A DNA stretch of 64,000 nucleotides from a virus. The stretch covers positions 1-64,000 of IMG/VR virus record IMGVR_UViG_3300022752_004079. The stretch is one strand, 5' to 3'. Positions 1-64,000 of the stretch are shown one piece after another. Each line of letters starts with the position of its first letter. Within the stretch, counting starts at the first letter, position 1. The notes under the pieces were generated by a model that did not search any database, had not been told where the DNA came from, and saw nothing but the letters and a program-made list of their open reading frames with translations. A program made the translations under genes and the position numbers.

Positions 1-107
1 ACTATCTGCTCCTTCTCCATTTCTTTGGCTTGTTCAATTTCACCCATCATACTATTTTTGACACCCATTGGTAATTGTTTTACAAACCATTCTACTGCTG
101 TTTTCAT
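1..107 (-). CDS. Partial small MKTAVEW-type protein (C-terminus outside window)
   Basis: The gene begins with ATG at 107 and runs off the left edge, giving 35 visible residues that start MKTAVEWFVKQL. The same opening recurs in the 109-552 gene (MKTAMQEHIEWL, internal) and in the 17-residue peptide at 694-747 (MKQTAVEWLEQQL), so this is a small paralogous family. The start is placed by the repeated junction element immediately upstream. Function is unknown; the family is short, charged and helical in appearance. Confidence 0.6.
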   Translation of the reverse strand, partial: MKTAVEWFVKQLPMGVKNSMMGEIEQAKEMEKEQI

Positions 108-108
108 T

Positions 109-552
109 CTATTCTGATTTAAAGGTTTCGGAATAGTAATCATCTTTTTCTTCTAGTCCAAATCCATCCATTTGACCTTGATTATATGCCTCATTTATTT
201 GTTCTTTTTCTATATCTAATCTATATTTTGCATCTATTAAGCCCAATTCTAAATTTTTTACTAAAGTTGGTTCGGCATCTTTGCATATTTCTAATGCTTC
301 TTTAAGCCACTCAATATGCTCTTGCATTGCTGTTTTCATTCTATTCTGATTTAAACGGTTTTTTTTTTCACAACAAATATCAGGCATAATACCAAATACT
401 TCTTTAATAGTTGCTTCATCATATCCATCAAGTTTTAATGCCAATTCAATAGCATTTCTTATTGCATAAGGATAAGTACAAGTGTGTGTATCAATAGTCA
501 CTAATGGTCTTTGAGTGCTATCAAAATCTCTGTTGTCAATAATTATTCTCAT
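109..552 (-). CDS. Hypothetical protein, apparent fusion of two small genes
   Basis: 147 residues, unknown function. The first 71 residues are unlike the rest. From residue 72 the protein reads MKTAMQEHIEWLKEALE, which matches the start of the neighbouring MKTAV family. The DNA just before that methionine is the junction repeat found at other gene boundaries here, but read in a shifted frame (TTA AAT CAG AAT AGA instead of TTT AAA TCA GAA TAG). The simplest reading is that a small indel fused an upstream gene to an MKTA-family gene. It ends FKSE-stop inside another copy of the repeat. Confidence 0.6.
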   Translation of the reverse strand: MRIIIDNRDFDSTQRPLVTIDTHTCTYPYAIRNAIELALKLDGYDEATIKEVFGIMPDICCEKKNRLNQNRMKTAMQEHIEWLKEALEICKDAEPTLVKNLELGLIDAKYRLDIEKEQINEAYNQGQMDGFGLEEKDDYYSETFKSE

Positions 553-698
553 TTATTCTGATTTAAAGGTTTCTTTTTCTTTTTTTAAATAATTGGTAAT
601 ACCAATAGTGAATTGCTATACAAAATCCTGAAACACTAAATGCTCCATAAACAATACAAAATCCAATATCTTCACTGCTCATCTTATTCTGATTTAAA
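111..698 (-). repeat. Dispersed gene-junction repeat, four copies
   Basis: The 13-base core attctgatttaaa (plus strand) occurs at 111-123, 343-355, 555-567 and 686-698, usually within a longer match. On the coding strand it reads TTTAAATCAGAAT and sits directly before a start codon, often containing the TAA stop of the upstream gene. A shortened copy (gtttaaaggtta) lies near 757-767 and a diverged one precedes the thymidylate synthase start near 12608-12618. It may act as a shared ribosome-binding leader and as a recombination point that duplicated the small genes. Confidence 0.7.
563..682 (-). CDS. Small single-pass membrane protein (39 aa)
   Basis: A 39-residue frame starting MSSEDIGFCIVYGAFSV with one hydrophobic segment (about residues 7-25) and a basic tail ending KKRKRNL. 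Its TAA stop lies inside the junction repeat that precedes the 109-552 gene, and a repeat copy precedes its own ATG. Placement between two repeat copies and the lack of gaps support expression. Function unknown. Confidence 0.5.
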   Translation of the reverse strand: MSSEDIGFCIVYGAFSVSGFCIAIHYWYYQLFKKRKRNL

Positions 699-747
699 GG
701 GTATTAAAAAGTTGTTGTTCCAACCACTCTACTGCTGTTTGTTTCAT
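694..747 (-). CDS. Tiny MKQTAVEWLEQQL peptide, probably truncated paralogue
   Basis: A 17-residue frame, MKQTAVEWLEQQLFNTL, that resembles only the first part of the MKTAVEW family and stops within the junction repeat. It may be a decayed copy left by repeat-mediated deletion, or a functional micro-peptide. The next gene upstream ends only about 20 nt away. Confidence 0.35.
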   Translation of the reverse strand: MKQTAVEWLEQQLFNTL

Positions 748-766
748 TGTTCTTGTTGTTTAAAGG

Positions 767-1234
767 TTATTTATTTTTTGTTTTTAAAATTAAATCATAG
801 TAATCTATTAAACTTTCGCCATCCTTATTATATCGGATATACTTCAATGGAAACTCCGATCTGCATTTGGCAATTTTTTGTTTTCGAGTACCCGTTGTGT
901 TGTGCATATAATACAACCAAGCTTCCCAGTAATGATCTTGTTCCGGAGCTTTAAACGTAACTGCTATCTGCTTTCCAAAGAAAACAAATGACCACAATGG
1001 AGCCCATTCAAAACGATAATCAGTTGAAGTCCATTTGGTTTTCCATCCCAATCCAACAAAATCAAATCCAATCTTTTTAGTAACAAATTTTAGATATCCT
1101 GGTTTGTCTGGATCCTTAATGGTTCTTCGTGGAAAAAAATAAGGAGTGCCAATAGCAATCTTACCAAAGTACCATTTCAATTTTGGTCGTTTGAATGGAG
1201 AACAAAATGCTTTAAGATAACTAAATTTATTCAT
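767..1234 (-). CDS. Conserved phage hypothetical protein, Trp/Tyr/Phe-rich
   Basis: 155 residues, starting MNKFSYLKAFCSPF. Rich in aromatic and basic residues with alternating short strands (for example KLKWYFGKIAIGTPYFFPRR) and no clear membrane segment. The general look matches conserved hypothetical proteins of large phages, but I cannot assign a fold or role. It is followed closely by the zinc-ribbon gene upstream (3-nt gap), so the two are probably co-transcribed. Confidence 0.7.
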   Translation of the reverse strand: MNKFSYLKAFCSPFKRPKLKWYFGKIAIGTPYFFPRRTIKDPDKPGYLKFVTKKIGFDFVGLGWKTKWTSTDYRFEWAPLWSFVFFGKQIAVTFKAPEQDHYWEAWLYYMHNTTGTRKQKIAKCRSEFPLKYIRYNKDGESLIDYYDLILKTKNK

Positions 1235-1237
1235 TGT

Positions 1238-1660
1238 TTATATTCTATCTTCTGCAGTAAATCCTGCCCCATCCGTTTCAGGTCCATTATCAATCAAAGT
1301 TTCAACTTTAATTTCACCATCAACCAATCTAGACACAGAACAATATTCTATTTGCGAATTACCTAGAACATGTTGTTCAAGTTCTGCGTGTTCGGATTCA
1401 GTTTCTAATGAACCACATTGCGTTGCAACGGCGCCATAAACTTTTAATCTATAGGCACCGTACGGATTTTTTAGTTCTTTTATTTCCCAATCAGTTTCAG
1501 TTAACTCACTTAGTTTTTTATCTCTATTAACAATTGTAGCCGAATAATGATAGCCGCAATTTGCACAGTTAACATATTCTTCACCTGTTTTGTAATAAAA
1601 GTCACTGAATGCTTCGCATTTACAATTAGGACATTCCATATAATCAATTACGCTTGCCAT
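1238..1660 (-). CDS. Zinc-ribbon protein of unknown function
   Basis: 140 residues. Near the N-terminus (residues 9-40) there are two CxxC pairs, CPNC and CANC, about 21 residues apart, the pattern of a zinc ribbon. The rest is polar, with no recognised domain. Zinc ribbons in phage early genes often bind nucleic acid or RNA polymerase, but this is inference. It is in a run of small co-directional genes downstream of the promoter at 2057-2089. Confidence 0.65.
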   Translation of the reverse strand: MASVIDYMECPNCKCEAFSDFYYKTGEEYVNCANCGYHYSATIVNRDKKLSELTETDWEIKELKNPYGAYRLKVYGAVATQCGSLETESEHAELEQHVLGNSQIEYCSVSRLVDGEIKVETLIDNGPETDGAGFTAEDRI

Positions 1661-1686
1661 ATTCTTTTTCTTTAAGATAACTAAAT

Positions 1687-2046
1687 TTATTCATCGATTG
1701 TTTTATTTTCTTTTCGTATACGGTCTTCGGCTATTTGATAAACATCGAAAAAATCATTTCGGTCATTTATATTTAAGTCTAACAACCGCGGTCCTACCGT
1801 CTCCATATCACAACAATTCTCATCGGCATCATATTTCAACCATGCAATAGTATAACATGTTTCTGGTGAATTGAACATAGTTGCTTGGATACTAACATTA
1901 TCTCGTCGGAAGAAGCCGCCGTCTAATTCCCAACCATCAGCTAAGTATTCTTCTTGCTTGTTATAGTAATGATTAGGTTGCCATTTCACAATTTTATATC
2001 GACCTTGACTAAACCGGCACTCGATGTTGTTGATTCTAACTTTCAT
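1687..2046 (-). CDS. Hypothetical protein, first gene after promoter
   Basis: 119 residues (MKVRINNIECRFSQGRYKIV...). No recognised domain; mixed alpha/beta composition with no membrane segment. The ATG lies only about 10 nt downstream of the -10 element of a clear class A promoter (2057-2089), so the transcript has a very short leader. This gene heads the leftmost early-type operon. Confidence 0.65.
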   Translation of the reverse strand: MKVRINNIECRFSQGRYKIVKWQPNHYYNKQEEYLADGWELDGGFFRRDNVSIQATMFNSPETCYTIAWLKYDADENCCDMETVGPRLLDLNINDRNDFFDVYQIAEDRIRKENKTIDE

Positions 2047-2056
2047 AACTCTTTTT

Positions 2057-2089
2057 CTTTAAGATATGAAATTGATTTCAATTATCCAA
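2057..2089 (-). promoter_or_regulatory. Class A promoter (TTGGA-N-TATCTTAA)
   Basis: On the minus strand a TTGGA (2089-2085) is followed after a 20-base spacer (TTG to TAT) by TATCTTAAAG ending at 2057, just before the ATG at 2046. The same arrangement recurs at 4896, 10603, 15155, 16409 and 56707. The spacing fits the TTG/TA promoters of Bacteroidota. Confidence 0.6.
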
Positions 2090-2090
2090 A

Positions 2091-2393
2091 TTATACAGCT
2101 GAATAATTAAGTATGTTTTCTATTATTTTTTCAATTTCTTCTCGCGATACCCAACCAAGTACATCATCGTCAGTATCAGTAAATCTTTGAGTGCACCACA
2201 CTCGATCACCAGCCGCTTCCCAAATAGCAATTTCAAAGGTGACGTAGTCTTCCGGCGAATTGAGATCTTCTCGAGGAGTGCAATAATTACTTTCTCCACA
2301 TTGAACGGAAAGAACATGTCCGTTAATTTCCGTGTGTGAACAAAATCCAGCCCCGCGTGATTTAGTTTGAAATTTCAAGTCAGTGAATTTCAT
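2091..2393 (-). CDS. Hypothetical protein (100 aa)
   Basis: 100 residues, starting MKFTDLKFQTKSRGAGFCSH. Acidic, several Trp and Cys residues, no membrane segment or known motif. A beta-rich fold is suggested by the composition. It ends two bases before the class A promoter of the next operon. Function unknown. Confidence 0.6.
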   Translation of the reverse strand: MKFTDLKFQTKSRGAGFCSHTEINGHVLSVQCGESNYCTPREDLNSPEDYVTFEIAIWEAAGDRVWCTQRFTDTDDDVLGWVSREEIEKIIENILNYSAV

Positions 2394-2404
2394 TTTTTTA
2401 ATTA

Positions 2405-2716
2405 TTAAGTTGTTTTTTCGGTTGCATACAATTTATCAGATTCTGAAAATTTAAGTCCCCACATTAAATGGATCCATTGCATTTCGCGTTCGGCATACTT
2501 AGCTGAATATCTAAATGTTTTCATGAGATATTTTTTACCCCATTGTATCCATTCATCGCTTTGGGCTTCAGTCATAGTCCAGTCATTGAACCAATTGTCT
2601 TTGCGATCTTTAACATCATCATATGTTACCGCATGCCCAGCAATGCAAAACATTTCATTGATTAAATCAACGATTGCCTTTTCTTCTTTTTGTTGTCTTG
2701 TTAATCTCTTTGCCAT
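2405..2716 (-). CDS. Hypothetical protein (103 aa)
   Basis: 103 residues, starting MAKRLTRQQKEEKAIVDLINEMF; strongly helical, charged, with four Trp residues toward the C-terminal half. No recognised domain. It is separated from the 2091-2393 gene by 11 nt, so the pair is likely translated from one message. Confidence 0.6.
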   Translation of the reverse strand: MAKRLTRQQKEEKAIVDLINEMFCIAGHAVTYDDVKDRKDNWFNDWTMTEAQSDEWIQWGKKYLMKTFRYSAKYAEREMQWIHLMWGLKFSESDKLYATEKTT

Positions 2717-2760
2717 ATACTTTTTAATTAAAATAGTGAAAAAAACAGGTATTATCTAAT

Positions 2761-3459
2761 TTATTTGATCCATGTTATTTCATTTGTCGTTGCATCCCAT
2801 TCAACGGTTACTGGAAGATTCATATATGTATAACGTTCATCCAATACCGATGCATTGATGAAATGTGTATGTCCATTAAAGTAATATCCAGCACTTCCAT
2901 GTATATGTCCAAATACATGAATCTTTGGTTGCAATACATTAACTCGCTCTCGCAGCAATTCACATCCTACGTGCATGTTTTTATTGCCCGGAATATCCAA
3001 ATATCCATAAGCCGGGCCATGCGTGATCAAGATGTCGGTATCATCCGGAATTGCATCCCATCGCATTTGCATTTCTTTGCCATTGCGAGGCAAATTAAAC
3101 GCCCAATTGAAAAATTCAGGTTGCCATGGTGAACCATAAATTTTAATGCTTTGGTCCCTGTCTATGTCGTATAACGCATAACTTTCATCTTGCAAATAAT
3201 CAATTGTTTTAAATTTGGCTAATTCTGTTTTGGCCCATGGTGAATTTGTTTCCATGATGCGATCATGATTGCCAGCAATAAATATTTTTTTATCGTATCC
3301 TTTGATACCATTGAACCATTCAAAGAAATGTTGAGCATCTTCTTTGTGATATCCAGAATTCATGAAATCGCCTGCATGTACAAGTAAATCTCCCCCGGGA
3401 AGATCTGCTTCAATTTCATGATGTCGCGTATGTGTATCGGATATAAAAGTAATTTTCAT
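2761..3459 (-). CDS. Calcineurin-like metallophosphoesterase
   Basis: 232 residues with the full signature of the metallophosphoesterase superfamily: DTH at residues 8-10, GD at 30-31, GNHD at 63-66, a histidine in ITHGP, and a C-terminal GHIH. These residues bind two metal ions. Family members hydrolyse phosphomono- or diesters, including nucleotides and nucleic acid ends; phage versions may act on nucleotides or RNA, but the substrate cannot be told from sequence. It has a normal length for a single-domain enzyme and a metal site that looks intact. Confidence 0.9.
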   Translation of the reverse strand: MKITFISDTHTRHHEIEADLPGGDLLVHAGDFMNSGYHKEDAQHFFEWFNGIKGYDKKIFIAGNHDRIMETNSPWAKTELAKFKTIDYLQDESYALYDIDRDQSIKIYGSPWQPEFFNWAFNLPRNGKEMQMRWDAIPDDTDILITHGPAYGYLDIPGNKNMHVGCELLRERVNVLQPKIHVFGHIHGSAGYYFNGHTHFINASVLDERYTYMNLPVTVEWDATTNEITWIK

Positions 3460-3479
3460 AATGATAATATATGAATATG

Positions 3480-3683
3480 TTATTCAATTTCAAAGAAATC
3501 TTTAATCTTTTTTGCATAACATGTTACTGCTGGTTCAATCAATATGAAACCACCAATTGCAGCAAAAATAGATGTCAATGTTGTTGGTGATGTTAAATAA
3601 AGATTAATAGATAACACACCTATAAAACAAAAACAAATTGCTGCAGCATAATAAAAAACACGTTTAAAAAATTTTTGTATCAT
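3480..3683 (-). CDS. Small membrane protein with two TM segments
   Basis: 67 residues. Two hydrophobic stretches (about residues 10-30 and 36-54) joined by a short loop, with a basic start and a charged tail ending KKIKDFFEIE. No recognised family. Could be a holin-like or superinfection-type membrane protein, but nothing specific supports either. Confidence 0.55.
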   Translation of the reverse strand: MIQKFFKRVFYYAAAICFCFIGVLSINLYLTSPTTLTSIFAAIGGFILIEPAVTCYAKKIKDFFEIE

Positions 3684-3704
3684 ATGTTTTATTTTATATT
3701 CAAC

Positions 3705-3932
3705 TTAAAGATCGCAACAAAGATCGCAGCTGTCTACTTGTTTTGGTTGTGTTAGTGTATCAACACGATATGGTTCATACTGTTCAATTAACATGTTTCG
3801 AAGCAGCTGATTTTCTTGTTCGAGATATTGACATTCATCATGTTTTTTAATAGCATACGTTGATATTACAGAACCGATTGCAATACCAATTACGATGCCT
3901 ACTGCTGCTAAATAAAATTCAATTTTGTTCAT
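3705..3932 (-). CDS. Single-pass membrane protein with coiled coil (spanin-like shape)
   Basis: I place the start at 3932 (MNKIEFYLAAVGIV), 75 residues, because a longer version overlaps the upstream gene by 44 nt. One N-terminal membrane segment (about 6-26) is followed by a short coil and a Cys-rich tail (CDLCCDL). The shape is like an inner-membrane spanin, but there is no sequence proof and no overlapping lipoprotein partner. Confidence 0.5.
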   Translation of the reverse strand: MNKIEFYLAAVGIVIGIAIGSVISTYAIKKHDECQYLEQENQLLRNMLIEQYEPYRVDTLTQPKQVDSCDLCCDL

Positions 3933-4176
3933 TTTGTTGTTGTTTTGTTTGTTCGTATTCATATCGTTGTGTAATCAATGCACGCTGCGTACTGCTGCGT
4001 TGCGATGTTTTGTTTTGTACCATTTCGTATTCTTGTTTCAATGTATCCATGTCCATCTTGGCAATTTCGCGTTTTGATGGCGGTAAATAATCTGTTGGAT
4101 CTACGTTTTTCATAAATTCTTGCAAGAATGCTGCATACTGTTCTTGCTGTTCCGGTGTTAAATTGTCTGTATTCAT
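3919..4176 (-). CDS. Hypothetical Gln-rich protein (85 aa)
   Basis: 85 residues starting MNTDNLTPEQQEQYAAFLQ. Helical and very polar, with a Gln/Asn/Thr-rich tail (YEQTKQQQNEQN). No known domain. Its end overlaps the start of the downstream membrane protein by 14 nt. Function unknown. Confidence 0.55.
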   Translation of the reverse strand: MNTDNLTPEQQEQYAAFLQEFMKNVDPTDYLPPSKREIAKMDMDTLKQEYEMVQNKTSQRSSTQRALITQRYEYEQTKQQQNEQN

Positions 4177-4177
4177 G

Positions 4178-4342
4178 TTATGATATTATGTTAATTAACA
4201 ACCAAATTGCACAAGAATATCCTGCCGTTCCTACAAACAACATTGATTCTATTAACAAATCTGATTGTGGTTCCTTTAATCCTTTTATCAATCTAATTAC
4301 GCAAGCTACTGCTAACGGAATTCCAAAAAATGCTAATGTCAT
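4178..4342 (-). CDS. Small two-TM membrane protein (54 aa)
   Basis: A 54-residue frame starting MTLAFFGIPLAVACVIRL, with hydrophobic segments at about 2-18 and 35-53 and a short charged loop between (KGLKEPQSD). The TAA stop lies one base before the ATG of the 3919-4176 gene and the frame fills the gap exactly between two other genes, which supports it being real. Function unknown. Confidence 0.5.
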   Translation of the reverse strand: MTLAFFGIPLAVACVIRLIKGLKEPQSDLLIESMLFVGTAGYSCAIWLLINIIS

Positions 4343-4352
4343 ATCTGTTATA

Positions 4353-4559
4353 TTAAAATGATTGTTTTGAGTCTAGATACGTTGGTAACTGAGTATGAAA
4401 TAATTGCTGTATGCTATACACTCCTATCCACTGCACTTGTTCCCAATTCCCCGTTACCTTTTGAATATACAAGTGCCACATATTTGTTCCACCAAATGTA
4501 CTAGTGTCTTTTACAGCTTTAAGTCGTCCTTCTGTTACTTCGAATTGTTTTATTTTCAT
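4353..4559 (-). CDS. Hypothetical protein (68 aa)
   Basis: 68 residues, starting MKIKQFEVTEGRLKAVKDT; several Trp and Gln residues (WEQVQWIGVYSIQQ). No recognised domain and no membrane segment. Lies in the operon started by the promoter at 4896-4928. Confidence 0.55.
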   Translation of the reverse strand: MKIKQFEVTEGRLKAVKDTSTFGGTNMWHLYIQKVTGNWEQVQWIGVYSIQQLFHTQLPTYLDSKQSF

Positions 4560-4564
4560 ATCTC

Positions 4565-4885
4565 TTATTTTTTATTGTTACATGTTTTTGTTAAAAAATC
4601 ATTAAGTGAATGTCCGCAAACACAAGTTTGTGAAGAAACATCAAATTTACAATCAAGCTTGGATACTTTTTTATCGGCAAGAAATACACCTATTTGTGAT
4701 TGCAATGAATGCGTGTTAGCAGGAACTGCATCAATTGGACCATCATACTTTGTTATGCTACCATCAGCATGAACTGTCATTGAAAGTCTTAGTTTTCTAG
4801 GTTCTTGTCGTGGCTTCTTGCAAAGCATTCCTAGTTGACGTAAAGCAAGATACAATTTGGTTTGAAAATTTCTTTTACGCTTCAT
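4565..4885 (-). CDS. Hypothetical basic protein (106 aa)
   Basis: 106 residues with a very basic start (MKRKRNFQTKLYLALRQ) and five Cys residues, three of them near the C-terminus (CDVSSQTCVCGH pattern region). No known family. First gene after a class A promoter; its ATG is about 11 nt from the -10 element. Confidence 0.55.
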   Translation of the reverse strand: MKRKRNFQTKLYLALRQLGMLCKKPRQEPRKLRLSMTVHADGSITKYDGPIDAVPANTHSLQSQIGVFLADKKVSKLDCKFDVSSQTCVCGHSLNDFLTKTCNNKK

Positions 4886-4895
4886 AACTCTTTTT

Positions 4896-4928
4896 CTATA
4901 ATATAGAAAAATATATACAATAATCCAA
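4896..4928 (-). promoter_or_regulatory. Class A promoter (TTGGA-N-TATATTATAG)
   Basis: TTGGA at 4928-4924 and TATATTATAG at 4905-4896 on the minus strand, 20 bases between TTG and TAT. Directly precedes the 4565-4885 gene. Confidence 0.6.
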
Positions 4929-4949
4929 CCAACACGAAAGAAACTTTGT

Positions 4950-5314
4950 TTATCCTTTAATTATTTTTTTTGATTCCTGTTCGGTTTCTTTAACCAACAT
5001 GTATGTGTCTATTAGCTTGTCAAATCGACGATCTACGTATGAATTTAATTCATCCGTACGGCGCCACATTGCTTCGTCGTTTCGTTCCATTGCTTCGTTA
5101 ACATTGCGAATTTCATTGTGTAATTGTCTTCGCAATTCTTCGAATTCATGACCAACGTTTCTATGTAAATTAGAAAATTGGTCGTTGTTGTAACGATCCA
5201 TTGTTTCTGATTGTTTTTGTAATTTTAATATCTTCACAGTACTATATACAGCAATAGCAGCAATTGCCACCAAAACCGTTATTAGTACTCCAAAAATGAA
5301 ATTTAGTGTTTCCA
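4950..5314 (-). CDS. Membrane-anchored coiled-coil protein
   Basis: Start chosen at 5314 (METLNFIFGVLITVL) because a strong GGAGG (5326-5322) lies 7 nt upstream; a longer frame exists but has no such site. 121 residues: an N-terminal membrane segment (about 4-28), then a long charged helix with heptad-like spacing containing repeated NE, RR and ER patterns. It is preceded by a tiny lipoprotein gene. Such a pair recalls spanins (membrane-anchored coil plus lipoprotein), though the order is reversed from lambda Rz/Rz1 and the lipoprotein is very short. Confidence 0.6.
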
Positions 5315-5356
5315 TAAGTTTCCTCCGTATGTCAAAGAACTCCCGTGTTGGGTTGG

Positions 5357-5455
5357 TTATCGTACTTGCGAATATGCATCGCAAGAAGACTTTGATGAGC
5401 GGCATGCAACAAGCGTGCAACACATCGCAATAAGTAGTATCATTAAATGTTTCAT
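5357..5455 (-). CDS. Tiny lipoprotein (32 aa)
   Basis: A 32-residue frame, MKHLMILLIAMCCTLVAC followed by RSSKSSCDAYSQVR. It has a basic n-region, a hydrophobic core and a lipobox (LVAC, modified Cys at 18), leaving a mature peptide of 15 residues. Its ATG overlaps the stop of the upstream gene (ATGA at 5455-5452), typical of translational coupling here. Could be an outer-membrane spanin-type or superinfection-exclusion lipoprotein; not decided by sequence. Confidence 0.55.
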   Translation of the reverse strand: MKHLMILLIAMCCTLVACRSSKSSCDAYSQVR

Positions 5456-5664
5456 ATTGGATTGCCTGTTACGTTTTTATGATTAACATATTCTTGTACT
5501 GCTGCATCATATTCCTCTCTTGGAAATGCAACGCGCACATTGTCAACATAAGCAAATACTTCACGTGGAAACATCATGATGTCTGAAAGTTTATCAAAAT
5601 CAATTGATTGAAGTTTGTAGTAACTTCCTGATTCAGCATACCTTGCAAGTATTTCTATTTTCAT
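5452..5664 (-). CDS. Hypothetical protein (70 aa)
   Basis: 70 residues, starting MKIEILARYAESGSYYKLQS. No membrane segment or recognised domain. Its stop overlaps the start of the tiny lipoprotein gene. Upstream (5665-5736) is very A+T-rich with no other gene; it includes an ATATTTATTTATAT stretch on the coding strand that resembles motif B. Confidence 0.55.
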   Translation of the reverse strand: MKIEILARYAESGSYYKLQSIDFDKLSDIMMFPREVFAYVDNVRVAFPREEYDAAVQEYVNHKNVTGNPI

Positions 5665-5736
5665 AACAATATCCTACATATAACAAATTTACAACTTATA
5701 TAAATAAATATATAGAAAATAAATTTAACATCCAAA

Positions 5737-7680
5737 TTATTTGATTGTTTTTACGACTTCACCATTTTCATATATTTCGATAACAATGCCCGTTGCCGAT
5801 TCATCAATATCCTGTCCTAACAAATTAGTGCGCCGAGATATTATTCGAATACTTGATTTATTGTTGATTACTATAGGATCAAACACTTCATATGCTCCGT
5901 CGACGTCATACTGAGTCAGTCTGTAATAATTGTACGTAGGTTTAACTGCGGCATCTGTAACATCATAATGAAGTTCTTGAGTTGAATTGCCTGCGGCTGC
6001 AACTGTTGCTAGTTCAAACCATGTTACTCCATTCTCGCTTTTTTCCACTACAAAGTGAGTTGTATTATGTTCAGTAGCAGTTGCCCAATATATTAAATTA
6101 TCTGCAGCTACTTTTTTACCAGAAAAGTACAACAATTCAATTGGTAGTGCTCCCATTGTTATGATTAGAAATTGTTGTGTTTGTGTATTGCATCCGGCAG
6201 CATTTGAAACTGTAACTCGCACTGCTCCATTAGTGGTTGTTTGTGGCCATGTGAATGATATAGTCGGTGAGTTAGAATTAGGTATATTCGTCCATGCAGG
6301 TGCAGAAACTGTTTGTGTGTATGACCAAGCATAAGTGACTCCTGCAATTGGTGTGATCGAGTATGTCTCAGAGGTACCTGCAATGATATTGTTGTTTCCT
6401 GTCACACTGCTTACTGCTGGAACACTAGGATTGACAGTAACACTGGTGTTAGTTGATGCGTTGCATCCATTTGATGAAACGGTGAGTGTATAGCTTTGTG
6501 TGGCATTGGGTGTTGCCCACGGACTAGGTGCTGATGTATTTGTTAGATTAACGTTAGGTGACCATGTGTATGTAATAGGAGCTCCTACAGGCAATCCAGT
6601 CACCGTGCTAACAAGTTGAGTAGATGATCCTGCGCATATTGGGTTAATGCTCGGAGCAATACTAACAGAGGGCATCGGATTAACGGTGATTGTTGCAGCT
6701 GCACATCCTGCACTGAATTGATTGTTGTTATAGTTTCTTGCGTAGTATGTAGTTGTTGATGTCGGAGCAACAGAGATGGAATTTCCTGTACCGATGAAAG
6801 TAGAACCACAACCACCTGCATACCAGTACACAGTACCTATTGCTCCGTTTGCAGTGAGTGTTGTTGAGAAACCACTACACACTGACATAAAGCTGGCTGA
6901 TACTGATGTAGGATTAGTTGGAGGTGGAGGAGGTACGCAACTGCCCGTATATGTTACATTCAAAGCAATACCTGAACCCGTAATTGAAACATCTGAATAA
7001 AACTGCACAGTAACAGTTTGTCCTGGTGCTGATGTATAGGAAACAAATTGTCCCATTTGCCATGTACCTAGTATTGTACCACCCGTTCCGCTTCCGGAGT
7101 AGATTCGCACCCAGTCACAACAAGACTCACCTGAGGTAGATCCACTGATTGAGATTACGGCACCACCAGCATTATTTAAAACCGTGAACCCATTAGCATA
7201 GTTGGAGTAGTTTCCAAACTGACCTCCATGATCATAAAGCGTTGTGTTTGTTCCACAAGCAACACTATTGGAACCGTTATAAGGAATTAGTGTACCTCCG
7301 CTACCGCCACCACTGCATTGTGCTGTACCAATAGAACCACCAAACGATGATCCGCCGGTTTGTAGTGTTTGTAATGCAATTACTGTAGCACCCGTACTAC
7401 TAGTTACTCGAATTTGACATTCGTATGAATAGGAGCCAGTAATGGAACGCCAAACACGAATTGTTGCTCCTGCAGCGGCATTAAAAGTAACAGTAGCTGG
7501 GCCGTAACCACCACCTAAGGTAACGTTGGAAACTACAGTGATTCCATTAACTGACACAGAAGCTCGATTGCCATTCCAACCATCGCCGTAGGTGTCGGTC
7601 AGGTAAAGTGTATGAGTGCAGGTTTGCGAAAGAACGAAACTTGAGACAAAAACAAAAACAGATAGCAAAAAATTCTTCAT
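5737..7680 (-). CDS. Secreted multidomain protein with T9SS type A-like tail
   Basis: 647 residues. A Sec signal peptide (residues 1-19, ending SFVLSQ) is followed by a DTYGDGWNG domain (about 21-105), a CUB-like domain (about 130-247, containing CCDWVRIYSG), a proline linker, two Ig-like domains (about 255-335 and 337-418), another beta domain, and a LPIELLYFSG module (512 on) typical of Bacteroidota secreted proteins. The last 40 residues (TNLLGQDIDE ... GEVVKTIK) match the end of T9SS type A sorting domains, although the usual YPNP part seems missing. Export by the host T9SS and placement outside the cell is therefore inferred. Such a protein is unexpected in a phage. It appears less A+T-rich than its neighbours, consistent with acquisition from a host. 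Confidence 0.8.
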   Translation of the reverse strand: MKNFLLSVFVFVSSFVLSQTCTHTLYLTDTYGDGWNGNRASVSVNGITVVSNVTLGGGYGPATVTFNAAAGATIRVWRSITGSYSYECQIRVTSSTGATVIALQTLQTGGSSFGGSIGTAQCSGGGSGGTLIPYNGSNSVACGTNTTLYDHGGQFGNYSNYANGFTVLNNAGGAVISISGSTSGESCCDWVRIYSGSGTGGTILGTWQMGQFVSYTSAPGQTVTVQFYSDVSITGSGIALNVTYTGSCVPPPPPTNPTSVSASFMSVCSGFSTTLTANGAIGTVYWYAGGCGSTFIGTGNSISVAPTSTTTYYARNYNNNQFSAGCAAATITVNPMPSVSIAPSINPICAGSSTQLVSTVTGLPVGAPITYTWSPNVNLTNTSAPSPWATPNATQSYTLTVSSNGCNASTNTSVTVNPSVPAVSSVTGNNNIIAGTSETYSITPIAGVTYAWSYTQTVSAPAWTNIPNSNSPTISFTWPQTTTNGAVRVTVSNAAGCNTQTQQFLIITMGALPIELLYFSGKKVAADNLIYWATATEHNTTHFVVEKSENGVTWFELATVAAAGNSTQELHYDVTDAAVKPTYNYYRLTQYDVDGAYEVFDPIVINNKSSIRIISRRTNLLGQDIDESATGIVIEIYENGEVVKTIK

Positions 7681-7760
7681 ATGGTATCCTTTAATTAAAC
7701 GATACTCACTTGAAGAATCTTTTCAGAAACCCCCATCTACCATGGGCCGGTCGAGTTTAA

Positions 7761-7768
7761 TATAAATA
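7761..7768 (-). promoter_or_regulatory. Motif B (ATATTTATA) between the T9SS cargo genes
   Basis: The coding strand reads TGATATTTATATTAAACT immediately after the stop of the 812-residue gene and about 80 nt before the next start. Same motif as at 10221, 16965, 25023, 29403, 48459 and 57253. Candidate promoter element; the 80-nt gap also has a weak CCCAT/ATGGG hairpin without a T-tract. Confidence 0.4.
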
Positions 7769-10207
7769 TCAGCGAATCAATGTTATATGACCAGATACGG
7801 TATATTTTGCATCAGTATCTTTATCACCAAACCAAATTTTATAAGTATATACACCGTCTGCACATGGCAGCGCATTATACGTTCCATCCCAAGATGCAGT
7901 TGCTGAATACGATTGCCACATAATTTCGCCCCAACGATTGAATATTGTACATTGAAATTCTGCAGGATCAAAGCCTGAAGTAAATACCGGACGCCAGGTT
8001 TGATTGTGTTCATTGCCATCCGGTGTAAACGTGTTTGGCACATAGTATAAAAGTTGCGGACAACGTGATACTGTTACTGTAGTAGTTGCAGGTTGCGATA
8101 CACAACCATTAGCAGTCTGTGTTGCTTGTATGATATAAATTCCGGCCGAGCTCCATGATGCAGTAAGCGTCGGAGATTGCATCGTGTTTCCTAGCATTGT
8201 CCATTCGGTTATGCCGGCAATGTTGACTTGTGCAGTGTATGTTGATACAACCGAATCTCCTTCACAAATTTGTATGAATTGATCGTTTGGTGTAATTGCT
8301 AATACCTCGGGTTGCGGATACACTGTTATTGTGCTAAACGAAGTAAATGCACATCCACTCTGCGTATATGTATATGATATACTATTTGTACCTACCGCTT
8401 GAGTTGGATCAAATTGATTGCCCGTAACACCTAATCCGCTAAACGATCCGCCTGGCGGGCTTGCCATGAGTGTTGTATTTGCATCATATACGCAGAACGG
8501 ACCAACGGCCGTTATAGTAGGCACAATGTGCAATATGTATACATCAACACTAACTGCAGCACTAAGACATCCAAATTGATTTGCAGCAATAACTTGAACG
8601 GCTCCGCCAACTAATCCTGCGTTTAATGCACTCCAATTAACCGCAATGGCACTTGTACCTTGTCCCGATATGATATTGCCTAATGAAGTCCATGTATATG
8701 TATACCCTGGCTGTGTTGGTACTGAATAAGTAGCTGCAGTTTCACCCAAACAAACTGTATCTAATGAAGCAATTGGCCCAGTAACAACGTTGGGTGGATC
8801 GGTTAATGTAACGGTGTTGGAAGCTGTACATCCATTGGCATCCGTAACTACTACAGCATACGTACCTTGACATAGCAATGTAGCTGTTTGTGTTGTTTGC
8901 ATATTACTCCATACATACGTGTAAGGAGCTACCCCATCCGTTGGTGTTGCAGTTGCCGTTCCATTGCAATTACCAGCACATACTGGATTAGTGAATGTCA
9001 TTGACGGATCTTGCAACAGCGGCGGATCAACCAATGTAGCTATAGCATTGGCCGTGCAACCGTTGGCATCTGTTATCAACACAGAATAATTACCAGCACA
9101 AAGTTGTGTTATATTGTTTGTAGATTGTCCCGTTGTCCAGTTATATGTATATGGAGCAGTTCCATTAGTTGGTGTTATCAAAATGCTACCATTACATGAT
9201 GCATTGCACAATGGATTTGTTGCAACAACGTTGGGTGGATTCAATATCGGAGGTCCTGGAACAACTTGCACCGTATCTGGACCAGATCCAACTCCTGCAT
9301 TGCAAGTAGACCAACCTGCGTTGCAAGCACCGTATTCTAAATGACAAGTATAATATGCTCCGCCTGCAGGTGGTGTTACGGTTATTTGATTGACTCCTTG
9401 AGCTATAGGCACTGGGTTACCTACTTGATACCAAACAAGTGTTGGTGGTATTGTTGCACCCGCAGGAGTCCATCTGCGTGCATCATTAACAGCAGTCCAT
9501 TGTGTTGAGTTTCTACCAGTAACCGTAACTGCTTGTGTACCCGTTGCATCATGAATTCCATGCACTGCAGTTCCTCCGGCCCACTGCGGACAATTTGGTT
9601 TGTTGGCAATGTATGTTTCAATGATGTTAGTTGATTCGTATAATACAATATGAAATGTTCCTTGCAGATTGGTACAAGAATACATTGGTACTGCAATCCA
9701 ACTCACAACCAAACGCCTACATGGAGCAACACCTTGAATTTGATAGCGAATTTGTCCACCAATACCTGGATTCCAATCCTGCCACGGCGCCATAACACAA
9801 TTTTTTGGTACAAATGCATTTGCCGTTGGTATTGATAGTGACGTAAACGTTACGGGCTGTGCCGTTGCTCCTAAAGAAACCCATCCATTGGATCCAATTC
9901 GGAACTGAGTATATGTTGTTCCATAATAACAAAATGTAAATCCAATGTTAAATGTTCCTGATTGAGTATCATCGCCTAACGGAACTAATGTGCCTGTATT
10001 TGTTTGTGGAGCATATGATATTTGAGATACCGTGTATGCAGTTGTTGCATTAGGATTACTACCCGCACCGCATTGAGATAAATTTGCTGTTATCGTTGCG
10101 TTAGTAACTCCGCAAGGAAGAATTTGGTCTGGTCCCAATGCTGGGCAATATTGAGTATAAGCAATAATGCCAATCAACAGCATGATAATAGTGTAAACGT
10201 GTTTCAT
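7769..10207 (-). CDS. Secreted SprB-repeat adhesin-like protein with T9SS type B domain
   Basis: 812 residues. Signal peptide at 1-19 (ends IIAYTQ). A beta-sandwich region (about 55-250) is followed by two SprB-type repeats (about 327-395 and 402-470; each has CNG, APYTY and VTDANGCTA), two Ig/PKD-like domains (about 475-710), and a C-terminal gliding-motility-associated domain (about 720-812: VPNTFTPDGNEHNQTW, IFNRWGE, DGVYTYKIW). That last domain (CHU_C) is the T9SS type B sorting signal. SprB is the gliding adhesin of Flavobacterium, so this protein may be secreted to and displayed on the infected cell, or it may mimic or block the host adhesin. It forms a unit with the 647-residue cargo gene. 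Confidence 0.85.
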   Translation of the reverse strand: MKHVYTIIMLLIGIIAYTQYCPALGPDQILPCGVTNATITANLSQCGAGSNPNATTAYTVSQISYAPQTNTGTLVPLGDDTQSGTFNIGFTFCYYGTTYTQFRIGSNGWVSLGATAQPVTFTSLSIPTANAFVPKNCVMAPWQDWNPGIGGQIRYQIQGVAPCRRLVVSWIAVPMYSCTNLQGTFHIVLYESTNIIETYIANKPNCPQWAGGTAVHGIHDATGTQAVTVTGRNSTQWTAVNDARRWTPAGATIPPTLVWYQVGNPVPIAQGVNQITVTPPAGGAYYTCHLEYGACNAGWSTCNAGVGSGPDTVQVVPGPPILNPPNVVATNPLCNASCNGSILITPTNGTAPYTYNWTTGQSTNNITQLCAGNYSVLITDANGCTANAIATLVDPPLLQDPSMTFTNPVCAGNCNGTATATPTDGVAPYTYVWSNMQTTQTATLLCQGTYAVVVTDANGCTASNTVTLTDPPNVVTGPIASLDTVCLGETAATYSVPTQPGYTYTWTSLGNIISGQGTSAIAVNWSALNAGLVGGAVQVIAANQFGCLSAAVSVDVYILHIVPTITAVGPFCVYDANTTLMASPPGGSFSGLGVTGNQFDPTQAVGTNSISYTYTQSGCAFTSFSTITVYPQPEVLAITPNDQFIQICEGDSVVSTYTAQVNIAGITEWTMLGNTMQSPTLTASWSSAGIYIIQATQTANGCVSQPATTTVTVSRCPQLLYYVPNTFTPDGNEHNQTWRPVFTSGFDPAEFQCTIFNRWGEIMWQSYSATASWDGTYNALPCADGVYTYKIWFGDKDTDAKYTVSGHITLIR

Positions 10208-10220
10208 AACTAACCTTTAA

Positions 10221-10228
10221 TATAAATA
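10221..10228 (-). promoter_or_regulatory. Motif B upstream of SprB-like gene
   Basis: The coding strand reads CATATTTATATTAAAGGTTA, with ATG at 10207. The AAAGG within it (about 8 nt before the ATG) can serve as ribosome-binding site, so motif and site are adjacent. Confidence 0.45.
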
Positions 10229-10236
10229 TGTACAGT

Positions 10237-10261
10237 AAAAAACCCTGGCACGAAACCAGGG
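10237..10261 (-). terminator. Rho-independent terminator after tRNA-Glu
   Basis: On the minus strand CCCTGG (10261-10256), a 7-base loop, CCAGGG (10248-10243), then six T (10242-10237). It ends the tRNA transcript and isolates the two T9SS cargo genes from upstream transcription. Confidence 0.85.
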
Positions 10262-10344
10262 TGAACTCGAGCAGGGCCTATGTTCTGTTGCATTCCATCT
10301 TGAGAACTGCCTAATACCAGTGGGTTGGTGGTTACTCATGTTCG

Positions 10345-10416
10345 TAGTCGGTACGGGATTCGAACCCGTGTGACAAGAATGAAAATCTTGTATCCTAACC
10401 CCTAGATGAACCGACC
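10345..10416 (-). tRNA. tRNA-Glu (anticodon UUC)
   Basis: A cloverleaf can be drawn on the minus strand: acceptor stem GGTCGGT pairing with ACCGACT, D-arm with TCTAGGGGTTAGGA, anticodon stem CAAGA/TCTTG with loop TTTTCAT (anticodon TTC), and T-arm ACGGG-TTCGAAT-CCCGT. The discriminator is A and CCA is not encoded. The 1-72 pair is G-U. It lies just downstream of the 56-residue gene at 10423-10593. Confidence 0.93.
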
Positions 10417-10422
10417 ATAACA

Positions 10423-10593
10423 TTAAAATTCTCCTAACCGCAAATGTTGTTGATATGCCATTTGTTCTTCATAATAAGTTAAATCGCATAATGCTATTAA
10501 ACATTCATCTTGCGTGCCCGTAGTTACAATTTCACCATATGCATTACGCAATTCATATTTGTTTCGTGTTAAATCAATGCAAACAATTTCCAT
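10423..10593 (-). CDS. Small hypothetical protein (56 aa)
   Basis: A 56-residue frame beginning MEIVCIDLTRNKYELRNAYG and ending HLRLGEF. Alpha/beta composition, no membrane segment. It starts about 10 nt after a class A promoter -10 element and stops 7 nt before the tRNA, so gene and tRNA are probably one transcript. Function unknown. Confidence 0.6.
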   Translation of the reverse strand: MEIVCIDLTRNKYELRNAYGEIVTTGTQDECLIALCDLTYYEEQMAYQQHLRLGEF

Positions 10594-10602
10594 AATCTTT
10601 TT

Positions 10603-10635
10603 CTATATAATATGAAATTGATATTACATATCCAA
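10603..10635 (-). promoter_or_regulatory. Class A promoter (TTGGA-N-TATTATATAG)
   Basis: TTGGA at 10635-10631 and TATTATATAG at 10612-10603, TTG-to-TAT spacing 20. Likely drives the 56-residue gene and tRNA-Glu. Confidence 0.65.
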
Positions 10636-10641
10636 GCAAAA

Positions 10642-10962
10642 TCAAATAAATTGCAATAAAAAATAACTAAGTTTGTAACCCGTAAAAGCTCCTAATGCAG
10701 CTGGCACCGGAAACACAATTAATTTTCCTAGTTCTGTAACATATTTAGGGCGATTCACAATGCGACCCATGAATGAATAATAAGTTAAATATCCAATCAA
10801 CACTGCAATATCGGTACGTGTTGCAATAAACACTACTAGTATTGCTCCTAGAAACCCAAAGGTAAAATTATCTCTAACACCTTCCCAAATTTCTTGTTTA
10901 GTAGCTGTTTTGTATTCTTTATAGATTCGCTTAAAACGATGTGGTTTTTTTGTAGGTTTCAT
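10642..10962 (-). CDS. Membrane protein (about 106 aa)
   Basis: Start placed at 10962 (MKPTKKPHRFKRIY), overlapping the upstream stop as ATGA; a longer frame would overlap more. A basic N-terminal third is followed by two or three hydrophobic segments (FGFLGAILVVFIA, VLIGYLTYYSFMG, and a C-terminal one). No recognised family. Confidence 0.6.
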   Translation of the reverse strand: MKPTKKPHRFKRIYKEYKTATKQEIWEGVRDNFTFGFLGAILVVFIATRTDIAVLIGYLTYYSFMGRIVNRPKYVTELGKLIVFPVPAALGAFTGYKLSYFLLQFI

Positions 10963-11294
10963 TCTATAATTTTTTCTACGTATGTGCACGTTTCTCCGGT
11001 ATCAAAGCCTTTTTCCAACAACAATGGCAAAGATGCAGGTTTACACCAAGCATAAACTTTGTATCCTTTGTAGCGAGCTTGAGCATAGTTCCAACGCGTT
11101 TCCCATAGTGTTCTGTATATTCCTTTGCGTCGATGTTCTTCATGTACCCAAGCATCAAGGAATTTGATTTTGCTGTCATCTTCTCGTTCCATGTAGATAT
11201 GTCCTACAATCTCACCGTTAATCATTGCAATCCATGTTTCAAGTCGTTGTGCATTGCTTTTGAGATGTACTATTTTGATATCATCTGTTGTCAT
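10959..11294 (-). CDS. GNAT-family N-acetyltransferase
   Basis: 111 residues. The acetyl-CoA binding motif A is present as HRRKGIYRTLWE (R/Q-x-x-G-x-G/A type, here HRRKGIYR), after a beta strand FLDAWVHEE; the C-terminal part has a KAYAWCKPAS-like strand and LLEKGFDTGE, as in GNAT enzymes. The substrate is unknown; phage GNATs can modify proteins, antibiotics or small amines. It is shorter than the common 140-150 residues but keeps the core. ATGA overlaps link it to the genes on both sides. Confidence 0.8.
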   Translation of the reverse strand: MTTDDIKIVHLKSNAQRLETWIAMINGEIVGHIYMEREDDSKIKFLDAWVHEEHRRKGIYRTLWETRWNYAQARYKGYKVYAWCKPASLPLLLEKGFDTGETCTYVEKIIE

Positions 11295-11539
11295 ATGTTT
11301 CCTGCGTAAACTGTTATTGCACCCAATACATATCCTATACTAGAAGCAAATGCCATTTTGAATCGATCGGGCCATGTTTTTGATTCAACCATATATCCTA
11401 CAAATGGTAGGCCTAAAAAGGGTCCAATGAATGCCCAAAATATCATTGCAATACTACGATCTGCTACTGTTGCAATGTACATGGTAGATGCTGTTTCTAA
11501 AACGAATGCAGCAAGTCCTATGATGAGATATTTTTTCAT
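11291..11539 (-). CDS. Membrane protein with three TM segments (82 aa)
   Basis: 82 residues, starting MKKYLIIGLAAFVLE. Hydrophobic segments at about 4-23, 30-52 and 63-80. No recognised family. Sits between thyA and the GNAT gene, with a 2-nt gap to thyA and an ATGA overlap with the GNAT. Confidence 0.6.
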   Translation of the reverse strand: MKKYLIIGLAAFVLETASTMYIATVADRSIAMIFWAFIGPFLGLPFVGYMVESKTWPDRFKMAFASSIGYVLGAITVYAGNI

Positions 11540-11541
11540 AA

Positions 11542-12606
11542 CTAATTCGATAAAGGTGCTTTAATTGTTGGGTGTGAATCGTAGTTGTACAATTGTAAAT
11601 CTTCCTCTAACAAGCACTTACAAAAGCTATCATTACTAAACCCATTAAACACTGCTACAGCATCTAAAGGACCTTCACCGCAAGAACCACCTTCATAAGG
11701 CCAAAATTCTGTGTTGATGTTTAATTTTGGTAATGGCATTAGTTCTCTTCGCAATTGTTCACGAGCCTGTTCCGTATGATTTTCATATAAATGCACATCA
11801 CCTAAATTTCCAATCAATTCATCAGGAACCATATTAACTGCTTTAGCAATTATTTCAAGTAACAATCCATAAGAAGCAATATTGAATGGTAAACCTAAGA
11901 ATGTATCTACTGAACGTTGATTCCACATTAGAGAGATTGCCCGTTTTGGAATATTAAGCTTATCTAAATCTTGAACACTCAATTCATCATGAGACTTTGT
12001 TTCTCCAAAGGCATCTAAAAGATCTCCTTTGTACATTCTCAACCTTTCTTCTGAACTCAACTCTCTTGTATAAACTTGAAATCCATAATGACAAGGTGGA
12101 AGGACCATTTCATCTAAATAATTTACATTCCACGCAGAAACTAACATACGTCTGGAATCTGGGTTTGTTTTAAGAGTAGTGATTAGTTCTTGTATTTGGT
12201 CTATACCATCCCATTTGCGCCACTGTGCTCCATAAATTGGTCCTAAATCACCCCACTTCTTAGCAAACTCATCATCGGTTTTAATTCTATCTACAAACAT
12301 TTTTTCATCCAAATGTGGTTCCCAAGGTTGGACTTTGTTTGAATAATTTTTATAAGCATCACCGGTCCAGATATTACAACCGTTATCAACTAGAAACTTG
12401 ATGTTGGTATCTCCGCGTAAAAACCACATTAGCTCGGTTGCTATTACTCGGAATGGCATTTTCTTTGTAGTAAGTAATGGAAATCCTTCACTCATCTTAT
12501 GACGTATTTGTCTTCCGAATACCGAACGTGTCTTTCCGTTTCTAGTATCCTTTTGTTGGCCGTTATGCAAAACATCATGCAGCAGTCTTAGGTAATCGCG
12601 TTCCAT
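11542..12606 (-). CDS. thyA: Thymidylate synthase
   Basis: 354 residues from the ATG at 12606 (MERDYLRLL). Makes dTMP from dUMP with methylene-tetrahydrofolate. The catalytic cysteine is in LPPCHYGFQVY, and other hallmarks are present: GRQIRHKM (phosphate-binding Arg region), MWFLRGDTNI, GPIYGAQWR, DSRRMLVSAWN, QRSVDTFLGLPFNIASY. It is longer than the 264-residue E. coli enzyme because of an insertion of about 40 residues after the catalytic loop (ELSSEERLRMYKGD... region), as in some phage and Bacteroidota enzymes. Works with the phage dUTPase and ribonucleotide reductase to supply DNA precursors. A diverged copy of the left-end junction repeat precedes the start. Confidence 0.95.
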   Translation of the reverse strand: MERDYLRLLHDVLHNGQQKDTRNGKTRSVFGRQIRHKMSEGFPLLTTKKMPFRVIATELMWFLRGDTNIKFLVDNGCNIWTGDAYKNYSNKVQPWEPHLDEKMFVDRIKTDDEFAKKWGDLGPIYGAQWRKWDGIDQIQELITTLKTNPDSRRMLVSAWNVNYLDEMVLPPCHYGFQVYTRELSSEERLRMYKGDLLDAFGETKSHDELSVQDLDKLNIPKRAISLMWNQRSVDTFLGLPFNIASYGLLLEIIAKAVNMVPDELIGNLGDVHLYENHTEQAREQLRRELMPLPKLNINTEFWPYEGGSCGEGPLDAVAVFNGFSNDSFCKCLLEEDLQLYNYDSHPTIKAPLSN

Positions 12607-12607
12607 G

Positions 12608-12850
12608 TTATTTTGATTTAGAGACTTTATTGCCAAACGGCCATCCAAGAAAATCTTCTTGATCCATTATTGATTCTAATAAAGAGATACAGTAATCCTC
12701 GTCTTTTGACTGAAATTGTTGAGCTTTTAATTCTACAACATCATCAAGTTTTCGCGCGTAAAATAATCTGAAAGTATCCTCTGTTGTAGGATGATTGATA
12801 TAGTTATCGTATATCTGTTTTGCTGTTAATTGTTGTGTTAAATGTTCCAT
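12608..12850 (-). CDS. Hypothetical protein (80 aa)
   Basis: 80 residues, starting MEHLTQQLTAKQIYDNYINH; acidic, helical, no known motif. Its stop is one base from the thyA start, suggesting coupled translation. Function unknown. Confidence 0.55.
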   Translation of the reverse strand: MEHLTQQLTAKQIYDNYINHPTTEDTFRLFYARKLDDVVELKAQQFQSKDEDYCISLLESIMDQEDFLGWPFGNKVSKSK

Positions 12851-12851
12851 A

Positions 12852-13091
12852 TTATTTTATATTATTTGTATCATCAATCATTTCATATTCAGTTTCTTGC
12901 ACGGTTTCGCAAAATAAAAAATGTGTATCCGATCGCAATACATGGTCTGCTTGTATCCATTCCATGTACAATTTAACATATTCCATATCAGGTTCATCAC
13001 CTATTTTTTTTGCAAATCGAGATATAGGTTTTTTTTGTATCACAATGTACATTGCATCGCCGTGTTGATATAATGATTTTAATAAATTCAT
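12852..13091 (-). CDS. Hypothetical protein (79 aa)
   Basis: 79 residues, starting MNLLKSLYQHGDAMYIVIQKK. Mixed alpha/beta, acidic tail, no recognised domain. Likely in the same message as the VWA gene upstream (16-nt gap). Confidence 0.55.
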   Translation of the reverse strand: MNLLKSLYQHGDAMYIVIQKKPISRFAKKIGDEPDMEYVKLYMEWIQADHVLRSDTHFLFCETVQETEYEMIDDTNNIK

Positions 13092-13107
13092 ATATTAATA
13101 TATTGAT

Positions 13108-15141
13108 TTATCGTGCCATTTCCAAGAATTTTGAATTCAAAGTTCGAGCTACATCATTCATGTTACGTGGATCAATAAATTTTGAATCAATCCCATACAT
13201 TCTGCGAAATGTTTCTGATTCGTTGCATGAATCTGAAATAAAATAACTAACAATGTTAATGCCCAATTCGCGGAACCCATTAATTACGCGTCTTGTAAAT
13301 CCTACGCCATCGTAACTATATGCACAACCCGAAACATTGGTTGGAAATCCATCTGAATAATTAACAAAGATACATTCATCACCTTTAGCATCTCGTTTGA
13401 TATCTTGTTCAATACTCTTAAATGCAATGCCTTCTGGAGTACATCCAAATACACTTAGATATTTGAAATAGTTTCGGATCTTGCTTAGTTTGTCATGAGC
13501 CGAATCATATGCATATATCGTTACTGCTCTTTCTTTACCACCAATGGTACTATCAGTTCCTCGAAGCGAAATTTGTACTCGAATTCCCGTCGTCATTGCT
13601 GCGGCTTGTGCTACTGCTACTGCCGATGTAATTGAATTACTAAACTTACTACCAGACATTGAGCCTGATGCATCAATTGAAATATGAATAAAATAATTTT
13701 TATAACGGTCCGTAACAATGCGATGAAATACATTTGCATTATCAAATCCTAACTGTGCAACCAATCTTCGGTCAATTTTACCTGCTTGCAATCTTGTAGT
13801 TTTCAAAGTGCGATCTGCATTTCTAAGTTGCAATTTTCTACCTAGCATTTTACCAAGGATGATGCCGCGCGTAACTGCTTTATCATTATTCAATATTGAA
13901 TTAGATTTATGAGATTTATCATCAAGCTTGCAAGTACCTGATATGAAATCTTCAGCAAATGATTCAAACATGTGCGGCATTGATGCAATAATGCCTGGAG
14001 TCAATTTTTTTATAACAATCGTATCAACAAAATCAGCGGTACCGGATTCATCTGTTGCAACTTGACGAACCTCTGTACCCGAATCGCGAACTGCATTAAC
14101 AATGTTTGATTGCGTTTTAGTCAATTTACCCGTCTTTTTATTGTTACCACTAAGAAAATCTCGTTGTCGTTCAATTGCTGTATCTAATTTTTGTCGTTCC
14201 GCCGGAGAAAGTGAAGAATTAGAAGTTGCATTGTTGCCTGAATTTGCCGATGTGCTGCCATCGTCGTTGTCATCACCACCATCATCACCACCAACATTAT
14301 CGTCGTTGGCATTACCACCATCGCCATCCGCCGCAAAGTCATCTTGTCGAGTTGTTTGTTGTTCGTCTTCTGCAACAGCATCTTTGATAAGTTTATATAC
14401 TTTGCATGCAACTAACAATGCATCTTCGGTTGATTTAAGTCGTTGAATGTTTCGCAAATCAATTACATTCCAAATATCTTGCAGTGCCTTTAAGGCTTGT
14501 AATTTGCGATTAGGATTAGTTAAATTGATAACATGAAACATGTAATCATCCCAAGACTCTTCGGTCTTTTCATTTTCGCGCAGAGCTTTATCAATAATTT
14601 TATCATTGAAATATTTGTCATACATGGCTTCATAATACATACGATAACCAGGTGCGGTTGTATAGATATGAAAGTCAATGCGGCGATCTTCAATCCAATT
14701 CAATAAATCTTTGATGATTGCAAAATCTTTATGTGACATGTTCATCTCAGGATCATATCCATTGAGTTGAATAATTTTTGCCATTTTGCTGTTGGACAAT
14801 ACACCACCTTTAAACATATCAAAATCAGTCAATGCAATATGCGAACCTTCATGCAATGCCAATCCAACTGCCGAATCAAAATTCTTGTCATCAAGTTTGG
14901 TACCAATAACAACGGATTGGCCATCGGTATAACTAGAATCTGCAGACTGAAATATTACGGGAATTGTTTTACCGGTAACAATGTTAACAAAATTAGCAAT
15001 AGCACGTTGCGTTGCAGCCAATTTGGTGTAATCAATGCCAGCACTACGTTTAAAGTTTGTATCAAAATTTTCATTCAACCAAAAGCTAGATGCTGAATTG
15101 GAAAAATATCTTTTGCCATCAAATTTGCCTAATATACTCAT
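13108..15141 (-). CDS. CobT-like VWA protein with HExxH-type motif
   Basis: 677 residues. The N-terminal third carries LALHEGSH (HEGSH at residues 97-101) and later EDRRIDFHIY (151 on), the pattern of the putative metallopeptidase region found in some VWA proteins. A long acidic, Gly/Asp-rich linker spans about 260-310. The C-terminal part is a von Willebrand A domain with an intact MIDAS, DASGS at 490-494, plus later TD/SDG residues. Such proteins pair with MoxR/CobS ATPases as chaperone-like metal- or cofactor-related remodellers. The partner ATPase is directly upstream. The target in the phage cycle is not known. A class A promoter lies just upstream. Confidence 0.85.
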   Translation of the reverse strand: MSILGKFDGKRYFSNSASSFWLNENFDTNFKRSAGIDYTKLAATQRAIANFVNIVTGKTIPVIFQSADSSYTDGQSVVIGTKLDDKNFDSAVGLALHEGSHIALTDFDMFKGGVLSNSKMAKIIQLNGYDPEMNMSHKDFAIIKDLLNWIEDRRIDFHIYTTAPGYRMYYEAMYDKYFNDKIIDKALRENEKTEESWDDYMFHVINLTNPNRKLQALKALQDIWNVIDLRNIQRLKSTEDALLVACKVYKLIKDAVAEDEQQTTRQDDFAADGDGGNANDDNVGGDDGGDDNDDGSTSANSGNNATSNSSLSPAERQKLDTAIERQRDFLSGNNKKTGKLTKTQSNIVNAVRDSGTEVRQVATDESGTADFVDTIVIKKLTPGIIASMPHMFESFAEDFISGTCKLDDKSHKSNSILNNDKAVTRGIILGKMLGRKLQLRNADRTLKTTRLQAGKIDRRLVAQLGFDNANVFHRIVTDRYKNYFIHISIDASGSMSGSKFSNSITSAVAVAQAAAMTTGIRVQISLRGTDSTIGGKERAVTIYAYDSAHDKLSKIRNYFKYLSVFGCTPEGIAFKSIEQDIKRDAKGDECIFVNYSDGFPTNVSGCAYSYDGVGFTRRVINGFRELGINIVSYFISDSCNESETFRRMYGIDSKFIDPRNMNDVARTLNSKFLEMAR

Positions 15142-15154
15142 GCTTTTTATTTTT

Positions 15155-15187
15155 CTATATAATATGAAATAAATATTCAGTTTCCAA
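15155..15187 (-). promoter_or_regulatory. Class A promoter (TTGGA-N-TATTATATAG)
   Basis: TTGGA at 15187-15183 and TATTATATAG at 15164-15155; spacing 20. Directly precedes the VWA gene and follows the terminator of the ATPase gene, so the two genes are separately transcribed. Confidence 0.65.
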
Positions 15188-15197
15188 CCATATATGC

Positions 15198-15223
15198 AAA
15201 AAAAGGCGACATTTCTGCCGCCT
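15198..15223 (-). terminator. Rho-independent terminator after AAA+ gene
   Basis: On the minus strand AGGCGGCA (15223-15216), a GAAA tetraloop, TGTCGCCT (15211-15204) and a seven-T run (15204-15198). The stem has 8 pairs, one of them G-U. Confidence 0.85.
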
Positions 15224-15241
15224 CTTTCGAGCTATGAAAAA

Positions 15242-16393
15242 TTAAAATACCGAGTCTTTTATATCATTTCCTGTATTGAAAATGTCTTTCATTTCAGTTG
15301 CCATATGTTTCTGAATGATTTGCTTGACAAAGGTTCTTTCAGAATCCGTACCACCCGATGCATCAAAGAATGGAAGAATTGCAACTTCGGCTGCCTCTGA
15401 CAAAGAAAATCCATCTGCCAACAATTCACATACGCGCACCGTCATACGAGTGGATATCATGGTAGTCAATTTACCTTCTTCTGACCTCCATTCTTTACGG
15501 GTTGCATCTGCAATATCAGCTACTGAATGAATCAATGCCTTGGATACCGTTGGGAATCGTTTAGTCAATAAATCTTCTTCTTGGGACAAAGAAAGAATAT
15601 CAACCTCAATGATTTCGAATCGATCCATTAATGCTCGGTCCAATACTCTTGTAGATGTATATTCGGTACCAATGTTTGCTGTTGCAATAAATGATACACC
15701 AGATGCAACACGGATGGTAGGAGAATTGATATCTTCATCCAATCGCAGATACCTTTGACCCTCATCCAATACTGTCATTAAGATGTTCCATGCTTCAGGG
15801 TGCGCACGGGACAACTCATCTAGCAATACAACGGCATTCTCTGTTTGAATTGCCTTGACAAATGCAGATTCATCAAATGATGTCTGACCATCTTTGAAAT
15901 GCGTATTGCCAATCAATGTTGCCCGAGGATCTTGAGTTGCACCCAAGTTAAAATAAAAGAAAGGACGATTGGTTGCTACTGGAAGATCTTTTGCGGCTTG
16001 CGTCTTACCACATCCTGCAGGGCCAACCATCATGATGTTTTTACCACGCACTGCTGACCGTACCAAATACTTCCATTTGATGTCAGACATTTCTAACGTT
16101 GCGGGTTTAATTTTATGTGCATTTTGGATTAGATGCATTACCGGATCGGCTTCTGTTGGTGTTTGTGGCATTTCTGGTTCCAAATTATTTGGTGCAAATT
16201 CTAATTCTACGTCTGATATACTTATGCGTTTAGATCGACCCGTTTCTTCATCAAACACTAACGCTTCATCATTATCGTGTGCATGTTTAATCATGATTGA
16301 TCGAAACAATGAACTGATATCATTGCCATTCGGATCTACAATAATTTGTTTGCCATTTACTACGGCTGGTACTCCAATTACTTTCTTTTTCAT
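15242..16393 (-). CDS. MoxR/CobS-type AAA+ ATPase
   Basis: 383 residues. Walker A is GPAGCGKT (124-131), Walker B is VVLLDELSRA, with the sensor-like ATANIG and an arginine-finger region (RALMDRFEII). This fits the AAA_5/CobS-MoxR group, which work with VWA proteins such as the one downstream to remodel or load metal cofactors into a target protein. The N-terminal 100 residues look like a substrate or partner region. A terminator and a second promoter separate the pair, so stoichiometry may be set independently. Confidence 0.9.
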   Translation of the reverse strand: MKKKVIGVPAVVNGKQIIVDPNGNDISSLFRSIMIKHAHDNDEALVFDEETGRSKRISISDVELEFAPNNLEPEMPQTPTEADPVMHLIQNAHKIKPATLEMSDIKWKYLVRSAVRGKNIMMVGPAGCGKTQAAKDLPVATNRPFFYFNLGATQDPRATLIGNTHFKDGQTSFDESAFVKAIQTENAVVLLDELSRAHPEAWNILMTVLDEGQRYLRLDEDINSPTIRVASGVSFIATANIGTEYTSTRVLDRALMDRFEIIEVDILSLSQEEDLLTKRFPTVSKALIHSVADIADATRKEWRSEEGKLTTMISTRMTVRVCELLADGFSLSEAAEVAILPFFDASGGTDSERTFVKQIIQKHMATEMKDIFNTGNDIKDSVF

Positions 16394-16396
16394 ATG

Positions 16397-16430
16397 CTCT
16401 TTATTTTTCTAAATAATATGAAATAAAGAG
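16397..16430 (-). promoter_or_regulatory. Inverted repeat spanning the promoter -10 (possible operator)
   Basis: A perfect 10-base inverted repeat, ctctttattt (16397-16406) and aaataaagag (16421-16430), flanks the -10 element of the class A promoter in front of the ATPase gene. Other class A promoters lack such a perfect symmetry, so a dimeric regulator could bind here. Confidence 0.4.
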
Positions 16431-16441
16431 TTATCTTCCAA
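16409..16441 (-). promoter_or_regulatory. Class A promoter (TTGGA-N-TATTATTTAG)
   Basis: TTGGA at 16441-16437 and TATTATTTAG at 16418-16409; spacing 20. Upstream of the AAA+ gene; the -35 nearly touches the stop of the small basic gene at 16443. Confidence 0.65.
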
Positions 16442-16442
16442 C

Positions 16443-16562
16443 CTATTCTTCTTGTTTTTTATGTTTTTTCTTGCGGGTGTAAGATTTTTTGCTGCGTTGA
16501 ACGATTGGACGAGTCGCCTGCCAAATTTCCTGCATTGTTACTTCAATTTTTTCCATGTTCAT
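16443..16562 (-). CDS. Small basic protein (39 aa)
   Basis: 39 residues from 16562 (MNMEKIEVTMQEIW), or 37 from the second ATG at 16556. The C-terminal half is highly basic (QRSKKSYTRKKKHKKQEE), which suggests nucleic-acid binding. No recognised family. It fills the gap between the 16585-16950 gene and the next promoter. Confidence 0.45.
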   Translation of the reverse strand: MNMEKIEVTMQEIWQATRPIVQRSKKSYTRKKKHKKQEE

Positions 16563-16584
16563 AATATATAAAATCAATTACAAA

Positions 16585-16950
16585 TTACCAATTTCTACAA
16601 GACCAATATCTTGCTTTCCAATGTGGCCCTGGATTAGTATCACAATGATGTCGCGCTCTAAAAGAACGTCTACGTGCAGGATTGCTTTTGTGTATTCTCA
16701 TATTAGGATCACCAAAGTTAACCTTTACAACGTTGCCTTTGGCATTTTTAACGTAAACTTTAAACTTCTTGACATCTCCGCGCATTGGTTTGCCCAATTG
16801 TACTTTGCGTCCATGATATTCAGCTTCATTCATTCCAGATTGCTTGATGGTTACATATTCTGGATTTTTATCTGCAGACATGATTGTTTCAATTAAGCAT
16901 TCAGAACAATATCCTTCTGCTACTGGTATTTGATTTTCATAAAGTGTCAT
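16585..16950 (-). CDS. Conserved phage protein with FGDPNM / RARHHC C-terminus
   Basis: 121 residues. The C-terminal half has KVNFGDPNMRIHK, RRRSFRARHHCD and KARYWSCRNW, a pattern I associate with conserved phage proteins of unknown role, often near virion genes. Two Cys near the N-terminus (GYCSECLIE) may bind metal with the C-terminal Cys residues. The start has GAGGA about 8 nt upstream and motif B a little further, consistent with late expression. Function unknown. Confidence 0.7.
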   Translation of the reverse strand: MTLYENQIPVAEGYCSECLIETIMSADKNPEYVTIKQSGMNEAEYHGRKVQLGKPMRGDVKKFKVYVKNAKGNVVKVNFGDPNMRIHKSNPARRRSFRARHHCDTNPGPHWKARYWSCRNW

Positions 16951-16964
16951 TTTGTTTCCTCACT

Positions 16965-16972
16965 TATAAATA
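16965..16972 (-). promoter_or_regulatory. Motif B upstream of the FGDPNM protein
   Basis: Coding strand ACATATTTATAAGTGAGGAA; the motif is about 15 nt before the start at 16950 and directly follows the stop of the upstream gene. Confidence 0.45.
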
Positions 16973-16974
16973 TG

Positions 16975-18813
16975 TTATCGCAACAAAGCATCGATTCTGT
17001 TTTGTATGTCATCTCGATGTATGTTACAAATTTCTCGCAATGATGGCAAATCATTAAGTATTTGCTGCAATGTCATGAAATATGCTACTACTTCCATGGT
17101 TTGTGATGTTGGATTTTCTAGTGTTGATAAAGTTTTTGCAACAGCTGCATCAAATGAAGTTTTAAGTTTAGAAGTATTTTGAATGTTGAGGACTAATTGT
17201 GGCAAACTTAATTTTTGTAGATTCAACGGTTTTATTTGTTGTATCAAGTCTTGTAAATCCATTTCAACATCTACACTGCTATCGAAACATTGAATTTCAA
17301 CAATGCTTGCTGGCAACCCCCGAAATGATCGAATAGTTGCATTTGACTCTGTACCTCGTTTTAAAACAAGCTGCCTGACACCAGGTAAGCCTGAAAAATC
17401 AGTAAAATCACCACCAAGAAGATTTATTGTATCAAATGAAGTTGGGCATCCTTGAAAATTCTTAACTTTTGGATTTCGCAATACCAAAGTATGACATGAT
17501 TCTGGAAAATTTTCAAAACTAGTTAAATTGGTAATTCGCAATGCATTAATTTCTTTAAATTGTATGGGACAATATGTAGGATTGTTATTTGAGATGGGTA
17601 GTCCAAAATCAACATCGAATGCAGGAGCATCAACATACAATTTATCTGCATCTAAAAAATTCAATGTGCTGCCATAAGAGTAATACGTTGCATAATTATC
17701 TAGTATGTAATATACTTCATCCGTTGTAGTGGCTATTTGTTTGCGTTTTATTATGTTAGCAACCAATTGTTCAATGTTGTCTGTACCATATTTAGTAAGA
17801 TATCGTTTCGAATCACAATACAATGTATCAACCATTTTGAATCGTCCCGTTTTTCCGGGTTGTGCTGCATTTACAATGTTGTTAACAGCTTCTAAAAATG
17901 TATGCGGTGGACTACCATATACACGTTCTTCTGGTTCATAAAATACATCGGTTGCATCATCGGTATTGACAAACGGTTTAATTGCAACTCGAGCAATGGG
18001 ACGTGTTATGTTTAAATCATCATTTGCAACTAAATATGCAACCATGGTACCATTTTCAACATCATATTGTATGTAGTGTTTATTGATGCCCGAATATAAA
18101 TTCATGCAACTAGTCCAACCACGATTCGTACTCATTCCGGCAACATCATATGCATGTTTGGAAAACACAATGTAATATGTTTTTACTTTGTTTTCTCGAG
18201 CTCGCTGTATTTCTGGAATTGTATCATAAAGTTTTAAGATGTTATCTATTTTCTTTTTAGCTTCTTGTTTTATTTGTGCCAAAACATCATCCCATGGTCG
18301 GCTGCCGCCGGTACCAACAAGCATTCTTTTTCCTTTTGCATCAGTTTCAACATGGCGTTCTAATTTAGGAATAAACCCCTTTACATCTGTTTGTGTAACT
18401 AGAGCCGCAATAAATTTGGACATTTTGGTGGTGCGACCATATGCATCTTTTGGTTGGCCGTATATGATTTGATCTACAGTTGGCAGTTCAAACGTATCAA
18501 AATTTTCTCGTTGAGAAAATGCATTAGCATCTACTACATATTGTTTTAAAACTGGATAAAAATTTGTGAATTGATGAGATAAACTGTCTTGGCCTGGGTT
18601 AAACACTGTTTCTTTGCTTTCAAACTTTACCGCAATTCTATCACCTCTACGCGATGATTTTGCATCTGGACGTTGTTTGATTGCATCTAATATGGCATCT
18701 AATCGTTGTGTAATTTCTGGATTTCGCTTGATGCTAACAAAGTTACGGGCCATATCTAAAGGTAATGCTTCTTTGATTAGTTGCGTCTCTAAAAGTTGTT
18801 TCAATTTAATCAT
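16975..18813 (-). CDS. Large LRR-like protein with LxE leader (candidate internal head protein)
   Basis: 612 residues. Begins MIKLKQLLE (LLE at 7-9), like nine neighbours. The region around 210-290 has YYIVFSKHAYDVAGMS, RGWTSCMNLYSG and a core of PIARVAIKP, a conserved phage pattern of unknown role. Residues about 400-520 have irregular leucine-rich repeats (LTSFENFPESCHTLVLRN, FSGLPGVRQLVLKRG). No enzyme motif is evident. By the leader it could be packaged into the head and injected; by size and LRRs it could bind a host protein. Its start overlaps the upstream stop (TAATG). Confidence 0.7.
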   Translation of the reverse strand: MIKLKQLLETQLIKEALPLDMARNFVSIKRNPEITQRLDAILDAIKQRPDAKSSRRGDRIAVKFESKETVFNPGQDSLSHQFTNFYPVLKQYVVDANAFSQRENFDTFELPTVDQIIYGQPKDAYGRTTKMSKFIAALVTQTDVKGFIPKLERHVETDAKGKRMLVGTGGSRPWDDVLAQIKQEAKKKIDNILKLYDTIPEIQRARENKVKTYYIVFSKHAYDVAGMSTNRGWTSCMNLYSGINKHYIQYDVENGTMVAYLVANDDLNITRPIARVAIKPFVNTDDATDVFYEPEERVYGSPPHTFLEAVNNIVNAAQPGKTGRFKMVDTLYCDSKRYLTKYGTDNIEQLVANIIKRKQIATTTDEVYYILDNYATYYSYGSTLNFLDADKLYVDAPAFDVDFGLPISNNNPTYCPIQFKEINALRITNLTSFENFPESCHTLVLRNPKVKNFQGCPTSFDTINLLGGDFTDFSGLPGVRQLVLKRGTESNATIRSFRGLPASIVEIQCFDSSVDVEMDLQDLIQQIKPLNLQKLSLPQLVLNIQNTSKLKTSFDAAVAKTLSTLENPTSQTMEVVAYFMTLQQILNDLPSLREICNIHRDDIQNRIDALLR

Positions 18814-19553
18814 TACATTTCCTGTCGTATTCCTAATTTAGGAAGATATGTTCGCCAAGTGTTTAAAATGTTTTCTTTGTCTTGTGCAGACATGGTACCA
18901 TTATTTACCCACATAGATAAATATTCATCAACTGTTGTTTTGAATGGTTGTTTGCTTTTTTTTGCCTTAAAATACAATCCCTGAAGCATTGCTGGAATTT
19001 CTTTAGGCAACGTAAAATAACGTGCCGCAGGCAATTTACCAGCTTCAATGCGATTGCGAAGACTTTGATCTGACGGTATATATTTGCCATCAATTGTATT
19101 CCACCCACTTTGCGTTACATGTTCAATTTCATGACGCAATGTGTCTCGCAAGTTCATTGCAATTTCACTCAACACTCTCGGATATTCTGCAGGATCAATT
19201 TCCAATCTAACTTCAATCAGCGGTGGCTCGGCCGAGTCTCGCTTTGAATCATTGTATGCATCGCCTCCATATCGCAAATCATTTAATCCTTCAATCCATT
19301 GTATTTTTAATTGCAAGTAAAATTCTACCGGTATGGTTGCATTTTCAACTTCTTCAAAATACACAGCCGGCTGTTGTGTATCATCTTCGATAGAAGGTAC
19401 CGTTTCAGATTTGGTATAATATATTTTCTTTCCACCAAACTCTCCTGATTCTGTTTGCGTTGCCGTGTAACTGTCTTTGATTATTGCTAAAAGTGTATTT
19501 GATAACTTTGTAACTAAAGAATCATAACGACCTTCTAAAAATAAACGCTTCAT
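18813..19553 (-). CDS. HExxH metallopeptidase-like protein with short leader
   Basis: 246 residues from the ATG at 19553 (MKRLFLEGRYD); a longer frame has no better start. The central part has RHEIEHVTQSG, a zincin HExxH site (HEIEH), with a plausible third ligand in the PKEIPA segment about 55 residues later. The residues between (LRDTL before the motif) look like a helix carrying it. The leader MKRLFLE is close to the LxE leaders of the neighbours but has Phe at -3. If packaged, it could be a protease delivered to the host cell or one involved in head maturation. Peptidase activity is inferred from the motif only. Confidence 0.7.
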   Translation of the reverse strand: MKRLFLEGRYDSLVTKLSNTLLAIIKDSYTATQTESGEFGGKKIYYTKSETVPSIEDDTQQPAVYFEEVENATIPVEFYLQLKIQWIEGLNDLRYGGDAYNDSKRDSAEPPLIEVRLEIDPAEYPRVLSEIAMNLRDTLRHEIEHVTQSGWNTIDGKYIPSDQSLRNRIEAGKLPAARYFTLPKEIPAMLQGLYFKAKKSKQPFKTTVDEYLSMWVNNGTMSAQDKENILNTWRTYLPKLGIRQEM

Positions 19554-19573
19554 GGATATCATAATAATAAATA

Positions 19574-20128
19574 TCATTCAAGCAGATTGTAATTCCAATA
19601 ACGTTCTTTGTCTTGATTAAAAGGATTACCTGTTTGTTGATAGTAACAATTTATGCAAAGCATTTGAAGATTTTCAATGCAATGATTTGAGTCATCTCCA
19701 TCACGATGGTCTAAAAGTAAAGGCACTGTATCATCGGTTATTCTGCGTTCTGCATAACCACAACTGTTGCACTGTTCTGGAAGTATTGCCAATGCTAACA
19801 ATCGATTGCGTAGCTTCCAAGTAGGGTAGTTAGGATGCTTACCCGTTAAGATATTGTCAATTGAATATATACCTTTGTTGGCTTTGCAAACATCTTTTGG
19901 AATTCCAATTCCAAATTGATTTTTGTGAAGTTCATACAATGTTTTTCCAGTGTCTCGATCCTCATACATTCGAGCATACTTTTTATAAGTAGTAAATGAT
20001 ATTTTAAGGAAACGAGCTGCTTCGGCATTAGATTTTGTATTTTCCATTGCATAGCGTATTTCGCTTTCTGGAATATCCAATGCAGTTTTACCAATGCCGT
20101 AAACGTATTTGTATTGCTTTTCTTGCAT
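19574..20128 (-). CDS. HNH endonuclease (homing-type)
   Basis: 184 residues from the ATG at 20128 (TGATG overlap with the upstream stop). The C-terminal half has CNSCG, then LLLDHRDGDDSNH, ENLQMLCINCYYQ: a zinc-ribbon HNH site with two CxxC pairs, the catalytic DH and the downstream N. An N-terminal helix-turn-helix-like stretch (NAEAARFLKISFTTYKKYAR) could read DNA sequence, as in phage homing endonucleases. It interrupts a run of small genes and is a likely mobile element. Confidence 0.88.
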   Translation of the reverse strand: MQEKQYKYVYGIGKTALDIPESEIRYAMENTKSNAEAARFLKISFTTYKKYARMYEDRDTGKTLYELHKNQFGIGIPKDVCKANKGIYSIDNILTGKHPNYPTWKLRNRLLALAILPEQCNSCGYAERRITDDTVPLLLDHRDGDDSNHCIENLQMLCINCYYQQTGNPFNQDKERYWNYNLLE

Positions 20129-20514
20129 CAATATACTCCATGTTTCTGCAGAATATTAACTGCATCTCGCGGAAACGTTTTGTTATCATACATTTCCGTA
20201 ACTAAATCTTGCAATTTGTTAATTTTTGCATCAAAGAATGTAGGATGAACTTTGGACAATTTTCTTACTTCTGTAATCCAAAATGAATATATTGGATACT
20301 TATCTACAAATCGATCTGCATCTGTACGATTCTCCCAATAAGTAATTTGATCTTGTAATGGCCACATATGAATTGGAACGTTTGGATCTTTTCGTATACC
20401 TGTTTGAAACGGTTGTTGTGCTTCTCGTTTCATGTTTTTGGAAATAAATTTATCCATGATCATTGCTGATCGGTCTTTGGGGGACATTCCGGTGTGTGCT
20501 GATTTTTTACCCAT
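20128..20514 (-). CDS. Hypothetical protein (128 aa)
   Basis: 128 residues, starting MGKKSAHTGMSPKDRSAMIM; basic and helical, several Trp and Tyr residues in the middle (MWPLQDQITYWENRTD). No known domain. Overlaps both neighbours by a few bases. Confidence 0.6.
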   Translation of the reverse strand: MGKKSAHTGMSPKDRSAMIMDKFISKNMKREAQQPFQTGIRKDPNVPIHMWPLQDQITYWENRTDADRFVDKYPIYSFWITEVRKLSKVHPTFFDAKINKLQDLVTEMYDNKTFPRDAVNILQKHGVY

Positions 20515-20707
20515 TTGATTGTTTTGTTTTTTCAGATAATATAACTAATTTGCGCCATGCATCTTCTGCACGGTATGCATATGTTTTAAATTTTATAATG
20601 TCTAATTTTTTACGTGCCAATTCCATGCGCCGCATGTTGCGATGATATGTAGCATGTAGTATTGCAATGCGAAAACGAAGTATGGCGTTATGAATTTTTC
20701 TTAACAT
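20507..20707 (-). CDS. Small basic helical protein (66 aa)
   Basis: 66 residues, starting MLRKIHNAILRFRIAILHAT. Very rich in Arg and Lys and helical throughout (RMELARKKLDIIKFK). May bind nucleic acid; no family recognised. Overlaps the end of the ClpS-like gene by 20 nt. Confidence 0.5.
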   Translation of the reverse strand: MLRKIHNAILRFRIAILHATYHRNMRRMELARKKLDIIKFKTYAYRAEDAWRKLVILSEKTKQSNG

Positions 20708-20963
20708 GTTTTTCCAATGTTGATTTTAATTTGTTTTTCAAAAAATATTCATGAACTGATTCACAATCTTCATAACAATCAATAAATACAACACATCGCC
20801 CGGCATTGTGCACAATCAACGCACACTGATGAGCTTGCATTTCATTGTGTCCGCACGCGTCAACCAAACAATAAACAACGTGATCAAACGTATTGTGATT
20901 GTCATTGTGCAACGTAACTTGATACTTGCCTCGTTTAGATTTCGTTGACTGCTTCTTTGACAT
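20688..20963 (-). CDS. clpS: ClpS-like protease adaptor
   Basis: 91 residues from the ATG at 20963. The core matches ClpS: YQVTLHNDNHNTFDHVVYCL, then CGHNEMQAHQCALIVHNAG and a C-terminal pair of helices. In bacteria ClpS binds the N-domain of ClpA/ClpC and delivers N-degron substrates. The DN/NTFD substrate-binding region is kept. A phage copy could redirect host Clp proteolysis or block it. The upstream neighbour has a UVR-type motif, which is also found in Clp partners, so the two may act together. Confidence 0.85.
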   Translation of the reverse strand: MSKKQSTKSKRGKYQVTLHNDNHNTFDHVVYCLVDACGHNEMQAHQCALIVHNAGRCVVFIDCYEDCESVHEYFLKNKLKSTLEKHVKKNS

Positions 20964-21135
20964 CGCGGATAATTGCACATTGTTCATATAATTCTCGTTC
21001 TGTAGCATAATGTAATGATTCATTTAAAAATCGCAAACGTCGTTGTTTGTCCCACGTATCGGGCCATTCCCATTCACCAGTTGCCATGATGTTAATGGAA
21101 TCGATAAACAATTGTTCTATGAAATTTTGATTCAT
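20935..21135 (-). CDS. UVR-motif-like small protein (66 aa)
   Basis: 66 residues, starting MNQNFIEQLFIDSINIM. The C-terminal half, LNESLHYATERELYEQCAII followed by RD, resembles the UVR motif of UvrB, UvrC, McsA and ClpC (leucine-rich start, E-YE, A-IRD). Overlaps clpS by 29 nt, and a promoter lies directly upstream. It may bind the Clp ATPase or another UVR partner; this is inference. Confidence 0.55.
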   Translation of the reverse strand: MNQNFIEQLFIDSINIMATGEWEWPDTWDKQRRLRFLNESLHYATERELYEQCAIIRDVKEAVNEI

Positions 21136-21137
21136 AA

Positions 21138-21168
21138 CTTAATATAATTAAAAATATATAAAATTCAA
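21138..21168 (-). promoter_or_regulatory. Class A-like promoter (TTGAA-N19-TATATTAAG)
   Basis: On the minus strand TTGAA (21168-21164) and TATATTAAG (21146-21138), 19 bases between TTG and TAT. Weaker -35 than the TTGGA set. Precedes the UVR/ClpS pair. Confidence 0.45.
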
Positions 21169-21183
21169 AATATACAATGTATA

Positions 21184-21237
21184 TTATTTCTTACCCCAAT
21201 TCTTTGCACTTTTTTTTCTACAAGCTGCATAGTTTAA
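21184..21237 (-). pseudogene. Truncated C-terminal copy of the 22151-22543 gene
   Basis: The minus strand encodes LNYAACRKKSAKNWGKK then TAA, closely matching the end of the intact gene at 22151-22543 (LALAACRKKGAKNWGNKS). The frame is closed by a TAA just before it and no start precedes it. It lies past the stop of the 21252-22154 gene, so that gene is flanked by a full copy and a remnant copy of the same gene end, as after a duplication-linked insertion. Confidence 0.65.
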
Positions 21238-21251
21238 TTAGTTGTTTTATA

Positions 21252-22154
21252 TTACTTAATAGCATGTGTTATTCTACCTTTATAAACCTTTTTTAATTGT
21301 ATGAATACATCAGCGGGTAATGTTATGTCAAACAATTCATTTACGACTGCACCTGCTTGGCCTACAAGTGATAAAATTGGACTGAGTAAGGTGGCCGCTC
21401 CAACTATAATTTTTTCAGTACTAGTCCATTTTTCAACTTTAGCACCCAACGCCAATGCAACGCCATCGGCACAATTTTGTGTCAAAACATTGTAATTTTG
21501 TATTGCTTGATTAGGACTTTTAACTGATTGTGCCAATTTATCTGCCTTGTACCCAAGTTTTAAATTTAAAGCCGGTGTTGTTTTTTTGAATTTATCATAC
21601 TCTTGATCTGTCAAATAAATATAAATTGTATGTGCATTACTTGGTTTGTCAGGAATTTTTTTACCTGTCATTGGCATATTCCAAAAGTTTTTAGTTTCTT
21701 TTCCACCAAGTATAATATCAACGTAATCCATTTGTATTGGATTTGCATTCATCTGATATTGAGGTTCTCTCAGAGACCTACATTCAATATGACCTGTGGG
21801 AAATTTTTTATCCAGTGGTGCATAATAATTTACTTGAATTGGCCATGGTGTAGCTTTACTCGTTTTTGGTTGATAGGCCAAAGCTTCTGCTTTTGCTGTC
21901 ATTTGTTTTCTAACTTGTTGTGCAGTTTTACCTTTATTAGGTCCTGCTTCATATTGTTTTGTATCTGGATTAAATCCGTACCACATGGATGTGATTGGAC
22001 GTCCCCAATTGTCTTTAATTTGTTGTGCAGTTTTACCTTTATTAGGTCCTGCTTCATATTGTTTTGTATCTGGATTAAATCCGTACCACATGGATGTTTC
22101 CAGACGTCCCCAATTGTCTTTAACTTGCTCAAGCAACATTTTTAATGATATCAT
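21252..22154 (-). CDS. Repeat-bearing protein with LxE leader (candidate internal head protein)
   Basis: 300 residues. Starts MISLKMLLE (LLE at 7-9). Residues 12-46 and 47-81 are a near-identical tandem repeat of 35 residues each (KDNWGR ... WYGFNPDTKQYEAGPNKG). The middle has SLREPQYQMNANPIQMD and IYIYLTDQEYDKFK; toward the C-terminus QNCADGVALALGA and a hydrophobic stretch (IIVGAATLLSPILSLVGQAG). NCAD with a nearby His (HIECRSL) could suggest an NlpC-like or peptidase fold, but I cannot confirm it. Flanked by a whole and a partial copy of the next upstream gene. Confidence 0.7.
   Translation of the reverse strand: MISLKMLLEQVKDNWGRLETSMWYGFNPDTKQYEAGPNKGKTAQQIKDNWGRPITSMWYGFNPDTKQYEAGPNKGKTAQQVRKQMTAKAEALAYQPKTSKATPWPIQVNYYAPLDKKFPTGHIECRSLREPQYQMNANPIQMDYVDIILGGKETKNFWNMPMTGKKIPDKPSNAHTIYIYLTDQEYDKFKKTTPALNLKLGYKADKLAQSVKSPNQAIQNYNVLTQNCADGVALALGAKVEKWTSTEKIIVGAATLLSPILSLVGQAGAVVNELFDITLPADVFIQLKKVYKGRITHAIK
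21912..22121 (-). repeat. Two tandem 105-bp coding repeats
   Basis: Units at 22017-22121 and 21912-22016 are nearly identical in DNA and give two 35-residue repeats in the 21252-22154 protein. The few differences cluster near the start of the unit, suggesting a recent duplication. Confidence 0.85.
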
Positions 22155-22543
22155 GATTTATTCCCCCAATTCTTTGCACCTTTCTTTCTGCATGCCGCAA
22201 GCGCCAATGATCCGTATGCAGATGGCCAAACATCGTATCGTGCTTTTACTTTGTAGTAGCATGCATCTCGTTTTGCTGTCTTTTTTTCTTCAATTGCACC
22301 TTCAGCTTTAGGAGTACGTTTACCCATACCAACTCGTCGCTTTTGTGCAACCAATGCTTTCTTTTCTTTTTTATCAAATGAACTCCATGTTTTAGGTGTG
22401 TCTTTTGATACTCGTCGAGAAGGTCGACACTTTTTAACTCCTTTGGTTTCGGCATTACCACAAGGTCGTCCATGTTGATCTGTCCATTTTTCTTTCACCC
22501 AACGGCGAAGATCTTCTGATAACAAATCAACTAATCGTATCAT
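22151..22543 (-). CDS. Conserved Arg/Lys-rich phage protein with LxE leader
   Basis: 130 residues. Starts MIRLVDLLSE (LSE at 8-10). The body has KWTDQHGRPCG, KKCRPSRRVS and the C-terminal KARYDVWPSAYGSLALAACR. This resembles a conserved phage family of unknown function (I believe the DUF5872-type pattern). Very basic; the Cys residues (C29, C39 and others) may bind metal. The basic nature fits a DNA-associated internal head protein. A truncated copy of its C-terminus is at 21184-21237. Confidence 0.7.
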   Translation of the reverse strand: MIRLVDLLSEDLRRWVKEKWTDQHGRPCGNAETKGVKKCRPSRRVSKDTPKTWSSFDKKEKKALVAQKRRVGMGKRTPKAEGAIEEKKTAKRDACYYKVKARYDVWPSAYGSLALAACRKKGAKNWGNKS

Positions 22544-22875
22544 TATTTTCCTCGTTCTTCACGAATAATTAATTCACCTAAAACTTCTAATCGACCAACC
22601 TCTCGTTGAAATTCAATTTGTGTCATTGAAGTGGATATGCGTTTATATGTAGCATCAAATTCTTGTTTTGCTTTATCTAAATCAAATCGACCAGCTGCGG
22701 CTCGTTTATAGTAAGGTAATTTAACTTTGAAATGATGCCAAGTAAGTAAAGCTAACCCGCCTTTCTTGTGAGCCGTATCGGCAATTTTTTCTGCACCAGC
22801 TTCTCGCGTATCAGCAAACGTTTCAAAAGTTTCTGGTTTTTCTTTTGTTTCAAAAAGTAAATTACGTAGTTTCAT
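22543..22875 (-). CDS. Conserved phage protein with LxE leader (110 aa)
   Basis: Start set at 22875 (MKLRNLLFE; LFE at 7-9); the alternative GTG further up lies next to the upstream stop. The body has KKGGLALLTWHHFKVKLPYY, a string I associate with conserved phage proteins, then a helical basic tail. Function unknown. Sits in the run of LxE-leader genes. Confidence 0.65.
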   Translation of the reverse strand: MKLRNLLFETKEKPETFETFADTREAGAEKIADTAHKKGGLALLTWHHFKVKLPYYKRAAAGRFDLDKAKQEFDATYKRISTSMTQIEFQREVGRLEVLGELIIREERGK

Positions 22876-22886
22876 ATTAATAAATA

Positions 22887-23549
22887 TCACAACGTAGGAA
22901 TCAATTTGTATGATTTTCGTCCAAATATTAACATGGATCTAAAATCGGCTTGTTGAAATGCATCCAATGAATATTTTGATAACATGTTGAATCGTTTGAT
23001 AACTGATAGTGTTTCTTGCCAATTGATATGTTGAAGCACCGTTTCTACATAATCAATATCAATTAACATATCTGATACGTCTCTATAGTCCCATTCAATA
23101 TGAACAACGGGCCGCACCTTATTTTCAAAAATATAATCAATACATAAATCTAAACCACATTTGAATTCAGCAGTTAAAATTCTTAATAGTTCAGGACGTT
23201 GAATTGCATATGTTTTTATTTGTTCTGCAGCTTCTCCCGATACTGGATATCTAAAAACAAACTGACTATGATCTAATATCAATTCTGAATTGTTGTGTTG
23301 CATAAGCCATGGTTGAATTATTGCATGAGCTCCATTTGCAGCATCTCCATCTTTATACCAGGTAGTATCATGTTCTAATACAACGTTGTTATGGCGATAA
23401 TATGCTTGTTCAATTTCGTTTAAATCAAAACCTTCATGATCAACATGACACGTATAATTTAGTAATACATGTTCTGCGACGTCATCTGGCAATGGTTTTG
23501 AAATTGTAATATCATGATAAATAGGCTTTGATACATTATAACTTAACAT
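22887..23549 (-). CDS. Hypothetical protein (220 aa), no leader
   Basis: 220 residues, starting MLSYNVSKPIYHDITISKPL. Mixed alpha/beta, no membrane segment, no recognised motif. Unlike its neighbours it has no LxE leader. TAATG overlap with the gene downstream of it in coordinate order (23549). Function unknown. Confidence 0.6.
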   Translation of the reverse strand: MLSYNVSKPIYHDITISKPLPDDVAEHVLLNYTCHVDHEGFDLNEIEQAYYRHNNVVLEHDTTWYKDGDAANGAHAIIQPWLMQHNNSELILDHSQFVFRYPVSGEAAEQIKTYAIQRPELLRILTAEFKCGLDLCIDYIFENKVRPVVHIEWDYRDVSDMLIDIDYVETVLQHINWQETLSVIKRFNMLSKYSLDAFQQADFRSMLIFGRKSYKLIPTL

Positions 23550-23947
23550 TACATCATGTTTTTTATTATGTTTGCAAAATTTGTTTTTGAATTATTAAAA
23601 TCTGAATCGGCATCATCAAATAGTTTGGTTTCATATGAATTTTTTGTTTTTTTAATCAAACAAACCGTTGCATCAAACTGTTCCAGCCCATTTAACAAAT
23701 AAACGATGCCAAAATATGCATATGAATCGCAAACTTTTGCAATGAATTCTGCTTTTGAAAATATCAATTTTAATGTACCCAAATCTTCTATAGGTGCACT
23801 AAAAACATGTTCTTTTCGTTTTAATCCTAAATATGTAAACTTAGGAGATATTTTCATTTGTTTTGAAAATTCTTTAAAAAATGGTTTAGCTAATTGTTTT
23901 GGATCAACAACATCATTTTCATTTAATATATTTTTCAATTTCATCAT
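23549..23947 (-). CDS. Hypothetical protein with LxE leader (132 aa)
   Basis: 131 or 132 residues (two ATGs at 23947 and 23944); begins MKLKNILNE after the extra Met. LNE is at residues 7-9 from the second Met. The rest is alpha/beta with an Asp/Asn-rich end (DDADSDFNNSKTN). No recognised domain. Likely part of the packaged-protein cassette. Confidence 0.65.
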   Translation of the reverse strand: MMKLKNILNENDVVDPKQLAKPFFKEFSKQMKISPKFTYLGLKRKEHVFSAPIEDLGTLKLIFSKAEFIAKVCDSYAYFGIVYLLNGLEQFDATVCLIKKTKNSYETKLFDDADSDFNNSKTNFANIIKNMM

Positions 23948-24363
23948 TTTGTTAAATCTTTGTCATCTAATGCTCCCCCAGTTACCCAAGCAGTACATGA
24001 TCTAGATCCAGCACATTTAAAATGTAAAAAATTACAATATCCTAAATCTGCTTTTTCTATGGTAGCCATGGCATCAATATTTTTTTCATTACCACGTATG
24101 CCATTTTCCATACAAACCCGCATCTTATCTGAAACATCAAATGCGGCACAATTACCACAGTGCATTGTTTTAGCAGTGGATTCATCAATTTTCCAACGCT
24201 TAGCTGCATCTTTCCAGTATTGTCCTGGTTTATCTGGGTTTGCGGGGCCGTAATAATATTCATCTATTGCACGTTGACGATTTTTAAGATTAATATGAAT
24301 ATCCTGAGTTGCAATAGGGCATCCGGTTTTAGCTTCAATCAATATATGTTTAAGCTTTTGCAT
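23944..24363 (-). CDS. Cys-rich conserved phage protein with LxE leader
   Basis: 139 residues. Starts MQKLKHILIE (LIE at 8-10). The body has CPIATQDIHINLKNRQ, CGNCAAFDVSDKM, YCNFLHFKCAGSRSCTAW: a conserved pattern in large phages with about six to eight Cys, probably a metal or Fe-S site. I recognise the pattern but not a known function. Overlaps its downstream neighbour by a few bases. Confidence 0.75.
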   Translation of the reverse strand: MQKLKHILIEAKTGCPIATQDIHINLKNRQRAIDEYYYGPANPDKPGQYWKDAAKRWKIDESTAKTMHCGNCAAFDVSDKMRVCMENGIRGNEKNIDAMATIEKADLGYCNFLHFKCAGSRSCTAWVTGGALDDKDLTK

Positions 24364-24839
24364 TATTTTCGATGTTTTGCTATTTCAACTGCTGCCAATT
24401 GTTTAAGTGCCGCACGTTTAGATTTAGGATGTTTAGATAATCTTCGACCCGATTCGGTAGTAGCAAAATAACCAGATTCTGTTTTTTCAATTCGTTCTGG
24501 CATCATTTGTTTGAGTTGATTTTTAAATCCAACTGGAACAAATTGTGGTTGTGATGTATCTCCTGAAAATCCTGGTTGTGATGTGTCATCTTGCATTTCA
24601 TTCATCATGAAATCTCCAACTTCTTGGATATCATCTTTTGAAGTTGCAATGTGATCTGCAGCCCAATCATGCCCATTGTTCAATATTTCTTGTACGCGAT
24701 GTGGATCCATTTGCAACATGGCATCTACATATTTTTTGATAGTTTTCAAATTACCAAAAAACATGTAATGATTGTTGTTGTCAGCACACGAATCTTTAGC
24801 GCCGCCGCAGCCACAACCACATTCGTTAAGTCGTTTCAT
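24363..24839 (-). CDS. Hypothetical protein with LxE leader, Cys/Gly-rich start
   Basis: Start placed at ATG 24839 (MKRLNECGCGCGG); the frame upstream would begin at TTG. LNE at residues 4-6, followed by CGCGCGGAKDSC, a possible metal or Fe-S cluster motif. Middle acidic, with a short TSQP repeat (GDTSQPGF / GDTSQPQF). The C-terminus is basic and helical. Function unknown. Confidence 0.65.
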   Translation of the reverse strand: MKRLNECGCGCGGAKDSCADNNNHYMFFGNLKTIKKYVDAMLQMDPHRVQEILNNGHDWAADHIATSKDDIQEVGDFMMNEMQDDTSQPGFSGDTSQPQFVPVGFKNQLKQMMPERIEKTESGYFATTESGRRLSKHPKSKRAALKQLAAVEIAKHRK

Positions 24840-24840
24840 G

Positions 24841-25008
24841 TTAAGCCTTTGCAATAACAGACCATATGGTTCCGGTTAATGTAACAACGCCGCCGATAAT
24901 TTCTGTTACAGCCGTTTCGTCAATCAATCCTTTAGTTACTAGTATACCACCTACAAATGTTAAAGTGTGACGAATAATACCAAGTACTTGTTCTCGTGTT
25001 AATTTCAT
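24841..25008 (-). CDS. Holin-like small membrane protein (55 aa)
   Basis: 55 residues from ATG 25008 (MKLTREQVLGIIRHTLTFVG); AAAAAGGA lies about 8 nt upstream. Two hydrophobic stretches (about 8-25 and 36-52). The pattern (EQVLGIIRHTLTFVGGILVT, TGTIWSVIAKA) resembles a family of putative phage holins. Lysis genes lie about 5 kb downstream in the reading direction, so a role in lysis is plausible, not proven. Confidence 0.6.
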   Translation of the reverse strand: MKLTREQVLGIIRHTLTFVGGILVTKGLIDETAVTEIIGGVVTLTGTIWSVIAKA

Positions 25009-25022
25009 TGTTTTCCTTTTTA

Positions 25023-25030
25023 TATAAATA
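25023..25030 (-). promoter_or_regulatory. Motif B upstream of holin-like gene
   Basis: Coding strand TGATATTTATATAAAAAGGA, 15 nt before the ATG at 25008; the motif is followed directly by the AAAAGGA ribosome-binding site. Confidence 0.45.
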
Positions 25031-25043
25031 TCATTAATATATA

Positions 25044-26321
25044 TTATGCAATTGGTATTGAAACCCAATTGGCTCCATCATATAAATAAAGTTTTCCGCC
25101 ATCAAAATCTACATATATTGATCCTTTAACTGGATATGTAGGTTGATATATAGGTAATACAAAAGTTCCCCGGGCCGTCGTTTTACCCAATTCATTTAAA
25201 TCCATAACAAAATTTGAATTTGCATAAACATTTCCATCGATGGATCCGGTTGCGTATAAAGAAGATGATGCATAAATTGATCCGGAAATAGTTGTTGCAG
25301 ATATAGTATTAGTACTAGGATTCATAGTAATATTTGTGGTCGATTTCAATGCTTCGGGTATTGTTGTTGCATTTGCAGAATCCACAATCACCGGATAATA
25401 TGTTGCATTGGTGGTAACTCGAGCAACCTCTGCTTGTTGAGCCGTAGTTGTATATGAAGCCGTTCCCATTAAAGATGCTGTTACTCCAGCGGTAATATTT
25501 AATGAACCCGTAATACCCATGGACCCGGTAATTTGTGCACTACCTGTAAAGGGAAATCCCGTTCCCGTTCCACCGCCGGCGTTTAAAGCATATGATGCTG
25601 TTGTAGCAAATGATGAACTCAATGCTGTGATTGCTCTAGATGCCGTTACTGCAAATGAAGCCGTTGTGGCATATGATGAACTTACTGCTTGTAAAACATA
25701 TGATGCTGTTGTAGCAAATGATGCCGTACCTTGCAACGAAGCCGTAACACCTGCTGTTACTTGCAATGATCCGGTGATTTGTAAATTATTTGTTGTTGCA
25801 TACGCAGATCCAGTTGCAGCAAAAATTCCTCCTCCACCGCCTGTTGCATTAAGAGCATATGATGCTGTTGTAGCAAATGAACTAGATAATGCTTGAGACG
25901 CAAATGAAGCCGTACCTTGCAATGAACCAGTAAATGATGTTGCAACAATGCGACTTGTGGTAGAAATACCATTTTGGTTGAAGCTAGAAGAAATAACACC
26001 GCCATAGTGTCGTATCACGGTATTAAAATTTTCATCCGCCGAATTGAATTGCATATTATCTGCAGTTAAACCAATTCCATAATTAGTGCCGTTATCGATG
26101 TTGATGCCAGTTGTTGTAACCGCACCGCCTATATTAATAGCACCCGTAGTTGATATGGTTGATACAGTAACGGGGCCGCCCGTCAATGACCCACTAAATG
26201 ATCCTGATGCAACCACCGTTGTTGTTGTGCTAGTTCCATCCAATGCATCAATAATATTTGTTACGTGTGATGGTTGTATTGTTCCACCTCCGGTAATTCC
26301 GGTTCTACTTATTGTTGGCAT
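25044..26321 (-). CDS. Tail-fibre-like repeat protein
   Basis: 425 residues, starting MPTISRTGITGGG. Rich in Ser, Thr, Ala and Gly with a strongly repeated GTASFATTASYAL pattern and GSL..ITGS units over about residues 130-290, a beta-repetitive architecture typical of tail fibres or other virion appendages. The C-terminal end (KGSIYVDFDGGKLYLYDGAN) looks like a compact tip. No chaperone or enzyme domain seen. The ATG has AAGGATG a few bases upstream. Confidence 0.8.
   Translation of the reverse strand: MPTISRTGITGGGTIQPSHVTNIIDALDGTSTTTTVVASGSFSGSLTGGPVTVSTISTTGAINIGGAVTTTGINIDNGTNYGIGLTADNMQFNSADENFNTVIRHYGGVISSSFNQNGISTTSRIVATSFTGSLQGTASFASQALSSSFATTASYALNATGGGGGIFAATGSAYATTNNLQITGSLQVTAGVTASLQGTASFATTASYVLQAVSSSYATTASFAVTASRAITALSSSFATTASYALNAGGGTGTGFPFTGSAQITGSMGITGSLNITAGVTASLMGTASYTTTAQQAEVARVTTNATYYPVIVDSANATTIPEALKSTTNITMNPSTNTISATTISGSIYASSSLYATGSIDGNVYANSNFVMDLNELGKTTARGTFVLPIYQPTYPVKGSIYVDFDGGKLYLYDGANWVSIPIA
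25560..25930 (-). repeat. Internal repeats of tail-fibre-like gene
   Basis: The coding repeat for GTASFATTASYAL and close variants (plus-strand gcatatgatgctgttgtagc and similar) recurs at about 25587, 25690 and 25855, with shorter variants between. It is in frame and encodes protein repeats, so it is not a regulatory array. Confidence 0.7.
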
Positions 26322-26514
26322 TTACATCCTTGTTTTGTTTTTTATATCTTGACCAATTTTTTGTTTTTTCATTGAGCCATTCTTGGCGTTCATCACAGCC
26401 ACAATCTTCATCTAAAAGTTGTGCAATGCGCTTTGCTAATTTATCTAAACCAGTTGCACTAGTAATGCGTTTAATGTCATCACCCAATCCTTTACTTTGC
26501 ATATTTGCTCCCAT
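26305..26514 (-). CDS. Conserved small phage protein, CGCDER motif (69 aa)
   Basis: 69 residues. Has SKGLGDDIKRITSATGLDKL and DEDCGCDERQEWLN, a short pattern I associate with conserved phage proteins next to virion genes. Two Cys in CGC could bind metal. Overlaps the tail-fibre-like start and the next gene. Function unknown. Confidence 0.65.
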   Translation of the reverse strand: MGANMQSKGLGDDIKRITSATGLDKLAKRIAQLLDEDCGCDERQEWLNEKTKNWSRYKKQNKDVNANNK

Positions 26515-27532
26515 TTTGTATCTTATTTAATAATTGTATCATAAACGTCTGCCACTGCGCAGTATGTGGAATTTCAAATACGCGTTTTCCTGGATATGTA
26601 TATTCTTGTTCTGGGTGCATCAATTGCATATGTCCCGTATCATCAATCCCTAATACTTTGAATGGCACATTGCGCATTGTTATCCGGCGGCTTGGAATCA
26701 TGGTGCATCGACCTGGGTGACTCCATTGCCCCATTGGATCTTTAACACCATTTGTTTGTTGTATGATATTATCCCAATCGGTTTCGGATAGTATTTTTTG
26801 TTTGGTTACGTGTCGTGCTAATGACTCCACAACTGAATCGTCTATTATCATGTTACCCATATTCAAACGTTGCAACATTTCTTTTAATCTATCAAGCAAT
26901 CCTTTGTTTCGCAAATACTTAAATGCTAAATTTTCTACGGAATATTCTCCCGCAGTATCTAATCCCGATTGTCGTAATTTGCGTAATTTAACAAGTATGC
27001 GACCAATTTTCATTTCAGCATTTGGATCAGATTCTGATATTTTATTTATTTCATATTCATATGGTGCAGCTTTTTGTTGAATCAAATCATCATCAATTGA
27101 AACAATATCTGCTGAAGGTTTGCGTATCCATTTATTTTTCATTACAGAAAATACGCCAACCGAAGCATGCAAATTTTCATTTACGTCTTGTGCATACAAT
27201 TCGATGTTCATGCCTTTAAATGTTAACGGATATTTTGAATTCCAAACGCTTTTTTTGGCTTGTAGGTACTTTTCAACTAAATATAAATTGCTGCCAACAT
27301 TCAAATAGTTTATTACAACATGCAAATCTATGTCACTATGTTCCGTCCAATTGTAATTTGCATTGCTTCCAATCAAAATAACATCTAAAATAGGTGCATC
27401 AATTTCTAAAAAATCATGAAACTTTGTAGCAATTTTCAAAAACCCATTGCGAAGCTTCTTAGACAAACAATGATCTGCAGTCCAAAGTTTTGTGTTGAGT
27501 TGATGCTGCGTTTCATATTCTAAAAGTTTCAT
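26492..27532 (-). CDS. Nucleotidyltransferase-fold protein with LxE leader
   Basis: 346 residues. Begins MKLLEYE (LLE at 3-5). The core DVILIGSNANYNWTEHSDID matches the NTase fold: GS motif, then D-x-D in SDIDLHVV. The third acidic residue may be in IELYAQDV. NTase-fold enzymes transfer nucleotides to small molecules, RNA or proteins, as in MenT or HEPN/MNT toxins. The final part (about 250 on) is different. If packaged and injected, it could modify host targets. Substrate unknown. Confidence 0.75.
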   Translation of the reverse strand: MKLLEYETQHQLNTKLWTADHCLSKKLRNGFLKIATKFHDFLEIDAPILDVILIGSNANYNWTEHSDIDLHVVINYLNVGSNLYLVEKYLQAKKSVWNSKYPLTFKGMNIELYAQDVNENLHASVGVFSVMKNKWIRKPSADIVSIDDDLIQQKAAPYEYEINKISESDPNAEMKIGRILVKLRKLRQSGLDTAGEYSVENLAFKYLRNKGLLDRLKEMLQRLNMGNMIIDDSVVESLARHVTKQKILSETDWDNIIQQTNGVKDPMGQWSHPGRCTMIPSRRITMRNVPFKVLGIDDTGHMQLMHPEQEYTYPGKRVFEIPHTAQWQTFMIQLLNKIQNGSKYAK

Positions 27533-29383
27533 TTAAAACCGCCGTTTAAAGTTTTGCTTTTGTATTGTTTCTTCTTCTTCTTGATTTTGTAAACGAGGAT
27601 CATCTGAATCAACTACTTTATAATCTTTTGGAACATATGGTTTTTCATTGCCCAATGTTTGTCGAGCAATTCCTCCTATTATAGGTATTTGTACTACTTT
27701 TTTTACAACACCGCCTGCCTTGTTTCGTATCTTGTCAATTGGTTCGCCGATTTGGGTGTTTTTGGTTGCATCCAATGTAGCTTTAAGTAATGGATAAAAC
27801 AATCCATTAACATCATCTCGTTCACTCACACCCAATTCAATTTTTGCATCTTCGCCCATATCTTGAATTTCATTCCATATAACATCTACATTTTTGTTAA
27901 AATTAAAATCTGCCGGTTGAAATTTATACATTTCTTTACTAAATAATGTAGGTAAATTTGATGTGGCGCTACTACGATACATGTTATATAATATATTATC
28001 ATTTTTCATTGCAAAATTTCCAATTGTACTGCCAATTTCATCATATAATCCAGTTAAATTTGGTTGATTTTTAATATAATCAAACATTTTAATATATGCT
28101 TCTGAATCAGTGCCTACGCTTCCGAGATTTTGATACATTCTATTAGCATCGGCCGGACTCATTCTTGTGGTTATTGTTGTCATTATGTCTTGTTTTAATC
28201 GTTCAGCCGCTTTTGCATTAGGTGTAGTTGACAATATTGATGCTAAACGTTTAGGATCATTTTTTAATCTTCGAATAAATCTAGCATCTAAAGCTTTAGA
28301 TAATGCTTCTATTTTTTTCTTTGGAAATATATTGAATTTTTCTATTCTTTTACGTAATCCGCGAAACATTCCTTTTTCAATGTTTGATGTAGTTTTAAAT
28401 GCCATTTTACCTGCATCAACTGCAACTCCGGTACTTTTTGCAGCAGATAATACATCATCAATTGATCTACCATTTGCTTTGCAAAAATTTTCAAATTGTT
28501 CTAAAGTTTCACCAGCTTGTTTAGAATTTAAACCAGGTATTCCGCTTCTAGATAAAAATCCTCGAAATCCAGCAACGTCATCTCCAAATTTTCCTAAGCC
28601 TTCGGAAATTAATTTTAATTGTTCCGGTGAAATTTTTTCACTGTTTTTAAGTAATAACCAAATTTCGTCAGCTGATTTAGTACCAGCCCATACATCACCA
28701 ATTGCCCGAGCAACCCACTTAAATGGTTTGAATGCTGTTTTCAAAGCCAAAGCAGCTGCGCTACCTATTATAGGAATAATAGCAATGCATGATAAGAATC
28801 CATCCAAATATTTTCCTCGAGCAAAATATATTATAGCATTTAAAATATCAATAAAATCTCCAATTACTGGAATCCATCCGGCAAAATCCAATATCGTTTG
28901 TATAGTATCTATTACATCATTCCCCGAATCTGCCTCAACTGTTTCTATATTAAATGTTGCAACCGATTTGTTTATTCCATTTTCTAAAAATTTATTGTTA
29001 GAACTTGTTATTGTTCCAGCTACTTTATCGGAATTTGCAGAATCTAATAATTCTATTTCATCGGAACTATTAATTTTTACGTTTAACTTTTTTGATTCAT
29101 TTCCAGAATATACGGTTCCACTATGATAAAACATAAGTCTATCTCGAACACCATCTGGAGTTTGTATAATTAGTTCATAATGAGCTGGAGATTTGTCTGG
29201 ATCCATCATTGATCCAGGAAATGGTAAAGCTCCTAGTTCAATAAGTTTGTCTTCAACTTTTGCTAATTCTCCGGACCAACTTTGTTTTGGTTGCCATTTT
29301 GTATCTAATACATTACTTTTAGTTAATAAATCTTCACGTAATAGTTTTTCAATTAAAATTCTTTTTTTAGAAACATTTTTCAT
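27533..29383 (-). CDS. Large protein with membrane hairpin and two LxE motifs
   Basis: 616 residues. Begins MKNVSKKRILIEKLLRE, with LIE (10-12) and LRE (15-17). After an N-terminal domain, residues about 165-235 have a long hydrophobic hairpin (GWIPVIGDFIDILNAIIYFA, IAIIPIIGSAAALALK) like those in pretoxin or ejection proteins. Later parts are helical and basic. It could form part of a channel for DNA or protein delivery. No toxin domain is evident. Motif B and an AAGGA site precede it. Confidence 0.7.
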   Translation of the reverse strand: MKNVSKKRILIEKLLREDLLTKSNVLDTKWQPKQSWSGELAKVEDKLIELGALPFPGSMMDPDKSPAHYELIIQTPDGVRDRLMFYHSGTVYSGNESKKLNVKINSSDEIELLDSANSDKVAGTITSSNNKFLENGINKSVATFNIETVEADSGNDVIDTIQTILDFAGWIPVIGDFIDILNAIIYFARGKYLDGFLSCIAIIPIIGSAAALALKTAFKPFKWVARAIGDVWAGTKSADEIWLLLKNSEKISPEQLKLISEGLGKFGDDVAGFRGFLSRSGIPGLNSKQAGETLEQFENFCKANGRSIDDVLSAAKSTGVAVDAGKMAFKTTSNIEKGMFRGLRKRIEKFNIFPKKKIEALSKALDARFIRRLKNDPKRLASILSTTPNAKAAERLKQDIMTTITTRMSPADANRMYQNLGSVGTDSEAYIKMFDYIKNQPNLTGLYDEIGSTIGNFAMKNDNILYNMYRSSATSNLPTLFSKEMYKFQPADFNFNKNVDVIWNEIQDMGEDAKIELGVSERDDVNGLFYPLLKATLDATKNTQIGEPIDKIRNKAGGVVKKVVQIPIIGGIARQTLGNEKPYVPKDYKVVDSDDPRLQNQEEEETIQKQNFKRRF

Positions 29384-29402
29384 GTATTTCCTTCTAGTTT
29401 AA

Positions 29403-29410
29403 TATAAATA
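29403..29410 (-). promoter_or_regulatory. Motif B upstream of membrane-hairpin gene
   Basis: Coding strand ATATTTATATTAAACTAGAA, about 20 nt before the ATG at 29383, with GAAGGAAA in between. Confidence 0.45.
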
Positions 29411-29413
29411 TAT

Positions 29414-29761
29414 TTATTTCCAAAATAATTGAATTACTAATAATAAAAATGCTAATATCAAAGATATAGCAGTTTTCGCCGTAATTATTTCTCCTTTGAA
29501 TACGTATGTCATAATAGTAAATACAATTATTCCCGAAACAAATGAAGTGAATCTACCAGGCCAAAATTGACCGCCATACCCGGAAACTGCATAACGAGTT
29601 GCTTCCATGAATGCCCATGTTATCGGAACACCTAATAACATCAACGCAAATTTGTATGTTTTAGCCCAATTCCATAATAAAGGACCATTTGTTTGTATCC
29701 AAACAATAGATTGCCCAATAAAAAATATTAAAAATGATATTACAATATGTTTATAATTCAT
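29414..29761 (-). CDS. Membrane protein with four TM segments
   Basis: 115 residues from ATG 29761, which overlaps the endolysin stop (TAATG). Hydrophobic segments at about 5-22, 32-52, 62-90 and 98-113. Its place directly after the endolysin suggests a lysis-related or holin/antiholin role, but no family is recognised. Confidence 0.55.
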   Translation of the reverse strand: MNYKHIVISFLIFFIGQSIVWIQTNGPLLWNWAKTYKFALMLLGVPITWAFMEATRYAVSGYGGQFWPGRFTSFVSGIIVFTIMTYVFKGEIITAKTAISLILAFLLLVIQLFWK

Positions 29762-30438
29762 TACAATGATTTTAACATTGCAATCATGCGAGGACAAGGA
29801 TGTATATCTGATTTATCTTTACGATATGAATTATGTGTATATACTCCGTTTTCTCCTTTCAATGCACGAGTTGATACTGTCCACATATCATCTTCGTGAT
29901 ATGTTAAATTGATACCATATATATCTTGCCAATACAATAAAAGATTTTTTACTGATTCAATTTGTGCATCTGTGTAACGATGATAATATGTATGTCCTTT
30001 ATACGGAGTTTCTAATTTTGTTACTTGATCTGCTGCAACTTCTCGGTCTACATAGTTATAAAATTTATCACCACGTTTTTCCAATGGCCCCCAACTACAA
30101 ATTTCAATACCAATTGCATGTTTATCAATTGCAATTTGTGGCAATCCTTTTGATTTAAATACTTCTGTTTTGATTCCTAAATGATATGCCCAATGTTTAG
30201 ATGAAAATGCTTGACAAATTTCTCCATCATATGTATCTTTTGATTGACCTTTTCCAGAAATAACAACGCAAGTTGCAATTCGTCCTCTATCATCATTAGC
30301 CCACATTTTGATTGTTCCTGGAGCAGATGAACTACCTGCAGTATGGTGCAATACAATTTGTCGTTTTTCCGTTACTTCTTTAATATATTGCGTTTCTGGT
30401 AACGTGACTTGTTTAATTTTTGATACGTCTAAACTCAT
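29761..30438 (-). CDS. N-acetylmuramoyl-L-alanine amidase (endolysin)
   Basis: 225 residues. Amidase_2/PGRP-type domain: QIVLHHTAGS (first zinc His), KHWAYHLG (second His region), AIGIEICSWG, and a C-terminal part with NSYRKDKSDIHPCPR (third ligand His and Cys). It would cleave the amide bond between MurNAc and L-Ala in peptidoglycan at the end of infection. No signal peptide is evident, so release needs a holin; candidates lie directly upstream (30456-31182). Confidence 0.92.
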   Translation of the reverse strand: MSLDVSKIKQVTLPETQYIKEVTEKRQIVLHHTAGSSSAPGTIKMWANDDRGRIATCVVISGKGQSKDTYDGEICQAFSSKHWAYHLGIKTEVFKSKGLPQIAIDKHAIGIEICSWGPLEKRGDKFYNYVDREVAADQVTKLETPYKGHTYYHRYTDAQIESVKNLLLYWQDIYGINLTYHEDDMWTVSTRALKGENGVYTHNSYRKDKSDIHPCPRMIAMLKSL

Positions 30439-30455
30439 AACTTAATCCTTTTTTA

Positions 30456-30905
30456 TTAATTTTTTCTTGTACCTTTATGTAGGTCAATTTTATCTAAAAT
30501 TTCTACTAATAATTTACCTTCAATAAATCCGGCCATCGATGCATTTTTCAATGCACTAACAATTTGAAAAAATATGAATGGAAAAATAATGGTTTCACTC
30601 AGCCACGATGTTCCTGGAAATCCTCGTTCTATAACTAATAGTGCCGTTAAAAATACAATCCAAACAATGGCAGTAATTAAAACTTTAATTGCTTTAAATG
30701 TTTTAAATCCTTCGCGACGTGTTCCAGCTATGATGCCAAATATACCATCCAATGCTACGGTTGCTACTATTGCTAAATATTGTTCTGCATTAGCCATTGT
30801 TAAATTAAATAAATACGTGCAAAGAAATGATACCGTTGTTGCTACAGACATCAATATTCCTGTTTTCATTCTACTCATACCTTTTTCATACAGTTGGTTC
30901 ATCAT
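30456..30905 (-). CDS. Phage holin (Phage_holin_4-like)
   Basis: Up to 149 residues; later ATGs at 30878 or 30869 (MKTGILMSVATTVSFL) are plausible and overlap the upstream stop less. Three hydrophobic stretches (about 18-36, 40-62, 75-95, with more at 100-115). The order and motifs (VALDGIFGIIAGTRREGFKT, IIFPFIFFQIVSALKNAS) fit the holin family that sits next to amidases in phages of Bacteroidota and Firmicutes. It would open the inner membrane for the endolysin. Confidence 0.75.
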   Translation of the reverse strand: MMNQLYEKGMSRMKTGILMSVATTVSFLCTYLFNLTMANAEQYLAIVATVALDGIFGIIAGTRREGFKTFKAIKVLITAIVWIVFLTALLVIERGFPGTSWLSETIIFPFIFFQIVSALKNASMAGFIEGKLLVEILDKIDLHKGTRKN

Positions 30906-31182
30906 CTTGTTTTTTTACATGATTTGAAAACTTGTCTACTACGGTTCCAAACATGGCAGCAATAACAATATATTCAATTGCATCAACTAAATATTCTGCA
31001 GGTGCAATAGATTTTGAATAAAGTGCGTTAACAAACATTATGATAAGCAAAGACACAAAACCAACAAATCCAATTACGCGTTTAGATGAAATATCACCTG
31101 AACGAGCATCTGATAACATGCGTTGAAAAAATGTTTTGTTTTTCTTCAATGTATTCCTTATGTTTGATAACAATTGTTTCAT
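30886..31182 (-). CDS. Small membrane protein of lysis region (98 aa)
   Basis: 98 residues. Basic, helical N-terminal 40 residues, then two hydrophobic segments (about 40-58 and 67-84) and a charged end (KKQDDEPTV). Conserved-looking SKRVIGFVGFVSLLI pattern. Overlaps the holin start by 20 nt. Could be a second holin or antiholin. Confidence 0.6.
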   Translation of the reverse strand: MKQLLSNIRNTLKKNKTFFQRMLSDARSGDISSKRVIGFVGFVSLLIIMFVNALYSKSIAPAEYLVDAIEYIVIAAMFGTVVDKFSNHVKKQDDEPTV

Positions 31183-32387
31183 AGATAAATATGTTCTTGT
31201 TTTACTTTAATCAAATCATTTTCATACGTTTCCATAGAAACAATTGTAATTTTTAAGTTACCCAACATAAATGTACCAGGTTCGCCAGAATCTTGTATGA
31301 TTTCTGATAAATTTTGTATGACGTCGAAATCTTGTTGAGTAAATTGATTACCATTGATTTCTACAATGATATTGTCATAATCATATCGATCCGTATCAGT
31401 TAATTCATGACAACGTTTATGCAAATCAAATTTTGTATTAGGCTGTTCTAATGTAATGTATTTCATCCATTCGGCATCTGAATATATTCTATCACACCAT
31501 GGTTCTAATGTATGTAAAAGTTGTTGCGTACATTTTTCAACACGAAATGCAATATTATATTTGCTTGGAATAATAGGTTTCATTAATGAATCATGTTTAC
31601 AAAAATGTCCCCATTTACGAATAAAGTTACGAGTTGATCTTATATTTTGAGCTTCCCATTCGTTAGAATTTTTTCCTGGCGTAGTTAATTCTGGATTAAA
31701 TCTACTACCTCTACAAGTCATATGATATACACAACCTTCCCATGTTTGAATAAACTCAACACCATTTAATTGGAATCGATTAAAGATATCCGAATCTTCT
31801 TTTGATTGTGGAGCATACAATGGATCGTGTCCGCCAATCTCTTGGAAATCTGATTTCATAAATGCCCACGGTGCAAATACACCATTGGTATATTTTTTAT
31901 TATGATGTTTTGGAACTTCTCTATAAAACCATTCTAAAAATTCATTTTCATTAAACTGTTCCGGTTCTATACCAAAATCCATTAATATCTTTTCTGGCCC
32001 AGGTGGGTGCAATGGCGGTTCTATTCTTGTAAGTGACACAATCTTTTTAGGACCTATATTACGTTCAATTTCATCTAACGCAATAGGACATAAATACATA
32101 TCAGCATGATATATCATACAAACATCGTGGGATGCTACTTCATTAACTAATCGATCATATAATATCGTATGACCTAACCGAGTAGGACCTTCATTACGAA
32201 TTGCTTTGAAATGTAGATCTTTTGACATCATTTCAACGCACCAATCCCATGTGCCATCTTTATCACTGAAGTCATCTGCTACACATATTTCGACTTCATG
32301 TGCTCCTTGATTCTTACGAATGGCATCGTATGACCATTTAAGATACTTTAAATTGTTTCTGCTTGGTTGAATTATTGAAATTTTCAT
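31179..32387 (-). CDS. Family 2 glycosyltransferase
   Basis: 402 residues. N-terminal GT-A domain: MKISIIQPSRNNLKYLKWSY, VADDFSDKDGTWDW, and HADMYL as DxD-like metal site; ESDIF-like EDSDIFNRF further on. The C-terminal 130 residues have no known domain. It would add one sugar to a glycan from a sugar nucleotide. First gene of the glycan island in coordinate order, last in transcription. Overlaps the epimerase gene by 50 nt. Confidence 0.85.
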   Translation of the reverse strand: MKISIIQPSRNNLKYLKWSYDAIRKNQGAHEVEICVADDFSDKDGTWDWCVEMMSKDLHFKAIRNEGPTRLGHTILYDRLVNEVASHDVCMIYHADMYLCPIALDEIERNIGPKKIVSLTRIEPPLHPPGPEKILMDFGIEPEQFNENEFLEWFYREVPKHHNKKYTNGVFAPWAFMKSDFQEIGGHDPLYAPQSKEDSDIFNRFQLNGVEFIQTWEGCVYHMTCRGSRFNPELTTPGKNSNEWEAQNIRSTRNFIRKWGHFCKHDSLMKPIIPSKYNIAFRVEKCTQQLLHTLEPWCDRIYSDAEWMKYITLEQPNTKFDLHKRCHELTDTDRYDYDNIIVEINGNQFTQQDFDVIQNLSEIIQDSGEPGTFMLGNLKITIVSMETYENDLIKVKQEHIYL

Positions 32388-33231
32388 TATAACCTTTTAT
32401 ATAATCTTCTATTTTTAATGTTGGTTCCCATCCTAATACTTGATGTGCTGTCATATCGGTACACAATGTATCTTGAGCTTCGCCGGGCTTATCTGGTCGA
32501 TATTCAATATTGTCGATACCATACATTTTAGCAATATCCAATACTGAATAATTTTTGCTTCGACCTAATTCAAATTCATAGCCCCAGGCATTTTGCATAC
32601 AAATACGTATTAATGCATCTACAATATCATCAACATGAGTAAAATCTCTTCGTTTAGATCCATCACCATAAATTACAACTTGTTCTCCTGATTCTAAACA
32701 TCGTTCCCATGCACCTAACAATGTACAATACCCGCCTTGTTTTAAATGATATGGCCCATATACATTATAAAATCTAGCAATAGAGGCTCGCAATCCATAT
32801 TGTTGTTGAAACAATTTAATTATTTCTTCACCAATATCTTTGCTAAAAGTATATGGATTCTTAAATTTACCAGAATGATGTGAACTAGATCCTGCATATA
32901 TCATTGGGATATTACTATCCACACAAATTTTTGCAAGCTTCATGGTAGCTGATGCATTTGTATCAAAATAATCTTCTGGCTGATCAAATGATGGTTGTAT
33001 ACGAGCCATTGCTGCTAAATGAAATACAACATCAAATGTATTTAAATAATATTTAGATTTACGTCCTAATGTTCGTATATCAACATTAATATATGTTGCA
33101 CCCTCGATATGATTAGCATATAATCCAGTAGAATAATTATCATAAGATATTACTTTATGTCCTTCAGCAACCAATCGTTTAATTAGATTAGTACCGACAA
33201 ATCCAGCACCGCCTGTAACTAATATTTTCAT
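32338..33231 (-). CDS. NAD-dependent sugar epimerase/dehydratase (GalE-like)
   Basis: 297 residues. Extended SDR: TGGAGFVG (NAD-binding GxxGxxG), DNYSTG, AMARIQPS, catalytic S-YxxxK as SSSHHSGK and YTFSK, and a typical substrate-binding end (GDGSKRRDFTHVDDIV). Probably a UDP- or GDP-sugar 4-epimerase or dehydratase. Its ATATTTATAA-like motif and start are inside the end of the upstream gene. Confidence 0.88.
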   Translation of the reverse strand: MKILVTGGAGFVGTNLIKRLVAEGHKVISYDNYSTGLYANHIEGATYINVDIRTLGRKSKYYLNTFDVVFHLAAMARIQPSFDQPEDYFDTNASATMKLAKICVDSNIPMIYAGSSSHHSGKFKNPYTFSKDIGEEIIKLFQQQYGLRASIARFYNVYGPYHLKQGGYCTLLGAWERCLESGEQVVIYGDGSKRRDFTHVDDIVDALIRICMQNAWGYEFELGRSKNYSVLDIAKMYGIDNIEYRPDKPGEAQDTLCTDMTAHQVLGWEPTLKIEDYIKGYNENFNNSTKQKQFKVS

Positions 33232-34133
33232 ATATGAAACTTTTTTATAAATACCGATTCCGAATAATATTGGTTGTATAATTCCCTACTGCGCTTGCTA
33301 CATTCATTATAAAATTCTTCATCATTCCTAAGTTTCTTTGCAATATTTCTTGCCGCTTGTAAATCTCCTAAATCTACAGTTAAATTGGGATGTAATGTTT
33401 CTTGAGTATCTAATCCTTTGTAACCAATACATGGAATTCCTAAATATGCACAATTCAATGCAAAGGTACCTGCAGCATGCGTACGCATTAAATGAATTGC
33501 ATACTTAAACTTGTTAAGTGCATGTATCCATTGTGTCCAATTCATATATGGCAAATGCGTTAATAATTGTTCTTCATCAGATTGTTTTCGTCCCATCGAT
33601 GGTGCAAATACTTTTCCATTATCAAATTCTTGTGCAATGATAAATGAATCAAATCCACCATACCATGATACGAAATTTCCTCCAATAATAACACCATCTC
33701 GTTCAGCTGATTCTAAAGATCCAATTGCATCTTCAATCATTAATGATGGCATCACTCTAACATCCGGATGTGCCGTTAATCCTTGATAATATTTTCTATC
33801 CGTTTCATTGTGAGTAAAAATAATATCAGCTGATGTTAATGTATTAAAATACCAAATTTGTTTTGCTAAATCATAATCCTGAAAATACCAACTCGGACCT
33901 TCTTGCATCACTGCAACCTTTTTGCAACTAAATTTTAAATCTTCAATATTAAAATCTGGATTCTTCTTTGGTATAATTACAATTCCCAAATCATATGATT
34001 TTATAGGACGATCTTTTATGTTATAATGATCTGCATCGAGTGCGCACATCCAAGCAAATTCAGTTCTCATATTTTCATGGGTTCTAGATATCTTACCTTG
34101 AAATCCCATTTCTGTAAAAAATGCTATTTTCAT
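33228..34133 (-). CDS. Glycosyltransferase (GT-B-like)
   Basis: 301 residues, starting MKIAFFTEMGFQG. The C-terminal half has the acceptor of a GT-B fold: HAAGTFALNCAYLGIPCIGY, VDLGDLQAARNIAKKL. No DxD expected. Likely transfers a sugar in this island. ATGA overlaps on both sides. Confidence 0.75.
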   Translation of the reverse strand: MKIAFFTEMGFQGKISRTHENMRTEFAWMCALDADHYNIKDRPIKSYDLGIVIIPKKNPDFNIEDLKFSCKKVAVMQEGPSWYFQDYDLAKQIWYFNTLTSADIIFTHNETDRKYYQGLTAHPDVRVMPSLMIEDAIGSLESAERDGVIIGGNFVSWYGGFDSFIIAQEFDNGKVFAPSMGRKQSDEEQLLTHLPYMNWTQWIHALNKFKYAIHLMRTHAAGTFALNCAYLGIPCIGYKGLDTQETLHPNLTVDLGDLQAARNIAKKLRNDEEFYNECSKRSRELYNQYYSESVFIKKFHI

Positions 34134-34759
34134 AATCTATATAACTGCCGTGCTTTAAATTTTTCTACGTGTTTAATACCTTTTTTATAACTTTGATAAT
34201 TAGAATGAAATGATTCTAATAATTCTTTTTGAAAATACCATCGATGTGCTTGTGATTCAAATTTTAAAAGTTGTTCATGCTTTGCATCAAAAAACTCCGT
34301 AATGTCTACAAACATATTTGGTGACCACGTATCTAATGTACTAGGAGTTCTATATTCAATAATACTCAAATCTTTAATACGAGTCAATGGATATGATAAT
34401 TCATTAACAAATTTATGTTCAAAGTGAGAATCGTCTGCTGTAGGAACAAATATACAATCATGGTCTCGCAAATAGTGTGTTTCAATAAAATTAACCCACC
34501 CATCTTGTCCCATCTCTTTTAAAAATTTTATATTAGAAAATAATAAGTTAATGTTATTTCTGATATCTGGTTGCCACACGTGTTTAACTTCATCTAATCT
34601 AGAAATCCCAGTTGTTGTATCATAATCTCCTCCTTGAGTCAAACATAAAATATCAAAATGGGTATCTCTGTATTTTTTTATAGTACCCATCATACCATAT
34701 TCAACATCATCCGGATGCGGAGATAAACAAAGTACGTTATTAAAATTTAAAAATTTCAT
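34130..34759 (-). CDS. PIG-L family deacetylase
   Basis: 209 residues. PHPDDVE (residues 14-20) is the zinc-binding signature, with a later HSNYQ-type end and H in HYLRDHD. The family removes an acetyl group from N-acetyl sugars, for example GlcNAc-PI or sugar nucleotides. In this island it would make a free amine on a sugar made by the neighbouring enzymes. Starts two bases into the CapF-like gene end. Confidence 0.88.
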   Translation of the reverse strand: MKFLNFNNVLCLSPHPDDVEYGMMGTIKKYRDTHFDILCLTQGGDYDTTTGISRLDEVKHVWQPDIRNNINLLFSNIKFLKEMGQDGWVNFIETHYLRDHDCIFVPTADDSHFEHKFVNELSYPLTRIKDLSIIEYRTPSTLDTWSPNMFVDITEFFDAKHEQLLKFESQAHRWYFQKELLESFHSNYQSYKKGIKHVEKFKARQLYRL

Positions 34760-35826
34760 TAGACCTTTTCAAAATATGTATCATCTATTTGTTGTTCCGA
34801 TAAAATATCATTCATCCAAAATACGCATACTAAATCTTCCGTACCAATATTGGTTAAATTATGTGTATAATATGGTGGCATATCAATAACATGATTATCT
34901 GAATCTTTTATAATATATGAAACTATTTCATCAGATCCAATTTTTCGCATTTCAATTTTTGCACAACCTTTAATAATACAAAATCTTTCAATTCGTTTTG
35001 TATGGAAATGATTTCCTCGAGTTACATTAGGTTTAGTTGTTGAATAAAATACTTGTCCTTGTTCTTTGGAAATTACCAATTCTTTTAAATCTCCTCTATC
35101 ATCTGATATATGTTTAATATCAAATAATCGATTTGAAATATATGAACGAAATGTTGTAAACAAATTTAATTCAAATTCATTATCGATATGGGGTATCTTT
35201 CCAATTTCAATATATTCTACAAATTTGGATACGGTATCAACAACGCTACCAATTGTTATTGTTATGTCATAATCGATATCAATTCTCGTACCTAATATAA
35301 TTTCATGGATTTGTTTACATAAATTTTCTACATACAACAATGTAATTTTATTATCCGTAACAGTAACTTCTTTTTTTGAAATAAACGAATCACATAATGT
35401 TGCAATGAATGAATTATAATTTGGTTTACAAAATGGACCAAATATATTTGGTAATTTAATTGAAATAAAATTATTATTTTTTGCCCATTTTAAAAAAGTT
35501 ATTTTATTAGTTCGCCGCCATTGACCATATACATTATCGGCAGTTTCATGTATAGATGACGTATAAATAACTAATGGTTGTTTATTTATTTTATCTAATG
35601 CAATAGTTAAATTTAATGCACTTTGTATGTTATTTGCATATATTTCCGATTCATTTCCTCGATTTTTTTCGGCCATATGTATAATTACATTGCATTTATT
35701 TAAATTTTCTAAATCATTTAGCAAATCTCGTTTTAATTGTATAACTTTAATATCGTTACATTTATAAAAAAAGTATACTTGCAAATGATACGAAATAAAT
35801 CCATTTCCATTTAGTCCGACTATCAT
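34759..35826 (-). CDS. CapF-like bifunctional reductase with cupin domain
   Basis: 355 residues. N-terminal SDR (MIVGLNGNGFISYHL, VIYTSSIHE, KLPNIFGPFCKPNYNSF) and C-terminal cupin (about 240-355: GNHFHTKRIERFCIIKG, PPYYTHNLTN). This is the architecture of CapF/WbjC, which acts after CapE on a UDP-4-keto sugar in UDP-L-FucNAc synthesis: the cupin epimerises at C3 and the SDR reduces C4. The next gene is CapE-like, as expected. CapG (2-epimerase) is not seen in this window. Confidence 0.85.
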   Translation of the reverse strand: MIVGLNGNGFISYHLQVYFFYKCNDIKVIQLKRDLLNDLENLNKCNVIIHMAEKNRGNESEIYANNIQSALNLTIALDKINKQPLVIYTSSIHETADNVYGQWRRTNKITFLKWAKNNNFISIKLPNIFGPFCKPNYNSFIATLCDSFISKKEVTVTDNKITLLYVENLCKQIHEIILGTRIDIDYDITITIGSVVDTVSKFVEYIEIGKIPHIDNEFELNLFTTFRSYISNRLFDIKHISDDRGDLKELVISKEQGQVFYSTTKPNVTRGNHFHTKRIERFCIIKGCAKIEMRKIGSDEIVSYIIKDSDNHVIDMPPYYTHNLTNIGTEDLVCVFWMNDILSEQQIDDTYFEKV

Positions 35827-36773
35827 ATTGTAATATTATTGTTTTTAAAGAAATTAACTACATTATTAGTTACATAATATTGTGAATTGTATGAGAGCTT
35901 TCCGTAATCTTCATTTCTTTTTTCAAATCCAATTAAGTAATAATCGCCAACATCCTCAGTTCGTTGCCATTCAATTTCACTAATCATTTCTTCATGTAAT
36001 TTTTCGCCATCTCGAATCGGAATCTTATGAAACTTGATATCTGTTTTGCCGCATGCGGCTGCAATCGATTTAACCAAATCCATTATGTTTAAAGATTCAA
36101 TTTTTGGAATTGCAATTTTGCCATGAGATGTTGGATGATTATATGCCCATTCAACTAAATTAATAGCTTGATCTAATGTTAAAAGAAAACGAGTCATTTT
36201 ACTGTCTGTAATAGGTAATGATTCAACGCCGTCTTCAATCATCTTCTTAAATACGGGAATAATTGATCCGGTTGAATTTAAAACATTTCCATATCTAGCT
36301 AATACTACTTTGATATCTGTTTGTTGCTTTGCAAATTCTACATATAGTTGTTCTGCAATTGCTTTTGACATCCCGTATACATTAACTGGTTTACATGCTT
36401 TATCTGTTGAAATAAAAATTACCGTTTCAATTTTATGTGTACTTTCTTGAATAACATCTAATAAATTTTGATGCCCATTGATATTTACTTCTACCGATTC
36501 ATATGGATTTGCTTGGCATACCCAAACTGTTTTAACGGCGGCCGTATTGATAACAATTTGCGGTTTAAATTCTTGAAATGAACGTGCAATTGAATTTTTA
36601 TCTTTAACGTCACCTAACTTATAAATAACATTAGGAAATTCTAAACGCATTGCTTCTTGTTTATGTTCATTTCTAGATAACACCATAATATTATTATTGC
36701 GATAATATCGTCGTACTAAATTGCTTCCTAATGCTCCTGTGCCGCCGATAATTAAAATTCTTTTGTTTTTCAT
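35823..36773 (-). CDS. CapE/WbjB-like UDP-GlcNAc 4,6-dehydratase/5-epimerase
   Basis: 316 residues. SDR with IIGGTGALGSNLVRRY, IVINTAAVKTVWVCQANP, FISTDKACKPVNVYGMSK (S/T-D-K and YxxxK). This is the UDP-N-acetylglucosamine 4,6-dehydratase type (FlaA1, PseB, CapE). It would make the 4-keto-6-deoxy UDP sugar for the CapF-like enzyme downstream. ATGA overlap links the two, as in cap operons. Confidence 0.88.
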   Translation of the reverse strand: MKNKRILIIGGTGALGSNLVRRYYRNNNIMVLSRNEHKQEAMRLEFPNVIYKLGDVKDKNSIARSFQEFKPQIVINTAAVKTVWVCQANPYESVEVNINGHQNLLDVIQESTHKIETVIFISTDKACKPVNVYGMSKAIAEQLYVEFAKQQTDIKVVLARYGNVLNSTGSIIPVFKKMIEDGVESLPITDSKMTRFLLTLDQAINLVEWAYNHPTSHGKIAIPKIESLNIMDLVKSIAAACGKTDIKFHKIPIRDGEKLHEEMISEIEWQRTEDVGDYYLIGFEKRNEDYGKLSYNSQYYVTNNVVNFFKNNNITI

Positions 36774-37105
36774 ATTTCTTCAATCCTTTTTGCTTTATCA
36801 TCTATTACTAAATCAAAATGCGGTTTTTCATCGCCGCATTTTAGTTCGTGAAATTTACAATTCCATTCGTTCAATTGTTTAAGCGTGAATTCTCGATAAT
36901 CAACTCCTGATACTGCTCCGCGTGCCGTCCAATAAATTATTTTCCATCCCGCATCATACATTGCATTGATTTTATCAATATGCTCTTGTATAGGCTGTGC
37001 TAAATCATATCGCCGTATATTGGGATAACAACAAATTGTTTCATCAATATCTACTAATGCAACTTGCTGCGTTTTTGAATATGGGGTTGATTCATAAAAT
37101 TTCAT
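36770..37105 (-). CDS. HAD-family phosphatase (small)
   Basis: 111 residues. Motif I DIDETIC (nucleophile D), motif II in IYWTARG, and a C-terminal FDLVIDDKAKRI as motif IV. HAD phosphatases in polysaccharide islands dephosphorylate sugar phosphates or nucleotides. Short, without a large cap domain. ATGA overlaps both neighbours. Confidence 0.85.
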   Translation of the reverse strand: MKFYESTPYSKTQQVALVDIDETICCYPNIRRYDLAQPIQEHIDKINAMYDAGWKIIYWTARGAVSGVDYREFTLKQLNEWNCKFHELKCGDEKPHFDLVIDDKAKRIEEI

Positions 37106-38031
37106 ACGTATATAACATTTTTTACAAAGTTACCACTTGAAAATGGATCTTTTCTAATTTTACCTTCGTTGATTCCGCCATGGTTTGAACCATACCGTTT
37201 ATTTCCTAAAATATATGTTTTTGAAAAACGTGTCGACCATAAGTTCATGCCTGTTTCATTTCCTACATTAACTATTGCTTTTGATTTTAAATACATTTGT
37301 TCTCTAATTGACAACTGCATTGGTTTTACTTCAATAACATTTTCTAGAAAATTCAATGCTGTTTCTTGAATTGGCTGTTCGCCATAATAAAACCAATTTA
37401 ATTTTTTATCAACAACATCGATTAAATTTTGTGCTTCTGATGTAGTACCAAATGTTGAAGATACTGAAATGTATCCATATTCTGAACCATTCCATGTATT
37501 TGCAATTATTTGATTTCCTCGATCGATTTCTTGTTGATCAAAGAATATATCTGGATTACTATCATGCATTTCAGAATTTTTAAATTGCCAAAATGTTAAC
37601 ATTTGTTCTACTAATGGAATTTTTGAATTTTCTAAATCATAAATCCTATAATGGTCATGAAATATTTCATCGTTATAGCTATCTACGAATGCGTCTACGT
37701 ATGGATTATTTTTAAAGATATCTAAGGTTATGTTGGAACAATCATATACACCATAGCCCCATGTATTTAGCATTTCGCCAAATATGGTACGTAACATTTG
37801 TGCCGATGGGACGTAAACTTTACAATTTGGATATTTTTGTTTCAATAATCTAGGCATAGCAGAAATAACCGCCCAATCGCCAATACCATGACAAGTACGC
37901 ATAACAATGAATTCTTGCCGTTGCAAATACTCATCAGGAATTGCATACGCATCGTTTTTATCAAATCCAAGTTTTTTAACTTCGCCTAAAGATGATAGTT
38001 GATTATTATGTATTCTAAAAAAATGTGCCAT
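37102..38031 (-). CDS. Glycosyltransferase family 9-like protein
   Basis: 309 residues. IVMRTCHGIGDWAVISAMPR and KQKYPNCKVYV resemble the N-terminal half of GT9 heptosyltransferases; the C-terminal half has KSKAIVNVGNETGMNLWST, similar to the acceptor-binding half. Likely a GT-B glycosyltransferase. Substrate unknown. Confidence 0.65.
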   Translation of the reverse strand: MAHFFRIHNNQLSSLGEVKKLGFDKNDAYAIPDEYLQRQEFIVMRTCHGIGDWAVISAMPRLLKQKYPNCKVYVPSAQMLRTIFGEMLNTWGYGVYDCSNITLDIFKNNPYVDAFVDSYNDEIFHDHYRIYDLENSKIPLVEQMLTFWQFKNSEMHDSNPDIFFDQQEIDRGNQIIANTWNGSEYGYISVSSTFGTTSEAQNLIDVVDKKLNWFYYGEQPIQETALNFLENVIEVKPMQLSIREQMYLKSKAIVNVGNETGMNLWSTRFSKTYILGNKRYGSNHGGINEGKIRKDPFSSGNFVKNVIYV

Positions 38032-38954
38032 TATATTACAATCTCATTAAAGTATCTAACCACCGTTATTTCTTGTGGTTGATTAATTGTTATTGAATTT
38101 TTAAAAAAATATTCTAACATCATTTCTGGAATATTAACACCTGCTAATGTACTAAAAAATAATCCTCCACCGAATCTAGGATTAATTTCTAAGAAAAAAT
38201 AATCATTTGCTTCTTGTTTTAATTGAATACATGCCGGACCAATTATATTTAAATGCATACATATGCGCGCACATTCATTTAAAAGTTTATGATTATTAAC
38301 AATGCGACCTTTAGTTGAAATTCCTGCTTTTGTTTGAATGCGTTCTCTAGCAACGCCAATTATCATATTAGATGATTCATCGCATAGTACATCCACAGAA
38401 TATTCTGGCCCATCAACATAATGTTGTATCATGAACCCTGGATCCAATATCAATGAAAGCGAATTGGCTACAATTTGTATATCTCTACTACCACTGCCTC
38501 GTATAGGTTTAATAATTTTTTTACCAGGATAATCTAATCGCGTCAGAGATGTTAACGGCAATTTGAATTCAGTTTTACATAATGAATAAAATGCATATTT
38601 ATCTTGGCAACTATCAATTGTTAACATAGATGAAATTAATATTTTTACGCTAGCTTCGCGAATTTGTTTTTGAAACTTAGAAAACAATGTTACATCTGAA
38701 TCGCCGGTTTGAAATATTACATTGATGTTGTATTGGTTGATTAATTTAAATAAAGATTCTAACCATTGTGTTTCTTGTGTACTATACGGAAGCGTATTCT
38801 GTTGATCAGCTAAAAATAATCCTGCAGCTGTTGGGTCAGCATCAACTGCAATTATTTCAATATCATTTTTAAATTTACTACATCTTAATGATTTTATAAC
38901 ACTAATTGCAGCAGGACCACCTGCGTGTGTAACTAATATCCGAAATGATTTCAT
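38031..38954 (-). CDS. ATP-grasp enzyme
   Basis: 307 residues. N-terminal pre-ATP-grasp (VTHAGGPAAISVIKSLR), central KKIIKPIRGSGSRD (ATP lysine and loop), and IEINPR-type ligand motif as FFLEINPRFGGGLFFST. Belongs to the carboxylate-amine or carbamoyl phosphate synthetase-like ATP-grasps found in sugar islands (PylC/CarB-like). It may ligate an amino acid or similar to a sugar. Confidence 0.85.
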   Translation of the reverse strand: MKSFRILVTHAGGPAAISVIKSLRCSKFKNDIEIIAVDADPTAAGLFLADQQNTLPYSTQETQWLESLFKLINQYNINVIFQTGDSDVTLFSKFQKQIREASVKILISSMLTIDSCQDKYAFYSLCKTEFKLPLTSLTRLDYPGKKIIKPIRGSGSRDIQIVANSLSLILDPGFMIQHYVDGPEYSVDVLCDESSNMIIGVARERIQTKAGISTKGRIVNNHKLLNECARICMHLNIIGPACIQLKQEANDYFFLEINPRFGGGLFFSTLAGVNIPEMMLEYFFKNSITINQPQEITVVRYFNEIVI

Positions 38955-38977
38955 ATATTTCTTATTATATAAAATTT

Positions 38978-41182
38978 TTAAATAGAATCCAATTGTTCTA
39001 ACAAGTTACTTGGTTTATACACTGCACTATGTTGTTGCATTAAATCTTCTTGATTATATTCATATACACTTTCTAAATCAATTAAACTACATTGTCCATT
39101 TGCTAACTGAATTATATTTTGTGGAACTAAATCATAATAAATTTTATTGCGTTTCTTACAATTTCTTAATACGCTTTTAATAAAATGAGTTGGTATCTTA
39201 TTAAAATCATAATCATTATCAGCAATAGTTTGACCTTTCTGCATCGTATAACCAATTAATATGTTGCCATCATATATTAAATTTACTAATGCAGGAACTA
39301 ATCCATTAAACAATCCAGATTCAATTGCTGATTGAAAATTTTGTAATCTACAATATTCTGGATTGAAAATCTTTATAAATGAATTTGTAGTTTTATCGAA
39401 ATATATCGATCGACCATGATTGATACCATCTACTACTCGATGATATTTGTCTTTAATCAATTTAAACTTGTTTAATTGCAAATCAGCCAATTGAATTTTA
39501 TCTACATAAGTAACACCCCATTTATAAAAATCAAAGTTAAATGGATAACCTTTATGACTTTCTAATTCAAAAAACTTTTGAATTGCATTCCAATCTGCAA
39601 TATCCCGACTGCTTTGATTTATATTTTTTCTAGAAAAGTAAAATCTAGGTTCTAAAAATTTATATCCATCAATTTCTATACAATAATTTTTTAAAATATC
39701 ATCATCGCCGTTAGCTCCAAACATTTTAAATTTATTATAATTCTCTGGAAATACTTCTACACCTGCAGGAAATGTAATATTCTTTAATCGCAGTTTAGAT
39801 GAAATAATAATATCTAAATCATCATTGTCTCTAATATCCATTATGCTTAATATAGAACTTTGTGTTAAACAATATTCTTTTTTATCTATTCCTAGATCAT
39901 CCAATTGTTTCAAAAGTTTAATTTTCGATGTTATTGGTTTAACACGATGCACGCCATCAAGTTTTGTAGGCGTGTCATATATTTTTTTAGTTTCAATATA
40001 AAATGGAATATATTTTTCTCCTCGAACAAGTCGACCAATCATAGCATATGCTCTATGATAACTATGTTTAATAAATCCATTATCAAAATCTACTGGCGTT
40101 GTTTGTAGGTATGCTTCAATTTCATCATCAGACATTGGTTCTAAAGATTCATAATATTCCAAAGTCATCTTATCCCATCCTAAATCATGATGATTTGCAA
40201 CATTCTTTCGAAATCCAGCAATCATACAATTATAATATTGCCAATTATCAGGTTTTAATTCGGGGGCTGCTGCTGTTTTCCAATATTCGACAATCTCACG
40301 GACTGTTTTCAATTTTCCATTTAAATTTAATATTTGTTTGCTAATGCCGCCATTAGCTACTTCCATATTTAAAAAATAATCCAAACTAATAGGACTAAAT
40401 TTAGGAATTTGATTTGATATCGGATACAATTCATTATAAGTTCGTTCCAGCCAATATGCTACGTGTCTAGGATTTTGAGGAATTGCATTGAAATGATATA
40501 TCCACCCTGCATTAACAAAATGTAATTCATCGGTAAACCAAGAATGTCCTGGAATATGTAATAAATTCTTTCGAAACAAATCTTGCAAATTATAACACTC
40601 TGGCAGATAATTAACATCTACATCGAATAATTGTGTTAAGTAATTGATTATGGTTTGATCTGTTCCTGCTTTGATTTGAGCATCCCATTGATTTATAGTA
40701 TCAATATTTGTCAAATAAAAATTTTTAACTTTATCGTAAAATGGTTTATGCGCTTTATTGGTAATTTGAAATCCACCATTAAAATAATTCCATGTTTTAA
40801 TTTTAGGTTGATTTGGAAATAATGCATCGCCCCAACGTTGTATACTTCTAGTTGTCCATTCATAACAACCGTTATTAACTACAACACTAAACTTGCCATT
40901 TGTTTCTAAAAAGAAATTTGGAGTATCCGGATGTATAATAGTATCAGCATCAACAATTAATACCTGATCATAATCAATTCCATTATGTTCTAATATATCA
41001 TGTACCCAATATCTTTGCAAAGTAACTTTTAAATGATTTGGATCGGTGATTACATCTTTCCATTCAACTAGTTGAACATTATTTTTATCACACCAATTCT
41101 GCCAACTTTTAATTGAATAATGATATGGTTGATTTCTTCCATTTCCTAAATCAACATTAGGTATAAAAACTATATTTTTCAT
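38978..41182 (-). CDS. Three-domain protein: GT-A, LicD/NTase-like, kinase-like
   Basis: 734 residues. First about 260: GT-A glycosyltransferase (MKNIVFIPNVDLGNGRNQPY, VLIVDADTIIH as DxD, FNGGFQITNK). Middle (about 410-530): CLTQSSILSIMDIRDNDDLD, a LicD or nucleotidyltransferase-like centre. C-terminal 200: kinase-like fold with KIYYDLVPQNI (catalytic D and N) and SLIDLESVYEYN as DFG-like metal site. The fusion suggests stepwise glycosylation and phosphate or phosphocholine-type addition on one chain. The combination is unusual. Confidence 0.7.
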   Translation of the reverse strand: MKNIVFIPNVDLGNGRNQPYHYSIKSWQNWCDKNNVQLVEWKDVITDPNHLKVTLQRYWVHDILEHNGIDYDQVLIVDADTIIHPDTPNFFLETNGKFSVVVNNGCYEWTTRSIQRWGDALFPNQPKIKTWNYFNGGFQITNKAHKPFYDKVKNFYLTNIDTINQWDAQIKAGTDQTIINYLTQLFDVDVNYLPECYNLQDLFRKNLLHIPGHSWFTDELHFVNAGWIYHFNAIPQNPRHVAYWLERTYNELYPISNQIPKFSPISLDYFLNMEVANGGISKQILNLNGKLKTVREIVEYWKTAAAPELKPDNWQYYNCMIAGFRKNVANHHDLGWDKMTLEYYESLEPMSDDEIEAYLQTTPVDFDNGFIKHSYHRAYAMIGRLVRGEKYIPFYIETKKIYDTPTKLDGVHRVKPITSKIKLLKQLDDLGIDKKEYCLTQSSILSIMDIRDNDDLDIIISSKLRLKNITFPAGVEVFPENYNKFKMFGANGDDDILKNYCIEIDGYKFLEPRFYFSRKNINQSSRDIADWNAIQKFFELESHKGYPFNFDFYKWGVTYVDKIQLADLQLNKFKLIKDKYHRVVDGINHGRSIYFDKTTNSFIKIFNPEYCRLQNFQSAIESGLFNGLVPALVNLIYDGNILIGYTMQKGQTIADNDYDFNKIPTHFIKSVLRNCKKRNKIYYDLVPQNIIQLANGQCSLIDLESVYEYNQEDLMQQHSAVYKPSNLLEQLDSI

Positions 41183-41898
41183 GAATTTTGTTTTACTCCA
41201 TCAAATTCAGATATAATTACTTCATCTGGTATATAACATTTTAATTCTGCAAATCGAGCCATACCATTGTCAAAATCATAATAGCCTTCATAACAATTTG
41301 GTTTTCTTTTATCTCGAATTGGAATATGATGTTTACATTGATCAATATTCAATATAAATTCTTCTAAACGATCTTGATACCAACCAGTTTTATAAACTGC
41401 ATCGGTACTTAATCTTTTATGAGGAGCATGTTTACCTAAATAAAAATATCCGTATTTCAATTTTTGATAACCTGGCGATGTTGTATGATTATATGGAGTA
41501 TATCCATTTACATATTCGGACCGCAGATATTTTTCTAATTTAGTTAACAATAAATAATCATAATCTAATTCAATAAATTCATTGATACGATTATATACAT
41601 TTTGTTTAGATACATGTATTTGTGTATCTTCACATAAAAAGATTGTATATGGTGTTGTTATTTGTTTTGCTAATGCTAATGTAACCGGTGCCCATTCTTC
41701 ACTTAAATCATTATAGAAATTCAATTTAGGTATGTATTGTTTGTATAATGAATGTATTTCATCTAAATTTTTTGTAGTATTATAATTCACAAAAAATTCT
41801 ACATCGCTAAATACATTGCCAATTATCGGAAGCTGTTCTTTCAATATTTGCAATCGCTCTGGCTTTGTGCAAATAAAATTTTGGACTATTGATATCAT
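41179..41898 (-). CDS. Glycosyltransferase-like protein (GT-A type, provisional)
   Basis: 239 residues from ATG 41898 (ATGA overlap with gmd); a TTG 18 nt further up is less likely. FLCEDTQIHVS could be the DxD region, and the N-terminal part alternates strands and helices like a GT-A fold. The C-terminal part has CYEGYYDFDNGMAR. I cannot name a family with certainty. Confidence 0.5.
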   Translation of the reverse strand: MISIVQNFICTKPERLQILKEQLPIIGNVFSDVEFFVNYNTTKNLDEIHSLYKQYIPKLNFYNDLSEEWAPVTLALAKQITTPYTIFLCEDTQIHVSKQNVYNRINEFIELDYDYLLLTKLEKYLRSEYVNGYTPYNHTTSPGYQKLKYGYFYLGKHAPHKRLSTDAVYKTGWYQDRLEEFILNIDQCKHHIPIRDKRKPNCYEGYYDFDNGMARFAELKCYIPDEVIISEFDGVKQNS

Positions 41899-42866
41899 TG
41901 ATAAATTCCTTGCCAAAATTCAATCATTTCATCCATCATACTTTCAAACGTATATGTTGGTTGCCATCCTAATTTTGTACGTATCTTTGTTGAATCTCCT
42001 TTAAGATATGGTAATTCTTCTGGTCGTAAGAATTTTTGATTTTGCACTACATATTGTTTATAATCTAATCCTAACTTACCAAATACATACTCACACATAT
42101 CTCGTACCGATCTTGTTTCTCCCGTTGCAACTACCCAATCCCCTGGTTTATCTTGTTGCAAAATTAAATACATTGCCCGAACATAATCATATGAATGTCC
42201 CCAATCGCGATATGCATCCATATTTCCCAATTCTAATGTGTCTTGCAAACCTAAACTAATTCTTACGGCAGCTTTTACTACTTTATTAGTAACAAAGTTA
42301 GATCCGCGTCTAGGTGATTCATGATTAAACAAGATACCATTAGATGCATGCAACTTATATGCATTTCTATAATTATGAACTATGTTAAATGCAAACACTT
42401 TGCTACAACCATATGGAGATACTGGATGCATTGGTGTTGATTCTCGTTGAAATCCATCTGCATCTACCGAACTACCAAACATTTCAGATGATGATGCCTG
42501 ATAAAACTTTGCCGTTGGACATGCATTTCTGTATGCTTCTAAAATGTTTAATACTCCCAATGAATTTGTTTGTACTGTAAATTGTGGAATATCAAAACTA
42601 ATTCTAACATGGCTTTGTGCTGCTAGATTATAAATTTCATCTGGTTGTATTTTTGCTAATAAATGTTCTAAACTACTTTGATCTAACAAATCACCATAAT
42701 ATGTATAAATTGTATTATCTAGATGAGTAATTCTAGATTCTTGATGTTCTGGAGTAGAATTTCTTCGTACAATGCCATGTATTTCATATCCTAAATCATG
42801 TAAATATTCTGCTAGATATGAACCATCTTGTCCCGCTATACCTGTAATAAACGCTTTCTTTTTCAT
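41895..42866 (-). CDS. gmd: GDP-mannose 4,6-dehydratase
   Basis: 323 residues. Clear Gmd: ITGIAGQDGSYLAEYL, IVRRNSTPEHQE, YNLAAQSHVRISF, FYQASSSEMFG, SPYGCSKVFAFN (YxxxK), NHESPRRGSNFVT, AYRDWGHSYDYVRAMY. Converts GDP-D-mannose to GDP-4-keto-6-deoxy-D-mannose, the branch point to rhamnose, fucose and perosamine. The next gene is DegT-like, which fits an amino sugar such as perosamine. Confidence 0.95.
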   Translation of the reverse strand: MKKKAFITGIAGQDGSYLAEYLHDLGYEIHGIVRRNSTPEHQESRITHLDNTIYTYYGDLLDQSSLEHLLAKIQPDEIYNLAAQSHVRISFDIPQFTVQTNSLGVLNILEAYRNACPTAKFYQASSSEMFGSSVDADGFQRESTPMHPVSPYGCSKVFAFNIVHNYRNAYKLHASNGILFNHESPRRGSNFVTNKVVKAAVRISLGLQDTLELGNMDAYRDWGHSYDYVRAMYLILQQDKPGDWVVATGETRSVRDMCEYVFGKLGLDYKQYVVQNQKFLRPEELPYLKGDSTKIRTKLGWQPTYTFESMMDEMIEFWQGIYQ

Positions 42867-43450
42867 TTAAAAATTTCCATTTTTGTTAAATCCGGCCAAT
42901 CTTTTGTTGTCCATTGTTTTGGTTGAGTTGCAATTGCCGTATCCAATTTATCTAAACCCAATTGTGCAGTTTCGGGAGTCATGTAATAATGATATCCATA
43001 TGTTTCGATATTTTGTTCTCGCCACGGTATATTAGGTAATCGACCATCATATGACATCTTTTTTAATTGTATAGCAGCATGTTCGTTATCTAACAATATC
43101 ATACCACCCCTACCTAAACTTAAATGCTTTTGATATTGAAATGACAAATTCATATATGTGCCCGGAACATAACTATTTGATTTCCACAATACTGCAGCAT
43201 CAATTACATTTTCTGTTAGATAATAATAATCAATCCAATCCTCATTCTTCCACAGCAAATCAATACACAATTTGTTTGCTAAGAATGGAATTGAAAGATA
43301 TGTATTTTTTGGAACACTAATATAATCTGCATATGTATATCTTAAACATAGTTCAACTCCGTGCGTACAGCTATCAACGGCAATTGCATATGGTGAACCA
43401 AAAAACTTAGCAATTTGATTTTCAAATTCTGTAACCGTGTTAAAATTCAT
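42863..43450 (-). CDS. Short DegT/DnrJ-type aminotransferase-like protein
   Basis: 195 residues, about half the usual 370. MNLSFQYQKHLSLGRGGMIL corresponds to the PLP-lysine motif (Lys kept) of sugar aminotransferases, and GSPYAIAVDSCTHGVELCLR to the N-terminal cofactor-binding part. The large C-terminal domain is reduced. It may be a minimal active enzyme or a decayed copy. Being next to gmd, it could make GDP-perosamine. ATGA overlaps. Confidence 0.65.
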   Translation of the reverse strand: MNFNTVTEFENQIAKFFGSPYAIAVDSCTHGVELCLRYTYADYISVPKNTYLSIPFLANKLCIDLLWKNEDWIDYYYLTENVIDAAVLWKSNSYVPGTYMNLSFQYQKHLSLGRGGMILLDNEHAAIQLKKMSYDGRLPNIPWREQNIETYGYHYYMTPETAQLGLDKLDTAIATQPKQWTTKDWPDLTKMEIFK

Positions 43451-43989
43451 TTAGTTGCCTCTATATTCAAACTAAGTAATAATCCATTTTCTTTATCCAT
43501 ATGCGGATAATATGCTTGAGAATGATCATCATAATGTGCATGGTCCGTCTCTTTCCAATTATAATGAATTATATTGTAAAATCCTAATGTTTCTAACAAT
43601 TCTTTTAAAGATTTAAAATCATATACGGTTTTATGATAAATTGTTTGATCACCCATTGGCATTCGTCCAAATAATGGACCTAATATATTATTTAAATCTT
43701 TTGTATCTTGATATACCCACATTAGTTTTAAAAAATCAGGTACTGCAATTCGCAACACGCCGGCCGGGCGTAAAACTCGATGCCATTCTGCTAAAACTGT
43801 TTTAATTTCATTTCTATCAAAATATTCAATAACATGAGATGCATAAATTACATCTACCATGTCATTTTGATATGGTAAATTAGTAATATCATTGAATTTT
43901 AAATGTGGATAATCGCCACCATCAACATGTATCCAATCTGGACCAAAATTCCGCCATCCACAGCCTAAATGTAATTTAATTGTTTGCAT
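43447..43989 (-). CDS. SAM-dependent methyltransferase
   Basis: 180 residues. Class I methyltransferase: LHLGCGWRNFG (motif I), DITNLPYQNDMVDVIYASHV (motif II/III), EWHRVLRPAGVLRIAVPD (post-motif). Likely O- or N-methylates a sugar in this island, like WcaJ/FkbM-associated enzymes. ATGA overlap with the DegT-like gene. Confidence 0.88.
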   Translation of the reverse strand: MQTIKLHLGCGWRNFGPDWIHVDGGDYPHLKFNDITNLPYQNDMVDVIYASHVIEYFDRNEIKTVLAEWHRVLRPAGVLRIAVPDFLKLMWVYQDTKDLNNILGPLFGRMPMGDQTIYHKTVYDFKSLKELLETLGFYNIIHYNWKETDHAHYDDHSQAYYPHMDKENGLLLSLNIEATK

Positions 43990-43997
43990 AAAATTAA

Positions 43998-44618
43998 CTA
44001 TAACGTTTTATTTTTTAGTAAAATATCATGATTATCATAATGTATTGTTTCAAAATTAGTTAATAAACTTAGAATGTCTGATTGATATATTTGTCCTTCC
44101 CACAATTCGCGATTTATACATTCTAATTGTATGTATTTTACATGATTATTTAATGTATTTATTCCGCCATTTATTAATTTTTTTTCTCCACCATTTACAT
44201 CTGACCATATAAAATCTATAACATGCCCCAATAAATGATTTGAATACCAATTATCTAATGTAGTACATGGCACTGATATTGCTTCAAATGTTACTCCACT
44301 ATGTACTCGTAAATGCCCTGTCGGTTTTTGCAATGTTCCTGATTTAAATTGATTTGATCTATTAAACGATACAAATCCAATTTCATCACTGAGTGCAGTT
44401 TCAACTAAATTTATATTACATGTAGTATTTGTAAAATTATCAACATATACATATTGTTTAAATCGATTACACACTTCAGGATCAGCTTCAAATGAGTATA
44501 TTGTTGAATTTGGGATATTATTTGCCATAATAACACTATCTTTGCCAATATGACATCCGATATCTAAAATAATTGGATTGTTTGATGTAATTAAACTTTT
44601 AACTTCATGCGATTTCAT
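43998..44618 (-). CDS. FkbM-family methyltransferase
   Basis: 206 residues. IILDIGCHIGKDSV (SAM-binding), YSFEADPEV, LVETALSD, TLDNWYSN, DFIWSDVNGGEKKLINGG match FkbM. FkbM enzymes methylate hydroxyls of sugars or polyketides. Second methyltransferase in the island, so more than one methyl may be added. Confidence 0.85.
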   Translation of the reverse strand: MKSHEVKSLITSNNPIILDIGCHIGKDSVIMANNIPNSTIYSFEADPEVCNRFKQYVYVDNFTNTTCNINLVETALSDEIGFVSFNRSNQFKSGTLQKPTGHLRVHSGVTFEAISVPCTTLDNWYSNHLLGHVIDFIWSDVNGGEKKLINGGINTLNNHVKYIQLECINRELWEGQIYQSDILSLLTNFETIHYDNHDILLKNKTL

Positions 44619-44634
44619 ATTTGTCCTTATATTT

Positions 44635-45045
44635 TTATAAAATAAATTGTTTATCTAATTTTTGTCCTTCATATGGACCTGTTTTATATTCGTATACTAA
44701 CGTGTCATCTTCTAATATTTCATATGTATGTCCGCCTTGCAAAGTAAATGATGCATCTCCAGGATATAATGTTGGCGTTGCAATAATTGTATCATCAATA
44801 TCATATAATATGCATCGTACACTACCTTGAATTACAATCCAACTTTCTTGTGCGATAACATTTCTGGTACGTTCTTTCCATATATGTTTATGCGGCTGAA
44901 ATGTTTTTCCATTTGGCATATTAAGTAAAGCACATTGAATAAAATTTGATTCTGGCACAACTTCCGTTCTACCTGGCTTTAAATCAGTTTTACGTACAAT
45001 AATATGTAATAAATCAGAATTAACTTTGCTATAAATTGTTTCCAT
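44635..45045 (-). CDS. Cupin-fold protein (WbuC/FdtA-like)
   Basis: 136 residues. Beta-rich with FQPHKHIWKERT (His pair) and ESWIVIQGSVRCILYD, TLYPGDASFTLQGGHTYEIL: cupin motifs 1 and 2. Sugar-island cupins epimerise or isomerise keto sugars or cap glycans. Fits a 3,4-isomerase or C3 epimerase type. Specific substrate not known. Confidence 0.8.
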   Translation of the reverse strand: METIYSKVNSDLLHIIVRKTDLKPGRTEVVPESNFIQCALLNMPNGKTFQPHKHIWKERTRNVIAQESWIVIQGSVRCILYDIDDTIIATPTLYPGDASFTLQGGHTYEILEDDTLVYEYKTGPYEGQKLDKQFIL

Positions 45046-45674
45046 TATAATGTATCGTAATATGCGTTTTGTTTTTCTTGTCGAGCAATAGTCTTTGGAT
45101 GATAAAGTGCAAATTGTTTTGCGTCTGGCATCGTTGTGTAAGTTTTAAAACCAGCTAAACGTTCATGCACTTTGTTTATCCACGTAATTTCAGCATTGTT
45201 TTTCCATATACGCCATTGATAATCAGGCCAATTGACCCAACCTTCATTGTTTACGTTCCATCTCCATTTAGCAACATGCTCGGCCGTTAAACCTTCTACT
45301 GTATTTATGCGCGGCACTAAAAAAACATCAATCTCATTGTTTTCTTCTAGCATTGCAGGTAAAATATCAATTAAATTTTCATCTGGAATTTCATCCGCAT
45401 CAATTTGAAAAATGTAATCGCCTTTGCAAAAACTAGTTAATTTGTTTTTCCAATTGGCAAAATGTCCTTGAAATTCTGCAGGCCAAACTACCATATGATC
45501 CATGTTATGACTTTCAAAAAGTCGTAACGTTGATATCAATTCAGAATCAGCTTTTGTAGTATCCAGTAGTACTACAATTTCATCTTGTTGCCGTTTATGT
45601 TTCAATAAAAAATTTAACAGTCGCTGAATTTCTATAAACTCATTGCAAACCGTGACGGCATAACTTATTTTCAT
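45045..45674 (-). CDS. Family 2 glycosyltransferase (short)
   Basis: 209 residues. GT-A: MKISYAVTVCNEFIEIQRL, DEIVVLLDTT, YIFQIDADEIPDENL (DxD). Lacks a long C-terminal region. Adds a sugar within this island. ATGA overlap with the next gene. Confidence 0.85.
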   Translation of the reverse strand: MKISYAVTVCNEFIEIQRLLNFLLKHKRQQDEIVVLLDTTKADSELISTLRLFESHNMDHMVVWPAEFQGHFANWKNKLTSFCKGDYIFQIDADEIPDENLIDILPAMLEENNEIDVFLVPRINTVEGLTAEHVAKWRWNVNNEGWVNWPDYQWRIWKNNAEITWINKVHERLAGFKTYTTMPDAKQFALYHPKTIARQEKQNAYYDTL

Positions 45675-46957
45675 GCCTCAATCTTTTTTAAATTGGGTAA
45701 TGTAATAGTGGGTTTAGTTTCGCTATCAATTTTTTTCAATTTTGGTAAATTTAAAGTTACATGCTGCGGCGACGATTGAATTGAATTATCAATAATATTT
45801 AATACTTTTTTATATACTGCGGTTACTGCAGTTTTTGTAAATGTTAAATTGACATAATATCGTTGACGTTTTGCTAATTCTTTCCATTTTTTATAATTCT
45901 TTTGAACTTCTTTCATCATTTTACCAGCATATCCATAATCTACAGTAAACCATTTTGCTCCTTTAATTAAAAATTCATTTCTAGCAGACCCATGGATATC
46001 TGTTAATACTCCTGAAAGCGGGCAAATAAATTCTTTTTTAAGAAAATCTGCTTGTCCAGAATAATGTGGAGCAATAATTGGTTTACCTGTAGTAGAAAAT
46101 TCTAATAATGGTCTTCCAAATCCTTCTGCCTTGGTAAACGATATCATAGCTTTAACTTTTGGATGATTGTAAAGCATATTCATTTCTTCATCTGCCAAAT
46201 CGCCATGTAACAAATATACATTAGGTAATTTTGCATTACCAAACATATCTTGTATTTGTGTGATTTTATTTTCAATCTCCATTCGATCCATTACGGAATA
46301 TGTTGCACCACTTGATTTCAATATGAGAGCAGGTGCATCTTTTTGATTCTTATATGTATTGAAAAAGCAATGAAGCAAGCCGCTAATGTTTTTACGATCT
46401 TCTCCAACTTGTCCTTGCAGCCAATGGCCAACTGATAAAAATGCAAATGTTTCTGGAATTTGTTCTAGAATTTCTAATTGCAATTGTACATTGTTTGTAT
46501 AAATCGTTTCATCAAAATATTCCGGAATAACTTCAATACGCGTTGTTATTGGTTTATTGTGTTTTTGTGATGTATTAACAAATACTTGTTTGGTAAATTC
46601 ACTTGGAACAATAACTAGTTGCATTGCATTCAAATTATCAATCCAAGCTTCTGGACATATGTCTCCTTCCGTTCCTGCAGTAACTCCAACATTAAATTTA
46701 CCAATTGCTTGTAATTCATTTGGAACTGTAATTTGTACCCAAATATCTGGCTGATATTGTAATGGCAATGGAATCAATCGTTTTTGCCAATCAATTGATA
46801 GTGGATAGGTAAATGGAGTATGGCCCCATGGCATTGAAACTAATTTAATGTCCCAATCGGAGTTTCGTTGTTCTATAAAATTTGCAATAATCTCTCGTGC
46901 ATGATGTCCATACCCGGATTGTGTTGCTAAAGGTGATGAAATAACTACTGTTCGCAT
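45671..46957 (-). CDS. Family 4 glycosyltransferase with LPxLKKI tail
   Basis: 428 residues. GT-B, GT4 type: PLATQSGYGHHAREII at the N-terminus, KAMISFTKAEGFGRPLLEFS (EX7E region) near the C-terminus. The last 30 residues have two copies of a short motif (LPKLKKID, LPNLKKIE), echoed at the start of the next gene's protein. Probably builds a phage-specified glycan. Start overlaps the upstream gene by 13 nt. Confidence 0.85.
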   Translation of the reverse strand: MRTVVISSPLATQSGYGHHAREIIANFIEQRNSDWDIKLVSMPWGHTPFTYPLSIDWQKRLIPLPLQYQPDIWVQITVPNELQAIGKFNVGVTAGTEGDICPEAWIDNLNAMQLVIVPSEFTKQVFVNTSQKHNKPITTRIEVIPEYFDETIYTNNVQLQLEILEQIPETFAFLSVGHWLQGQVGEDRKNISGLLHCFFNTYKNQKDAPALILKSSGATYSVMDRMEIENKITQIQDMFGNAKLPNVYLLHGDLADEEMNMLYNHPKVKAMISFTKAEGFGRPLLEFSTTGKPIIAPHYSGQADFLKKEFICPLSGVLTDIHGSARNEFLIKGAKWFTVDYGYAGKMMKEVQKNYKKWKELAKRQRYYVNLTFTKTAVTAVYKKVLNIIDNSIQSSPQHVTLNLPKLKKIDSETKPTITLPNLKKIEA

Positions 46958-48438
46958 ACTATTCCTGTTTTTTCGTATTTTTTAGTTGTAACTTTATGTA
47001 TCGTATAGTTTTTTCTCATTTGCGGTTTAGATTGGAATAAATAATCAATCATTTTAATCATTTTTTGACCCATTTGTTGAGCAGTCAATCCATTTTTTAA
47101 ACACCATTCTCTTCCTGATTGGCCCATTGACTCTCGAAGCATTTCTGGAGTGTCATACCAATAACGAATTGCATCAGCAACATCTTCGAAACGAGCTCGA
47201 TCATCAAAAATATATGGCGTTTGCGGAGAACCTTGCAAGCTTCTATTACTAGGAAATACTGGTTTTACCCAAATTCCGTGATTTTTATATTTACCCGTAT
47301 GATTTGTTGATAAATCACTATTAAATCGTATCCATTCATCATTTTCGTCGACAAATCCGCATTGATCTTGTAGTCCACCTGTTACGTTATTAATAATAGG
47401 AGTCCCTGATAACATTGCTTCGGTTGAACTTAGTCCCCAACCTTCGTTACTACCAATATTAACTACTACATCGGCAACATTATACATTGCATTTAATTCA
47501 TTTGGCATCATTTTTTGTTCAGAAAAAATAATTTTACATTCTGGCGCCAGTGTTTTATGAATTGCATTTAAATCTGTACCATTTTCATCTACAATTTGAG
47601 TATGCATTAAAAGTGCAACTTGATTTTGTTTTTCTTTTGGTAATGCGTCTACAAATGTTTTGAATGCTAATATTACATCGCCTGGTTGTTTTCTCCGTAT
47701 ATTTCGATTATTCCAAAAAACTACAAAATCAACACCATTTTTAATTTTAATACGTTCATGCATTTGTTTATATACGACATCATCTTGCGATAATGGTTTA
47801 AACGTGTTATGATTTAATCCGTGCGGAACAAATCCCGTAATAATTTGATTCCATTTTACATCTGCAGTACAAACATCGGCATCATAATCTACAATATCAA
47901 AACCATTTTGTGTAAGTACTTCGCGATGAATATTGTCTGATTGTTTGCTAATACCCATAATCAAATCGCAACTTGCATAAAATGGTGCATTCCACATTGG
48001 GTATGGTAGATCGTCCCAAATTGAGTAATATATAATTGGAAGTTTAAAGGTAGTTTTAATTTCATGTTCAATAGCATACAACCACGTCCAATATCTAGGA
48101 TCAGTAAAATGAAATATTGCATCTGGTCGTTCTTGATTTAAAATTGCAAATAATACATTTCTATCACCATACCCATTCCATGGAATAATTTTAACTGAAG
48201 CATCTGGTACGCCTGTTTCTTGTGCAACTTGCACAGATAAATCAAATGCTTGTCCGGCTTCTGGATGTTTTAATGCAGCACCCAATTGCACCCAATCATA
48301 ATGATGCACAGTGTTAAAAATAATTTCACGACTAATTGTTCCAATGCCAGATGGCAACCGAAAATCGTCTGCTAACAATAAAATTTTCTTTTTCTTGGGT
48401 TTGTTTGGATCGATTTTTCTTAATTTTGGTAACTCCAT
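46945..48438 (-). CDS. Family 4 glycosyltransferase with LPKLRKID start
   Basis: 497 residues. Starts MELPKLRKIDPNKPKKKK, then GT4 domain: DDFRLPSGIGTISREI, WVQLGAALKH, NVADVVVNIGSNEGWGLSST (EX7E). A lysine-rich linker separates the motif from the enzyme. The same LPxLxKI string is at the C-terminus of the partner, so both may dock on one protein or on each other. Motif B and an AAAGGAG site precede the start. Confidence 0.85.
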   Translation of the reverse strand: MELPKLRKIDPNKPKKKKILLLADDFRLPSGIGTISREIIFNTVHHYDWVQLGAALKHPEAGQAFDLSVQVAQETGVPDASVKIIPWNGYGDRNVLFAILNQERPDAIFHFTDPRYWTWLYAIEHEIKTTFKLPIIYYSIWDDLPYPMWNAPFYASCDLIMGISKQSDNIHREVLTQNGFDIVDYDADVCTADVKWNQIITGFVPHGLNHNTFKPLSQDDVVYKQMHERIKIKNGVDFVVFWNNRNIRRKQPGDVILAFKTFVDALPKEKQNQVALLMHTQIVDENGTDLNAIHKTLAPECKIIFSEQKMMPNELNAMYNVADVVVNIGSNEGWGLSSTEAMLSGTPIINNVTGGLQDQCGFVDENDEWIRFNSDLSTNHTGKYKNHGIWVKPVFPSNRSLQGSPQTPYIFDDRARFEDVADAIRYWYDTPEMLRESMGQSGREWCLKNGLTAQQMGQKMIKMIDYLFQSKPQMRKNYTIHKVTTKKYEKTGIVCEQ

Positions 48439-48458
48439 TTACTCCTTTATAACTTTTA

Positions 48459-48466
48459 TATAAATA
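48459..48466 (-). promoter_or_regulatory. Motif B upstream of the glycan island
   Basis: Coding strand ACATATTTATATAAAAGTTA, followed by a strong AAAGGAG 10 nt before the ATG at 48438. Likely start of the 17-kb glycan operon. Confidence 0.45.
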
Positions 48467-48470
48467 TGTT

Positions 48471-48875
48471 TCAGCCTAGTATAACCACCGGTTTATTTAA
48501 TTTTTTAGTGCGAGTCCATGCGGTTTGTAACACTGGGTCTAATTGTGTGTGATTGTTTAAAATCATCATGTAATCGCATCGTTCTGCAATAAGTTTCATG
48601 CGATGATGAAGTTGTGAAAAATGATATGGTTTTCCGTAATATGATTCGGGCATTGCTGAATACATGTTATGTCCTGAAAATGAAGGATTGTATTCTTCAT
48701 AATGAAGTCCAAATTCCAATGCATATTTCCTAACCATACTATTTGCTCCTTCATTGCCGCCGGCTCCAACTACAACTACATCATCTCCAAATTTCTTTTT
48801 TGCTAATTGCAATGTTTCTTGTATTTTTCTTTTGTTTTGCCAATCTGTGTTTCCAATAATTGCAATTCGTTTCAT
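48471..48875 (-). CDS. SLOG/DUF2493-like Rossmann protein
   Basis: 134 residues. IAIIGNTDWQNKRKIQETLQ, then VVVVGAGGNEGANSMVRKYA and HFSQLHHRMKLIAERCDYMM resemble SLOG-superfamily proteins (YspA/DprA-like). Such proteins bind nucleotides or ssDNA-related ligands. Phage versions are common but their role is mostly unknown. ATGA overlap with the next gene. Confidence 0.65.
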   Translation of the reverse strand: MKRIAIIGNTDWQNKRKIQETLQLAKKKFGDDVVVVGAGGNEGANSMVRKYALEFGLHYEEYNPSFSGHNMYSAMPESYYGKPYHFSQLHHRMKLIAERCDYMMILNNHTQLDPVLQTAWTRTKKLNKPVVILG

Positions 48876-49090
48876 GTTTTTTCTCGTACAAATTTAACAC
48901 CTTTTGGATAATGCTTGTAAACTAAACGAAGCATTTGTTCTAATAATTTTCGATTTTCTTTGTGTTCAGGACCATCGATATTTGTGCACAAACTGTATTG
49001 CATTGTGCATGTTTTTGTACCAGGCCACGATTCATGATTATTTAATGTAAATTCATATACATATACATGTTTATGTGTCCATTTAATCAT
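48872..49090 (-). CDS. Hypothetical protein (72 aa)
   Basis: 72 residues, starting MIKWTHKHVYVYEFTLNNHE. Two central Cys, basic C-terminus (HYPKGVKFVREKT). No recognised domain. The 18-nt spacer before the next gene up has a TATAATAAG -10-like box but a poor -35. Confidence 0.55.
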   Translation of the reverse strand: MIKWTHKHVYVYEFTLNNHESWPGTKTCTMQYSLCTNIDGPEHKENRKLLEQMLRLVYKHYPKGVKFVREKT

Positions 49091-49108
49091 AACTTATTAT
49101 AATAAATT

Positions 49109-50065
49109 TTATTCACGAATCCTAGCATCTTTTGGACATCGTTCATAATCAGTTTTGAATGGACAATATTTGCAATTTGTAGCACCTTTACCAGCAACGG
49201 CTACATAGTTTCTATCTGCATTTTTATTTCCTGCTTGATCAAAACATGCATCAACAAATGCATCAATTTGACGTTGAATCTTTTTTTGTGTTACTGAACC
49301 TGCAGCAGGTTTATGATTTTGTATGCGTTTTTGTGGAAACATTGATTCTTCAACAATCTTGCGTTTAACAATGAAAAATTCAATATCAATGTTTTCTCGT
49401 GGAACACCAAATTGTTCTGAAAAATAATTTTTATATGCCACTAATTGTGCAGCTTTCATTGCATCCGATTTGGCTGATTTATTCCAGCCGTTACGAGATG
49501 TTTTAATGTCAAACAATTTAAACGTATTGGTAGGAACATGCAGCATAACAACATCAATAAACCCATACCAATATACTGAAGGATTCTTGTTTGACGCAGG
49601 GTGACATAATTCAATTTCAATGCCTACTAATTCCCAATCTTTGCTTGAAAAATATTGTGCACGACGTTTCAAAAACCATTGCAAAATAGCAGCACCATCT
49701 TCTAAATATTCTGCCAATTGTAACGGATTAGAAAAATGTTCGCCTCCCATTTCTTGCACACATCGTGTATATTCATCACGAAGCTTGCTTTGCAATATGG
49801 AACGAAGATTTAATGATTCTGCTTTTTTAACAGATTCCGTATACATTACGGTTAAGAAATGTTGAAATGTTTCATGAAATGCCGTACCAAATACGGTTTC
49901 GATTGATGCTTGAAATGGCGCCAATCCATCAATATATGCTAATTTCCAAGAAAGTGGACAACGTTCATACATTGACCATTGCGAATAAGATATTTTTCTA
50001 GGAACAGAATCTGCATCTCGTATTGCTAATTTATATACAGGATTAATGTAATTTCCTTGTTTCAT
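49109..50065 (-). CDS. PD-(D/E)XK nuclease with C-terminal cysteine cluster
   Basis: 318 residues from ATG 50065 (start placed after the upstream stop at 50082). RecB/Cas4-type: ISYSQWSMYERCPLSWKLAY, GTAFHETFQHFL, then GFIDVVMLH...KLFDIKTSRNGW (D and DIK motif), and a C-terminal CKYCPFKTDYERC. The N-terminal Cys and three C-terminal Cys form the likely Fe-S cluster as in AddB/Cas4. It likely degrades or processes DNA ends, for recombination or host DNA breakdown. Confidence 0.88.
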   Translation of the reverse strand: MKQGNYINPVYKLAIRDADSVPRKISYSQWSMYERCPLSWKLAYIDGLAPFQASIETVFGTAFHETFQHFLTVMYTESVKKAESLNLRSILQSKLRDEYTRCVQEMGGEHFSNPLQLAEYLEDGAAILQWFLKRRAQYFSSKDWELVGIEIELCHPASNKNPSVYWYGFIDVVMLHVPTNTFKLFDIKTSRNGWNKSAKSDAMKAAQLVAYKNYFSEQFGVPRENIDIEFFIVKRKIVEESMFPQKRIQNHKPAAGSVTQKKIQRQIDAFVDACFDQAGNKNADRNYVAVAGKGATNCKYCPFKTDYERCPKDARIRE

Positions 50066-50081
50066 ATTATATGATAAGGAA

Positions 50082-50297
50082 TTATTTGTTAAAATCCAAA
50101 TATCGATGTTCTTGTTCTCGAAGATAAATATCAATTAAATCTTTAGTTTTAATTAAATCTTCCGAAAACGATCCTTTATGCCGGCACCTTACGATGCGTT
50201 TAATGATGTCAAACTCATAGGCATTTAAGTCCCAATCTTCTACAAATTTATAAAGACTATCCGTACCTTTGTAATATGATTGTGTATTTACATTCAT
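50082..50297 (-). CDS. Hypothetical protein (71 aa)
   Basis: 71 residues, starting MNVNTQSYYKGTDSLYKFVE. Charged, helical, no known domain; ends YLDFNK. Part of the replication operon, four-base overlap with the gp62-like gene. Confidence 0.6.
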   Translation of the reverse strand: MNVNTQSYYKGTDSLYKFVEDWDLNAYEFDIIKRIVRCRHKGSFSEDLIKTKDLIDIYLREQEHRYLDFNK

Positions 50298-50743
50298 TTG
50301 ATACCTTTTAACATACGTTTTTTGTCTGATTCACTATATCCATACATGGTTAATATTCTTTCACATTGTATTCTATCCATTAAATCTAAATAATCCGCGG
50401 CTTCCGAACAACTTGTTTGATAATGTTCTGCAAATTGTGTAATCAATTCTTTATCATACTTATTTTCCGATTTGCCTTTGATGTATTTTGCAAAACTTTT
50501 ATTGGTAGGCAAAAGATCATGATACAATTTATAAGTTTCTTGTGGACGTAATTGTCCAATAGTATACATTTGTAATTCATTGATTAATTCCGTTAACTCC
50601 ATGCGCATTGACAACCAACGGTTAACGATGAATGTAGAAAATTTCTTTTGATCGGTTTCTGACCATTTTTTCCATTCTCGTTTTTTATCAGTTACCCCGC
50701 CGATTAAATCAAAAATTGTTGCTGCTTTTTTTTCTTCTGCCAT
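50294..50743 (-). CDS. gp62: gp62-like clamp loader subunit
   Basis: 149 residues, strongly helical. The pattern FSTFIVNRWLSMRMEL, YKLYHDLLPTNKSFAKYIKG and a C-terminal YLDLM...ILTMYGYSESDKKRML matches the T4-type clamp loader A subunit of marine T4-like phages. Together with the gp44-like ATPase (51177-52103) it would load the gp45-like clamp. A missing ATPase motif is expected for this subunit. Position in the replication cluster supports the call. Confidence 0.75.
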   Translation of the reverse strand: MAEEKKAATIFDLIGGVTDKKREWKKWSETDQKKFSTFIVNRWLSMRMELTELINELQMYTIGQLRPQETYKLYHDLLPTNKSFAKYIKGKSENKYDKELITQFAEHYQTSCSEAADYLDLMDRIQCERILTMYGYSESDKKRMLKGIK

Positions 50744-50746
50744 TTA

Positions 50747-50962
50747 TTATAAATTATATTTTTTACGATATTGTTGTTCTAAATATTCACCCATTCCTGC
50801 TTCTAAAATAACAGCCGTATCTGGTATTCCCGTTACATGTTTTGCACTTAAAATATCATCAATTGATTTGTTGCGAAACGTTTTAATTTTTGTTCGTGCA
50901 TTGCTTCGGTCCGATGTTTTAAATACAATCGTAACTAAATCTTTATGGTATGGTGCAGACAT
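50747..50962 (-). CDS. Hypothetical protein (71 aa)
   Basis: 71 residues, starting MSAPYHKDLVTIVFKTSDRS. Alpha/beta composition, no known domain. Starts within two bases of the zinc-ribbon gene's stop. Replication operon. Confidence 0.6.
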   Translation of the reverse strand: MSAPYHKDLVTIVFKTSDRSNARTKIKTFRNKSIDDILSAKHVTGIPDTAVILEAGMGEYLEQQYRKKYNL

Positions 50963-51180
50963 TACTTTTTAACTTTAACGGGTTGAAATTCTTCTGGAAC
51001 GTATCCGCAATCATCGCATCTGAATACGGGAATAGGTACCATTGTGTCTTTATCTGCACCAGTTAAAAATTTGCTTACTTTGTTGATTGCCATTACTTGA
51101 CGAAAATACAATCCGTTGCATTCTTTGCATGAAATTGGTTGCATATCTTGCGGACCAATATTAACATTTAAACTACTCAT
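50962..51180 (-). CDS. Zinc-ribbon protein next to clamp loader (72 aa)
   Basis: 72 residues from ATG 51180, overlapping the clamp-loader stop as ATGA; a longer frame would overlap it by 100 nt. Two CxxC pairs (ISCKECNGLYF, FRCDDCGYVPEEF) form a zinc ribbon. A comparable small protein is common beside phage gp44/62, perhaps in replication or late transcription, but the role is not known. Confidence 0.7.
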   Translation of the reverse strand: MSSLNVNIGPQDMQPISCKECNGLYFRQVMAINKVSKFLTGADKDTMVPIPVFRCDDCGYVPEEFQPVKVKK

Positions 51181-52103
51181 AATTCTCCTAATAAATTTAC
51201 AAACATTGCCATAATGTTGATTTCTTTGTCTACTACATTTGCATCTTTGAATTGTGCTTCTGCTATGATTAAAATGCATGGGGCAACATGACCATGTGCA
51301 AAATCATCTAAATTATCATATAAAAATGTATACAATCCGGTAAAATCTCGTACTTTGCTGTCAGCAATTACTTGACGAATTTTTGTGAATGATGCTTTTT
51401 TATCTTTTGACGTTTTAAGAATCTCCAATATTTCAGTCATGTAATTTGCTTGTATTGCACTTGCTTTATCTAATTGCAACGTGTTATTAACAACTGATGC
51501 CTGTGCTGCATTAATTGCACGACGAATATCTGGATATGATGCATTAATAATTGCAGCAATATCTTTGATGTCATACGTAACACCCTTTTCATTTAATACT
51601 GCAACCAATCGCTTTGCAACATCTGATTTATTTGGTGGCGTAATAGCAAATGTTTGACAACGAGATTGAATTGGATCAATAATTTTTTCAACATAATTAC
51701 ATGTTAAAATAAAACGTGTTGTTTTGCTATATGTTTCCATTAGGTTACGAAGAGCAGCTTGGGCATTTGGCGTCAAATAATCTGCCTCATCTAAAATAAT
51801 GATTTTCCAACGACGAAATCCAACCGTAGATGCATAACGCTTAATTTTATCTCGTACGGCATCCACCGAATTTTCATCAGATGCATTGATATACATTAAA
51901 TCTGCATCTACGCTGTTTGCAATTATTTTCGCCAACGTTGTTTTGCCTGTTCCAGCTGATCCATAAAATAATAGATGCGGAACGTCGCCATTTTCAATAA
52001 AAATTTTAACTTTTTCAATAATGTGTTCATTTCCTATGTATCCTTCTAACGTGTCTGGCCTGAACGATTCTACCCAGAGCGTATTTTCTTGTTTTGTTAT
52101 CAT
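51177..52103 (-). CDS. gp44: gp44-like clamp loader ATPase
   Basis: 308 residues from ATG 52103. AAA+ clamp loader: FYGSAGTGKTTLAK (Walker A), IIILDEADYLT (Walker B), IQSRCQTF (SRC arginine finger), FILTCNYV (sensor 1). Matches the T4 gp44 small-subunit ATPase. Loads the clamp onto primer ends using ATP. Next to the clamp and gp62-like genes. Confidence 0.93.
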   Translation of the reverse strand: MITKQENTLWVESFRPDTLEGYIGNEHIIEKVKIFIENGDVPHLLFYGSAGTGKTTLAKIIANSVDADLMYINASDENSVDAVRDKIKRYASTVGFRRWKIIILDEADYLTPNAQAALRNLMETYSKTTRFILTCNYVEKIIDPIQSRCQTFAITPPNKSDVAKRLVAVLNEKGVTYDIKDIAAIINASYPDIRRAINAAQASVVNNTLQLDKASAIQANYMTEILEILKTSKDKKASFTKIRQVIADSKVRDFTGLYTFLYDNLDDFAHGHVAPCILIIAEAQFKDANVVDKEINIMAMFVNLLGEL

Positions 52104-52104
52104 G

Positions 52105-52530
52105 TTATTTACCTGTTGAACCAAAGCCTTGTTGTCCTCGTTTTGTTGTTGATAATGAATCGGTTAATTTCCATTGAATTTGTTCTACTCGAGCCAATAC
52201 GATTTGTGCTATTCGTTCTCCTTGTGCAAATTCTACAACCATATTGCCATGATTGATTAAAATAACACCAATTTCACCTCGGTAATCGGCATCGATTGTG
52301 CCTGGGGCGTTCAATACAGTAACACCATGTTTTAATGCCAAACCGCTGCGCGGACGAACTTGAAGTTCAAATCCTGCAGGTATTTGCACAAATAATCCTG
52401 TTTTTGCTAAAACTCGTTCTCCTGGATTCAATACAATGGGTTCTGTGCATTTTACGTCCATACCAGCACTTTGTGGCGTTTCATAAACCGGTAAAGGGCT
52501 TAATGAATTGTTTATTACTTGTACTTGCAT
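52105..52530 (-). CDS. dut: dUTP diphosphatase
   Basis: 141 residues. All five trimeric dUTPase motifs are visible: SAGMDV, PRSGLALKHG, NAPGTIDADYRGEIG, FAQGERIAQIVL, and RGQQGFGSTGK at the end. Converts dUTP to dUMP, feeding the phage ThyA and keeping uracil out of DNA. ATG 2 nt from the clamp gene stop. Confidence 0.95.
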   Translation of the reverse strand: MQVQVINNSLSPLPVYETPQSAGMDVKCTEPIVLNPGERVLAKTGLFVQIPAGFELQVRPRSGLALKHGVTVLNAPGTIDADYRGEIGVILINHGNMVVEFAQGERIAQIVLARVEQIQWKLTDSLSTTKRGQQGFGSTGK

Positions 52531-52531
52531 A

Positions 52532-53242
52532 TTAATTCTGTAGCATTACTAACCAATAGATTGATTCAAAATCTGTACCTTTAAATTCAATTCTTGATAA
52601 TCCATCTGGGGATACTTTCAATTCACCTGAATCACCGCGATTTGCTACAAGAACTTCTTTTAATTTATCTGCCGAAAAACAAACCGGATCCATATTGTCC
52701 ATGTTAGTGGGACCTACTTCAAATGAAATATTATCTGCGTTTACTGTTGTGTAATTGATAATGAATTTTACTTGTCCGTTAATAACTTGCACTGCAAAAT
52801 TTTTTGCATCAGGTAATGCATTTTTTGCTTTGATAAATTTGCTAACAAATTCTTCATTGACTGGAATAGTAATTTGATATTCAGGTTCTGCATTGATTGA
52901 TGGCACCGCCGGAATAACTGTTGTATCGGCTAACATAAAAGTTGCTTGCGTACTACCTTCTGAAATTTTCATGGCATAATTTTTACCTGCAGCATCTTTT
53001 ACATCAATTGCAATGTTTTCACCTAATGCTCCTAGCATTTTAATTAATGCTCCGGTATGATTGATACCTAACATGCCCTTCATGAATGGTTTAGTATTCC
53101 ATTTAATTTTACCAACGATGGTTTGATCCATATCAATTAGTTCGCAACCAATTGAATCTTCTTGTTCTTTCAAAATAACCGCTTCGCAGTTTCCTGCTAA
53201 ATAGTAACGATTAATAAACGATTGTAATTTGCTTTTTTCCAT
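52532..53242 (-). CDS. gp45: gp45-like sliding clamp
   Basis: 236 residues, T4 gp45-type: MEKSKLQSFINRYYLAG, LIKMLGAL, and the C-terminal IEFKGTDFESIYWLVMLQ. Forms the trimeric ring that holds the polymerase; in T4 it also activates late transcription. Directly upstream of dut and gp44, as in T4-like clusters. Confidence 0.88.
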   Translation of the reverse strand: MEKSKLQSFINRYYLAGNCEAVILKEQEDSIGCELIDMDQTIVGKIKWNTKPFMKGMLGINHTGALIKMLGALGENIAIDVKDAAGKNYAMKISEGSTQATFMLADTTVIPAVPSINAEPEYQITIPVNEEFVSKFIKAKNALPDAKNFAVQVINGQVKFIINYTTVNADNISFEVGPTNMDNMDPVCFSADKLKEVLVANRGDSGELKVSPDGLSRIEFKGTDFESIYWLVMLQN

Positions 53243-53255
53243 TATTTATTCCAAT

Positions 53256-54515
53256 TTAAAATGTAAAGAATTTATTAAAATTTTCTGCATCGGTAGTTGA
53301 TATACTGCTACCACCGAATTTTTTGTATGTTTTGATGTATTTTTCGTATACTTGAGGTGCCGAATCTGGATCTGCAAACATTTCATGCAAAGATAAAATT
53401 ACATCATATAAATCTCTTGGTATTACTGTTTCTAGCAATTCTACGTGACTATCAACCATTTGATTGATTTCATTTGCTGCCTGTACATACAAATGCGTGT
53501 TGTGAACTACCATTCTTGGCATTGCTTCTTGAGAATATCGATCCAAACCATCTGCAGTTTTACCTCCTAGCAATTCATATGTAAAATCTTTACATGCAGG
53601 ACATCCCAATGCACATGGAACATATTGAGTCAAATCGATTGCAACTTCTCCAGTTTTACCTTGTTTGATGTGTGCCTTTCTGCGATATTCGGCATTCTTT
53701 GGAAAATACAATTCTGAAAATGATTGTGTTTTGTAATTTGTTGAATGAAGATATGTTCCAAATACTGGATATTGTCCTGGAGAAGATGAATCCGTTGTAA
53801 TATAAATTCGATTTCCGGTATGTTCATTCATTAATTTTTGCAATGTAGCCAAAATAAAGAAATCTGAAATTTTGCTAATGCCTAATAAGTGAACGTATTC
53901 TAATCGTTTATTTTCAAATTCTCGCTCTTTAAGCATCAAAGAAACCGCAAACATGAAATCAACTAATTTTTGCGGACCTCCAATTGCCCAACCTTGAAAA
54001 TCAAAATGCTTAAATTTATGATACCACCAAGTATATTCATCGGCATTTGAACCTTGCAACATGTTTAAAAATTTTGTTTTACCGCTTTGATGTTTTTCAA
54101 ACCAAGCAAAATTATCAAAACTAATGTCAGCACAATGTGCAAATTGATTGCGATATTTTGTTTTGGGCGGGATATCCAAATTAGCTGCAACATCGCTGTT
54201 TGCTTCTAACCAATGAAATATCTTTTCTCGCAATTCATTGCTATATGGCAATGCACCTGTTGCAATCTGATAACCTCCTGAGTCACCAAATACTAGCACA
54301 TCTTTTTCTAATCCCATTTGATCGCGAAAATCCATTTTCTTGTAATGATGTCCTGCCGTAACCAAAAAATATGGATGTCTCCATTCTGCAGGATATCTAG
54401 AATCAAAGAATTTTACCGGATCGCCATTTGCAAACTTCATATCTTTTTTGAATGCAGAAACCATCGATCCTGCAGATAAAGATGGAAAATATATAAATCG
54501 TTTATTTTCTGCCAT
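53256..54515 (-). CDS. dpdA: DpdA-type DNA 7-deazaguanine transglycosylase
   Basis: 419 residues of the TGT superfamily. DSGGYQIATG (catalytic-site Asp), WAIGGPQ and LLGISK as in TGT barrels, a second Asp in TTDSSSPG, and CALGCPACKDF for zinc binding. Phage DpdA proteins replace guanine in DNA with a 7-deazaguanine base. FolE, QueD and QueE for the precursor are encoded at 61.1-63.4 kb. A glycosyltransferase gene overlaps its start, hinting at a further sugar modification of DNA. Confidence 0.85.
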   Translation of the reverse strand: MAENKRFIYFPSLSAGSMVSAFKKDMKFANGDPVKFFDSRYPAEWRHPYFLVTAGHHYKKMDFRDQMGLEKDVLVFGDSGGYQIATGALPYSNELREKIFHWLEANSDVAANLDIPPKTKYRNQFAHCADISFDNFAWFEKHQSGKTKFLNMLQGSNADEYTWWYHKFKHFDFQGWAIGGPQKLVDFMFAVSLMLKEREFENKRLEYVHLLGISKISDFFILATLQKLMNEHTGNRIYITTDSSSPGQYPVFGTYLHSTNYKTQSFSELYFPKNAEYRRKAHIKQGKTGEVAIDLTQYVPCALGCPACKDFTYELLGGKTADGLDRYSQEAMPRMVVHNTHLYVQAANEINQMVDSHVELLETVIPRDLYDVILSLHEMFADPDSAPQVYEKYIKTYKKFGGSSISTTDAENFNKFFTF

Positions 54516-55530
54516 TGTATTCCTTTAGTTTATTAATTAATCGTTTTGCTGAAAAAAAGTTGTTATGCAATCTTTCTACCAATTGTGCTATATTTTCAGA
54601 TATGTTTTTTTGTTCGTATTCCAATATTGCCGTAACTGCCATATCAACCGAATTAGCTTGTTTAAACATTGGATCATACATTTCTGAATATGATAATCGA
54701 TTTGGTACCAATGGGCATGCTCCGGCACAAGCTGATTCGTACATTGAAATGCCCAATGTTTCTTGATCTGCAAACGAAACTGCAAATCGAGCACGTTGTA
54801 GCAACACATGATATTCTGTTTTTGTCAAATTCATTTTCATAGCAACACAAAATTGATAATGTGCCAATTCTGGACGAGCTGCCAATTCTTGAAACAAATC
54901 TAATCGTTTTTCCGGTGCAATGCGATGTGGAAACACAATGATATTTTCTTTTTTATCCCAAGCTTCTGGGGCAATCATTGATTTAGTATATTCCATGGGC
55001 CAACCTGTTTTATCAAACGATGAATCATGAAAAATATCATATGTTTGATTCATTAATTTGAAATGTGCTGCTGTTGCAATCCAATTGCGATCATATGCTG
55101 CAATCATGGCCTGTTCAGCGTGTCGTATCCATGGTTTATCTCCTACGAGTCGACCTAAAAAATCATTTGGGTCATATGAACCCGCGTGCCAAAGTCCGTG
55201 CGTTACAACAGGAATATTTAAAAGTTCACTCATGTATTTTACATTGATAATACCTGGATGCCAAGCATCTGTAAAAATAATATGATCTCCTGCTTGTATT
55301 GTTCCGTTCGTAAATAATTCTGCTAATCGATGCACTTGTGTTGATTTGTACATATTGGTACCACCAAAATTCAAAAAGGCACCTGGTGTTGCAGCTTTTG
55401 GTATTGTGGTATCACCCTCAACTACTTCAACATCAAATCCATTATCTTGAAGCAATTGCGGTACATGTGTTTTCCATTCGCAAGTATAACGAGTTGGAAC
55501 TGATTCTATGTCTACTAAATATATTTTCAT
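54502..55530 (-). CDS. GT-B glycosyltransferase overlapping dpdA
   Basis: 342 residues from ATG 55530 (MKIYLVDIESVPTRY). GT-B shape: NWIATAAHFKLMNQ, IVFPHRIAPEKRLDLF, and FADQETLGISMYESACAGAC (EX7E-like) near the C-terminus. It is far from the glycan island, inside the replication/modification cluster, and overlaps dpdA by 14 nt. A role in glycosylating modified DNA bases is possible, as with T4 alpha/beta-glucosyltransferases, but it may also act on another target. Confidence 0.75.
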   Translation of the reverse strand: MKIYLVDIESVPTRYTCEWKTHVPQLLQDNGFDVEVVEGDTTIPKAATPGAFLNFGGTNMYKSTQVHRLAELFTNGTIQAGDHIIFTDAWHPGIINVKYMSELLNIPVVTHGLWHAGSYDPNDFLGRLVGDKPWIRHAEQAMIAAYDRNWIATAAHFKLMNQTYDIFHDSSFDKTGWPMEYTKSMIAPEAWDKKENIIVFPHRIAPEKRLDLFQELAARPELAHYQFCVAMKMNLTKTEYHVLLQRARFAVSFADQETLGISMYESACAGACPLVPNRLSYSEMYDPMFKQANSVDMAVTAILEYEQKNISENIAQLVERLHNNFFSAKRLINKLKEYNGRK

Positions 55531-55531
55531 A

Positions 55532-55882
55532 TTATCTTTCAATAACGCAACCATTTTCCCAATCTTCCCAAACTTCTACTTTGTAAAGAGTTGGAAATTG
55601 TTCTAGTAACCATTCTCCAATTGCCTCACACGACATTGAATCAAATTCCAATACATTAGTTTCTGATCCAGTAAACCCAATTCGCAACGCTTTTTGTATT
55701 TTGCGATTCAACAAAATAAATTCTTCATCACGATCTGTATGCGTTACTCGTGCATAACAACGAAAGCCGAACATGTGACGATGTCTATCTGATAAAAATG
55801 CTACTTCTGGAAAAACATCTTTAGCTGCAGGCCAACAATGAAACCCTTCGATACTAAATGTTACTACTACGCTGTACTTCAT
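55532..55882 (-). CDS. QueD-like small protein (divergent)
   Basis: 116 residues. FSIEGFHCWPAAKDVFPEV, then LSDRHRHMFGFRCYA and SCEAIGEWLLEQF resemble the 6-carboxytetrahydropterin synthase fold: His residues at the expected zinc positions (HRH), and a TAE-like helix. It is shorter than QueD and the catalytic Cys is not clear. A divergent QueD-like protein, perhaps modifying pteridine or deazaguanine metabolism. A clear QueD is at 62240-62704. Confidence 0.6.
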   Translation of the reverse strand: MKYSVVVTFSIEGFHCWPAAKDVFPEVAFLSDRHRHMFGFRCYARVTHTDRDEEFILLNRKIQKALRIGFTGSETNVLEFDSMSCEAIGEWLLEQFPTLYKVEVWEDWENGCVIER

Positions 55883-56285
55883 CTGCTATTAATTTTTTAT
55901 ATTTAGTTGTTGACCAACCGTGGTCTCTGCTTAAGTATTGAATTGGAAGATCTAAATCATCGCCCGTAAATTTCTTTCCGATGTAATCATCACCTAAATA
56001 ACGAACATATTCGGCGGATTTGTTTTCAGCAAACTGCTTTAATTTATAATGCAATTCCGATTCTAATGTATATGGAATAACATGATTAACGTGTCGCAAT
56101 GCAATCAACATTGATGCTCGATCTTTAACTGAAAGAACTGGTTTCATTTTTTCGGGACGTTCAATTGTTGGATCGGTTTGGAGCAATACCCATACCTGAT
56201 CACATTCATCTTCCATTTGTTCAAACATTTCAATGTAGCCTGGATGTAATACATCGAAGCTACCGGCAATAAGTCCTATCTTCAT
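55854..56285 (-). CDS. Cytidylyltransferase-like nucleotidyltransferase
   Basis: 143 residues. GSFDVLHPGYIEMF (the HxGH-like motif is HPGY here) and, at the end, LSRDHGWSTTKYKKLI as the ISTT-type motif of glycerol-3-phosphate cytidylyltransferase and RfaE C-domain. It would activate a phosphorylated sugar or polyol with CTP or ATP. The second His of HxGH is replaced by Tyr, so activity is uncertain. Overlaps the QueD-like gene by 29 nt. Confidence 0.75.
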   Translation of the reverse strand: MKIGLIAGSFDVLHPGYIEMFEQMEDECDQVWVLLQTDPTIERPEKMKPVLSVKDRASMLIALRHVNHVIPYTLESELHYKLKQFAENKSAEYVRYLGDDYIGKKFTGDDLDLPIQYLSRDHGWSTTKYKKLIADEVQRSSNI

Positions 56286-56704
56286 TGTCTATCAAATTTA
56301 TACATATCGGGTGTAACTTGTTGCATATTGTGAACCGTTGTGCAATACAAAGAATAATCTGCATATACAACTTTGATGCTATCTGTTTGTTTTAACAATG
56401 CAGCATCTTCACAATCTAACATCAATAAAATGTGTGCTCTAATTCTAATCATGGGTGGTACGTGTTTTAACATACCAGGAGTAACTTCAATCGTAACAAA
56501 TGTAGTATCGGTTATCATTGCAAATATTGAATCCCATGATTGATTTTTAATTAATTGTTTTGTTGCTGGAGAACAAAAATAAATGTGTGCACAAGGTGTT
56601 AATTTTTTATACATTGCTTTGACATCTGAAATAAACAATGTTTCGATATCTGTAAAGCGTCCTTCAACTTCTTTACCATACCAATGCGTTTTATAACCAA
56701 TCAT
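56282..56704 (-). CDS. Hypothetical protein (140 aa), operon head
   Basis: 140 residues, starting MIGYKTHWYGKEVEGRFTDI. Alpha/beta, several Cys, no known domain. First gene after the class A promoter at 56707-56738, so it heads the operon containing the nucleotidyltransferase, QueD-like, GT, DpdA, clamp and clamp loader genes. Confidence 0.6.
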   Translation of the reverse strand: MIGYKTHWYGKEVEGRFTDIETLFISDVKAMYKKLTPCAHIYFCSPATKQLIKNQSWDSIFAMITDTTFVTIEVTPGMLKHVPPMIRIRAHILLMLDCEDAALLKQTDSIKVVYADYSLYCTTVHNMQQVTPDMYKFDRQ

Positions 56705-56706
56705 AA

Positions 56707-56738
56707 CTTATTATAATGAATTTATCTATTTATTCCAA
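56707..56738 (-). promoter_or_regulatory. Class A promoter (TTGGA-N-TATAATAAG)
   Basis: TTGGA at 56738-56734 and TTATAATAAG ending at 56707; TTG-to-TATAAT spacing about 20. Just upstream of the ATG at 56704 and just downstream of the terminator at 56752-56781. Confidence 0.65.
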
Positions 56739-56751
56739 CCTTTGTAACAGT

Positions 56752-56781
56752 AAAAAAGTGCTAACATTACTGCTAGCACTT
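56752..56781 (-). terminator. Rho-independent terminator
   Basis: On the minus strand AAGTGCTA (56781-56774), a 10-base loop, TAGCACTT (56763-56756) and a T-run to 56752. It ends the message of the 56795-57232 gene and separates it from the promoter of the next operon. Confidence 0.85.
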
Positions 56782-56794
56782 CAATTTATATTAG

Positions 56795-57232
56795 TTAAAT
56801 CATATCATCATCATTTGGTTCAAATTCAGTAACATATTCATCTTCATCTTCATCGGCAATTGCATCTACAATTCCACCCCAATGTGAACGCATTTCTTGC
56901 CATGCATTTTTACTTTTAGCTTGCATTTTATCTAATAATGCTGGTGCTTCTTGTACTAATGCATATACTGAATATGGTGCTGGTTTTTTTCTATCAGTCC
57001 ATCGTTTCAATTGTTGAATAGCATGTTGTACAATTGGAAGATCTTCCATTTTTGGTTGTTCTAATGCTTCTGCTAAATCTTCAGCTGCACTCATTATATC
57101 ATCATGCAAGTTATTATATGATGCCTTTTTAGCAAATTGTAAATAACTTGGATCCGTTGATTCATTTAAATTCTTAGTGCCAAATCGCTTCATGTTTTTT
57201 TGTAGCAATTTTTTTAATCTAATATTTCCCAT
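56795..57232 (-). CDS. Helical protein with LxE-containing leader
   Basis: 145 residues. Begins MGNIRLKKLLQKNMKRFGT, then LNE at about 22-24, a longer version of the basic leader plus LxE seen in the 17-29 kb cassette. The rest is helical and ends in a very acidic stretch (DEDEDEYVTEFEPNDDD). It could be a scaffold- or core-like or internal head protein. It stands alone between motif B and a terminator, so it is expressed as a single gene. Confidence 0.6.
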   Translation of the reverse strand: MGNIRLKKLLQKNMKRFGTKNLNESTDPSYLQFAKKASYNNLHDDIMSAAEDLAEALEQPKMEDLPIVQHAIQQLKRWTDRKKPAPYSVYALVQEAPALLDKMQAKSKNAWQEMRSHWGGIVDAIADEDEDEYVTEFEPNDDDMI

Positions 57233-57252
57233 GTTTATATTCTTTTTTTAAA

Positions 57253-57260
57253 TATAAATA
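57253..57260 (-). promoter_or_regulatory. Motif B upstream of 56795-57232 gene
   Basis: Coding strand TATATTTATATTTAAAAAAA, about 20 nt before the ATG at 57232. A run of ten T follows the polymerase stop just before it. Confidence 0.45.
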
Positions 57261-57275
57261 TATCAAAAAAAAAAA

Positions 57276-59792
57276 TCATTTTCCGAAACTAAAAAATTTT
57301 GCTACCGAATTATTTTCTGGAAATGCCCCCCAATTCATTGCAGCATAAAAATCATCCAATTTATTTTTCAATTCTTTTTCAAAGATTTTATTGCGGTCAA
57401 TGTATTGAGTAACAAAATCAACAATTTGTGATGGATCTTCATATCCTCGCAATGCCATTGTATCAAATCCATATGGATTATCTGACAAATATGCCCATTT
57501 TACTTTTTCACCATTTTGAATGAGTTCAACATCGCGAATTCCATGCATTGATAACAAATCATTAAAATTGATTGCAGCTTTAACGTGTGCTGGAGTACCT
57601 TTTTCGTATCCCGTAAATGGTTTGCGACCTTTTGTAAATTTTGATATTTCTTTAACTCCAGAATTTTTCATTACATTGAGTACTGGAGATGATTTTAATC
57701 CAGATTTAAATTTATGAATCATATCCGTAGTTTCGGTTTTATCTTTTTCTTTAAGAATGTTCCACAATGTTTCTTTCATGATTTTTTTGAAATCTTCTGG
57801 AAATGATGATCTAACAACATCTAATCCTTTAATATCAAGTTTATCCGTAGGTTTGCCTTCTTTAAAAATAACCCATTGTGCATATCGCTTTTTAGCAATC
57901 CATAATCCAGATTTTGCAACATATTCTTGTTTGATTTGCCAACGATGTGATTTAGTATTGTGAAATACGTCGGCATAACGGTCATACATTGTGTTCACTA
58001 ACTTTTGTATTTCCGATGCAATTGCATTGGTTTGGTCAATCATAAATTGTTCATCTGATTCATCAAATTTAGGAAAACGTTTTGCAATAAGTGGTAAACT
58101 AGAAACAAATGTTGAATCTGTATCTGTATAAAAAGCAAATTCTGCTTTACCATTGGTTGCATTAACAAAATAATCTTGTCCCGTTTCTTTTGCATAATGA
58201 TTGTTAATTACCTTTGCCGAAAATTTAATTACGCTTTGACCTGTAGCGGTAATTGCACCTGCATTATCCAAATCATGAAAGCGAAATGTTTTAAGTCCCA
58301 ATACTCCATAAAATGAATTAAGCAATACTTTTTGTGTTAATTGCAATGCATCATAAAATTTATATTCTTCTGTTCCAACTGCATATTCATCTCGTTTGTC
58401 TTTGTAGGTAACTCGTTCATCAAACCATTTTTCAAGAATTGCTGGAAGAAACCCTTTGCGATCTGTGCGATACACTGCACCATTACTTGCAACAACATGT
58501 TGTGTATCTTGCAGCCAAGTTTTAACATTTTGTACATATGTACCATCAACAAACTTTGCTTGTTGTGCTTCATCTTTCAATAAACATTCTTGATTCCAAT
58601 TGGAAATTACTCCTATTTTAGTTTCTGGAGAAATATTCAAACTCATGATAATGCTTGGATATAATGATGTCAAATCCAAATCATAAATCCATTTATACAA
58701 TCCTGGTACTGGATCTTTTACATATGCTCCTGCAAGTGCATCAGCTTCCGATTCTTCTTCAACAAAGCGAAATTGTTTGTTAGGAGCAACTAATCCATTG
58801 CGTTTTAAATCTACAATTGCTGCACCATCCAAATATTTAGATGCATAGTATACATCTTCATAAGGAACATGTCCTTTATGACATATGGTTCTTGCAAGTG
58901 CAATTAATTGTAGTTTTTCATCCATTTCATAAATTAGTTCAACATCTGTTACGTTGTATTCAACAAATTTGTGAATGTCTGTTGTAAACAATTGATCTAA
59001 ATCACCATCATATTCAACTTTACCTCTGCCCAATTCTTTTTTTGCAACAGTATCTAAACGGTAATTTGGTAACTCAGTATACGTAAACTTTTTGTATAAT
59101 GTTAAATAATCTAAACTAGATACGCCAAATATTTTGTAACGATCTCGATTTTTGTTCCATTCAACAATGCCCGCAGGAGATAATTTTTTGATTGCTTGTG
59201 CACCTAATATTTTTTTGATGCGATTAACAAGATATGGAATATCAAAATTATCTGTATTCCATCCGGTAATTACGGTGGGCTGTATTTCTGCAAATGCATT
59301 GATAAACCGCATAAGCATTGTTGCTTCAGAATCAAATATTTCTACATCATATTTATTGGTAGAAAATGCATCGTGTTTTATTCTTTTTGATTCGTCTAAC
59401 AACAAAACTTTCATGGTACGCCCAGCTTTATCATAATATGCAATGGACGTTATTCGTGAACGAGCTTCTTCGGGGGTCGAATACCCATCTTCGTCCCGTT
59501 CTACTTCAATATCAAAGAAAAAGTCTCGATGTCCTTTGGAAACTAAATCGCTTTCGTAATAAAGATCAATAAGCGTACGCATTTCTTCATTTAAATCGGA
59601 TTCATATGCAGTTGCATTGTCTTTCCAATTGCCATCTACACGAGATAAACGAGTTCCATCTAAAGATTGATGTTGTCCCGAATCATCTGGTAAATATGCA
59701 TATGGTTTGAATGGAAACTTTTGATGTCCCAATTCATCATCCCATACGTGCATAATTCCATTCTTTTTGTCATAACCGATTGCTTGATACAT
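57276..59792 (-). CDS. gp43: DNA polymerase, family B (gp43-like)
   Basis: 838 residues. Exonuclease domain: FFFDIEVERD (DxE at 94-96), GWNTDNFDIPYLVNR (ExoII), YNVTDVELIYEMDEKL (ExoIII). Polymerase: DLTSLYPSIIMSLN (motif A), KVLLNSFYGVLG (motif B), FYTDTDSTF (motif C). T4-type replicative polymerase with proofreading, slightly shorter than T4 gp43 (898). Would act with the gp45-like clamp. Start overlaps the hpt stop (TAATG). Confidence 0.96.
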   Translation of the reverse strand: MYQAIGYDKKNGIMHVWDDELGHQKFPFKPYAYLPDDSGQHQSLDGTRLSRVDGNWKDNATAYESDLNEEMRTLIDLYYESDLVSKGHRDFFFDIEVERDEDGYSTPEEARSRITSIAYYDKAGRTMKVLLLDESKRIKHDAFSTNKYDVEIFDSEATMLMRFINAFAEIQPTVITGWNTDNFDIPYLVNRIKKILGAQAIKKLSPAGIVEWNKNRDRYKIFGVSSLDYLTLYKKFTYTELPNYRLDTVAKKELGRGKVEYDGDLDQLFTTDIHKFVEYNVTDVELIYEMDEKLQLIALARTICHKGHVPYEDVYYASKYLDGAAIVDLKRNGLVAPNKQFRFVEEESEADALAGAYVKDPVPGLYKWIYDLDLTSLYPSIIMSLNISPETKIGVISNWNQECLLKDEAQQAKFVDGTYVQNVKTWLQDTQHVVASNGAVYRTDRKGFLPAILEKWFDERVTYKDKRDEYAVGTEEYKFYDALQLTQKVLLNSFYGVLGLKTFRFHDLDNAGAITATGQSVIKFSAKVINNHYAKETGQDYFVNATNGKAEFAFYTDTDSTFVSSLPLIAKRFPKFDESDEQFMIDQTNAIASEIQKLVNTMYDRYADVFHNTKSHRWQIKQEYVAKSGLWIAKKRYAQWVIFKEGKPTDKLDIKGLDVVRSSFPEDFKKIMKETLWNILKEKDKTETTDMIHKFKSGLKSSPVLNVMKNSGVKEISKFTKGRKPFTGYEKGTPAHVKAAINFNDLLSMHGIRDVELIQNGEKVKWAYLSDNPYGFDTMALRGYEDPSQIVDFVTQYIDRNKIFEKELKNKLDDFYAAMNWGAFPENNSVAKFFSFGK

Positions 59793-60298
59793 TAATTAAC
59801 CTTGTATATGTCTTGTAATTCTCGTAATAATCCATTATCATCCAATCCGTAACCAACTACCCATTCATCATTAATTTCAAACCCATGAAAGTTAGTTAGG
59901 TCTACGCCCCCACGTCGTTTCAACAATGTAACAACTTTTACGCATTCTGCCATCCGGCTGTTTACCATAAACAACATTTCCATGATGCTAGCACCAGAAT
60001 CGCAAATATCATCTATAATATAAACTCTTTTACCACGAAGTTCCAAATCAATTGTTTTAGTTGTTGAAATTCCTGCAGAATTATCTCGACCACGATATGA
60101 TTGTAACCCAGCAAAATCAATTTCATGCATAATTGTCATGGATCTGCTTAAATCTGAAAAGAAATGCACGGCACCATTAAGTACACAAACCAGTACCGGG
60201 GGCAGGATATTGCCAGAGTCAATATGATCTTGTGAAATTTCTTGTGCCAATTCTTTAACACGTTGTTGTATTTGTTTTTGTGTTATGATTTTTTCCAT
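59792..60298 (-). CDS. hpt: Hypoxanthine phosphoribosyltransferase-like
   Basis: 168 residues. PRPP-binding motif VYIIDDICDSGAS, the GAVHFFSDLSR loop, and C-terminal LKRRGGVDLTNFHG fit the type I phosphoribosyltransferase Hpt/Hgprt. It would salvage hypoxanthine or guanine to IMP/GMP during infection; it lies next to the DNA polymerase. A phage-borne copy is uncommon. Confidence 0.88.
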   Translation of the reverse strand: MEKIITQKQIQQRVKELAQEISQDHIDSGNILPPVLVCVLNGAVHFFSDLSRSMTIMHEIDFAGLQSYRGRDNSAGISTTKTIDLELRGKRVYIIDDICDSGASIMEMLFMVNSRMAECVKVVTLLKRRGGVDLTNFHGFEINDEWVVGYGLDDNGLLRELQDIYKVN

Positions 60299-60504
60299 AT
60301 TCTATAAATTCCATACACGTTGATTGCAATGATAACTAAACTCAAAACCAAATGACTGTAATTCTCAATGAAAAAATCATAAGTAATCCATCCGGTATCT
60401 CCAATGATCCAAGTAATCATTGCGGCTTTTGTCCAGCCTTTTGCATTTGAAAAGTATCCAGCTAATACCAAAGCCGTACTAATCCATCCTAAAATTTCTA
60501 TCAT
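60283..60504 (-). CDS. Small membrane protein with three TM segments
   Basis: 73 residues. Hydrophobic segments at about 3-19, 26-42 and 50-68 with GW/NAKGW motifs (ALVLAGYFSNAKGWTKAAMI), which resemble a half of a PnuC/SWEET-like transporter. Role not known. Overlaps hpt and groES-like genes slightly. Confidence 0.6.
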   Translation of the reverse strand: MIEILGWISTALVLAGYFSNAKGWTKAAMITWIIGDTGWITYDFFIENYSHLVLSLVIIAINVYGIYRIWKKS

Positions 60505-60797
60505 GCTTGTTTAATTAATGCAATTTCTGATTCTCTTACTAACAGATATTTTTCTCCGTCAATTGAAACTTCTTTGTGATCTCCAATTTGATTGGAATGA
60601 ATCATGATTTCATTGCCTTCTTGAACTGTCATTGAAATTCTATCACCTGTTTGTGTAAAAAGACCTGGTCCTGTTTTTACTACATTGGCATACCGATACT
60701 CATCTGTGCCTGTCATAATGATAATACCACTTGATGTTTTGTCTGATTTTTCTTGTAATTTTAATAAAACTTGATCTCCGGTTGGTAACCAATTCAT
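60501..60797 (-). CDS. GroES-like co-chaperonin
   Basis: 98 residues. Cpn10 pattern: MNWLPTGDQVLLKLQE, SSGIIIMTGTDEYRYANVVK (mobile loop with IIM), then GNEIMIHSNQIGD and KYLLVRESEI. As T4 gp31, it may let the host GroEL fold a phage protein, typically the major capsid protein. The presence of the co-chaperonin suggests a capsid protein that GroES cannot serve. Weak TTATG start like its neighbours. Confidence 0.85.
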   Translation of the reverse strand: MNWLPTGDQVLLKLQEKSDKTSSGIIIMTGTDEYRYANVVKTGPGLFTQTGDRISMTVQEGNEIMIHSNQIGDHKEVSIDGEKYLLVRESEIALIKQA

Positions 60798-60811
60798 AAC
60801 TTATTCCTTTT

Positions 60812-61057
60812 TTAATTAAACATTTTTCTAATTGCCGTTTCTGTAATATTGTTTCCGACAATTCGTCCTGTTGCATGATCATTCATCGTAATGATTACAC
60901 ACGGAACACTTTTAATTCCATACTTATCGCAAGTTGATTTATTTGCATCTACATCAATAATTTGTATGGGAAGTTCTGCAGATAATCGTTCTATTCTTGG
61001 TCGCAATGTTTTGCAAGGTTCGCACCAAGATGCCGTAAAATAAAGTATTTTTTTCAT
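60812..61057 (-). CDS. Thioredoxin-like protein
   Basis: 81 residues. FTASWCEPCKTLRPRIERL has the active site CEPC; cis-Pro is in KSVPCVIIT. Short thioredoxin, likely electron donor for the phage ribonucleotide reductase whose C-terminal Cys pair (at 63.6 kb) needs reduction. Could also support the polymerase as in T7. Confidence 0.9.
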   Translation of the reverse strand: MKKILYFTASWCEPCKTLRPRIERLSAELPIQIIDVDANKSTCDKYGIKSVPCVIITMNDHATGRIVGNNITETAIRKMFN

Positions 61058-61113
61058 CGTGTTATTTCGTATATAATTTTAATATCGCCAATAGTTGTTG
61101 TTGTGTAATACAT
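61054..61113 (-). CDS. Tiny peptide gene (19 aa) with strong RBS
   Basis: MYYTTTTIGDIKIIYEITR. ATG at 61113 overlaps the queE stop (TAATG), a strong GAGGAG lies about 5 nt upstream, and the stop overlaps the thioredoxin start (ATGA). The perfect fit between two genes suggests translation, perhaps to couple queE and trx. Confidence 0.45.
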   Translation of the reverse strand: MYYTTTTIGDIKIIYEITR

Positions 61114-61910
61114 TATACTCCTCGTTTTGTGTCAAATGCAATAATATGGTCTCGTCCTGTCATGTTATATCCATGTTCGGCACACATATCAAATACCACC
61201 GGATACATATGAATTAATTCTTCTCGGGTATCGCCTGCAGGCATAATGTATGTTTTGTCTTTAGGAATATTCATTTCTATGCGAAACGTTTCAATTTCTT
61301 GTAAATTTTCTTGAGTGCCATCCCATACTGGTTTATAATGATAATCCGTATGAAATTCTATCATTTGTTTGATTGCATCTTTGTTAAGACGAAATTTTTC
61401 GTGTTGCGCCACCATCTTCTCATCCGTAATCGTGCCTTGCGGCGTAGCAACGCCCACAACGGGAACACTGTTATTAAACTTAGGGCTAAGACTAACCAAA
61501 CCAATAGGGTAATCAGTGGCGATAAAATGAGATCCTTCTGTCTCAATCGTGATAAGAATGTTTCTTTCATGTGCAAAATGTGTTAATTCATTTACCAATG
61601 TTGGATGCATTGTTGGTGATCCGCCAGTTAACATCATTTCTTTGATATGAGGATTTTCATCATATATCTTGATAATGTCATTGAAACAAAATGTTCCTTT
61701 TTCTGGATGTATACTTGTATACCAGGAGTCGCACCAACCACCTTGGCCAAACCAGCAACGATGTGTACAACCGGTTGTTCGTACTGCTATTGTAGGTCTA
61801 CCAAATCGGCTTCCTTCTGATTGAATGCATCTATACAATTCAACAATTGGTAACGTTTTATCGTAGTCTGTGATTCTTTTAGAATGGAAGATCGTCATCG
61901 TGGTACTCAT
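61113..61910 (-). CDS. queE: QueE, 7-carboxy-7-deazaguanine synthase
   Basis: 265 residues from ATG 61910 (or 261 from 61898). Radical SAM: GCTHRCWFGQGGWCDSWYT supplies three cluster cysteines with an insertion between the second and third compared with the classical CxxxCxxC; GGSPTMHP is the SAM-binding GGE-like site; ETEGSHF matches QueE. Converts 6-carboxytetrahydropterin to 7-carboxy-7-deazaguanine. Forms a set with FolE and QueD directly upstream and DpdA. Confidence 0.88.
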   Translation of the reverse strand: MSTTMTIFHSKRITDYDKTLPIVELYRCIQSEGSRFGRPTIAVRTTGCTHRCWFGQGGWCDSWYTSIHPEKGTFCFNDIIKIYDENPHIKEMMLTGGSPTMHPTLVNELTHFAHERNILITIETEGSHFIATDYPIGLVSLSPKFNNSVPVVGVATPQGTITDEKMVAQHEKFRLNKDAIKQMIEFHTDYHYKPVWDGTQENLQEIETFRIEMNIPKDKTYIMPAGDTREELIHMYPVVFDMCAEHGYNMTGRDHIIAFDTKRGV

Positions 61911-62250
61911 TACTATTGGTAACATTATTATCTAATTTTTTTATTAATTCTTTGATTTGAGTTTCTAGGTTGTTTAATCTAGATTCAATTTCTATCAAAG
62001 CCGATCGTCTTACTATCGGTGTCGTATCAACTTCTACTTTAGTTGCAAAGTATTCATCTAAAAATGATAACGGATACAATTGCACTTGAGTATATTCAGG
62101 TTTCTGCATATCTTTTGGTAACATTTTCCATTTAAGTTCAATACCTTGTTTGATAGCTTCGGCTGTTACTTCTCGACCAATGTTCGATCCACCAGAACCT
62201 TTACCTAAATATTCAAAAAGCGATAGATATGTTTCTTCATTATTCTTCAT
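61879..62250 (-). CDS. Protein with SSB-like DDDLPF C-terminus
   Basis: 123 residues from ATG 62250 (or 132 from 62277). No known domain in the first 80 residues (MKNNEETYLSLFEYLGKG), then a coiled-coil-like stretch (IESRLNNLETQIKELIKKLD) and a final acidic tip ending DDDLPF. This tip is like the C-terminal peptide of bacterial SSB, which recruits repair and replication enzymes. The protein may act as phage SSB-like partner or as a decoy for SSB-binding proteins. Overlaps queD and queE. Confidence 0.65.
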   Translation of the reverse strand: MKNNEETYLSLFEYLGKGSGGSNIGREVTAEAIKQGIELKWKMLPKDMQKPEYTQVQLYPLSFLDEYFATKVEVDTTPIVRRSALIEIESRLNNLETQIKELIKKLDNNVTNSNEYHDDDLPF

Positions 62251-62704
62251 AACTTGCTGCATTTCTTTCGTGTTCATAAACTTCTACTTTAACGGCTCTT
62301 ACTCTACCATTAGTTTCTACTGCTAAAAAATCATTTATTGTATAGTATAAATATTCGGCAAATCTTTCACATCCGGTAGCAGGTAAAATACGTAATTGAA
62401 TTACTCCGCAATCATGTAATTCTTGAAAAGTAAATAAATACGGATCATCTTGTGCTACGATTGTAGTGTGGTCTAAAAGATATGTAAAATAGTCTTTTGG
62501 AGACATACCTTCAATTTGAGTTTTTGCACGTTTCATACCACCAAAATCCCAAACCCAATTTCTTTCATCTAATTCACCTTCAAACCATACTCGAAATGAA
62601 ACTGCATATCCATGTAAATATTTACAATGTGTGCCAACTGCGCGCCATTGGCGGAAACATGTTGAATACCCGTCAAATAATTTAGTTGATTGAAATTTAG
62701 CCAT
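62240..62704 (-). CDS. queD: QueD, 6-carboxytetrahydropterin synthase
   Basis: 154 residues. Family hallmarks: CFRQWRAVGTHCKYLHGYAV (Cys and His metal site, HGY), LDHTTIVAQDDPY, and the C-terminal CERFAEYLYYTIND with EVYEHERN. It makes 6-carboxytetrahydropterin from dihydroneopterin triphosphate supplied by FolE. In the same operon as folE and queE. Confidence 0.9.
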   Translation of the reverse strand: MAKFQSTKLFDGYSTCFRQWRAVGTHCKYLHGYAVSFRVWFEGELDERNWVWDFGGMKRAKTQIEGMSPKDYFTYLLDHTTIVAQDDPYLFTFQELHDCGVIQLRILPATGCERFAEYLYYTINDFLAVETNGRVRAVKVEVYEHERNAASYEE

Positions 62705-62705
62705 A

Positions 62706-63371
62706 TTAATAACCTTTTACGAATTCATAAAATTCTGCTCGGGTAGCATCATCATCTCTAAATGCACCGGTTAACTTGGATGTCTTCATTGAAGCTCCGC
62801 CATGTTTAACTCCTCGACATTGAACACAATTATGAGTTGCTTCAATCATAACAGCTACACCTTTATTGTCATTGATAATAGTATTGATAGCATTATGAAT
62901 TGCTACCGTTAATTGTTCTTGTATTGCACCTCTTCTACCAAAATGCTCTACTAATCGATTTAATTTTGATAATCCGATAACTTTGCTATCAGTACCCGGA
63001 ATATACGCAACATAAACTCGACCCATAATGGTTTGATGATGATGCGAGCACATTGAAGTTAATGGAATACCTCCTTCAAATACCATACCATCATATCCAT
63101 CAGATGGAAATGCAGTGATGTCTGGAGTGCCATCATATCGACCTGCCCATAAATCATTTACATATGCTTTTGCAACTCTTCTAGGAGTATCTGAACTATT
63201 AGGATCATTACGCCAATCACACTTAAGTGCATCAAGAAACTCGCCAAATGCTTTAGCAGCTTCTTCAATCATTTTGTCTTTTTCTTGTCGGGTAAATGGT
63301 GCACCGGGAGCAGAACCATTTGCATAACCTAATTTAACTAATTCTAAATTATTTCTTTGTTTTTTTGTCAT
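62706..63371 (-). CDS. folE: FolE, GTP cyclohydrolase I
   Basis: 221 residues. Signature SMCSHHHQTIMGRVYVAYIP, KVIGLSKLNRLVEHFGRRGA, QEQLTVAIHNAI and THNCVQCRGVKHG (zinc and substrate residues: C and HHH, and Cys). First step from GTP to dihydroneopterin triphosphate; here for 7-deazaguanine rather than folate. Its own promoter lies directly upstream. Confidence 0.95.
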   Translation of the reverse strand: MTKKQRNNLELVKLGYANGSAPGAPFTRQEKDKMIEEAAKAFGEFLDALKCDWRNDPNSSDTPRRVAKAYVNDLWAGRYDGTPDITAFPSDGYDGMVFEGGIPLTSMCSHHHQTIMGRVYVAYIPGTDSKVIGLSKLNRLVEHFGRRGAIQEQLTVAIHNAINTIINDNKGVAVMIEATHNCVQCRGVKHGGASMKTSKLTGAFRDDDATRAEFYEFVKGY

Positions 63372-63385
63372 AACTTAATATTATT

Positions 63386-63416
63386 CTTAATATAATATAT
63401 TTTATTGAGTTTTCAA
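63386..63416 (-). promoter_or_regulatory. Class A-like promoter (TTGAA-N19-TATATTAAG)
   Basis: TTGAA (63416-63412) and TATATTAAG (63394-63386) with 19 bases between TTG and TAT, inside the end of the DUF5522-like gene. Likely drives the folE-queD-queE operon. Confidence 0.45.
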
Positions 63417-63620
63417 AGTTTTTACACCTTTTTCAGGTTGTGGCTCATATGGACAATGACGACATCCATTACCGCAACAAGTACCACGTCGACGATGATA
63501 TGATTCGGTCATTACTCGAAGACCATTTTCGTCGTAATAAAAGTCCGTTGGAAGCAGCTTGTTTCCAAACTCCCTCACAAACTGTTGTTGTATCCAATCT
63601 TTTGATGCTGATTGTATCAT
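63402..63620 (-). CDS. DUF5522-like small Cys protein
   Basis: 72 residues. The centre has RRRGTCCGNGCRHCPYEP, a conserved CCGNGCRHCPY pattern of a small Bacteroidota family, with four Cys that likely bind metal or an Fe-S cluster. Its presence ties the phage to that host group. Lies between the RNR end and folE, with a TAATG overlap to RNR. Confidence 0.75.
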   Translation of the reverse strand: MIQSASKDWIQQQFVREFGNKLLPTDFYYDENGLRVMTESYHRRRGTCCGNGCRHCPYEPQPEKGVKTLKTQ

Positions 63621-64000
63621 TATTTTATCTCACAAGCTCCGCCTGCACAAGCTAATTCTCCTGATAAATCAGTGTTATCATCAAGTTCAATTACTTGTGT
63701 CAAATCGATATTTGTTAATGATTCTAACATAGATTCATATTGTTCTTTAGTACAATCTTCAAATGGCGCTTGCATATAGGTTCCTCCATCATATGGTAAT
63801 ACTGATAATCCGTTGTAATGATCTCTGTTTTCCCACATCCATTCTCCTGCCAATTCCCATTCGTCTGCTTTCAAAGAAACCGTTGCAGATACATTATGAG
63901 TATTGTTTCCACTTCTATGTCCTGGTTTAACCCATTCTAAATGAACCTTTTTAATACGATCCAATAATTGAAATGGAGATTCTGTTCTCATAATAGCTCC
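63620..64000 (-). CDS. nrdJ: Class II ribonucleotide reductase, C-terminal part
   Basis: The frame is open to the right edge, so this is the end of a longer protein; the ATG at 63991 is internal. VKPGHRSGNNTHNVSATVSL, WMWENRDHYNGLSVLPYDGG and TYMQAPFEDC match adenosylcobalamin-dependent ribonucleotide reductases. The last residues ACAGGACEIK carry the CX4C redox pair that accepts electrons from thioredoxin, found encoded nearby. It would supply dNTPs for phage replication. Confidence 0.85.
   Translation of the reverse strand, partial: GAIMRTESPFQLLDRIKKVHLEWVKPGHRSGNNTHNVSATVSLKADEWELAGEWMWENRDHYNGLSVLPYDGGTYMQAPFEDCTKEQYESMLESLTNIDLTQVIELDDNTDLSGELACAGGACEIK

Follow-up and report, generated by a model that had tools for sequence, protein, structure and literature searches.

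Why would a virus carry two adjacent genes for proteins built like bacterial gliding adhesins, complete with signals for the type IX secretion system (T9SS) of its host? The pair lies on the minus strand of a 64,000-nucleotide stretch of viral DNA (hereafter, the window), as gene A (7769–10207; 812 amino acids) and gene B (5737–7680; 647 amino acids), reading frames that coincide exactly with those of the original prediction, whose central claim, that a phage encodes T9SS cargo, finds good support in the sequences. A comprises a signal peptide, an N-terminal domain common to phage homologues, two SprB repeats, a PKD/Ig-like region and a CHU_C type B C-terminal domain (CTD); B comprises a signal peptide, an N-terminal domain, an Ig_7 domain, more beta domains and a short type-A-like tail. 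The signal peptides predicted for both proteins pass a simple rule that combines hydrophobicity with a cleavage site, and that of A (residues 1–19, MKHVYTIIMLLIGIIAYTQ; 10151–10207, minus strand) has a hydrophobic core and a ..Q cleavage site. Of the 89 open reading frames (ORFs) of at least 80 amino acids in the contig, just 2, A and B, carry such a peptide by this rule, and across phages it was called in 52 of 55 CTD-bearing ORFs versus 20 of 531 others.

The type B (CHU_C) domain claimed for the 812-residue protein was recovered by two profiles above their curated cut-offs (residues 717–812; 7772–8059, minus strand): TIGR04131 (45.8 bits, cut-off 35, E 5e-12), which matches residues 723–812 of 812 and thus the very C terminus, and PF13585 (43.3 bits, cut-off 27, E 4e-11). 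This CTD is conserved in the homologue alignment. A TIGR04183 match at residues 630–698 was discarded because its position is not C-terminal. The two SprB-type repeats also stood (PF13573, 59.2 bits in two stretches, approximately residues 326–472; 8792–9232, minus strand), and profile E-values for the domains of A and B ran from 1e-10 to 1e-16. Homologues of A range from about 650 to 820 amino acids, and the AlphaFold model of A, with a mean pLDDT of 42, was unusable. That A is T9SS type B cargo is well supported by a CTD above the curated cut-off together with a signal peptide, from which export is predicted; in its domain content, SprB repeats joined to a type B CTD, A resembles an SprB-like gliding adhesin.

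B is predicted to be type-A-like T9SS cargo. Its short tail (approximately residues 612–647, including TNLLGQDIDESATGIVIEIYENGEVVKTIK; 5740–5847, minus strand) is found on Flavobacteriales proteins with the same exact C-terminal tail: of the 12 best loci from this order that were examined, 10 end exactly in the 'TNLLGQ...' tail and the other two are canonical type A, while the C-terminal module of B is present in 91 of the 150 Flavobacteriales genomes. The type A-like tail expected on B holds by its bacterial counterparts and fails by the curated type A profiles, TIGR04183 and PF18962, neither of which matches window B. At the same C-terminal place, PF18962 is found in five and TIGR04183 in four of the nine members of the B family, and related phages have a canonical TIGR04183 type A domain where B has its short tail. 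The domains proposed for the rest of B fared unevenly: the Ig domain was confirmed as a CHU_C-associated Ig_7 domain (PF19081, 40.7 bits, E 3e-10, residues 254–335; 6676–6921, minus strand) that is present in all nine family members, whereas for the CUB domain Pfam gave no CUB hit at E ≤ 1. The claimed CUB stretch is poorly modelled by AlphaFold. The model of B has a mean pLDDT of 62, and Foldseek returned general Ig-chain matches, a GhpA fragment at the top, with no functional call.

A and B are apparently switched on together with the virion genes, with late timing suggested by a promoter motif. Exact copies of this putative phage late promoter, TATTTATAWTAAA, stand before A (10216–10228, minus strand) and before B (7756–7768, minus strand), each reading TATTTATATTAAA; the motif has three exact matches in the window versus 0.18 expected by chance, and in relatives it also precedes sheath, tube and baseplate genes. 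Upstream of A is a tRNA-Glu gene (10344–10416, minus strand; ARAGORN), and between the two is an intrinsic-terminator-like hairpin (10242–10262, minus strand) that is weak alone, the region having 2 such sites where shuffles give 4.2 expected; a stem and a T-run occupy the corresponding position in the sister phage L003. As candidate signals of its own, of the moron type, the pair has the putative promoters of A and B and the weak hairpin upstream of A, with no terminator seen downstream.

We propose that a phage late promoter drives A and B alongside the virion genes, that their signal peptides would carry the proteins across the inner membrane to fold in the periplasm and that their CTDs would hand them to the host type IX secretion machine. 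A would take the type B route of the gliding adhesin SprB and be anchored by a host PorP/SprF barrel, and B a type-A-like route such as that of RemA. The adhesin-like Ig/SprB stalks would coat the infected cell, whose surface the virus probably re-coats with A and B, and could mask or displace T9SS-exported adhesins that serve as phage receptors; the receptors of Flavobacterium phages are believed to belong to the gliding machinery (PMC7345892). Surface display late in infection would most likely block re-adsorption or superinfection, with the benefit that progeny and rival phages may be kept off infected cells and their debris. Taken as a whole, from late production through host T9SS export to a re-coated cell with masked receptors, the proposal is tentative, and we put it slightly below an even chance. 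One point against it is that exclusion proteins are usually produced early (PMC9586334); the late timing suggested for A and B would make more sense as a shield for progeny at lysis than as a way to exclude rivals.

Known systems offer partial parallels to such re-coating. SprB and RemA of Flavobacterium johnsoniae have a type B and a type A CTD, respectively, and the phage pair also combines the two kinds, with SprB repeats in A; the phage proteins differ in being phage-encoded, only 812 and 647 amino acids long and without an SprF partner. SprB itself runs to several thousand residues. The Llp protein of phage T5 (PMC9586334) is likewise a phage-encoded envelope protein that prevents receptor use in superinfection exclusion, but Llp is a periplasmic lipoprotein of small size, its receptor is known and the T9SS plays no part. 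CwpV (PMC4737114), a large surface protein with repeats from Clostridium difficile, also stops phage infection, although it is host-encoded, Gram-positive and acts post-adsorption.

The same export route could instead serve adhesion, through stalks that attach the infected cell to particles or other cells, by aggregation or in a matrix, and thereby bring released phages into contact with new hosts. GhpA, the grappling hook protein from Aureispira (PDB 9flp and others), is both the sole solved relative of the A profile (E 1.9e-15) and the sole sequence match of the B profile (E 1.2e-5); SprB and Ig_7 are adhesin modules; and both proteins vary between phages, B by swapping of its middle modules and A in the copy number of its SprB repeats. 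However, GhpA is a 5898-residue bacterial protein whose match to A spans the SprB/PKD/Ig parts and not the N-terminal domain, the matched parts are stalk domains of many T9SS proteins that say little about what is bound, and no ligand-binding domain was identified in A or B. We consider adhesion an unlikely purpose, albeit one to be taken seriously.

Anchoring of A raises the matter of a partner, as type B cargo probably escapes cleavage, with PorP/SprF holding it at the surface (PMC10202324, PMC9143113). No match to the PorP/SprF profile TIGR03519 was found in 16 phage records, whereas as a control it detected 2–23 copies in each of six CHU_C-bearing bacterial genomes. In bacteria, genes for type B cargo usually, though not universally, have a cognate PorP/SprF gene nearby (PMC10202324); A, with no such gene, departs from this clustering. 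Since type B cargo needs a PorP/SprF and the phages examined have none, a host PorP/SprF must serve. Such sharing could itself be the point: A, as type B cargo bearing SprB repeats, might compete with host SprB, which binds SprF (PMC9143113), for the barrel and for T9SS throughput, so that gliding stops and the cell becomes immobile or loses SprB-type receptors. Yet PorP/SprF proteins are often cargo-specific, and the 2–23 paralogues make a contest with SprB itself uncertain, which leaves this reading improbable.

The position of A in relatives bears on whether it could be part of the virion. In a related clade, A is cleanly inserted between tail-tube and baseplate genes, bordered by the tube terminator on one side and the promoter of the next gene on the other, with the exact late-promoter motif absent just before it. 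It sits immediately behind the gene for the tail tube at 48 of the 75 viral CHU_C loci examined (not dereplicated) and, in the window lineage, has a promoter motif common to structural genes, as might be expected of a tail decoration with an incidental CHU_C-like domain. But signal peptides, present in nearly all CTD-bearing ORFs, would pull A away from cytoplasmic assembly, the window lineage places A outside the tail module, and among 66 informative related loci that share these tube and baseplate genes, 8 are occupied and 58 are empty. A virion role is accordingly very unlikely. Because most related loci are without A, it belongs to an accessory cassette rather than to the essential tail; we class both A and B as accessory genes of the 'moron' type.

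Judged by their recurrence in phage genomes, A and B are genuine genes of a large T4-like phage, whose hosts are presumably Bacteroidota with a T9SS. As the original prediction suggested checking, homologues occur in other phages: complete circular relatives of 160–166 kb have both genes next to T4-like structural modules, among them G003 (127-bp end repeat) and G004 (64-bp exact end repeat inside A). Full-length homologues on viral contigs share 57–78% identity, CHU_C relatives span at least 574 stretches of viral contigs, and huge phages of 630–640 kb also have relatives. At the DNA level, the only match in a comparison with annotated phages was the unannotated huge phage LR745206. Although the pair's GC content (42% versus ~33–36% in the flanks) could hint at bacterial contamination or a chimaeric assembly, that possibility is negligible, as the same genes and flanks recur in independent contigs, circular genomes and dozens of tail modules and the closest bacterial homologues found are partial, at 26–51% identity. 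Both genes are under purifying selection, CTD included (dN/dS 0.12 for A and 0.08 for B). Between G000 and G003, A (62% identity) and B (69%) are more alike than DNA polymerase (32%) or the median of 33 shared proteins (40%), from which we infer exchange between phage lineages and retention. A 677-amino-acid gene at 13108–15141 was rejected as a portal protein, its homologue (L003:2181–4247) having a weak CobT VWA match. Inteins were also considered for the HN ends of a split form of the cargo and look unlikely, as the ORFs end there and no intein was seen.

Phage T9SS cargo is not in itself new, and the earlier belief that no well-described system existed was mistaken. The available account of Cryophage (Bellas et al. 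2020, PMC7468147) describes a Bacteroidetes phage whose three cargo genes carry T9SS sorting domains and proposes a hijack of the host T9SS, with superinfection exclusion as a possibility; in that account, the phage is 76 kb and its proteins are of type A (endoglucanase, GH39 and PA14) rather than SprB-type type B adhesins, and promoter or tail-locus evidence does not appear. The crAss-BACON cluster 2 (PMC6949934, 2019) comprises gut phages in which genes carrying T9SS sorting domains sit upstream of the head module; these have BACON domains, and the sorting domain was noted without further analysis. What is new here, beyond the cargo reported in 2019–2020, is a putatively late-expressed SprB-type version, and in sequence terms SprB-type phage cargo is widespread. 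It is possible, although we think it rather unlikely, that in large and huge phages infecting Bacteroidota late gliding-adhesin mimics make up a class of their own, some in one piece and some split (three-subunit), and that these mimics seize host PorP/SprF via the T9SS and swap the coat just before lysis, shutting off SprB/RemA-type receptors.

The T9SS is a main surface-building route in many Bacteroidota, and its use by phages is not known in detail; surface proteins of the gliding machinery are, at the same time, suspected receptors of Bacteroidota phages. With conserved cargo of the SprB type under a putative phage promoter, the cassette makes re-coating of the host through the T9SS directly testable, both as a process and as a means of mutual exclusion among the phages of Bacteroidota.

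Gene A (7769–10207, minus strand), an intact ORF of 812 aa, combines two SprB repeat matches (PF13573, 59.2 bits) with a CHU_C match (PF13585, 43.3 bits) and a TIGR04131 match at its extreme C-terminus (45.8 bits versus a cut-off of 35), bearing out the original prediction of SprB-type repeats and a type B C-terminal domain. The signal peptides predicted for A and its neighbor B were also recovered: under a simple criterion combining a basic N-terminus, a hydrophobic core and a Bacteroidota-type ..Q cleavage site, only these two qualify among the 89 ORFs of ≥80 aa on the phage's contig, and the same criterion selects 52 of 55 CHU_C-bearing phage ORFs versus 20 of 531 others. Among phages, A measures ~650, 730 or 820 aa, tracking SprB copy number; its nearest bacterial relatives in one pattern scan (Crocinitomix, Saprospiraceae and others) cover it partially at 26–51% identity. 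Part of its N-terminal domain (40%) accompanies two PorP/SprF genes in a MAG labelled Sphingomonadales (L052, VHAX01000019.1), which is therefore probably a mislabelled Bacteroidota bin. On some contigs (L022, L024, L075, L096, L119, L141 and L142; for example, L096:8603–10312), A is divided among consecutive ORFs that all have their own signal peptides, the CHU_C domain being confined to the last. The others share a C-terminal motif, PIxHN, perhaps an assembly signal, whose strict form occurs in 10 unique ORFs and in none outside the split-A family among 2,333 viral ORFs scanned.

Gene B (5737–7680, minus strand) adjoins A and is an intact ORF of 647 aa whose sole profile match is Ig_7 (PF19081), leaving the CUB domain once proposed for it without support. 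The proposed type A-like tail survives in part: B in the window matches neither TIGR04183 nor PF18962, but members of its family do in the same C-terminal place (PF18962 in 5/9, TIGR04183 in 4/9). Relatives of its C-terminal 137 residues occur in 91 of 150 genomes of Crocinitomix's order. Of the 12 best bacterial loci, 10 have B's short tail, NLLGQ-V-E--KG-VI--Y-DGT--K, at the exact C-terminus and the remaining two a canonical type A tail in that position. We therefore treat B as putative type A-like cargo by homology rather than by a curated profile. Its middle modules differ between phages.

Both genes are phage genes. The window lies within a 71,599-base IMG/VR virus record, and the genome of a sister phage, G004 (159,586 bases; DNA polymerase 90% identical), closes through A, as its exact 64-base end repeat lies inside that gene. 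G004 and a further relative, G003 (166,116 bases; 127-base end repeat), encode sheath, tube, baseplate and further T4-like structural genes plus both A and B, adjacent in G004 and ~70 kb apart in G003. Sister phages also carry a GroEL-type chaperonin (L003:4870–6480, PF00118, E 2e-85; G004:4723–6333; G003:107577–109214), absent from the equivalent locus in the window phage. At least 574 viral-contig stretches encode a CHU_C relative; TIGR04131 matches at least 4 of 13 long records found via the window's DNA polymerase, a lower bound because many are fragments. Relatives of A occur in the huge phages LR745206 (635 kb; four TIGR04131 and three TIGR04183 matches) and LR756502 (642 kb; three and one).

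In a tail-locus clade, at 48 of the 75 CHU_C viral loci examined (not dereplicated), A lies directly behind the tail tube gene and is followed by a gene of 123 aa and one for a baseplate protein. A search from the tail tube gave 66 informative loci: in 58, the baseplate gene or the 123-aa gene comes straight after the tube gene, and in the other 8, A lies between. Because the flanks are also unchanged between sites without A (L145, L175) and sites with it (L009, L010), A is an optional cassette. It is inserted between the tube gene's hairpin terminator (−13.3 kcal/mol, z −3.4) and the next gene's promoter motif. In G003 and G004, the motif TATTTATAWTAAA, exact or with one mismatch, stands ahead of structural genes, among them those for sheath, tube, baseplate and tape measure; just ahead of A in the tail-locus clade, only part of it is kept. 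Exact matches in the window number three (0.18 expected): before A (10216–10228), before B (7756–7768) and before a 616-aa gene (27533–29383). We read it as a putative late promoter; late timing is inferred.

Between sister phages, A and B have dN/dS values of 0.12 and 0.08, respectively, the C-terminal domain being as constrained as the remaining sequence. Identity between the window phage and G003 is 62% for A and 69% for B versus 32% for DNA polymerase and a median of 40% across 33 shared proteins; the cassettes are therefore probably passed from one phage lineage to another and retained. QueE-, QueD- and FolE-like genes (61113–63371; 7-deazaguanine synthesis, read by eye) were probably exchanged recently, being 63–85% identical to those of distant G003. 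Elsewhere, adjacent CobT-like (VWA) and CobS-like (AAA ATPase) genes (13108–16393) are conserved in sister phages. A ~17-kb region (31179–48438), its gene content unlike that of G004, holds glycosyltransferase-, nucleotide-sugar- and methyltransferase-like genes, mostly read by eye (PHROG glycosyltransferase match at 46945–48438), possibly for surface or DNA glycan modification. At 21252–29383, and in G003 and G004, many proteins have a short N-terminal motif of the type MIRLxxLLxE (9/75 in the window phage's record versus 1.6 in shuffled N-termini). These starts are reminiscent of T4 capsid-targeting sequences, which are cleaved by the prohead protease, and may mark capsid-packed proteins.

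T9SS cargo are marked by a signal at the N-terminus and a domain at the C-terminus; those of type B are probably uncleaved, PorV-independent and held by a PorP/SprF barrel, and SprB is bound to SprF (PMC10202324, PMC9143113). A PorP/SprF gene was found in 0 of 16 phage records and in 2–23 copies in six CHU_C-bearing bacterial genomes, so A would have to use the host's barrel. The chief rival reading is an adhesive purpose for A and B, which the sole PDB relative by sequence, the grappling hook protein GhpA, would fit. Given the cargo biology, the phages' lack of PorP/SprF in those records and the suspicion that Flavobacterium phage receptors are part of the gliding machinery (PMC7345892), we favor late display of A and B as adhesin mimics, which would mask or displace receptors of that type and might thereby spare progeny from adsorption to spent cells.

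By the original prediction, no well-described phage system is known to use T9SS cargo, yet precedents exist: Cryophage is reported to encode three type A cargo proteins, with superinfection exclusion suggested by its authors (PMC7468147), and phage-encoded cargo is reported for crAss-BACON cluster 2 phages (PMC6949934). Whereas the Cryophage proteins are type A, the window phage's A is SprB-type and type B; the literature covered, a partial set, contains no report of such cargo in a large-phage tail locus or with a phage late promoter. Judged from sequence, SprB-type type B phage cargo would thus be a new and widespread form, with a putative function, of an already reported phage use of the T9SS.

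Follow-up and report, generated by a model that had tools for sequence, protein, structure and literature searches.

A phage ClpS homologue in fixed gene pairing with a UVR-like protein: a candidate two-part adaptor for a host Clp protease

A T4-like phage with a probable Bacteroidota host encodes a ClpS homologue, and the gene for it is paired, throughout the clade of related phages, with a gene for a small UVR-like protein. We put at roughly 45% the probability that the two proteins form a two-part adaptor which such phages use on the host ClpC-ClpP protease. The constancy of the pairing, the homologies of both proteins and the resemblance to a plant adaptor pair carry this reading, and other explanations are weighed below where the evidence touches them.

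The ClpS homologue and its reading frame

The window, by which we mean the whole stretch of DNA analysed, comprises 64 kb out of a 71.6-kb virus record, and every gene discussed here lies on its minus strand (Table 1). The longest clpS ORF matches the Pfam family PF02617 with an E value of 7e-18 (64.6 bits, cut-off 23). In the AlphaFold model, the core has a pLDDT over 90. The model matches solved ClpS structures with Z values of 12.6-15.5, with an rmsd of about 1 Å for the best rows. Best of all is ClpS from M. smegmatis (Z 15.5, rmsd 0.9 over 76 residues), and the best rows that are not ClpS reach a Z of about 10. The first-pass annotation had named a clpS homologue at this place and had tied the claim to a predicted ClpS fold. 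The family score and the fold bear it out, and the region encodes a real ClpS.

The same annotation had clpS overlapping the upstream gene, which is correct, but the probable length of the overlap differs. In some distant relatives, there is no start codon ahead of the conserved residues MSKK, so translation probably begins at the ATG at 20963, and the first 20 residues of the longest ORF are probably not translated. Starting from there, the overlap is about 29 nt and not 89. The overlap in relatives is mostly 23-32 nt.

Table 1 Features of the cassette in the window
Feature	Position	Strand	Basis
UVR-like gene, 66 aa	20935..21135	(-)	Kept in every uncut locus; AlphaFold pLDDT 92; dN/dS 0.05-0.11
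UVR-like helical hairpin (predicted), residues 30-65, includes FLNESLHYATERELYEQCAIIRDVKEAV	20941..21048	(-)	Profile-profile match with nulls; structural superposition, in which competitors are unspecific
ClpS, 91 aa from conserved MSKK start	20688..20963	(-)	PF02617, fold, start conservation
Longest clpS ORF, 111 aa	20688-21023	(-)	
Asn-Asp of the N-degron pocket (E. coli N34, D35)	20901..20906	(-)	Alignment
His of the N-degron pocket (E. coli H66)	20808..20810	(-)	Alignment
Overlap of UVR-like and ClpS reading frames, 29 nt	20935..20963	(-)	Overlap conserved in clade
Third cassette gene, 66-aa basic helical protein	20507..20707	(-)	Always 3' of clpS; dN/dS 0.07-0.15
Fourth cassette gene, 128-aa protein	20128..20514	(-)	Present in 77/77 distinct loci with room

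Conservation of the gene pairing

Viral contigs were scanned with the small cassette proteins, and one locus was taken per distinct ClpS (84). The gene order UVR-like, ClpS, basic 66-aa protein, 128-aa protein was found in 80/81 distinct loci. The single exception is cut by a contig end, and the exceptions in the wider scan are likewise cut contigs. In every uncut locus, the UVR-like gene directly precedes clpS on the same strand, and the pairing holds over the 84 distinct ClpS sequences, to about 45% identity. This association is far beyond chance and confirms the coupling of ClpS to a UVR-motif gene that had been annotated first. The gene directly upstream of the cassette changes. It mostly belongs to a loosely linked lysozyme group and is otherwise one of several unrelated proteins; hence, the cassette is the conserved unit.

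Purifying selection acts on the UVR-like gene, clpS and the third gene, the three that were tested (dN/dS among relatives is 0.05-0.08 for clpS; the other ranges are given in Table 1). The third gene overlaps the end of clpS by 20 nt and is itself overlapped by the fourth gene by 8 nt. Its product gave a weak DUF6435 match in 3/15 members and has no detectable relationship to the UVR-like protein. The third and fourth genes (together 20128-20707) are constant members of the cassette with no function assigned.

No relatives of the UVR-like or the basic protein were found near ClpS in 80 bacterial loci, in other jumbo phages with ClpS or in three uncultured phages of 634-642 kb. Matches to Acinetobacter "phage" sequences with clpS-clpA appear to come from bacterial contigs and were excluded.

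A simpler explanation would be that the phage captured an ordinary N-degron adaptor from its Bacteroidota host, by which N-degron turnover is boosted or retuned, and that the UVR-like gene was inherited along with it and has no Clp function. We consider this possible but doubtful, as a chance companion is hard to reconcile with a pairing that stays invariable while the next gene upstream changes. ClpS can be enough by itself, as it occurs in other phages that lack a UVR-like gene, and jumbo phages with ClpS alone are in line with the simpler explanation (PMC7824862; PMC6102473). So is a second ClpS clade from phage contigs, in which the pocket is intact and a UVR-like gene is absent. The contigs of this second clade reach 436 kb (L461; loci L449-L528) and were found with the ClpS of a 635-kb uncultured phage. 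Upstream of their clpS lies a gene for a HAD-like phosphatase.

Host, phage type and other features of the window

The window encodes SprB and CHU_C domains, which belong to type IX secretion, and the closest cellular ClpS proteins are those of Bacteroidota; both point to a probable Bacteroidota host. A T4-type prohead protease (S77) in four larger relatives and a phage-type DNA polymerase with clamp loader in the window indicate a T4-like phage. In the tree, a branch with good support (97/100) sets the ClpS of the clade apart from that of Bacteroidota; two long-branch Melainabacteria rows are all that is left unplaced. This topology is compatible with one old capture of ClpS in the clade.

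Ten phage contigs from the clade (61-160 kb, some incomplete) contain no Clp_N (the N-domain of Clp ATPases), no ClpP and no Aat. All five sampled Bacteroidota genomes encode ClpP and Aat. They also encode UVR domains within proteins as long as ClpC (about 866 aa); by this length and by where the UVR domain lies, these proteins are taken to be ClpC. The pair therefore presumably relies on host machinery, and the distribution of these genes fits an action on the host system. Aat makes N-degrons, and its presence in the sampled genomes also fits an ordinary N-degron adaptor.

Several further features were noted in the window. About seven clustered, otherwise unrelated proteins (16975-24363) share the N-terminal leader M(I)xLKxLLxE, with MIRLVDLLSED, MMKLKNILNEN and MQKLKHILIEA as examples. 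The same leader is found in relatives, in 68/83 of the genes that directly precede the cassette (for the most part lysozyme genes). It resembles the T4 capsid-targeting sequence that is cut by the prohead protease, an enzyme present in relatives, so these proteins may be packaged and injected. SprB repeats, a CHU_C type IX secretion signal domain and a CHU_C-associated Ig-like domain are encoded at 7769-10207 and 5737-7680; proteins with such domains are unusual as a phage virion or secreted product. Three glycosyltransferase-like genes (45671-48438 and 54502-55554) possibly serve DNA or virion glycosylation. Genes for a QueE-like radical SAM protein and a GTP cyclohydrolase (61113-63371) may belong to a deazaguanine DNA modification pathway. 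The gene at 21252-22154 has a nearly exact direct repeat near the protein N-terminus, KDNWGRxxTSMWYGFNPDTKQYEAGPNKGKTAQQ, which is present in a single copy in the closest relative (L002).

The N-degron pocket and the Clp contacts

In Caulobacter ClpS, N47, D49 and H79 bind the amino group of the N-degron (PMC12493166). By alignment, these are N34, D36 and H66 of E. coli ClpS, whose numbering is used here. Conservation of the pocket, which the first-pass annotation had singled out as informative, turned out to be mixed. N34, D35 and H66 are present in the window ClpS and D36 is replaced by Asn, which leaves a pocket that appears largely intact. Among 82 distinct members of the clade, position 34 is Asn in 62 and Asp in 20. 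Position 66 is His in 69, Asp in 10 and Asn in 2, and D36 is kept in 31. The bacterial relatives have N34 and H66 in 80/80 cases. D35 and V43 are invariant in the phage clade and in the bacterial relatives, and Q60 is invariant in the phage clade.

Either N34 or H66 is changed in 30/81 scorable clade members, which is unexpected for a plain reader of N-degrons, whereas retention of both in the window protein is what such a reader should show. In the second phage clade, N34, D35, D36 and H66 are kept in 41/41 distinct sequences. Thus, the pocket is intact in the clade without the UVR-like gene and drifts in the UVR-coupled clade. As two clades are compared, a tie between drift and UVR coupling is only a hint.

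E79 and K84 of E. coli ClpS contact the N-domain of ClpA (PMC12493166); the window ClpS has Cys and Glu at these positions, where Bacteroidota ClpS vary too. The N-terminal extension is mostly 11-13 residues long in the clade, about 20 in the hosts and 27 in E. coli.

Together with the drifting pocket, the short extension would suit an anti-adaptor, in which the pair sits on the ClpC N-domain and at the UVR contact but delivers nothing, so that host ClpCP is blocked and phage proteins are protected. Leptospira ClpS1, in which H66 is naturally Asp, retains binding to ClpA and inhibits its ATPase, and E. coli ClpS reduces the affinity of ClpA for ssrA-tagged substrates (PMC12493166). We nevertheless consider an anti-adaptor unlikely because N34 and H66 are both kept in 51/81 scorable members (about 63% of the clade), the window protein included, which together with the invariant D35, V43 and Q60 suggests that a ligand is still bound.

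The UVR-like protein

The C-terminal half of the 66-aa protein reads L..A...E.YEQCAIIRDV, and Bacteroidota UVR domains read L..A...E.YE.AA.IRDEI. The Pfam UVR model PF02151 gave no match even at E ≤ 10 (15 members, 25 contigs), and Pfam, PHROGs and PDB sequence searches returned nothing useful for this protein. Single sequences searched with a home-made UVR model in HMMER were borderline, the best score being 4.9 bits with a shuffle maximum of 9. Only a deep profile-profile comparison separated the UVR-like protein from shuffles. In hhalign, a profile built from 80 relatives was set against 16 Bacteroidota UVR domains, which were judged by length and context to be nuclease-like, ClpC, UvrB and UvrC. 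The score was 21.9 (probability 52%) over 35 ungapped columns. Column shuffling gave a mean of 8.3, a standard deviation of 2.0 and a maximum of 17.6, and a null that preserves the hydrophobic pattern had a maximum of 18.7; 0/400 shuffles reached the observed score in either case. An earlier shuffle null, made before column trimming, had 3/300 above the observed score; gapped columns were blamed for these outliers, and the null was repeated on trimmed columns. The UVR match ranked first among 38 natural families from the same kinds of phage, with the runner-up at 15.5 over 8 columns.

AlphaFold predicts three helices (3-18, 30-46 and 50-65), of which the latter two form a hairpin with a pLDDT over 90. 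This hairpin superposes on the C-terminal UVR domain of UvrB without gaps, and the phage Arg57-Asp58 falls on the Arg-Asp of UvrB (own numbering of the 40-mer). The McsA and ClpC hairpins superpose on residues 25-66 of the phage protein. Bacterioferritins and other unrelated helical hairpins superpose as closely as the UVR domains, so the structure is consistent with UVR but not diagnostic, and a fold search by itself was rejected as proof since it cannot separate a UVR hairpin from other hairpins.

Taken by profile, the second half of the protein is best described as a diverged UVR domain, and the resemblance appears real but remote, for which UVR-like is the right name. The earlier statement that the upstream product ends in a UVR-like motif holds in the sensitive profile comparison, but not with the Pfam UVR model. 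A mere chance likeness of a helical hairpin would agree with the failure of every member in Pfam and with the close fit of unrelated hairpins. It is quite improbable, as the match extends along the whole UVR domain and outscores all 800 shuffles and the 37 other natural families.

UVR domains connect UvrB with UvrC, and the UvrB C-terminus is among the closest superpositions (rmsd 1.4 Å, 38/38 residues), but a role of the UVR-like protein in DNA repair, as a mimic of the UvrB/UvrC hairpins with clpS beside it by accident, has a very slim chance because Pfam and PHROGs recognise no repair gene in the cassette, clpS is the constant recognisable neighbour and the UVR domain of host ClpC offers a direct link.

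Proposed mechanism

In the two-part adaptor, the docking site of phage ClpS would be the N-terminal domain of ClpC (or ClpA) of the host, to which ClpS would deliver chosen proteins. Its UVR-like partner would bind either ClpS or the UVR hairpin of Bacteroidota ClpC, and this contact would anchor the complex or alter the choice of substrates. Host proteolysis would thereby be redirected during infection, with a split of labour as proposed for chloroplast ClpS1 and ClpF. We favour this reading because the pair resembles ClpS1-ClpF and because the presumed ClpC of Bacteroidota has a UVR hairpin. We infer the physical contacts of either protein with host Clp or with its partner, the nature of the substrates, and a redirection instead of a blockade. 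Since UvrB and UvrC have UVR hairpins too, a partner other than Clp is conceivable. The short N-terminal extension, the replacement of E79 and K84, the commonness of the predicted hairpin and the inclusion in the cassette of two genes without a known Clp link all count against a two-part adaptor. The initial proposal that the pair may hijack or inhibit host Clp-dependent proteolysis is thus supported in part, namely in the coupling and in both homologies, that to UVR by sensitive profile comparison only.

A rather unlikely extension of the two-part adaptor is that the UVR-like partner has taken over recognition of the substrate or the ATPase, which would make the classical ClpS pocket dispensable in parts of the clade and would be convergent with ClpF-ClpS1.

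Comparison with known systems

McsA is tied to ClpC and, like the phage protein, has a UVR hairpin in its structure. The zinc-binding cysteine pairs of McsA are absent from the 66-aa protein, which has one cysteine only.

Bacteroidota ClpS and the phage ClpS have N-T-F-D-H, two cysteines and Q60 in common. The phage clade differs by a Cys at E. coli position 83, the loss of G69-K70 in many members, the drift at N34, D36 and H66 and the shorter N-terminal extension.

Phage-encoded ClpS is already known. It has been described in Agrobacterium phage Atu_ph07 (PMC6102473), and a survey of 2021 regarded jumbo-phage ClpS as an adaptor that likely brings targets to host ClpAP (PMC7824862). As in the window, ClpS is phage-encoded in Atu_ph07, Cronobacter phage GAP32, Pseudomonas phage PA5oct and their kin. 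Unlike in the window, clpS adjoins genes for Hsp20, thymidine kinase, IF3 or S21 in these jumbo phages, and there is no UVR-like neighbour. A search of open-licence papers found no report that links ClpS of a phage to a UVR protein; on this basis, ClpS as one half of a fixed two-protein unit appears to be new.

To our knowledge, ClpF-ClpS1 is the sole co-adaptor of ClpS and a UVR protein. Chloroplast ClpF is a UVR protein that associates with ClpS1 and ClpC1 and was proposed to form a binary adaptor, in which ClpS1 and ClpF jointly deliver substrates, among them GluTR, which lacks an obvious degron (PMC7966870). The plant and phage pairs both combine a UVR-bearing protein with ClpS, and the plant pair works on a ClpC that itself bears UVR (PMC7966870). 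ClpF, described as unique to higher plants, differs by its YccV domain; the stand-alone 66-aa phage protein gave no YccV match in Pfam scans. Interaction has been reported for ClpF and ClpS1, whereas the phage pair is known here from sequence and predicted structure. In the phages, natural variation splits the parts, with ClpS alone and an intact pocket in one clade and ClpS with a UVR-like protein and a drifting pocket in the other. The two clades thus provide material for learning how ClpS may select substrates by means other than N-degrons and what role the UVR domain plays in ClpC.

Follow-up and report, generated by a model that had tools for sequence, protein, structure and literature searches.

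To our knowledge, glycosylation as a DNA modification is confined to pyrimidines. For purines, phages possess a 7-deazaguanine pathway, FolE-QueD-QueE-QueC-DpdA, described for 9g, CAjan and Rosebush, among others (PMC6884629), and bacteria carry dpd islands composed of dpdA-K (PMC11888242). The portions of the literature on 7-deazaguanine DNA covered here mention small derivatives of the base only. We describe a viral locus in which the gene for a candidate DNA-guanine transglycosylase of the TGT superfamily overlaps that for a glycosyltransferase (GT), amid genes that make 7-deazaguanine precursors.

The locus lies in a 64,000-nucleotide stretch of DNA (the window) from an IMG/VR virus record of 71,599 bases. 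On the minus strand, the genes run folE, queD, an unassigned gene, queE, groES, a phosphoribosyltransferase, polB (closest among named phages to that of Microcystis phage Mel-JY01, 45%), two unassigned genes, a cytidylyltransferase-like gene, 55532-55882, the GT, dpdA, clamp, dUTPase and clamp loader, where clamp and dUTPase have no profile match and are so labelled by their sequence and position. The features discussed below are as follows.

53256-54515, minus strand: dpdA, candidate TGT-superfamily DNA-guanine transglycosylase of subtype a (419 aa; TGT motifs, distant profile matches, BLAST link to Peetri)
54502-55530, minus strand: GT-B / GT4-type glycosyltransferase (AlphaFold2 fold, Foldseek and VIA matches, kept motif residues)
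55532-55882, minus strand: QueD-like T-fold protein (phrog_17812, E 1.9e-24; profile, AlphaFold2 model, alignments A5 and A7)
55854-56285, minus strand: cytidylyltransferase-like nucleotidyltransferase (PF01467, 1.5e-10)
56282-56704, minus strand: protein with no family above threshold; 4-nt overlap with the nucleotidyltransferase gene
59792-60298, minus strand: phosphoribosyltransferase (PF00156, 5.5e-22)
61113-61925, minus strand: queE, 7-carboxy-7-deazaguanine synthase (phrog_2076, 1.2e-47; TIGR03365, 4.1e-14)
61879-62277, minus strand: gene without a confident family, overlapping queE and queD (from the ORF list)
62240-62704, minus strand: queD, 6-carboxytetrahydropterin synthase-like (phrog_2389, 1.3e-36)
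62706-63371, minus strand: folE, GTP cyclohydrolase I (phrog_2197, 5.7e-62)

As the preliminary description had it, the GT-B gene overlaps dpdA by 14 nt (54502-54515, by ORF coordinates). The pair also sits, as claimed there, inside a replication and modification cluster, flanked by polB on one side and on the other by the clamp gene, which lies 13 nt downstream, and in the company of folE, queD and queE, apart from the glycan island at 45671-48438, whose two other GT genes are 6-8 kb away. The GT reading frame is open as far as 55554 (54502-55554, 350 aa), and its likely start at 55530 is an internal ATG, codon 9 of the frame; this start is better than 55554 because homologues begin there and because only 1 nt then separates it from the stop codon of the gene upstream, 55532-55882. 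The latter overlaps the nucleotidyltransferase gene by 29 nt, and the dpdA ATG is immediately preceded by an AAAGGA-like ribosome-binding sequence. The order GT-dpdA-clamp is seen again in 135 loci of relatives (some on the same contigs), with the dpdA start falling between 10 nt inside and 11 nt past the end of the GT match in 116 of 124 measurable loci, and 51 nt past it in the remaining eight. Since gene order and spacing repeat across these relatives, the arrangement is not due to chance.

The name DpdA for the 53256-54515 protein is a candidate one, drawn from catalytic motifs and distant profile matches, as the protein itself has no Pfam match. D78 (in DSGGYQ) and D242 align with the aspartates of DSGGFQ and MFDCVMPTR in E. 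coli TGT, and the LD and QG motifs are also kept in the alignment with E. coli TGT and its relatives. The protein matches TIGR00432 (TgtA) faintly (E 0.0036); among 20 members of its family, three match TIGR00432 and one TIGR00449 (best E values 2.5e-5 and 3e-6, respectively), and a Peetri protein linked to it by BLAST passes the PF01702 cut-off. PDB sequence searches with this DpdA alone or with the DpdA profile returned nothing useful. At the zinc site, CxCxxC...H, the protein shows CALGCPAC (x3 spacing); in this alignment, CxCxxC is kept in PhiXhv and Peetri and missing from Cassandra, Phosso and the type b members. Judging by the TGT motifs, the product would exchange guanine in DNA. Three DpdA subtypes can be distinguished: a (53256-54515, Cassandra, Phosso), b (ACP17, X1, BUCT-ZZ01) and c (Ahp1, D479, RHph_I1_18). 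Subtypes a and b are related (hhalign probability 96), whereas type c gave no hhalign match with type a (probability 3.7), so that calling type c TGT-like is a matter of motif inspection. None of the three profiles aligned in hhalign with the single DpdA of 9g, a single sequence being a poor partner.

Animal tRNA contains glycosylated queuosines, a precedent for a reading in which DpdA, as a TGT-superfamily enzyme, and the GT act together on tRNA and yield a glycosylated queuosine-like base, like the animal Q-tRNA enzymes. Yet PF01702 is matched over the cut-off in two of 18 records searched (none in the own record and five relatives) against all 14 control genomes, a pattern that DNA-type paralogues should give, and the genes lie within a replication cluster; tRNA is a quite improbable substrate, and DNA is the one we retain for DpdA.

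The AlphaFold2 model of the GT (pLDDT 91.5, 35 sequences) has a GT-B fold, with VIA Z scores of 26.6-21 over about 285-325 residues against GT4 enzymes. Nearest to it by Foldseek and VIA-align are sucrose-phosphate synthase, BshA (Foldseek E 5e-11), MshA and tetrahydrobiopterin glucosyltransferases; a PDB sequence search with the GT alone returned nothing useful. The R/K and E-x7-E residues, which we take to be the donor-phosphate motif of GT4-type glycosyltransferases, correspond to R211 (35/35), K216 (34/35), position 265 (E in 18 sequences, D in 17) and E273 (35/35), and because these positions are kept in 34-35 of 35 sequences, the protein is probably active as a GT4 enzyme. It is acidic (pI 6.1, family median 5.5) where T4 beta-GT is basic (9.05), and thus bears no sign of DNA binding; the GT4 enzymes nearest in fold act mostly on small molecules or glycans. 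Q-tRNA glycosyltransferases and the T4 alpha- and beta-GT are absent among the fold matches listed for the GT, which excludes nothing.

The acidity would also suit an enzyme that glycosylates a pterin or another soluble FolE/QueD intermediate, as cyanobacterial BGluT does with tetrahydrobiopterin, while the deazaguanine in DNA stays bare. UDP-glucose:tetrahydrobiopterin glucosyltransferases are among the close folds (9v0l, Z 22.7; 5zes, Z 22.4), and FolE and QueD are both encoded in the cluster. BGluT, however, ties with many other GT4 folds, and the genes with which the GT is linked are dpdA and the T-fold gene, and Gat-QueC in PhiXhv-15. We consider a pterin acceptor unlikely, and continue with a deazaguanine acceptor.

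The gene at 55532-55882 is the third member of a conserved cassette with dpdA and the GT; its family, phrog_17812, carries no functional annotation. The AlphaFold2 model of its product (pLDDT 93) is a T-fold nearest to E. coli QueD (Foldseek 2.4e-6; 4ntk, Z 12.4, rmsd 2.2, 105 aligned). H15, H34, H36 and E106 are kept in the T-fold alignment (A5). By eye, A5 shows no conserved counterpart of C27, the Cys that precedes the zinc His pair, or of the Asp-His D78-H79, all of which are invariant among the phage QueD sequences (A7). It is structure that supports the relation to QueD, since hhalign of the T-fold and QueD profiles matched only the C-terminal 44 columns; the first T-fold alignment found nothing useful in a search of PDB sequences. 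A separate QueD is encoded in the same cluster, at 62240-62704; that QueD and the other phage QueD proteins of A7 have HGY at a site where cellular QueD has HGH. The T-fold gene is near FolE or QueE in 11/11 named phages examined, among them Cellulophaga phage phiST, where it stands beside FolE, QueD and QueE.

The linkage recurs in unrelated phages. Twenty phage records, forming six lineages, contain the GT family, and in all six representatives examined the gene lies within a deazaguanine cassette, with DpdA, FolE, QueE or Gat-QueC adjacent or no more than a few kb away: Cassandra (dpdA-GT overlap, QueE), ACP17, Phosso, X1, BUCT-ZZ01 and PhiXhv-15 (beside Gat-QueC). In PhiXhv-15, three consecutive genes encode the GT, a PIG-L deacetylase and Gat-QueC, the last (L142, 4753-6276) being annotated as a fructose-6-phosphate aminotransferase and identified as Gat-QueC by its QueC domain; in this phage and in Phosso, dpdA is far from the GT. 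The GT is present in 18 of 23 long records, 17 of which also have the T-fold gene at a GT/T-fold gap of 0-1,422 bp; random placement would give such closeness with a chance of ~10^-13.6 (a rough product, with 8 lineages taken as separate).

The GT is present in 61 of 82 loci retrieved through the T-fold gene. The 82 comprise 41 viral loci (divergent, L180-L220, drawn from the best 80 of 593 confirmed viral T-fold matches), 30/30 genome-contig loci and 11 from named phages, and the HMMs were built in part from some of them. The GT accompanies DpdA of types a/b in 51 of 52 loci and type c in none of 16, DpdA not being found in the other 14; the sole a/b locus without it (L194) ends about 0.6 kb past the T-fold gene. 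The Fisher value of this association, 1e-14, is conditional on the T-fold gene, as all 82 loci are T-fold hits, and treats loci as independent though several are near duplicates (for example L207/L208, and four Magnetospirillum loci plus L248). GT distances follow DpdA distances weakly (Mantel r 0.36, reached by 0/2000 shuffles, n=37), while the correlation between DpdA and T-fold distances is 0.79, which suggests that the GT is exchanged more freely; against FolE, the GT gives r 0.05, reached by 345/2000 shuffles (n=20). The alignments omit sequences cut by contig ends or with stops or N, as well as a GT fragment from L197, one of the T-fold hits in L207 (the second), 4/15 QueD and 2/7 type-c DpdA sequences. 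Peetri, whose genome encodes a type-a DpdA and gives QueC matches, is absent among the GT and T-fold matches listed; a type-a DpdA can thus occur without the GT in a genome with QueC matches. That the GT is functionally tied to the deazaguanine pathway is, on this evidence, very probable.

Other GT genes are found in the glycan island, elsewhere in the window, and the enzyme could in principle decorate virion or host glycans, its position in the cluster being accidental. Against this, the island GT at 46945-48438, taken as a control, matches 12 phage records, with none among the 20 that have the dpdA-linked GT, and in the two of these that were examined, Mel-JY01 and immuto_2-6A, the homologue is surrounded by other glycan genes, about 14 kb from the annotated dpdA in the latter. 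On the distribution and context of this control we reject an origin of the GT from the glycan island, and a role on glycans is highly improbable. Nor does another base appear a promising acceptor, such as a 5-hydroxymethyl pyrimidine glycosylated independently of DpdA. The window does contain a thymidylate-synthase-family gene (11713-12597), and this family includes hydroxymethylases, but nine of 16 GT-bearing records examined, including ACP17, X1 and BUCT-ZZ01, have no match to the family. Dependence on a hydroxymethylase-type gene is thereby rejected, and we give a pyrimidine acceptor little credence. A 7-deazaguanine, then, is the acceptor that we prefer.

Which deazaguanine this might be is suggested by the distribution of QueC. 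QueC matches occur in four of 22 records, over the cut-off in two and at full length in PhiXhv-15 only, the one record of the 22 without the T-fold gene; the D479 match spans positions 133-201 of 210. Full-length QueC is found in none of the 21 records with the T-fold gene, and no QueC is present in the 71.6 kb of the own record (a fragment) or in relatives G002-G004 (131-160 kb). Because the T-fold-bearing phages are without a full-length QueC, the inserted base is probably 7-carboxy-7-deazaguanine (CDG) or a derivative such as plain 7-deazaguanine, not preQ0, unless host preQ0 is used. Cui et al. (2023) reportedly found dCDG and dDG in phage DNA and named DpdL a 7-carboxy-7-deazaguanine decarboxylase; the T-fold protein is a candidate for the decarboxylation step attributed to DpdL. 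The preliminary description had proposed that the GT could add a sugar to the 7-deazaguanine in DNA. The part of this proposal that places the GT in the service of the deazaguanine pathway is strongly supported by the repeated linkage in unrelated phages, and the dpdA/GT pair stands, but a picture of two genes overlooked the third, QueD-like gene and the absence of QueC, which alter the likely base.

Several accessory genes accompany the cassette. A GalE-like epimerase lies beside the GT or DpdA in nine of 57 clustered divergent loci (PF01370, 7.9e-44 for one member), and a sulfotransferase-like gene occurs in seven of the 57 (PF03567, 4.9e-5 for one member), as an ORF touching or just before dpdA (L193, L194, L198, L203, L215, L217, L218) that perhaps points to a sulfated sugar. 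Epimerase, deacetylase and sulfotransferase neighbours fit a variable sugar decoration. Relatives of the nucleotidyltransferase are found in 10/57 divergent loci, and the 55854-56285 protein could possibly activate the sugar donor. A 175-aa protein (L217, 8534-9058), located mostly between dpdA and the T-fold gene, occurs with its relatives, which include ASD50402 of ACP17 (L138, 7320-7718), in 20/57 loci and matches nothing in Pfam or PHROG. Deazaguanine cassettes repeatedly contain phosphoribosyltransferase genes (59792-60298; L137, 11330-11764; L148, 4456-4917; L254, 1932-2327, in immuto_2-6A), similar ones being held by the Cassandra and BUCT-ZZ01 cassettes, and their products could recycle the guanine freed by base exchange. 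In Xanthomonas phage X1, a PAPS-reductase-like gene and an unassigned gene lie within the FolE-GT-DpdA-QueE cassette (L141, 7332-8517). Downstream of type-c DpdA, a GT-A-like protein with a DxD-like motif, phrog_1574, is seen in L145, L182, L187, L189, L191 and L206; it could represent either a GT that serves as an alternative or a gene of general occurrence in phages.

The triad of GT, T-fold protein and DpdA also occurs in Magnetospirillum, on contigs that range from 31 kb to 1.4 Mb (L246, 8817-12899; L245, L247, L249), with QueD, HEPN, CoiA-like nuclease and two-component genes nearby in L246, and in Aurantimonas (L243, 8041-11418), where the VUT transporter family is weakly matched nearby. 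These loci may be defence islands or prophage remnants. The triad is possibly a bacterial version of the modification system.

In the proposed mechanism, FolE, QueD and QueE, families assigned by profiles and with established reactions, would make CDG from GTP. The QueD-like T-fold protein would then process CDG in place of QueC, for example by decarboxylation, DpdA would swap guanine in DNA for the base derived from CDG, and the adjacent GT4-type enzyme would move a sugar from a nucleotide sugar onto the base, either free or already in DNA. The likely benefit of a glycosylated base would be protection from host nucleases. Every step past QueE, together with the identity of the sugar and its attachment atom, is one that we infer, set upon an observed gene set and observed folds, motifs and linkage; the sugar step in particular is proposed because of the linkage of the GT to dpdA and the deazaguanine genes. 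The interpretation we favour, with moderate confidence, is that the activity of this cluster leaves phage DNA with a glycosylated 7-deazaguanine. Against it count the acidity of the GT, the weak agreement of its distances with those of DpdA, the remoteness of dpdA from the GT in Phosso and PhiXhv-15, and the case of Peetri. Attachment of the sugar to the base in DNA is its most economical form and is held with similar assurance, glycosylation of the free base before DpdA being equally open because the GT is acidic and its nearest GT4 folds mostly act on small molecules or glycans. A broader proposition seems to us evenly balanced: that DpdA, GT and T-fold protein form a portable three-gene module which writes a glycosylated 7-deazaguanine into the DNA of many unrelated phages and some bacteria, with a sugar sometimes epimerised, deacetylated or sulfated and a base for which the QueE product is the source and QueC is dispensable. 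Such a base would be a new class of hypermodified purine in DNA.

A GT joined to deazaguanine DNA was not found in the literature searched, including the available parts of PMC6884629 (whose main text has neither the term 'glyco' nor ACP17), PMC12783734, PMC12707154, PMC13216743, PMC12028318, PMC11079468, PMC10002423, PMC11888242 and PMC11945000; for DpdL, the matches listed held only unrelated acronyms. Provisionally, glycosylated deazaguanine DNA is unpublished within this literature, Cui 2023 and de Crecy-Lagard 2024 lying outside its coverage. If the proposal is true, a sugar on deazaguanine adds a purine branch to glycosylated DNA and explains the 'hypothetical protein' genes in the cassettes of the cultured Pseudomonas jumbo phages PA5oct, Cassandra, Paride and Callisto, and the triad in Magnetospirillum and Aurantimonas suggests that some bacteria may use glycosylated deazaguanine too.

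Compared with the known systems, the locus resembles the pathway of 9g, CAjan and Rosebush in that FolE, QueD, QueE and a TGT-superfamily transglycosylase cluster with replication genes, and differs in having no QueC in the cluster and, in addition, the QueD-like T-fold protein and the GT. The T-fold protein would fill the step attributed to DpdL. With BshA/MshA-type GT4 enzymes and BGluT, the GT shares the GT-B fold (Z 22-25 across some 290-320 residues) and the R/K and E/D-x7-E motif, at about 10-14% identity and in a context of deazaguanine and DNA that sets it apart. As for T4 beta-glucosyltransferase, which acts on hydroxymethylcytosine DNA, a DNA-modification GT gene adjoins a base-making gene in a replication region; the base is different, however, and the T4 enzyme is basic where the GT here is acidic. 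The bacterial triads recall the dpd islands in having dpdA with QueD (L246) or a YhhQ-like transporter (L243) nearby, and depart from them in the GT and T-fold partners, which are not named for dpd islands in the available part of PMC11888242.
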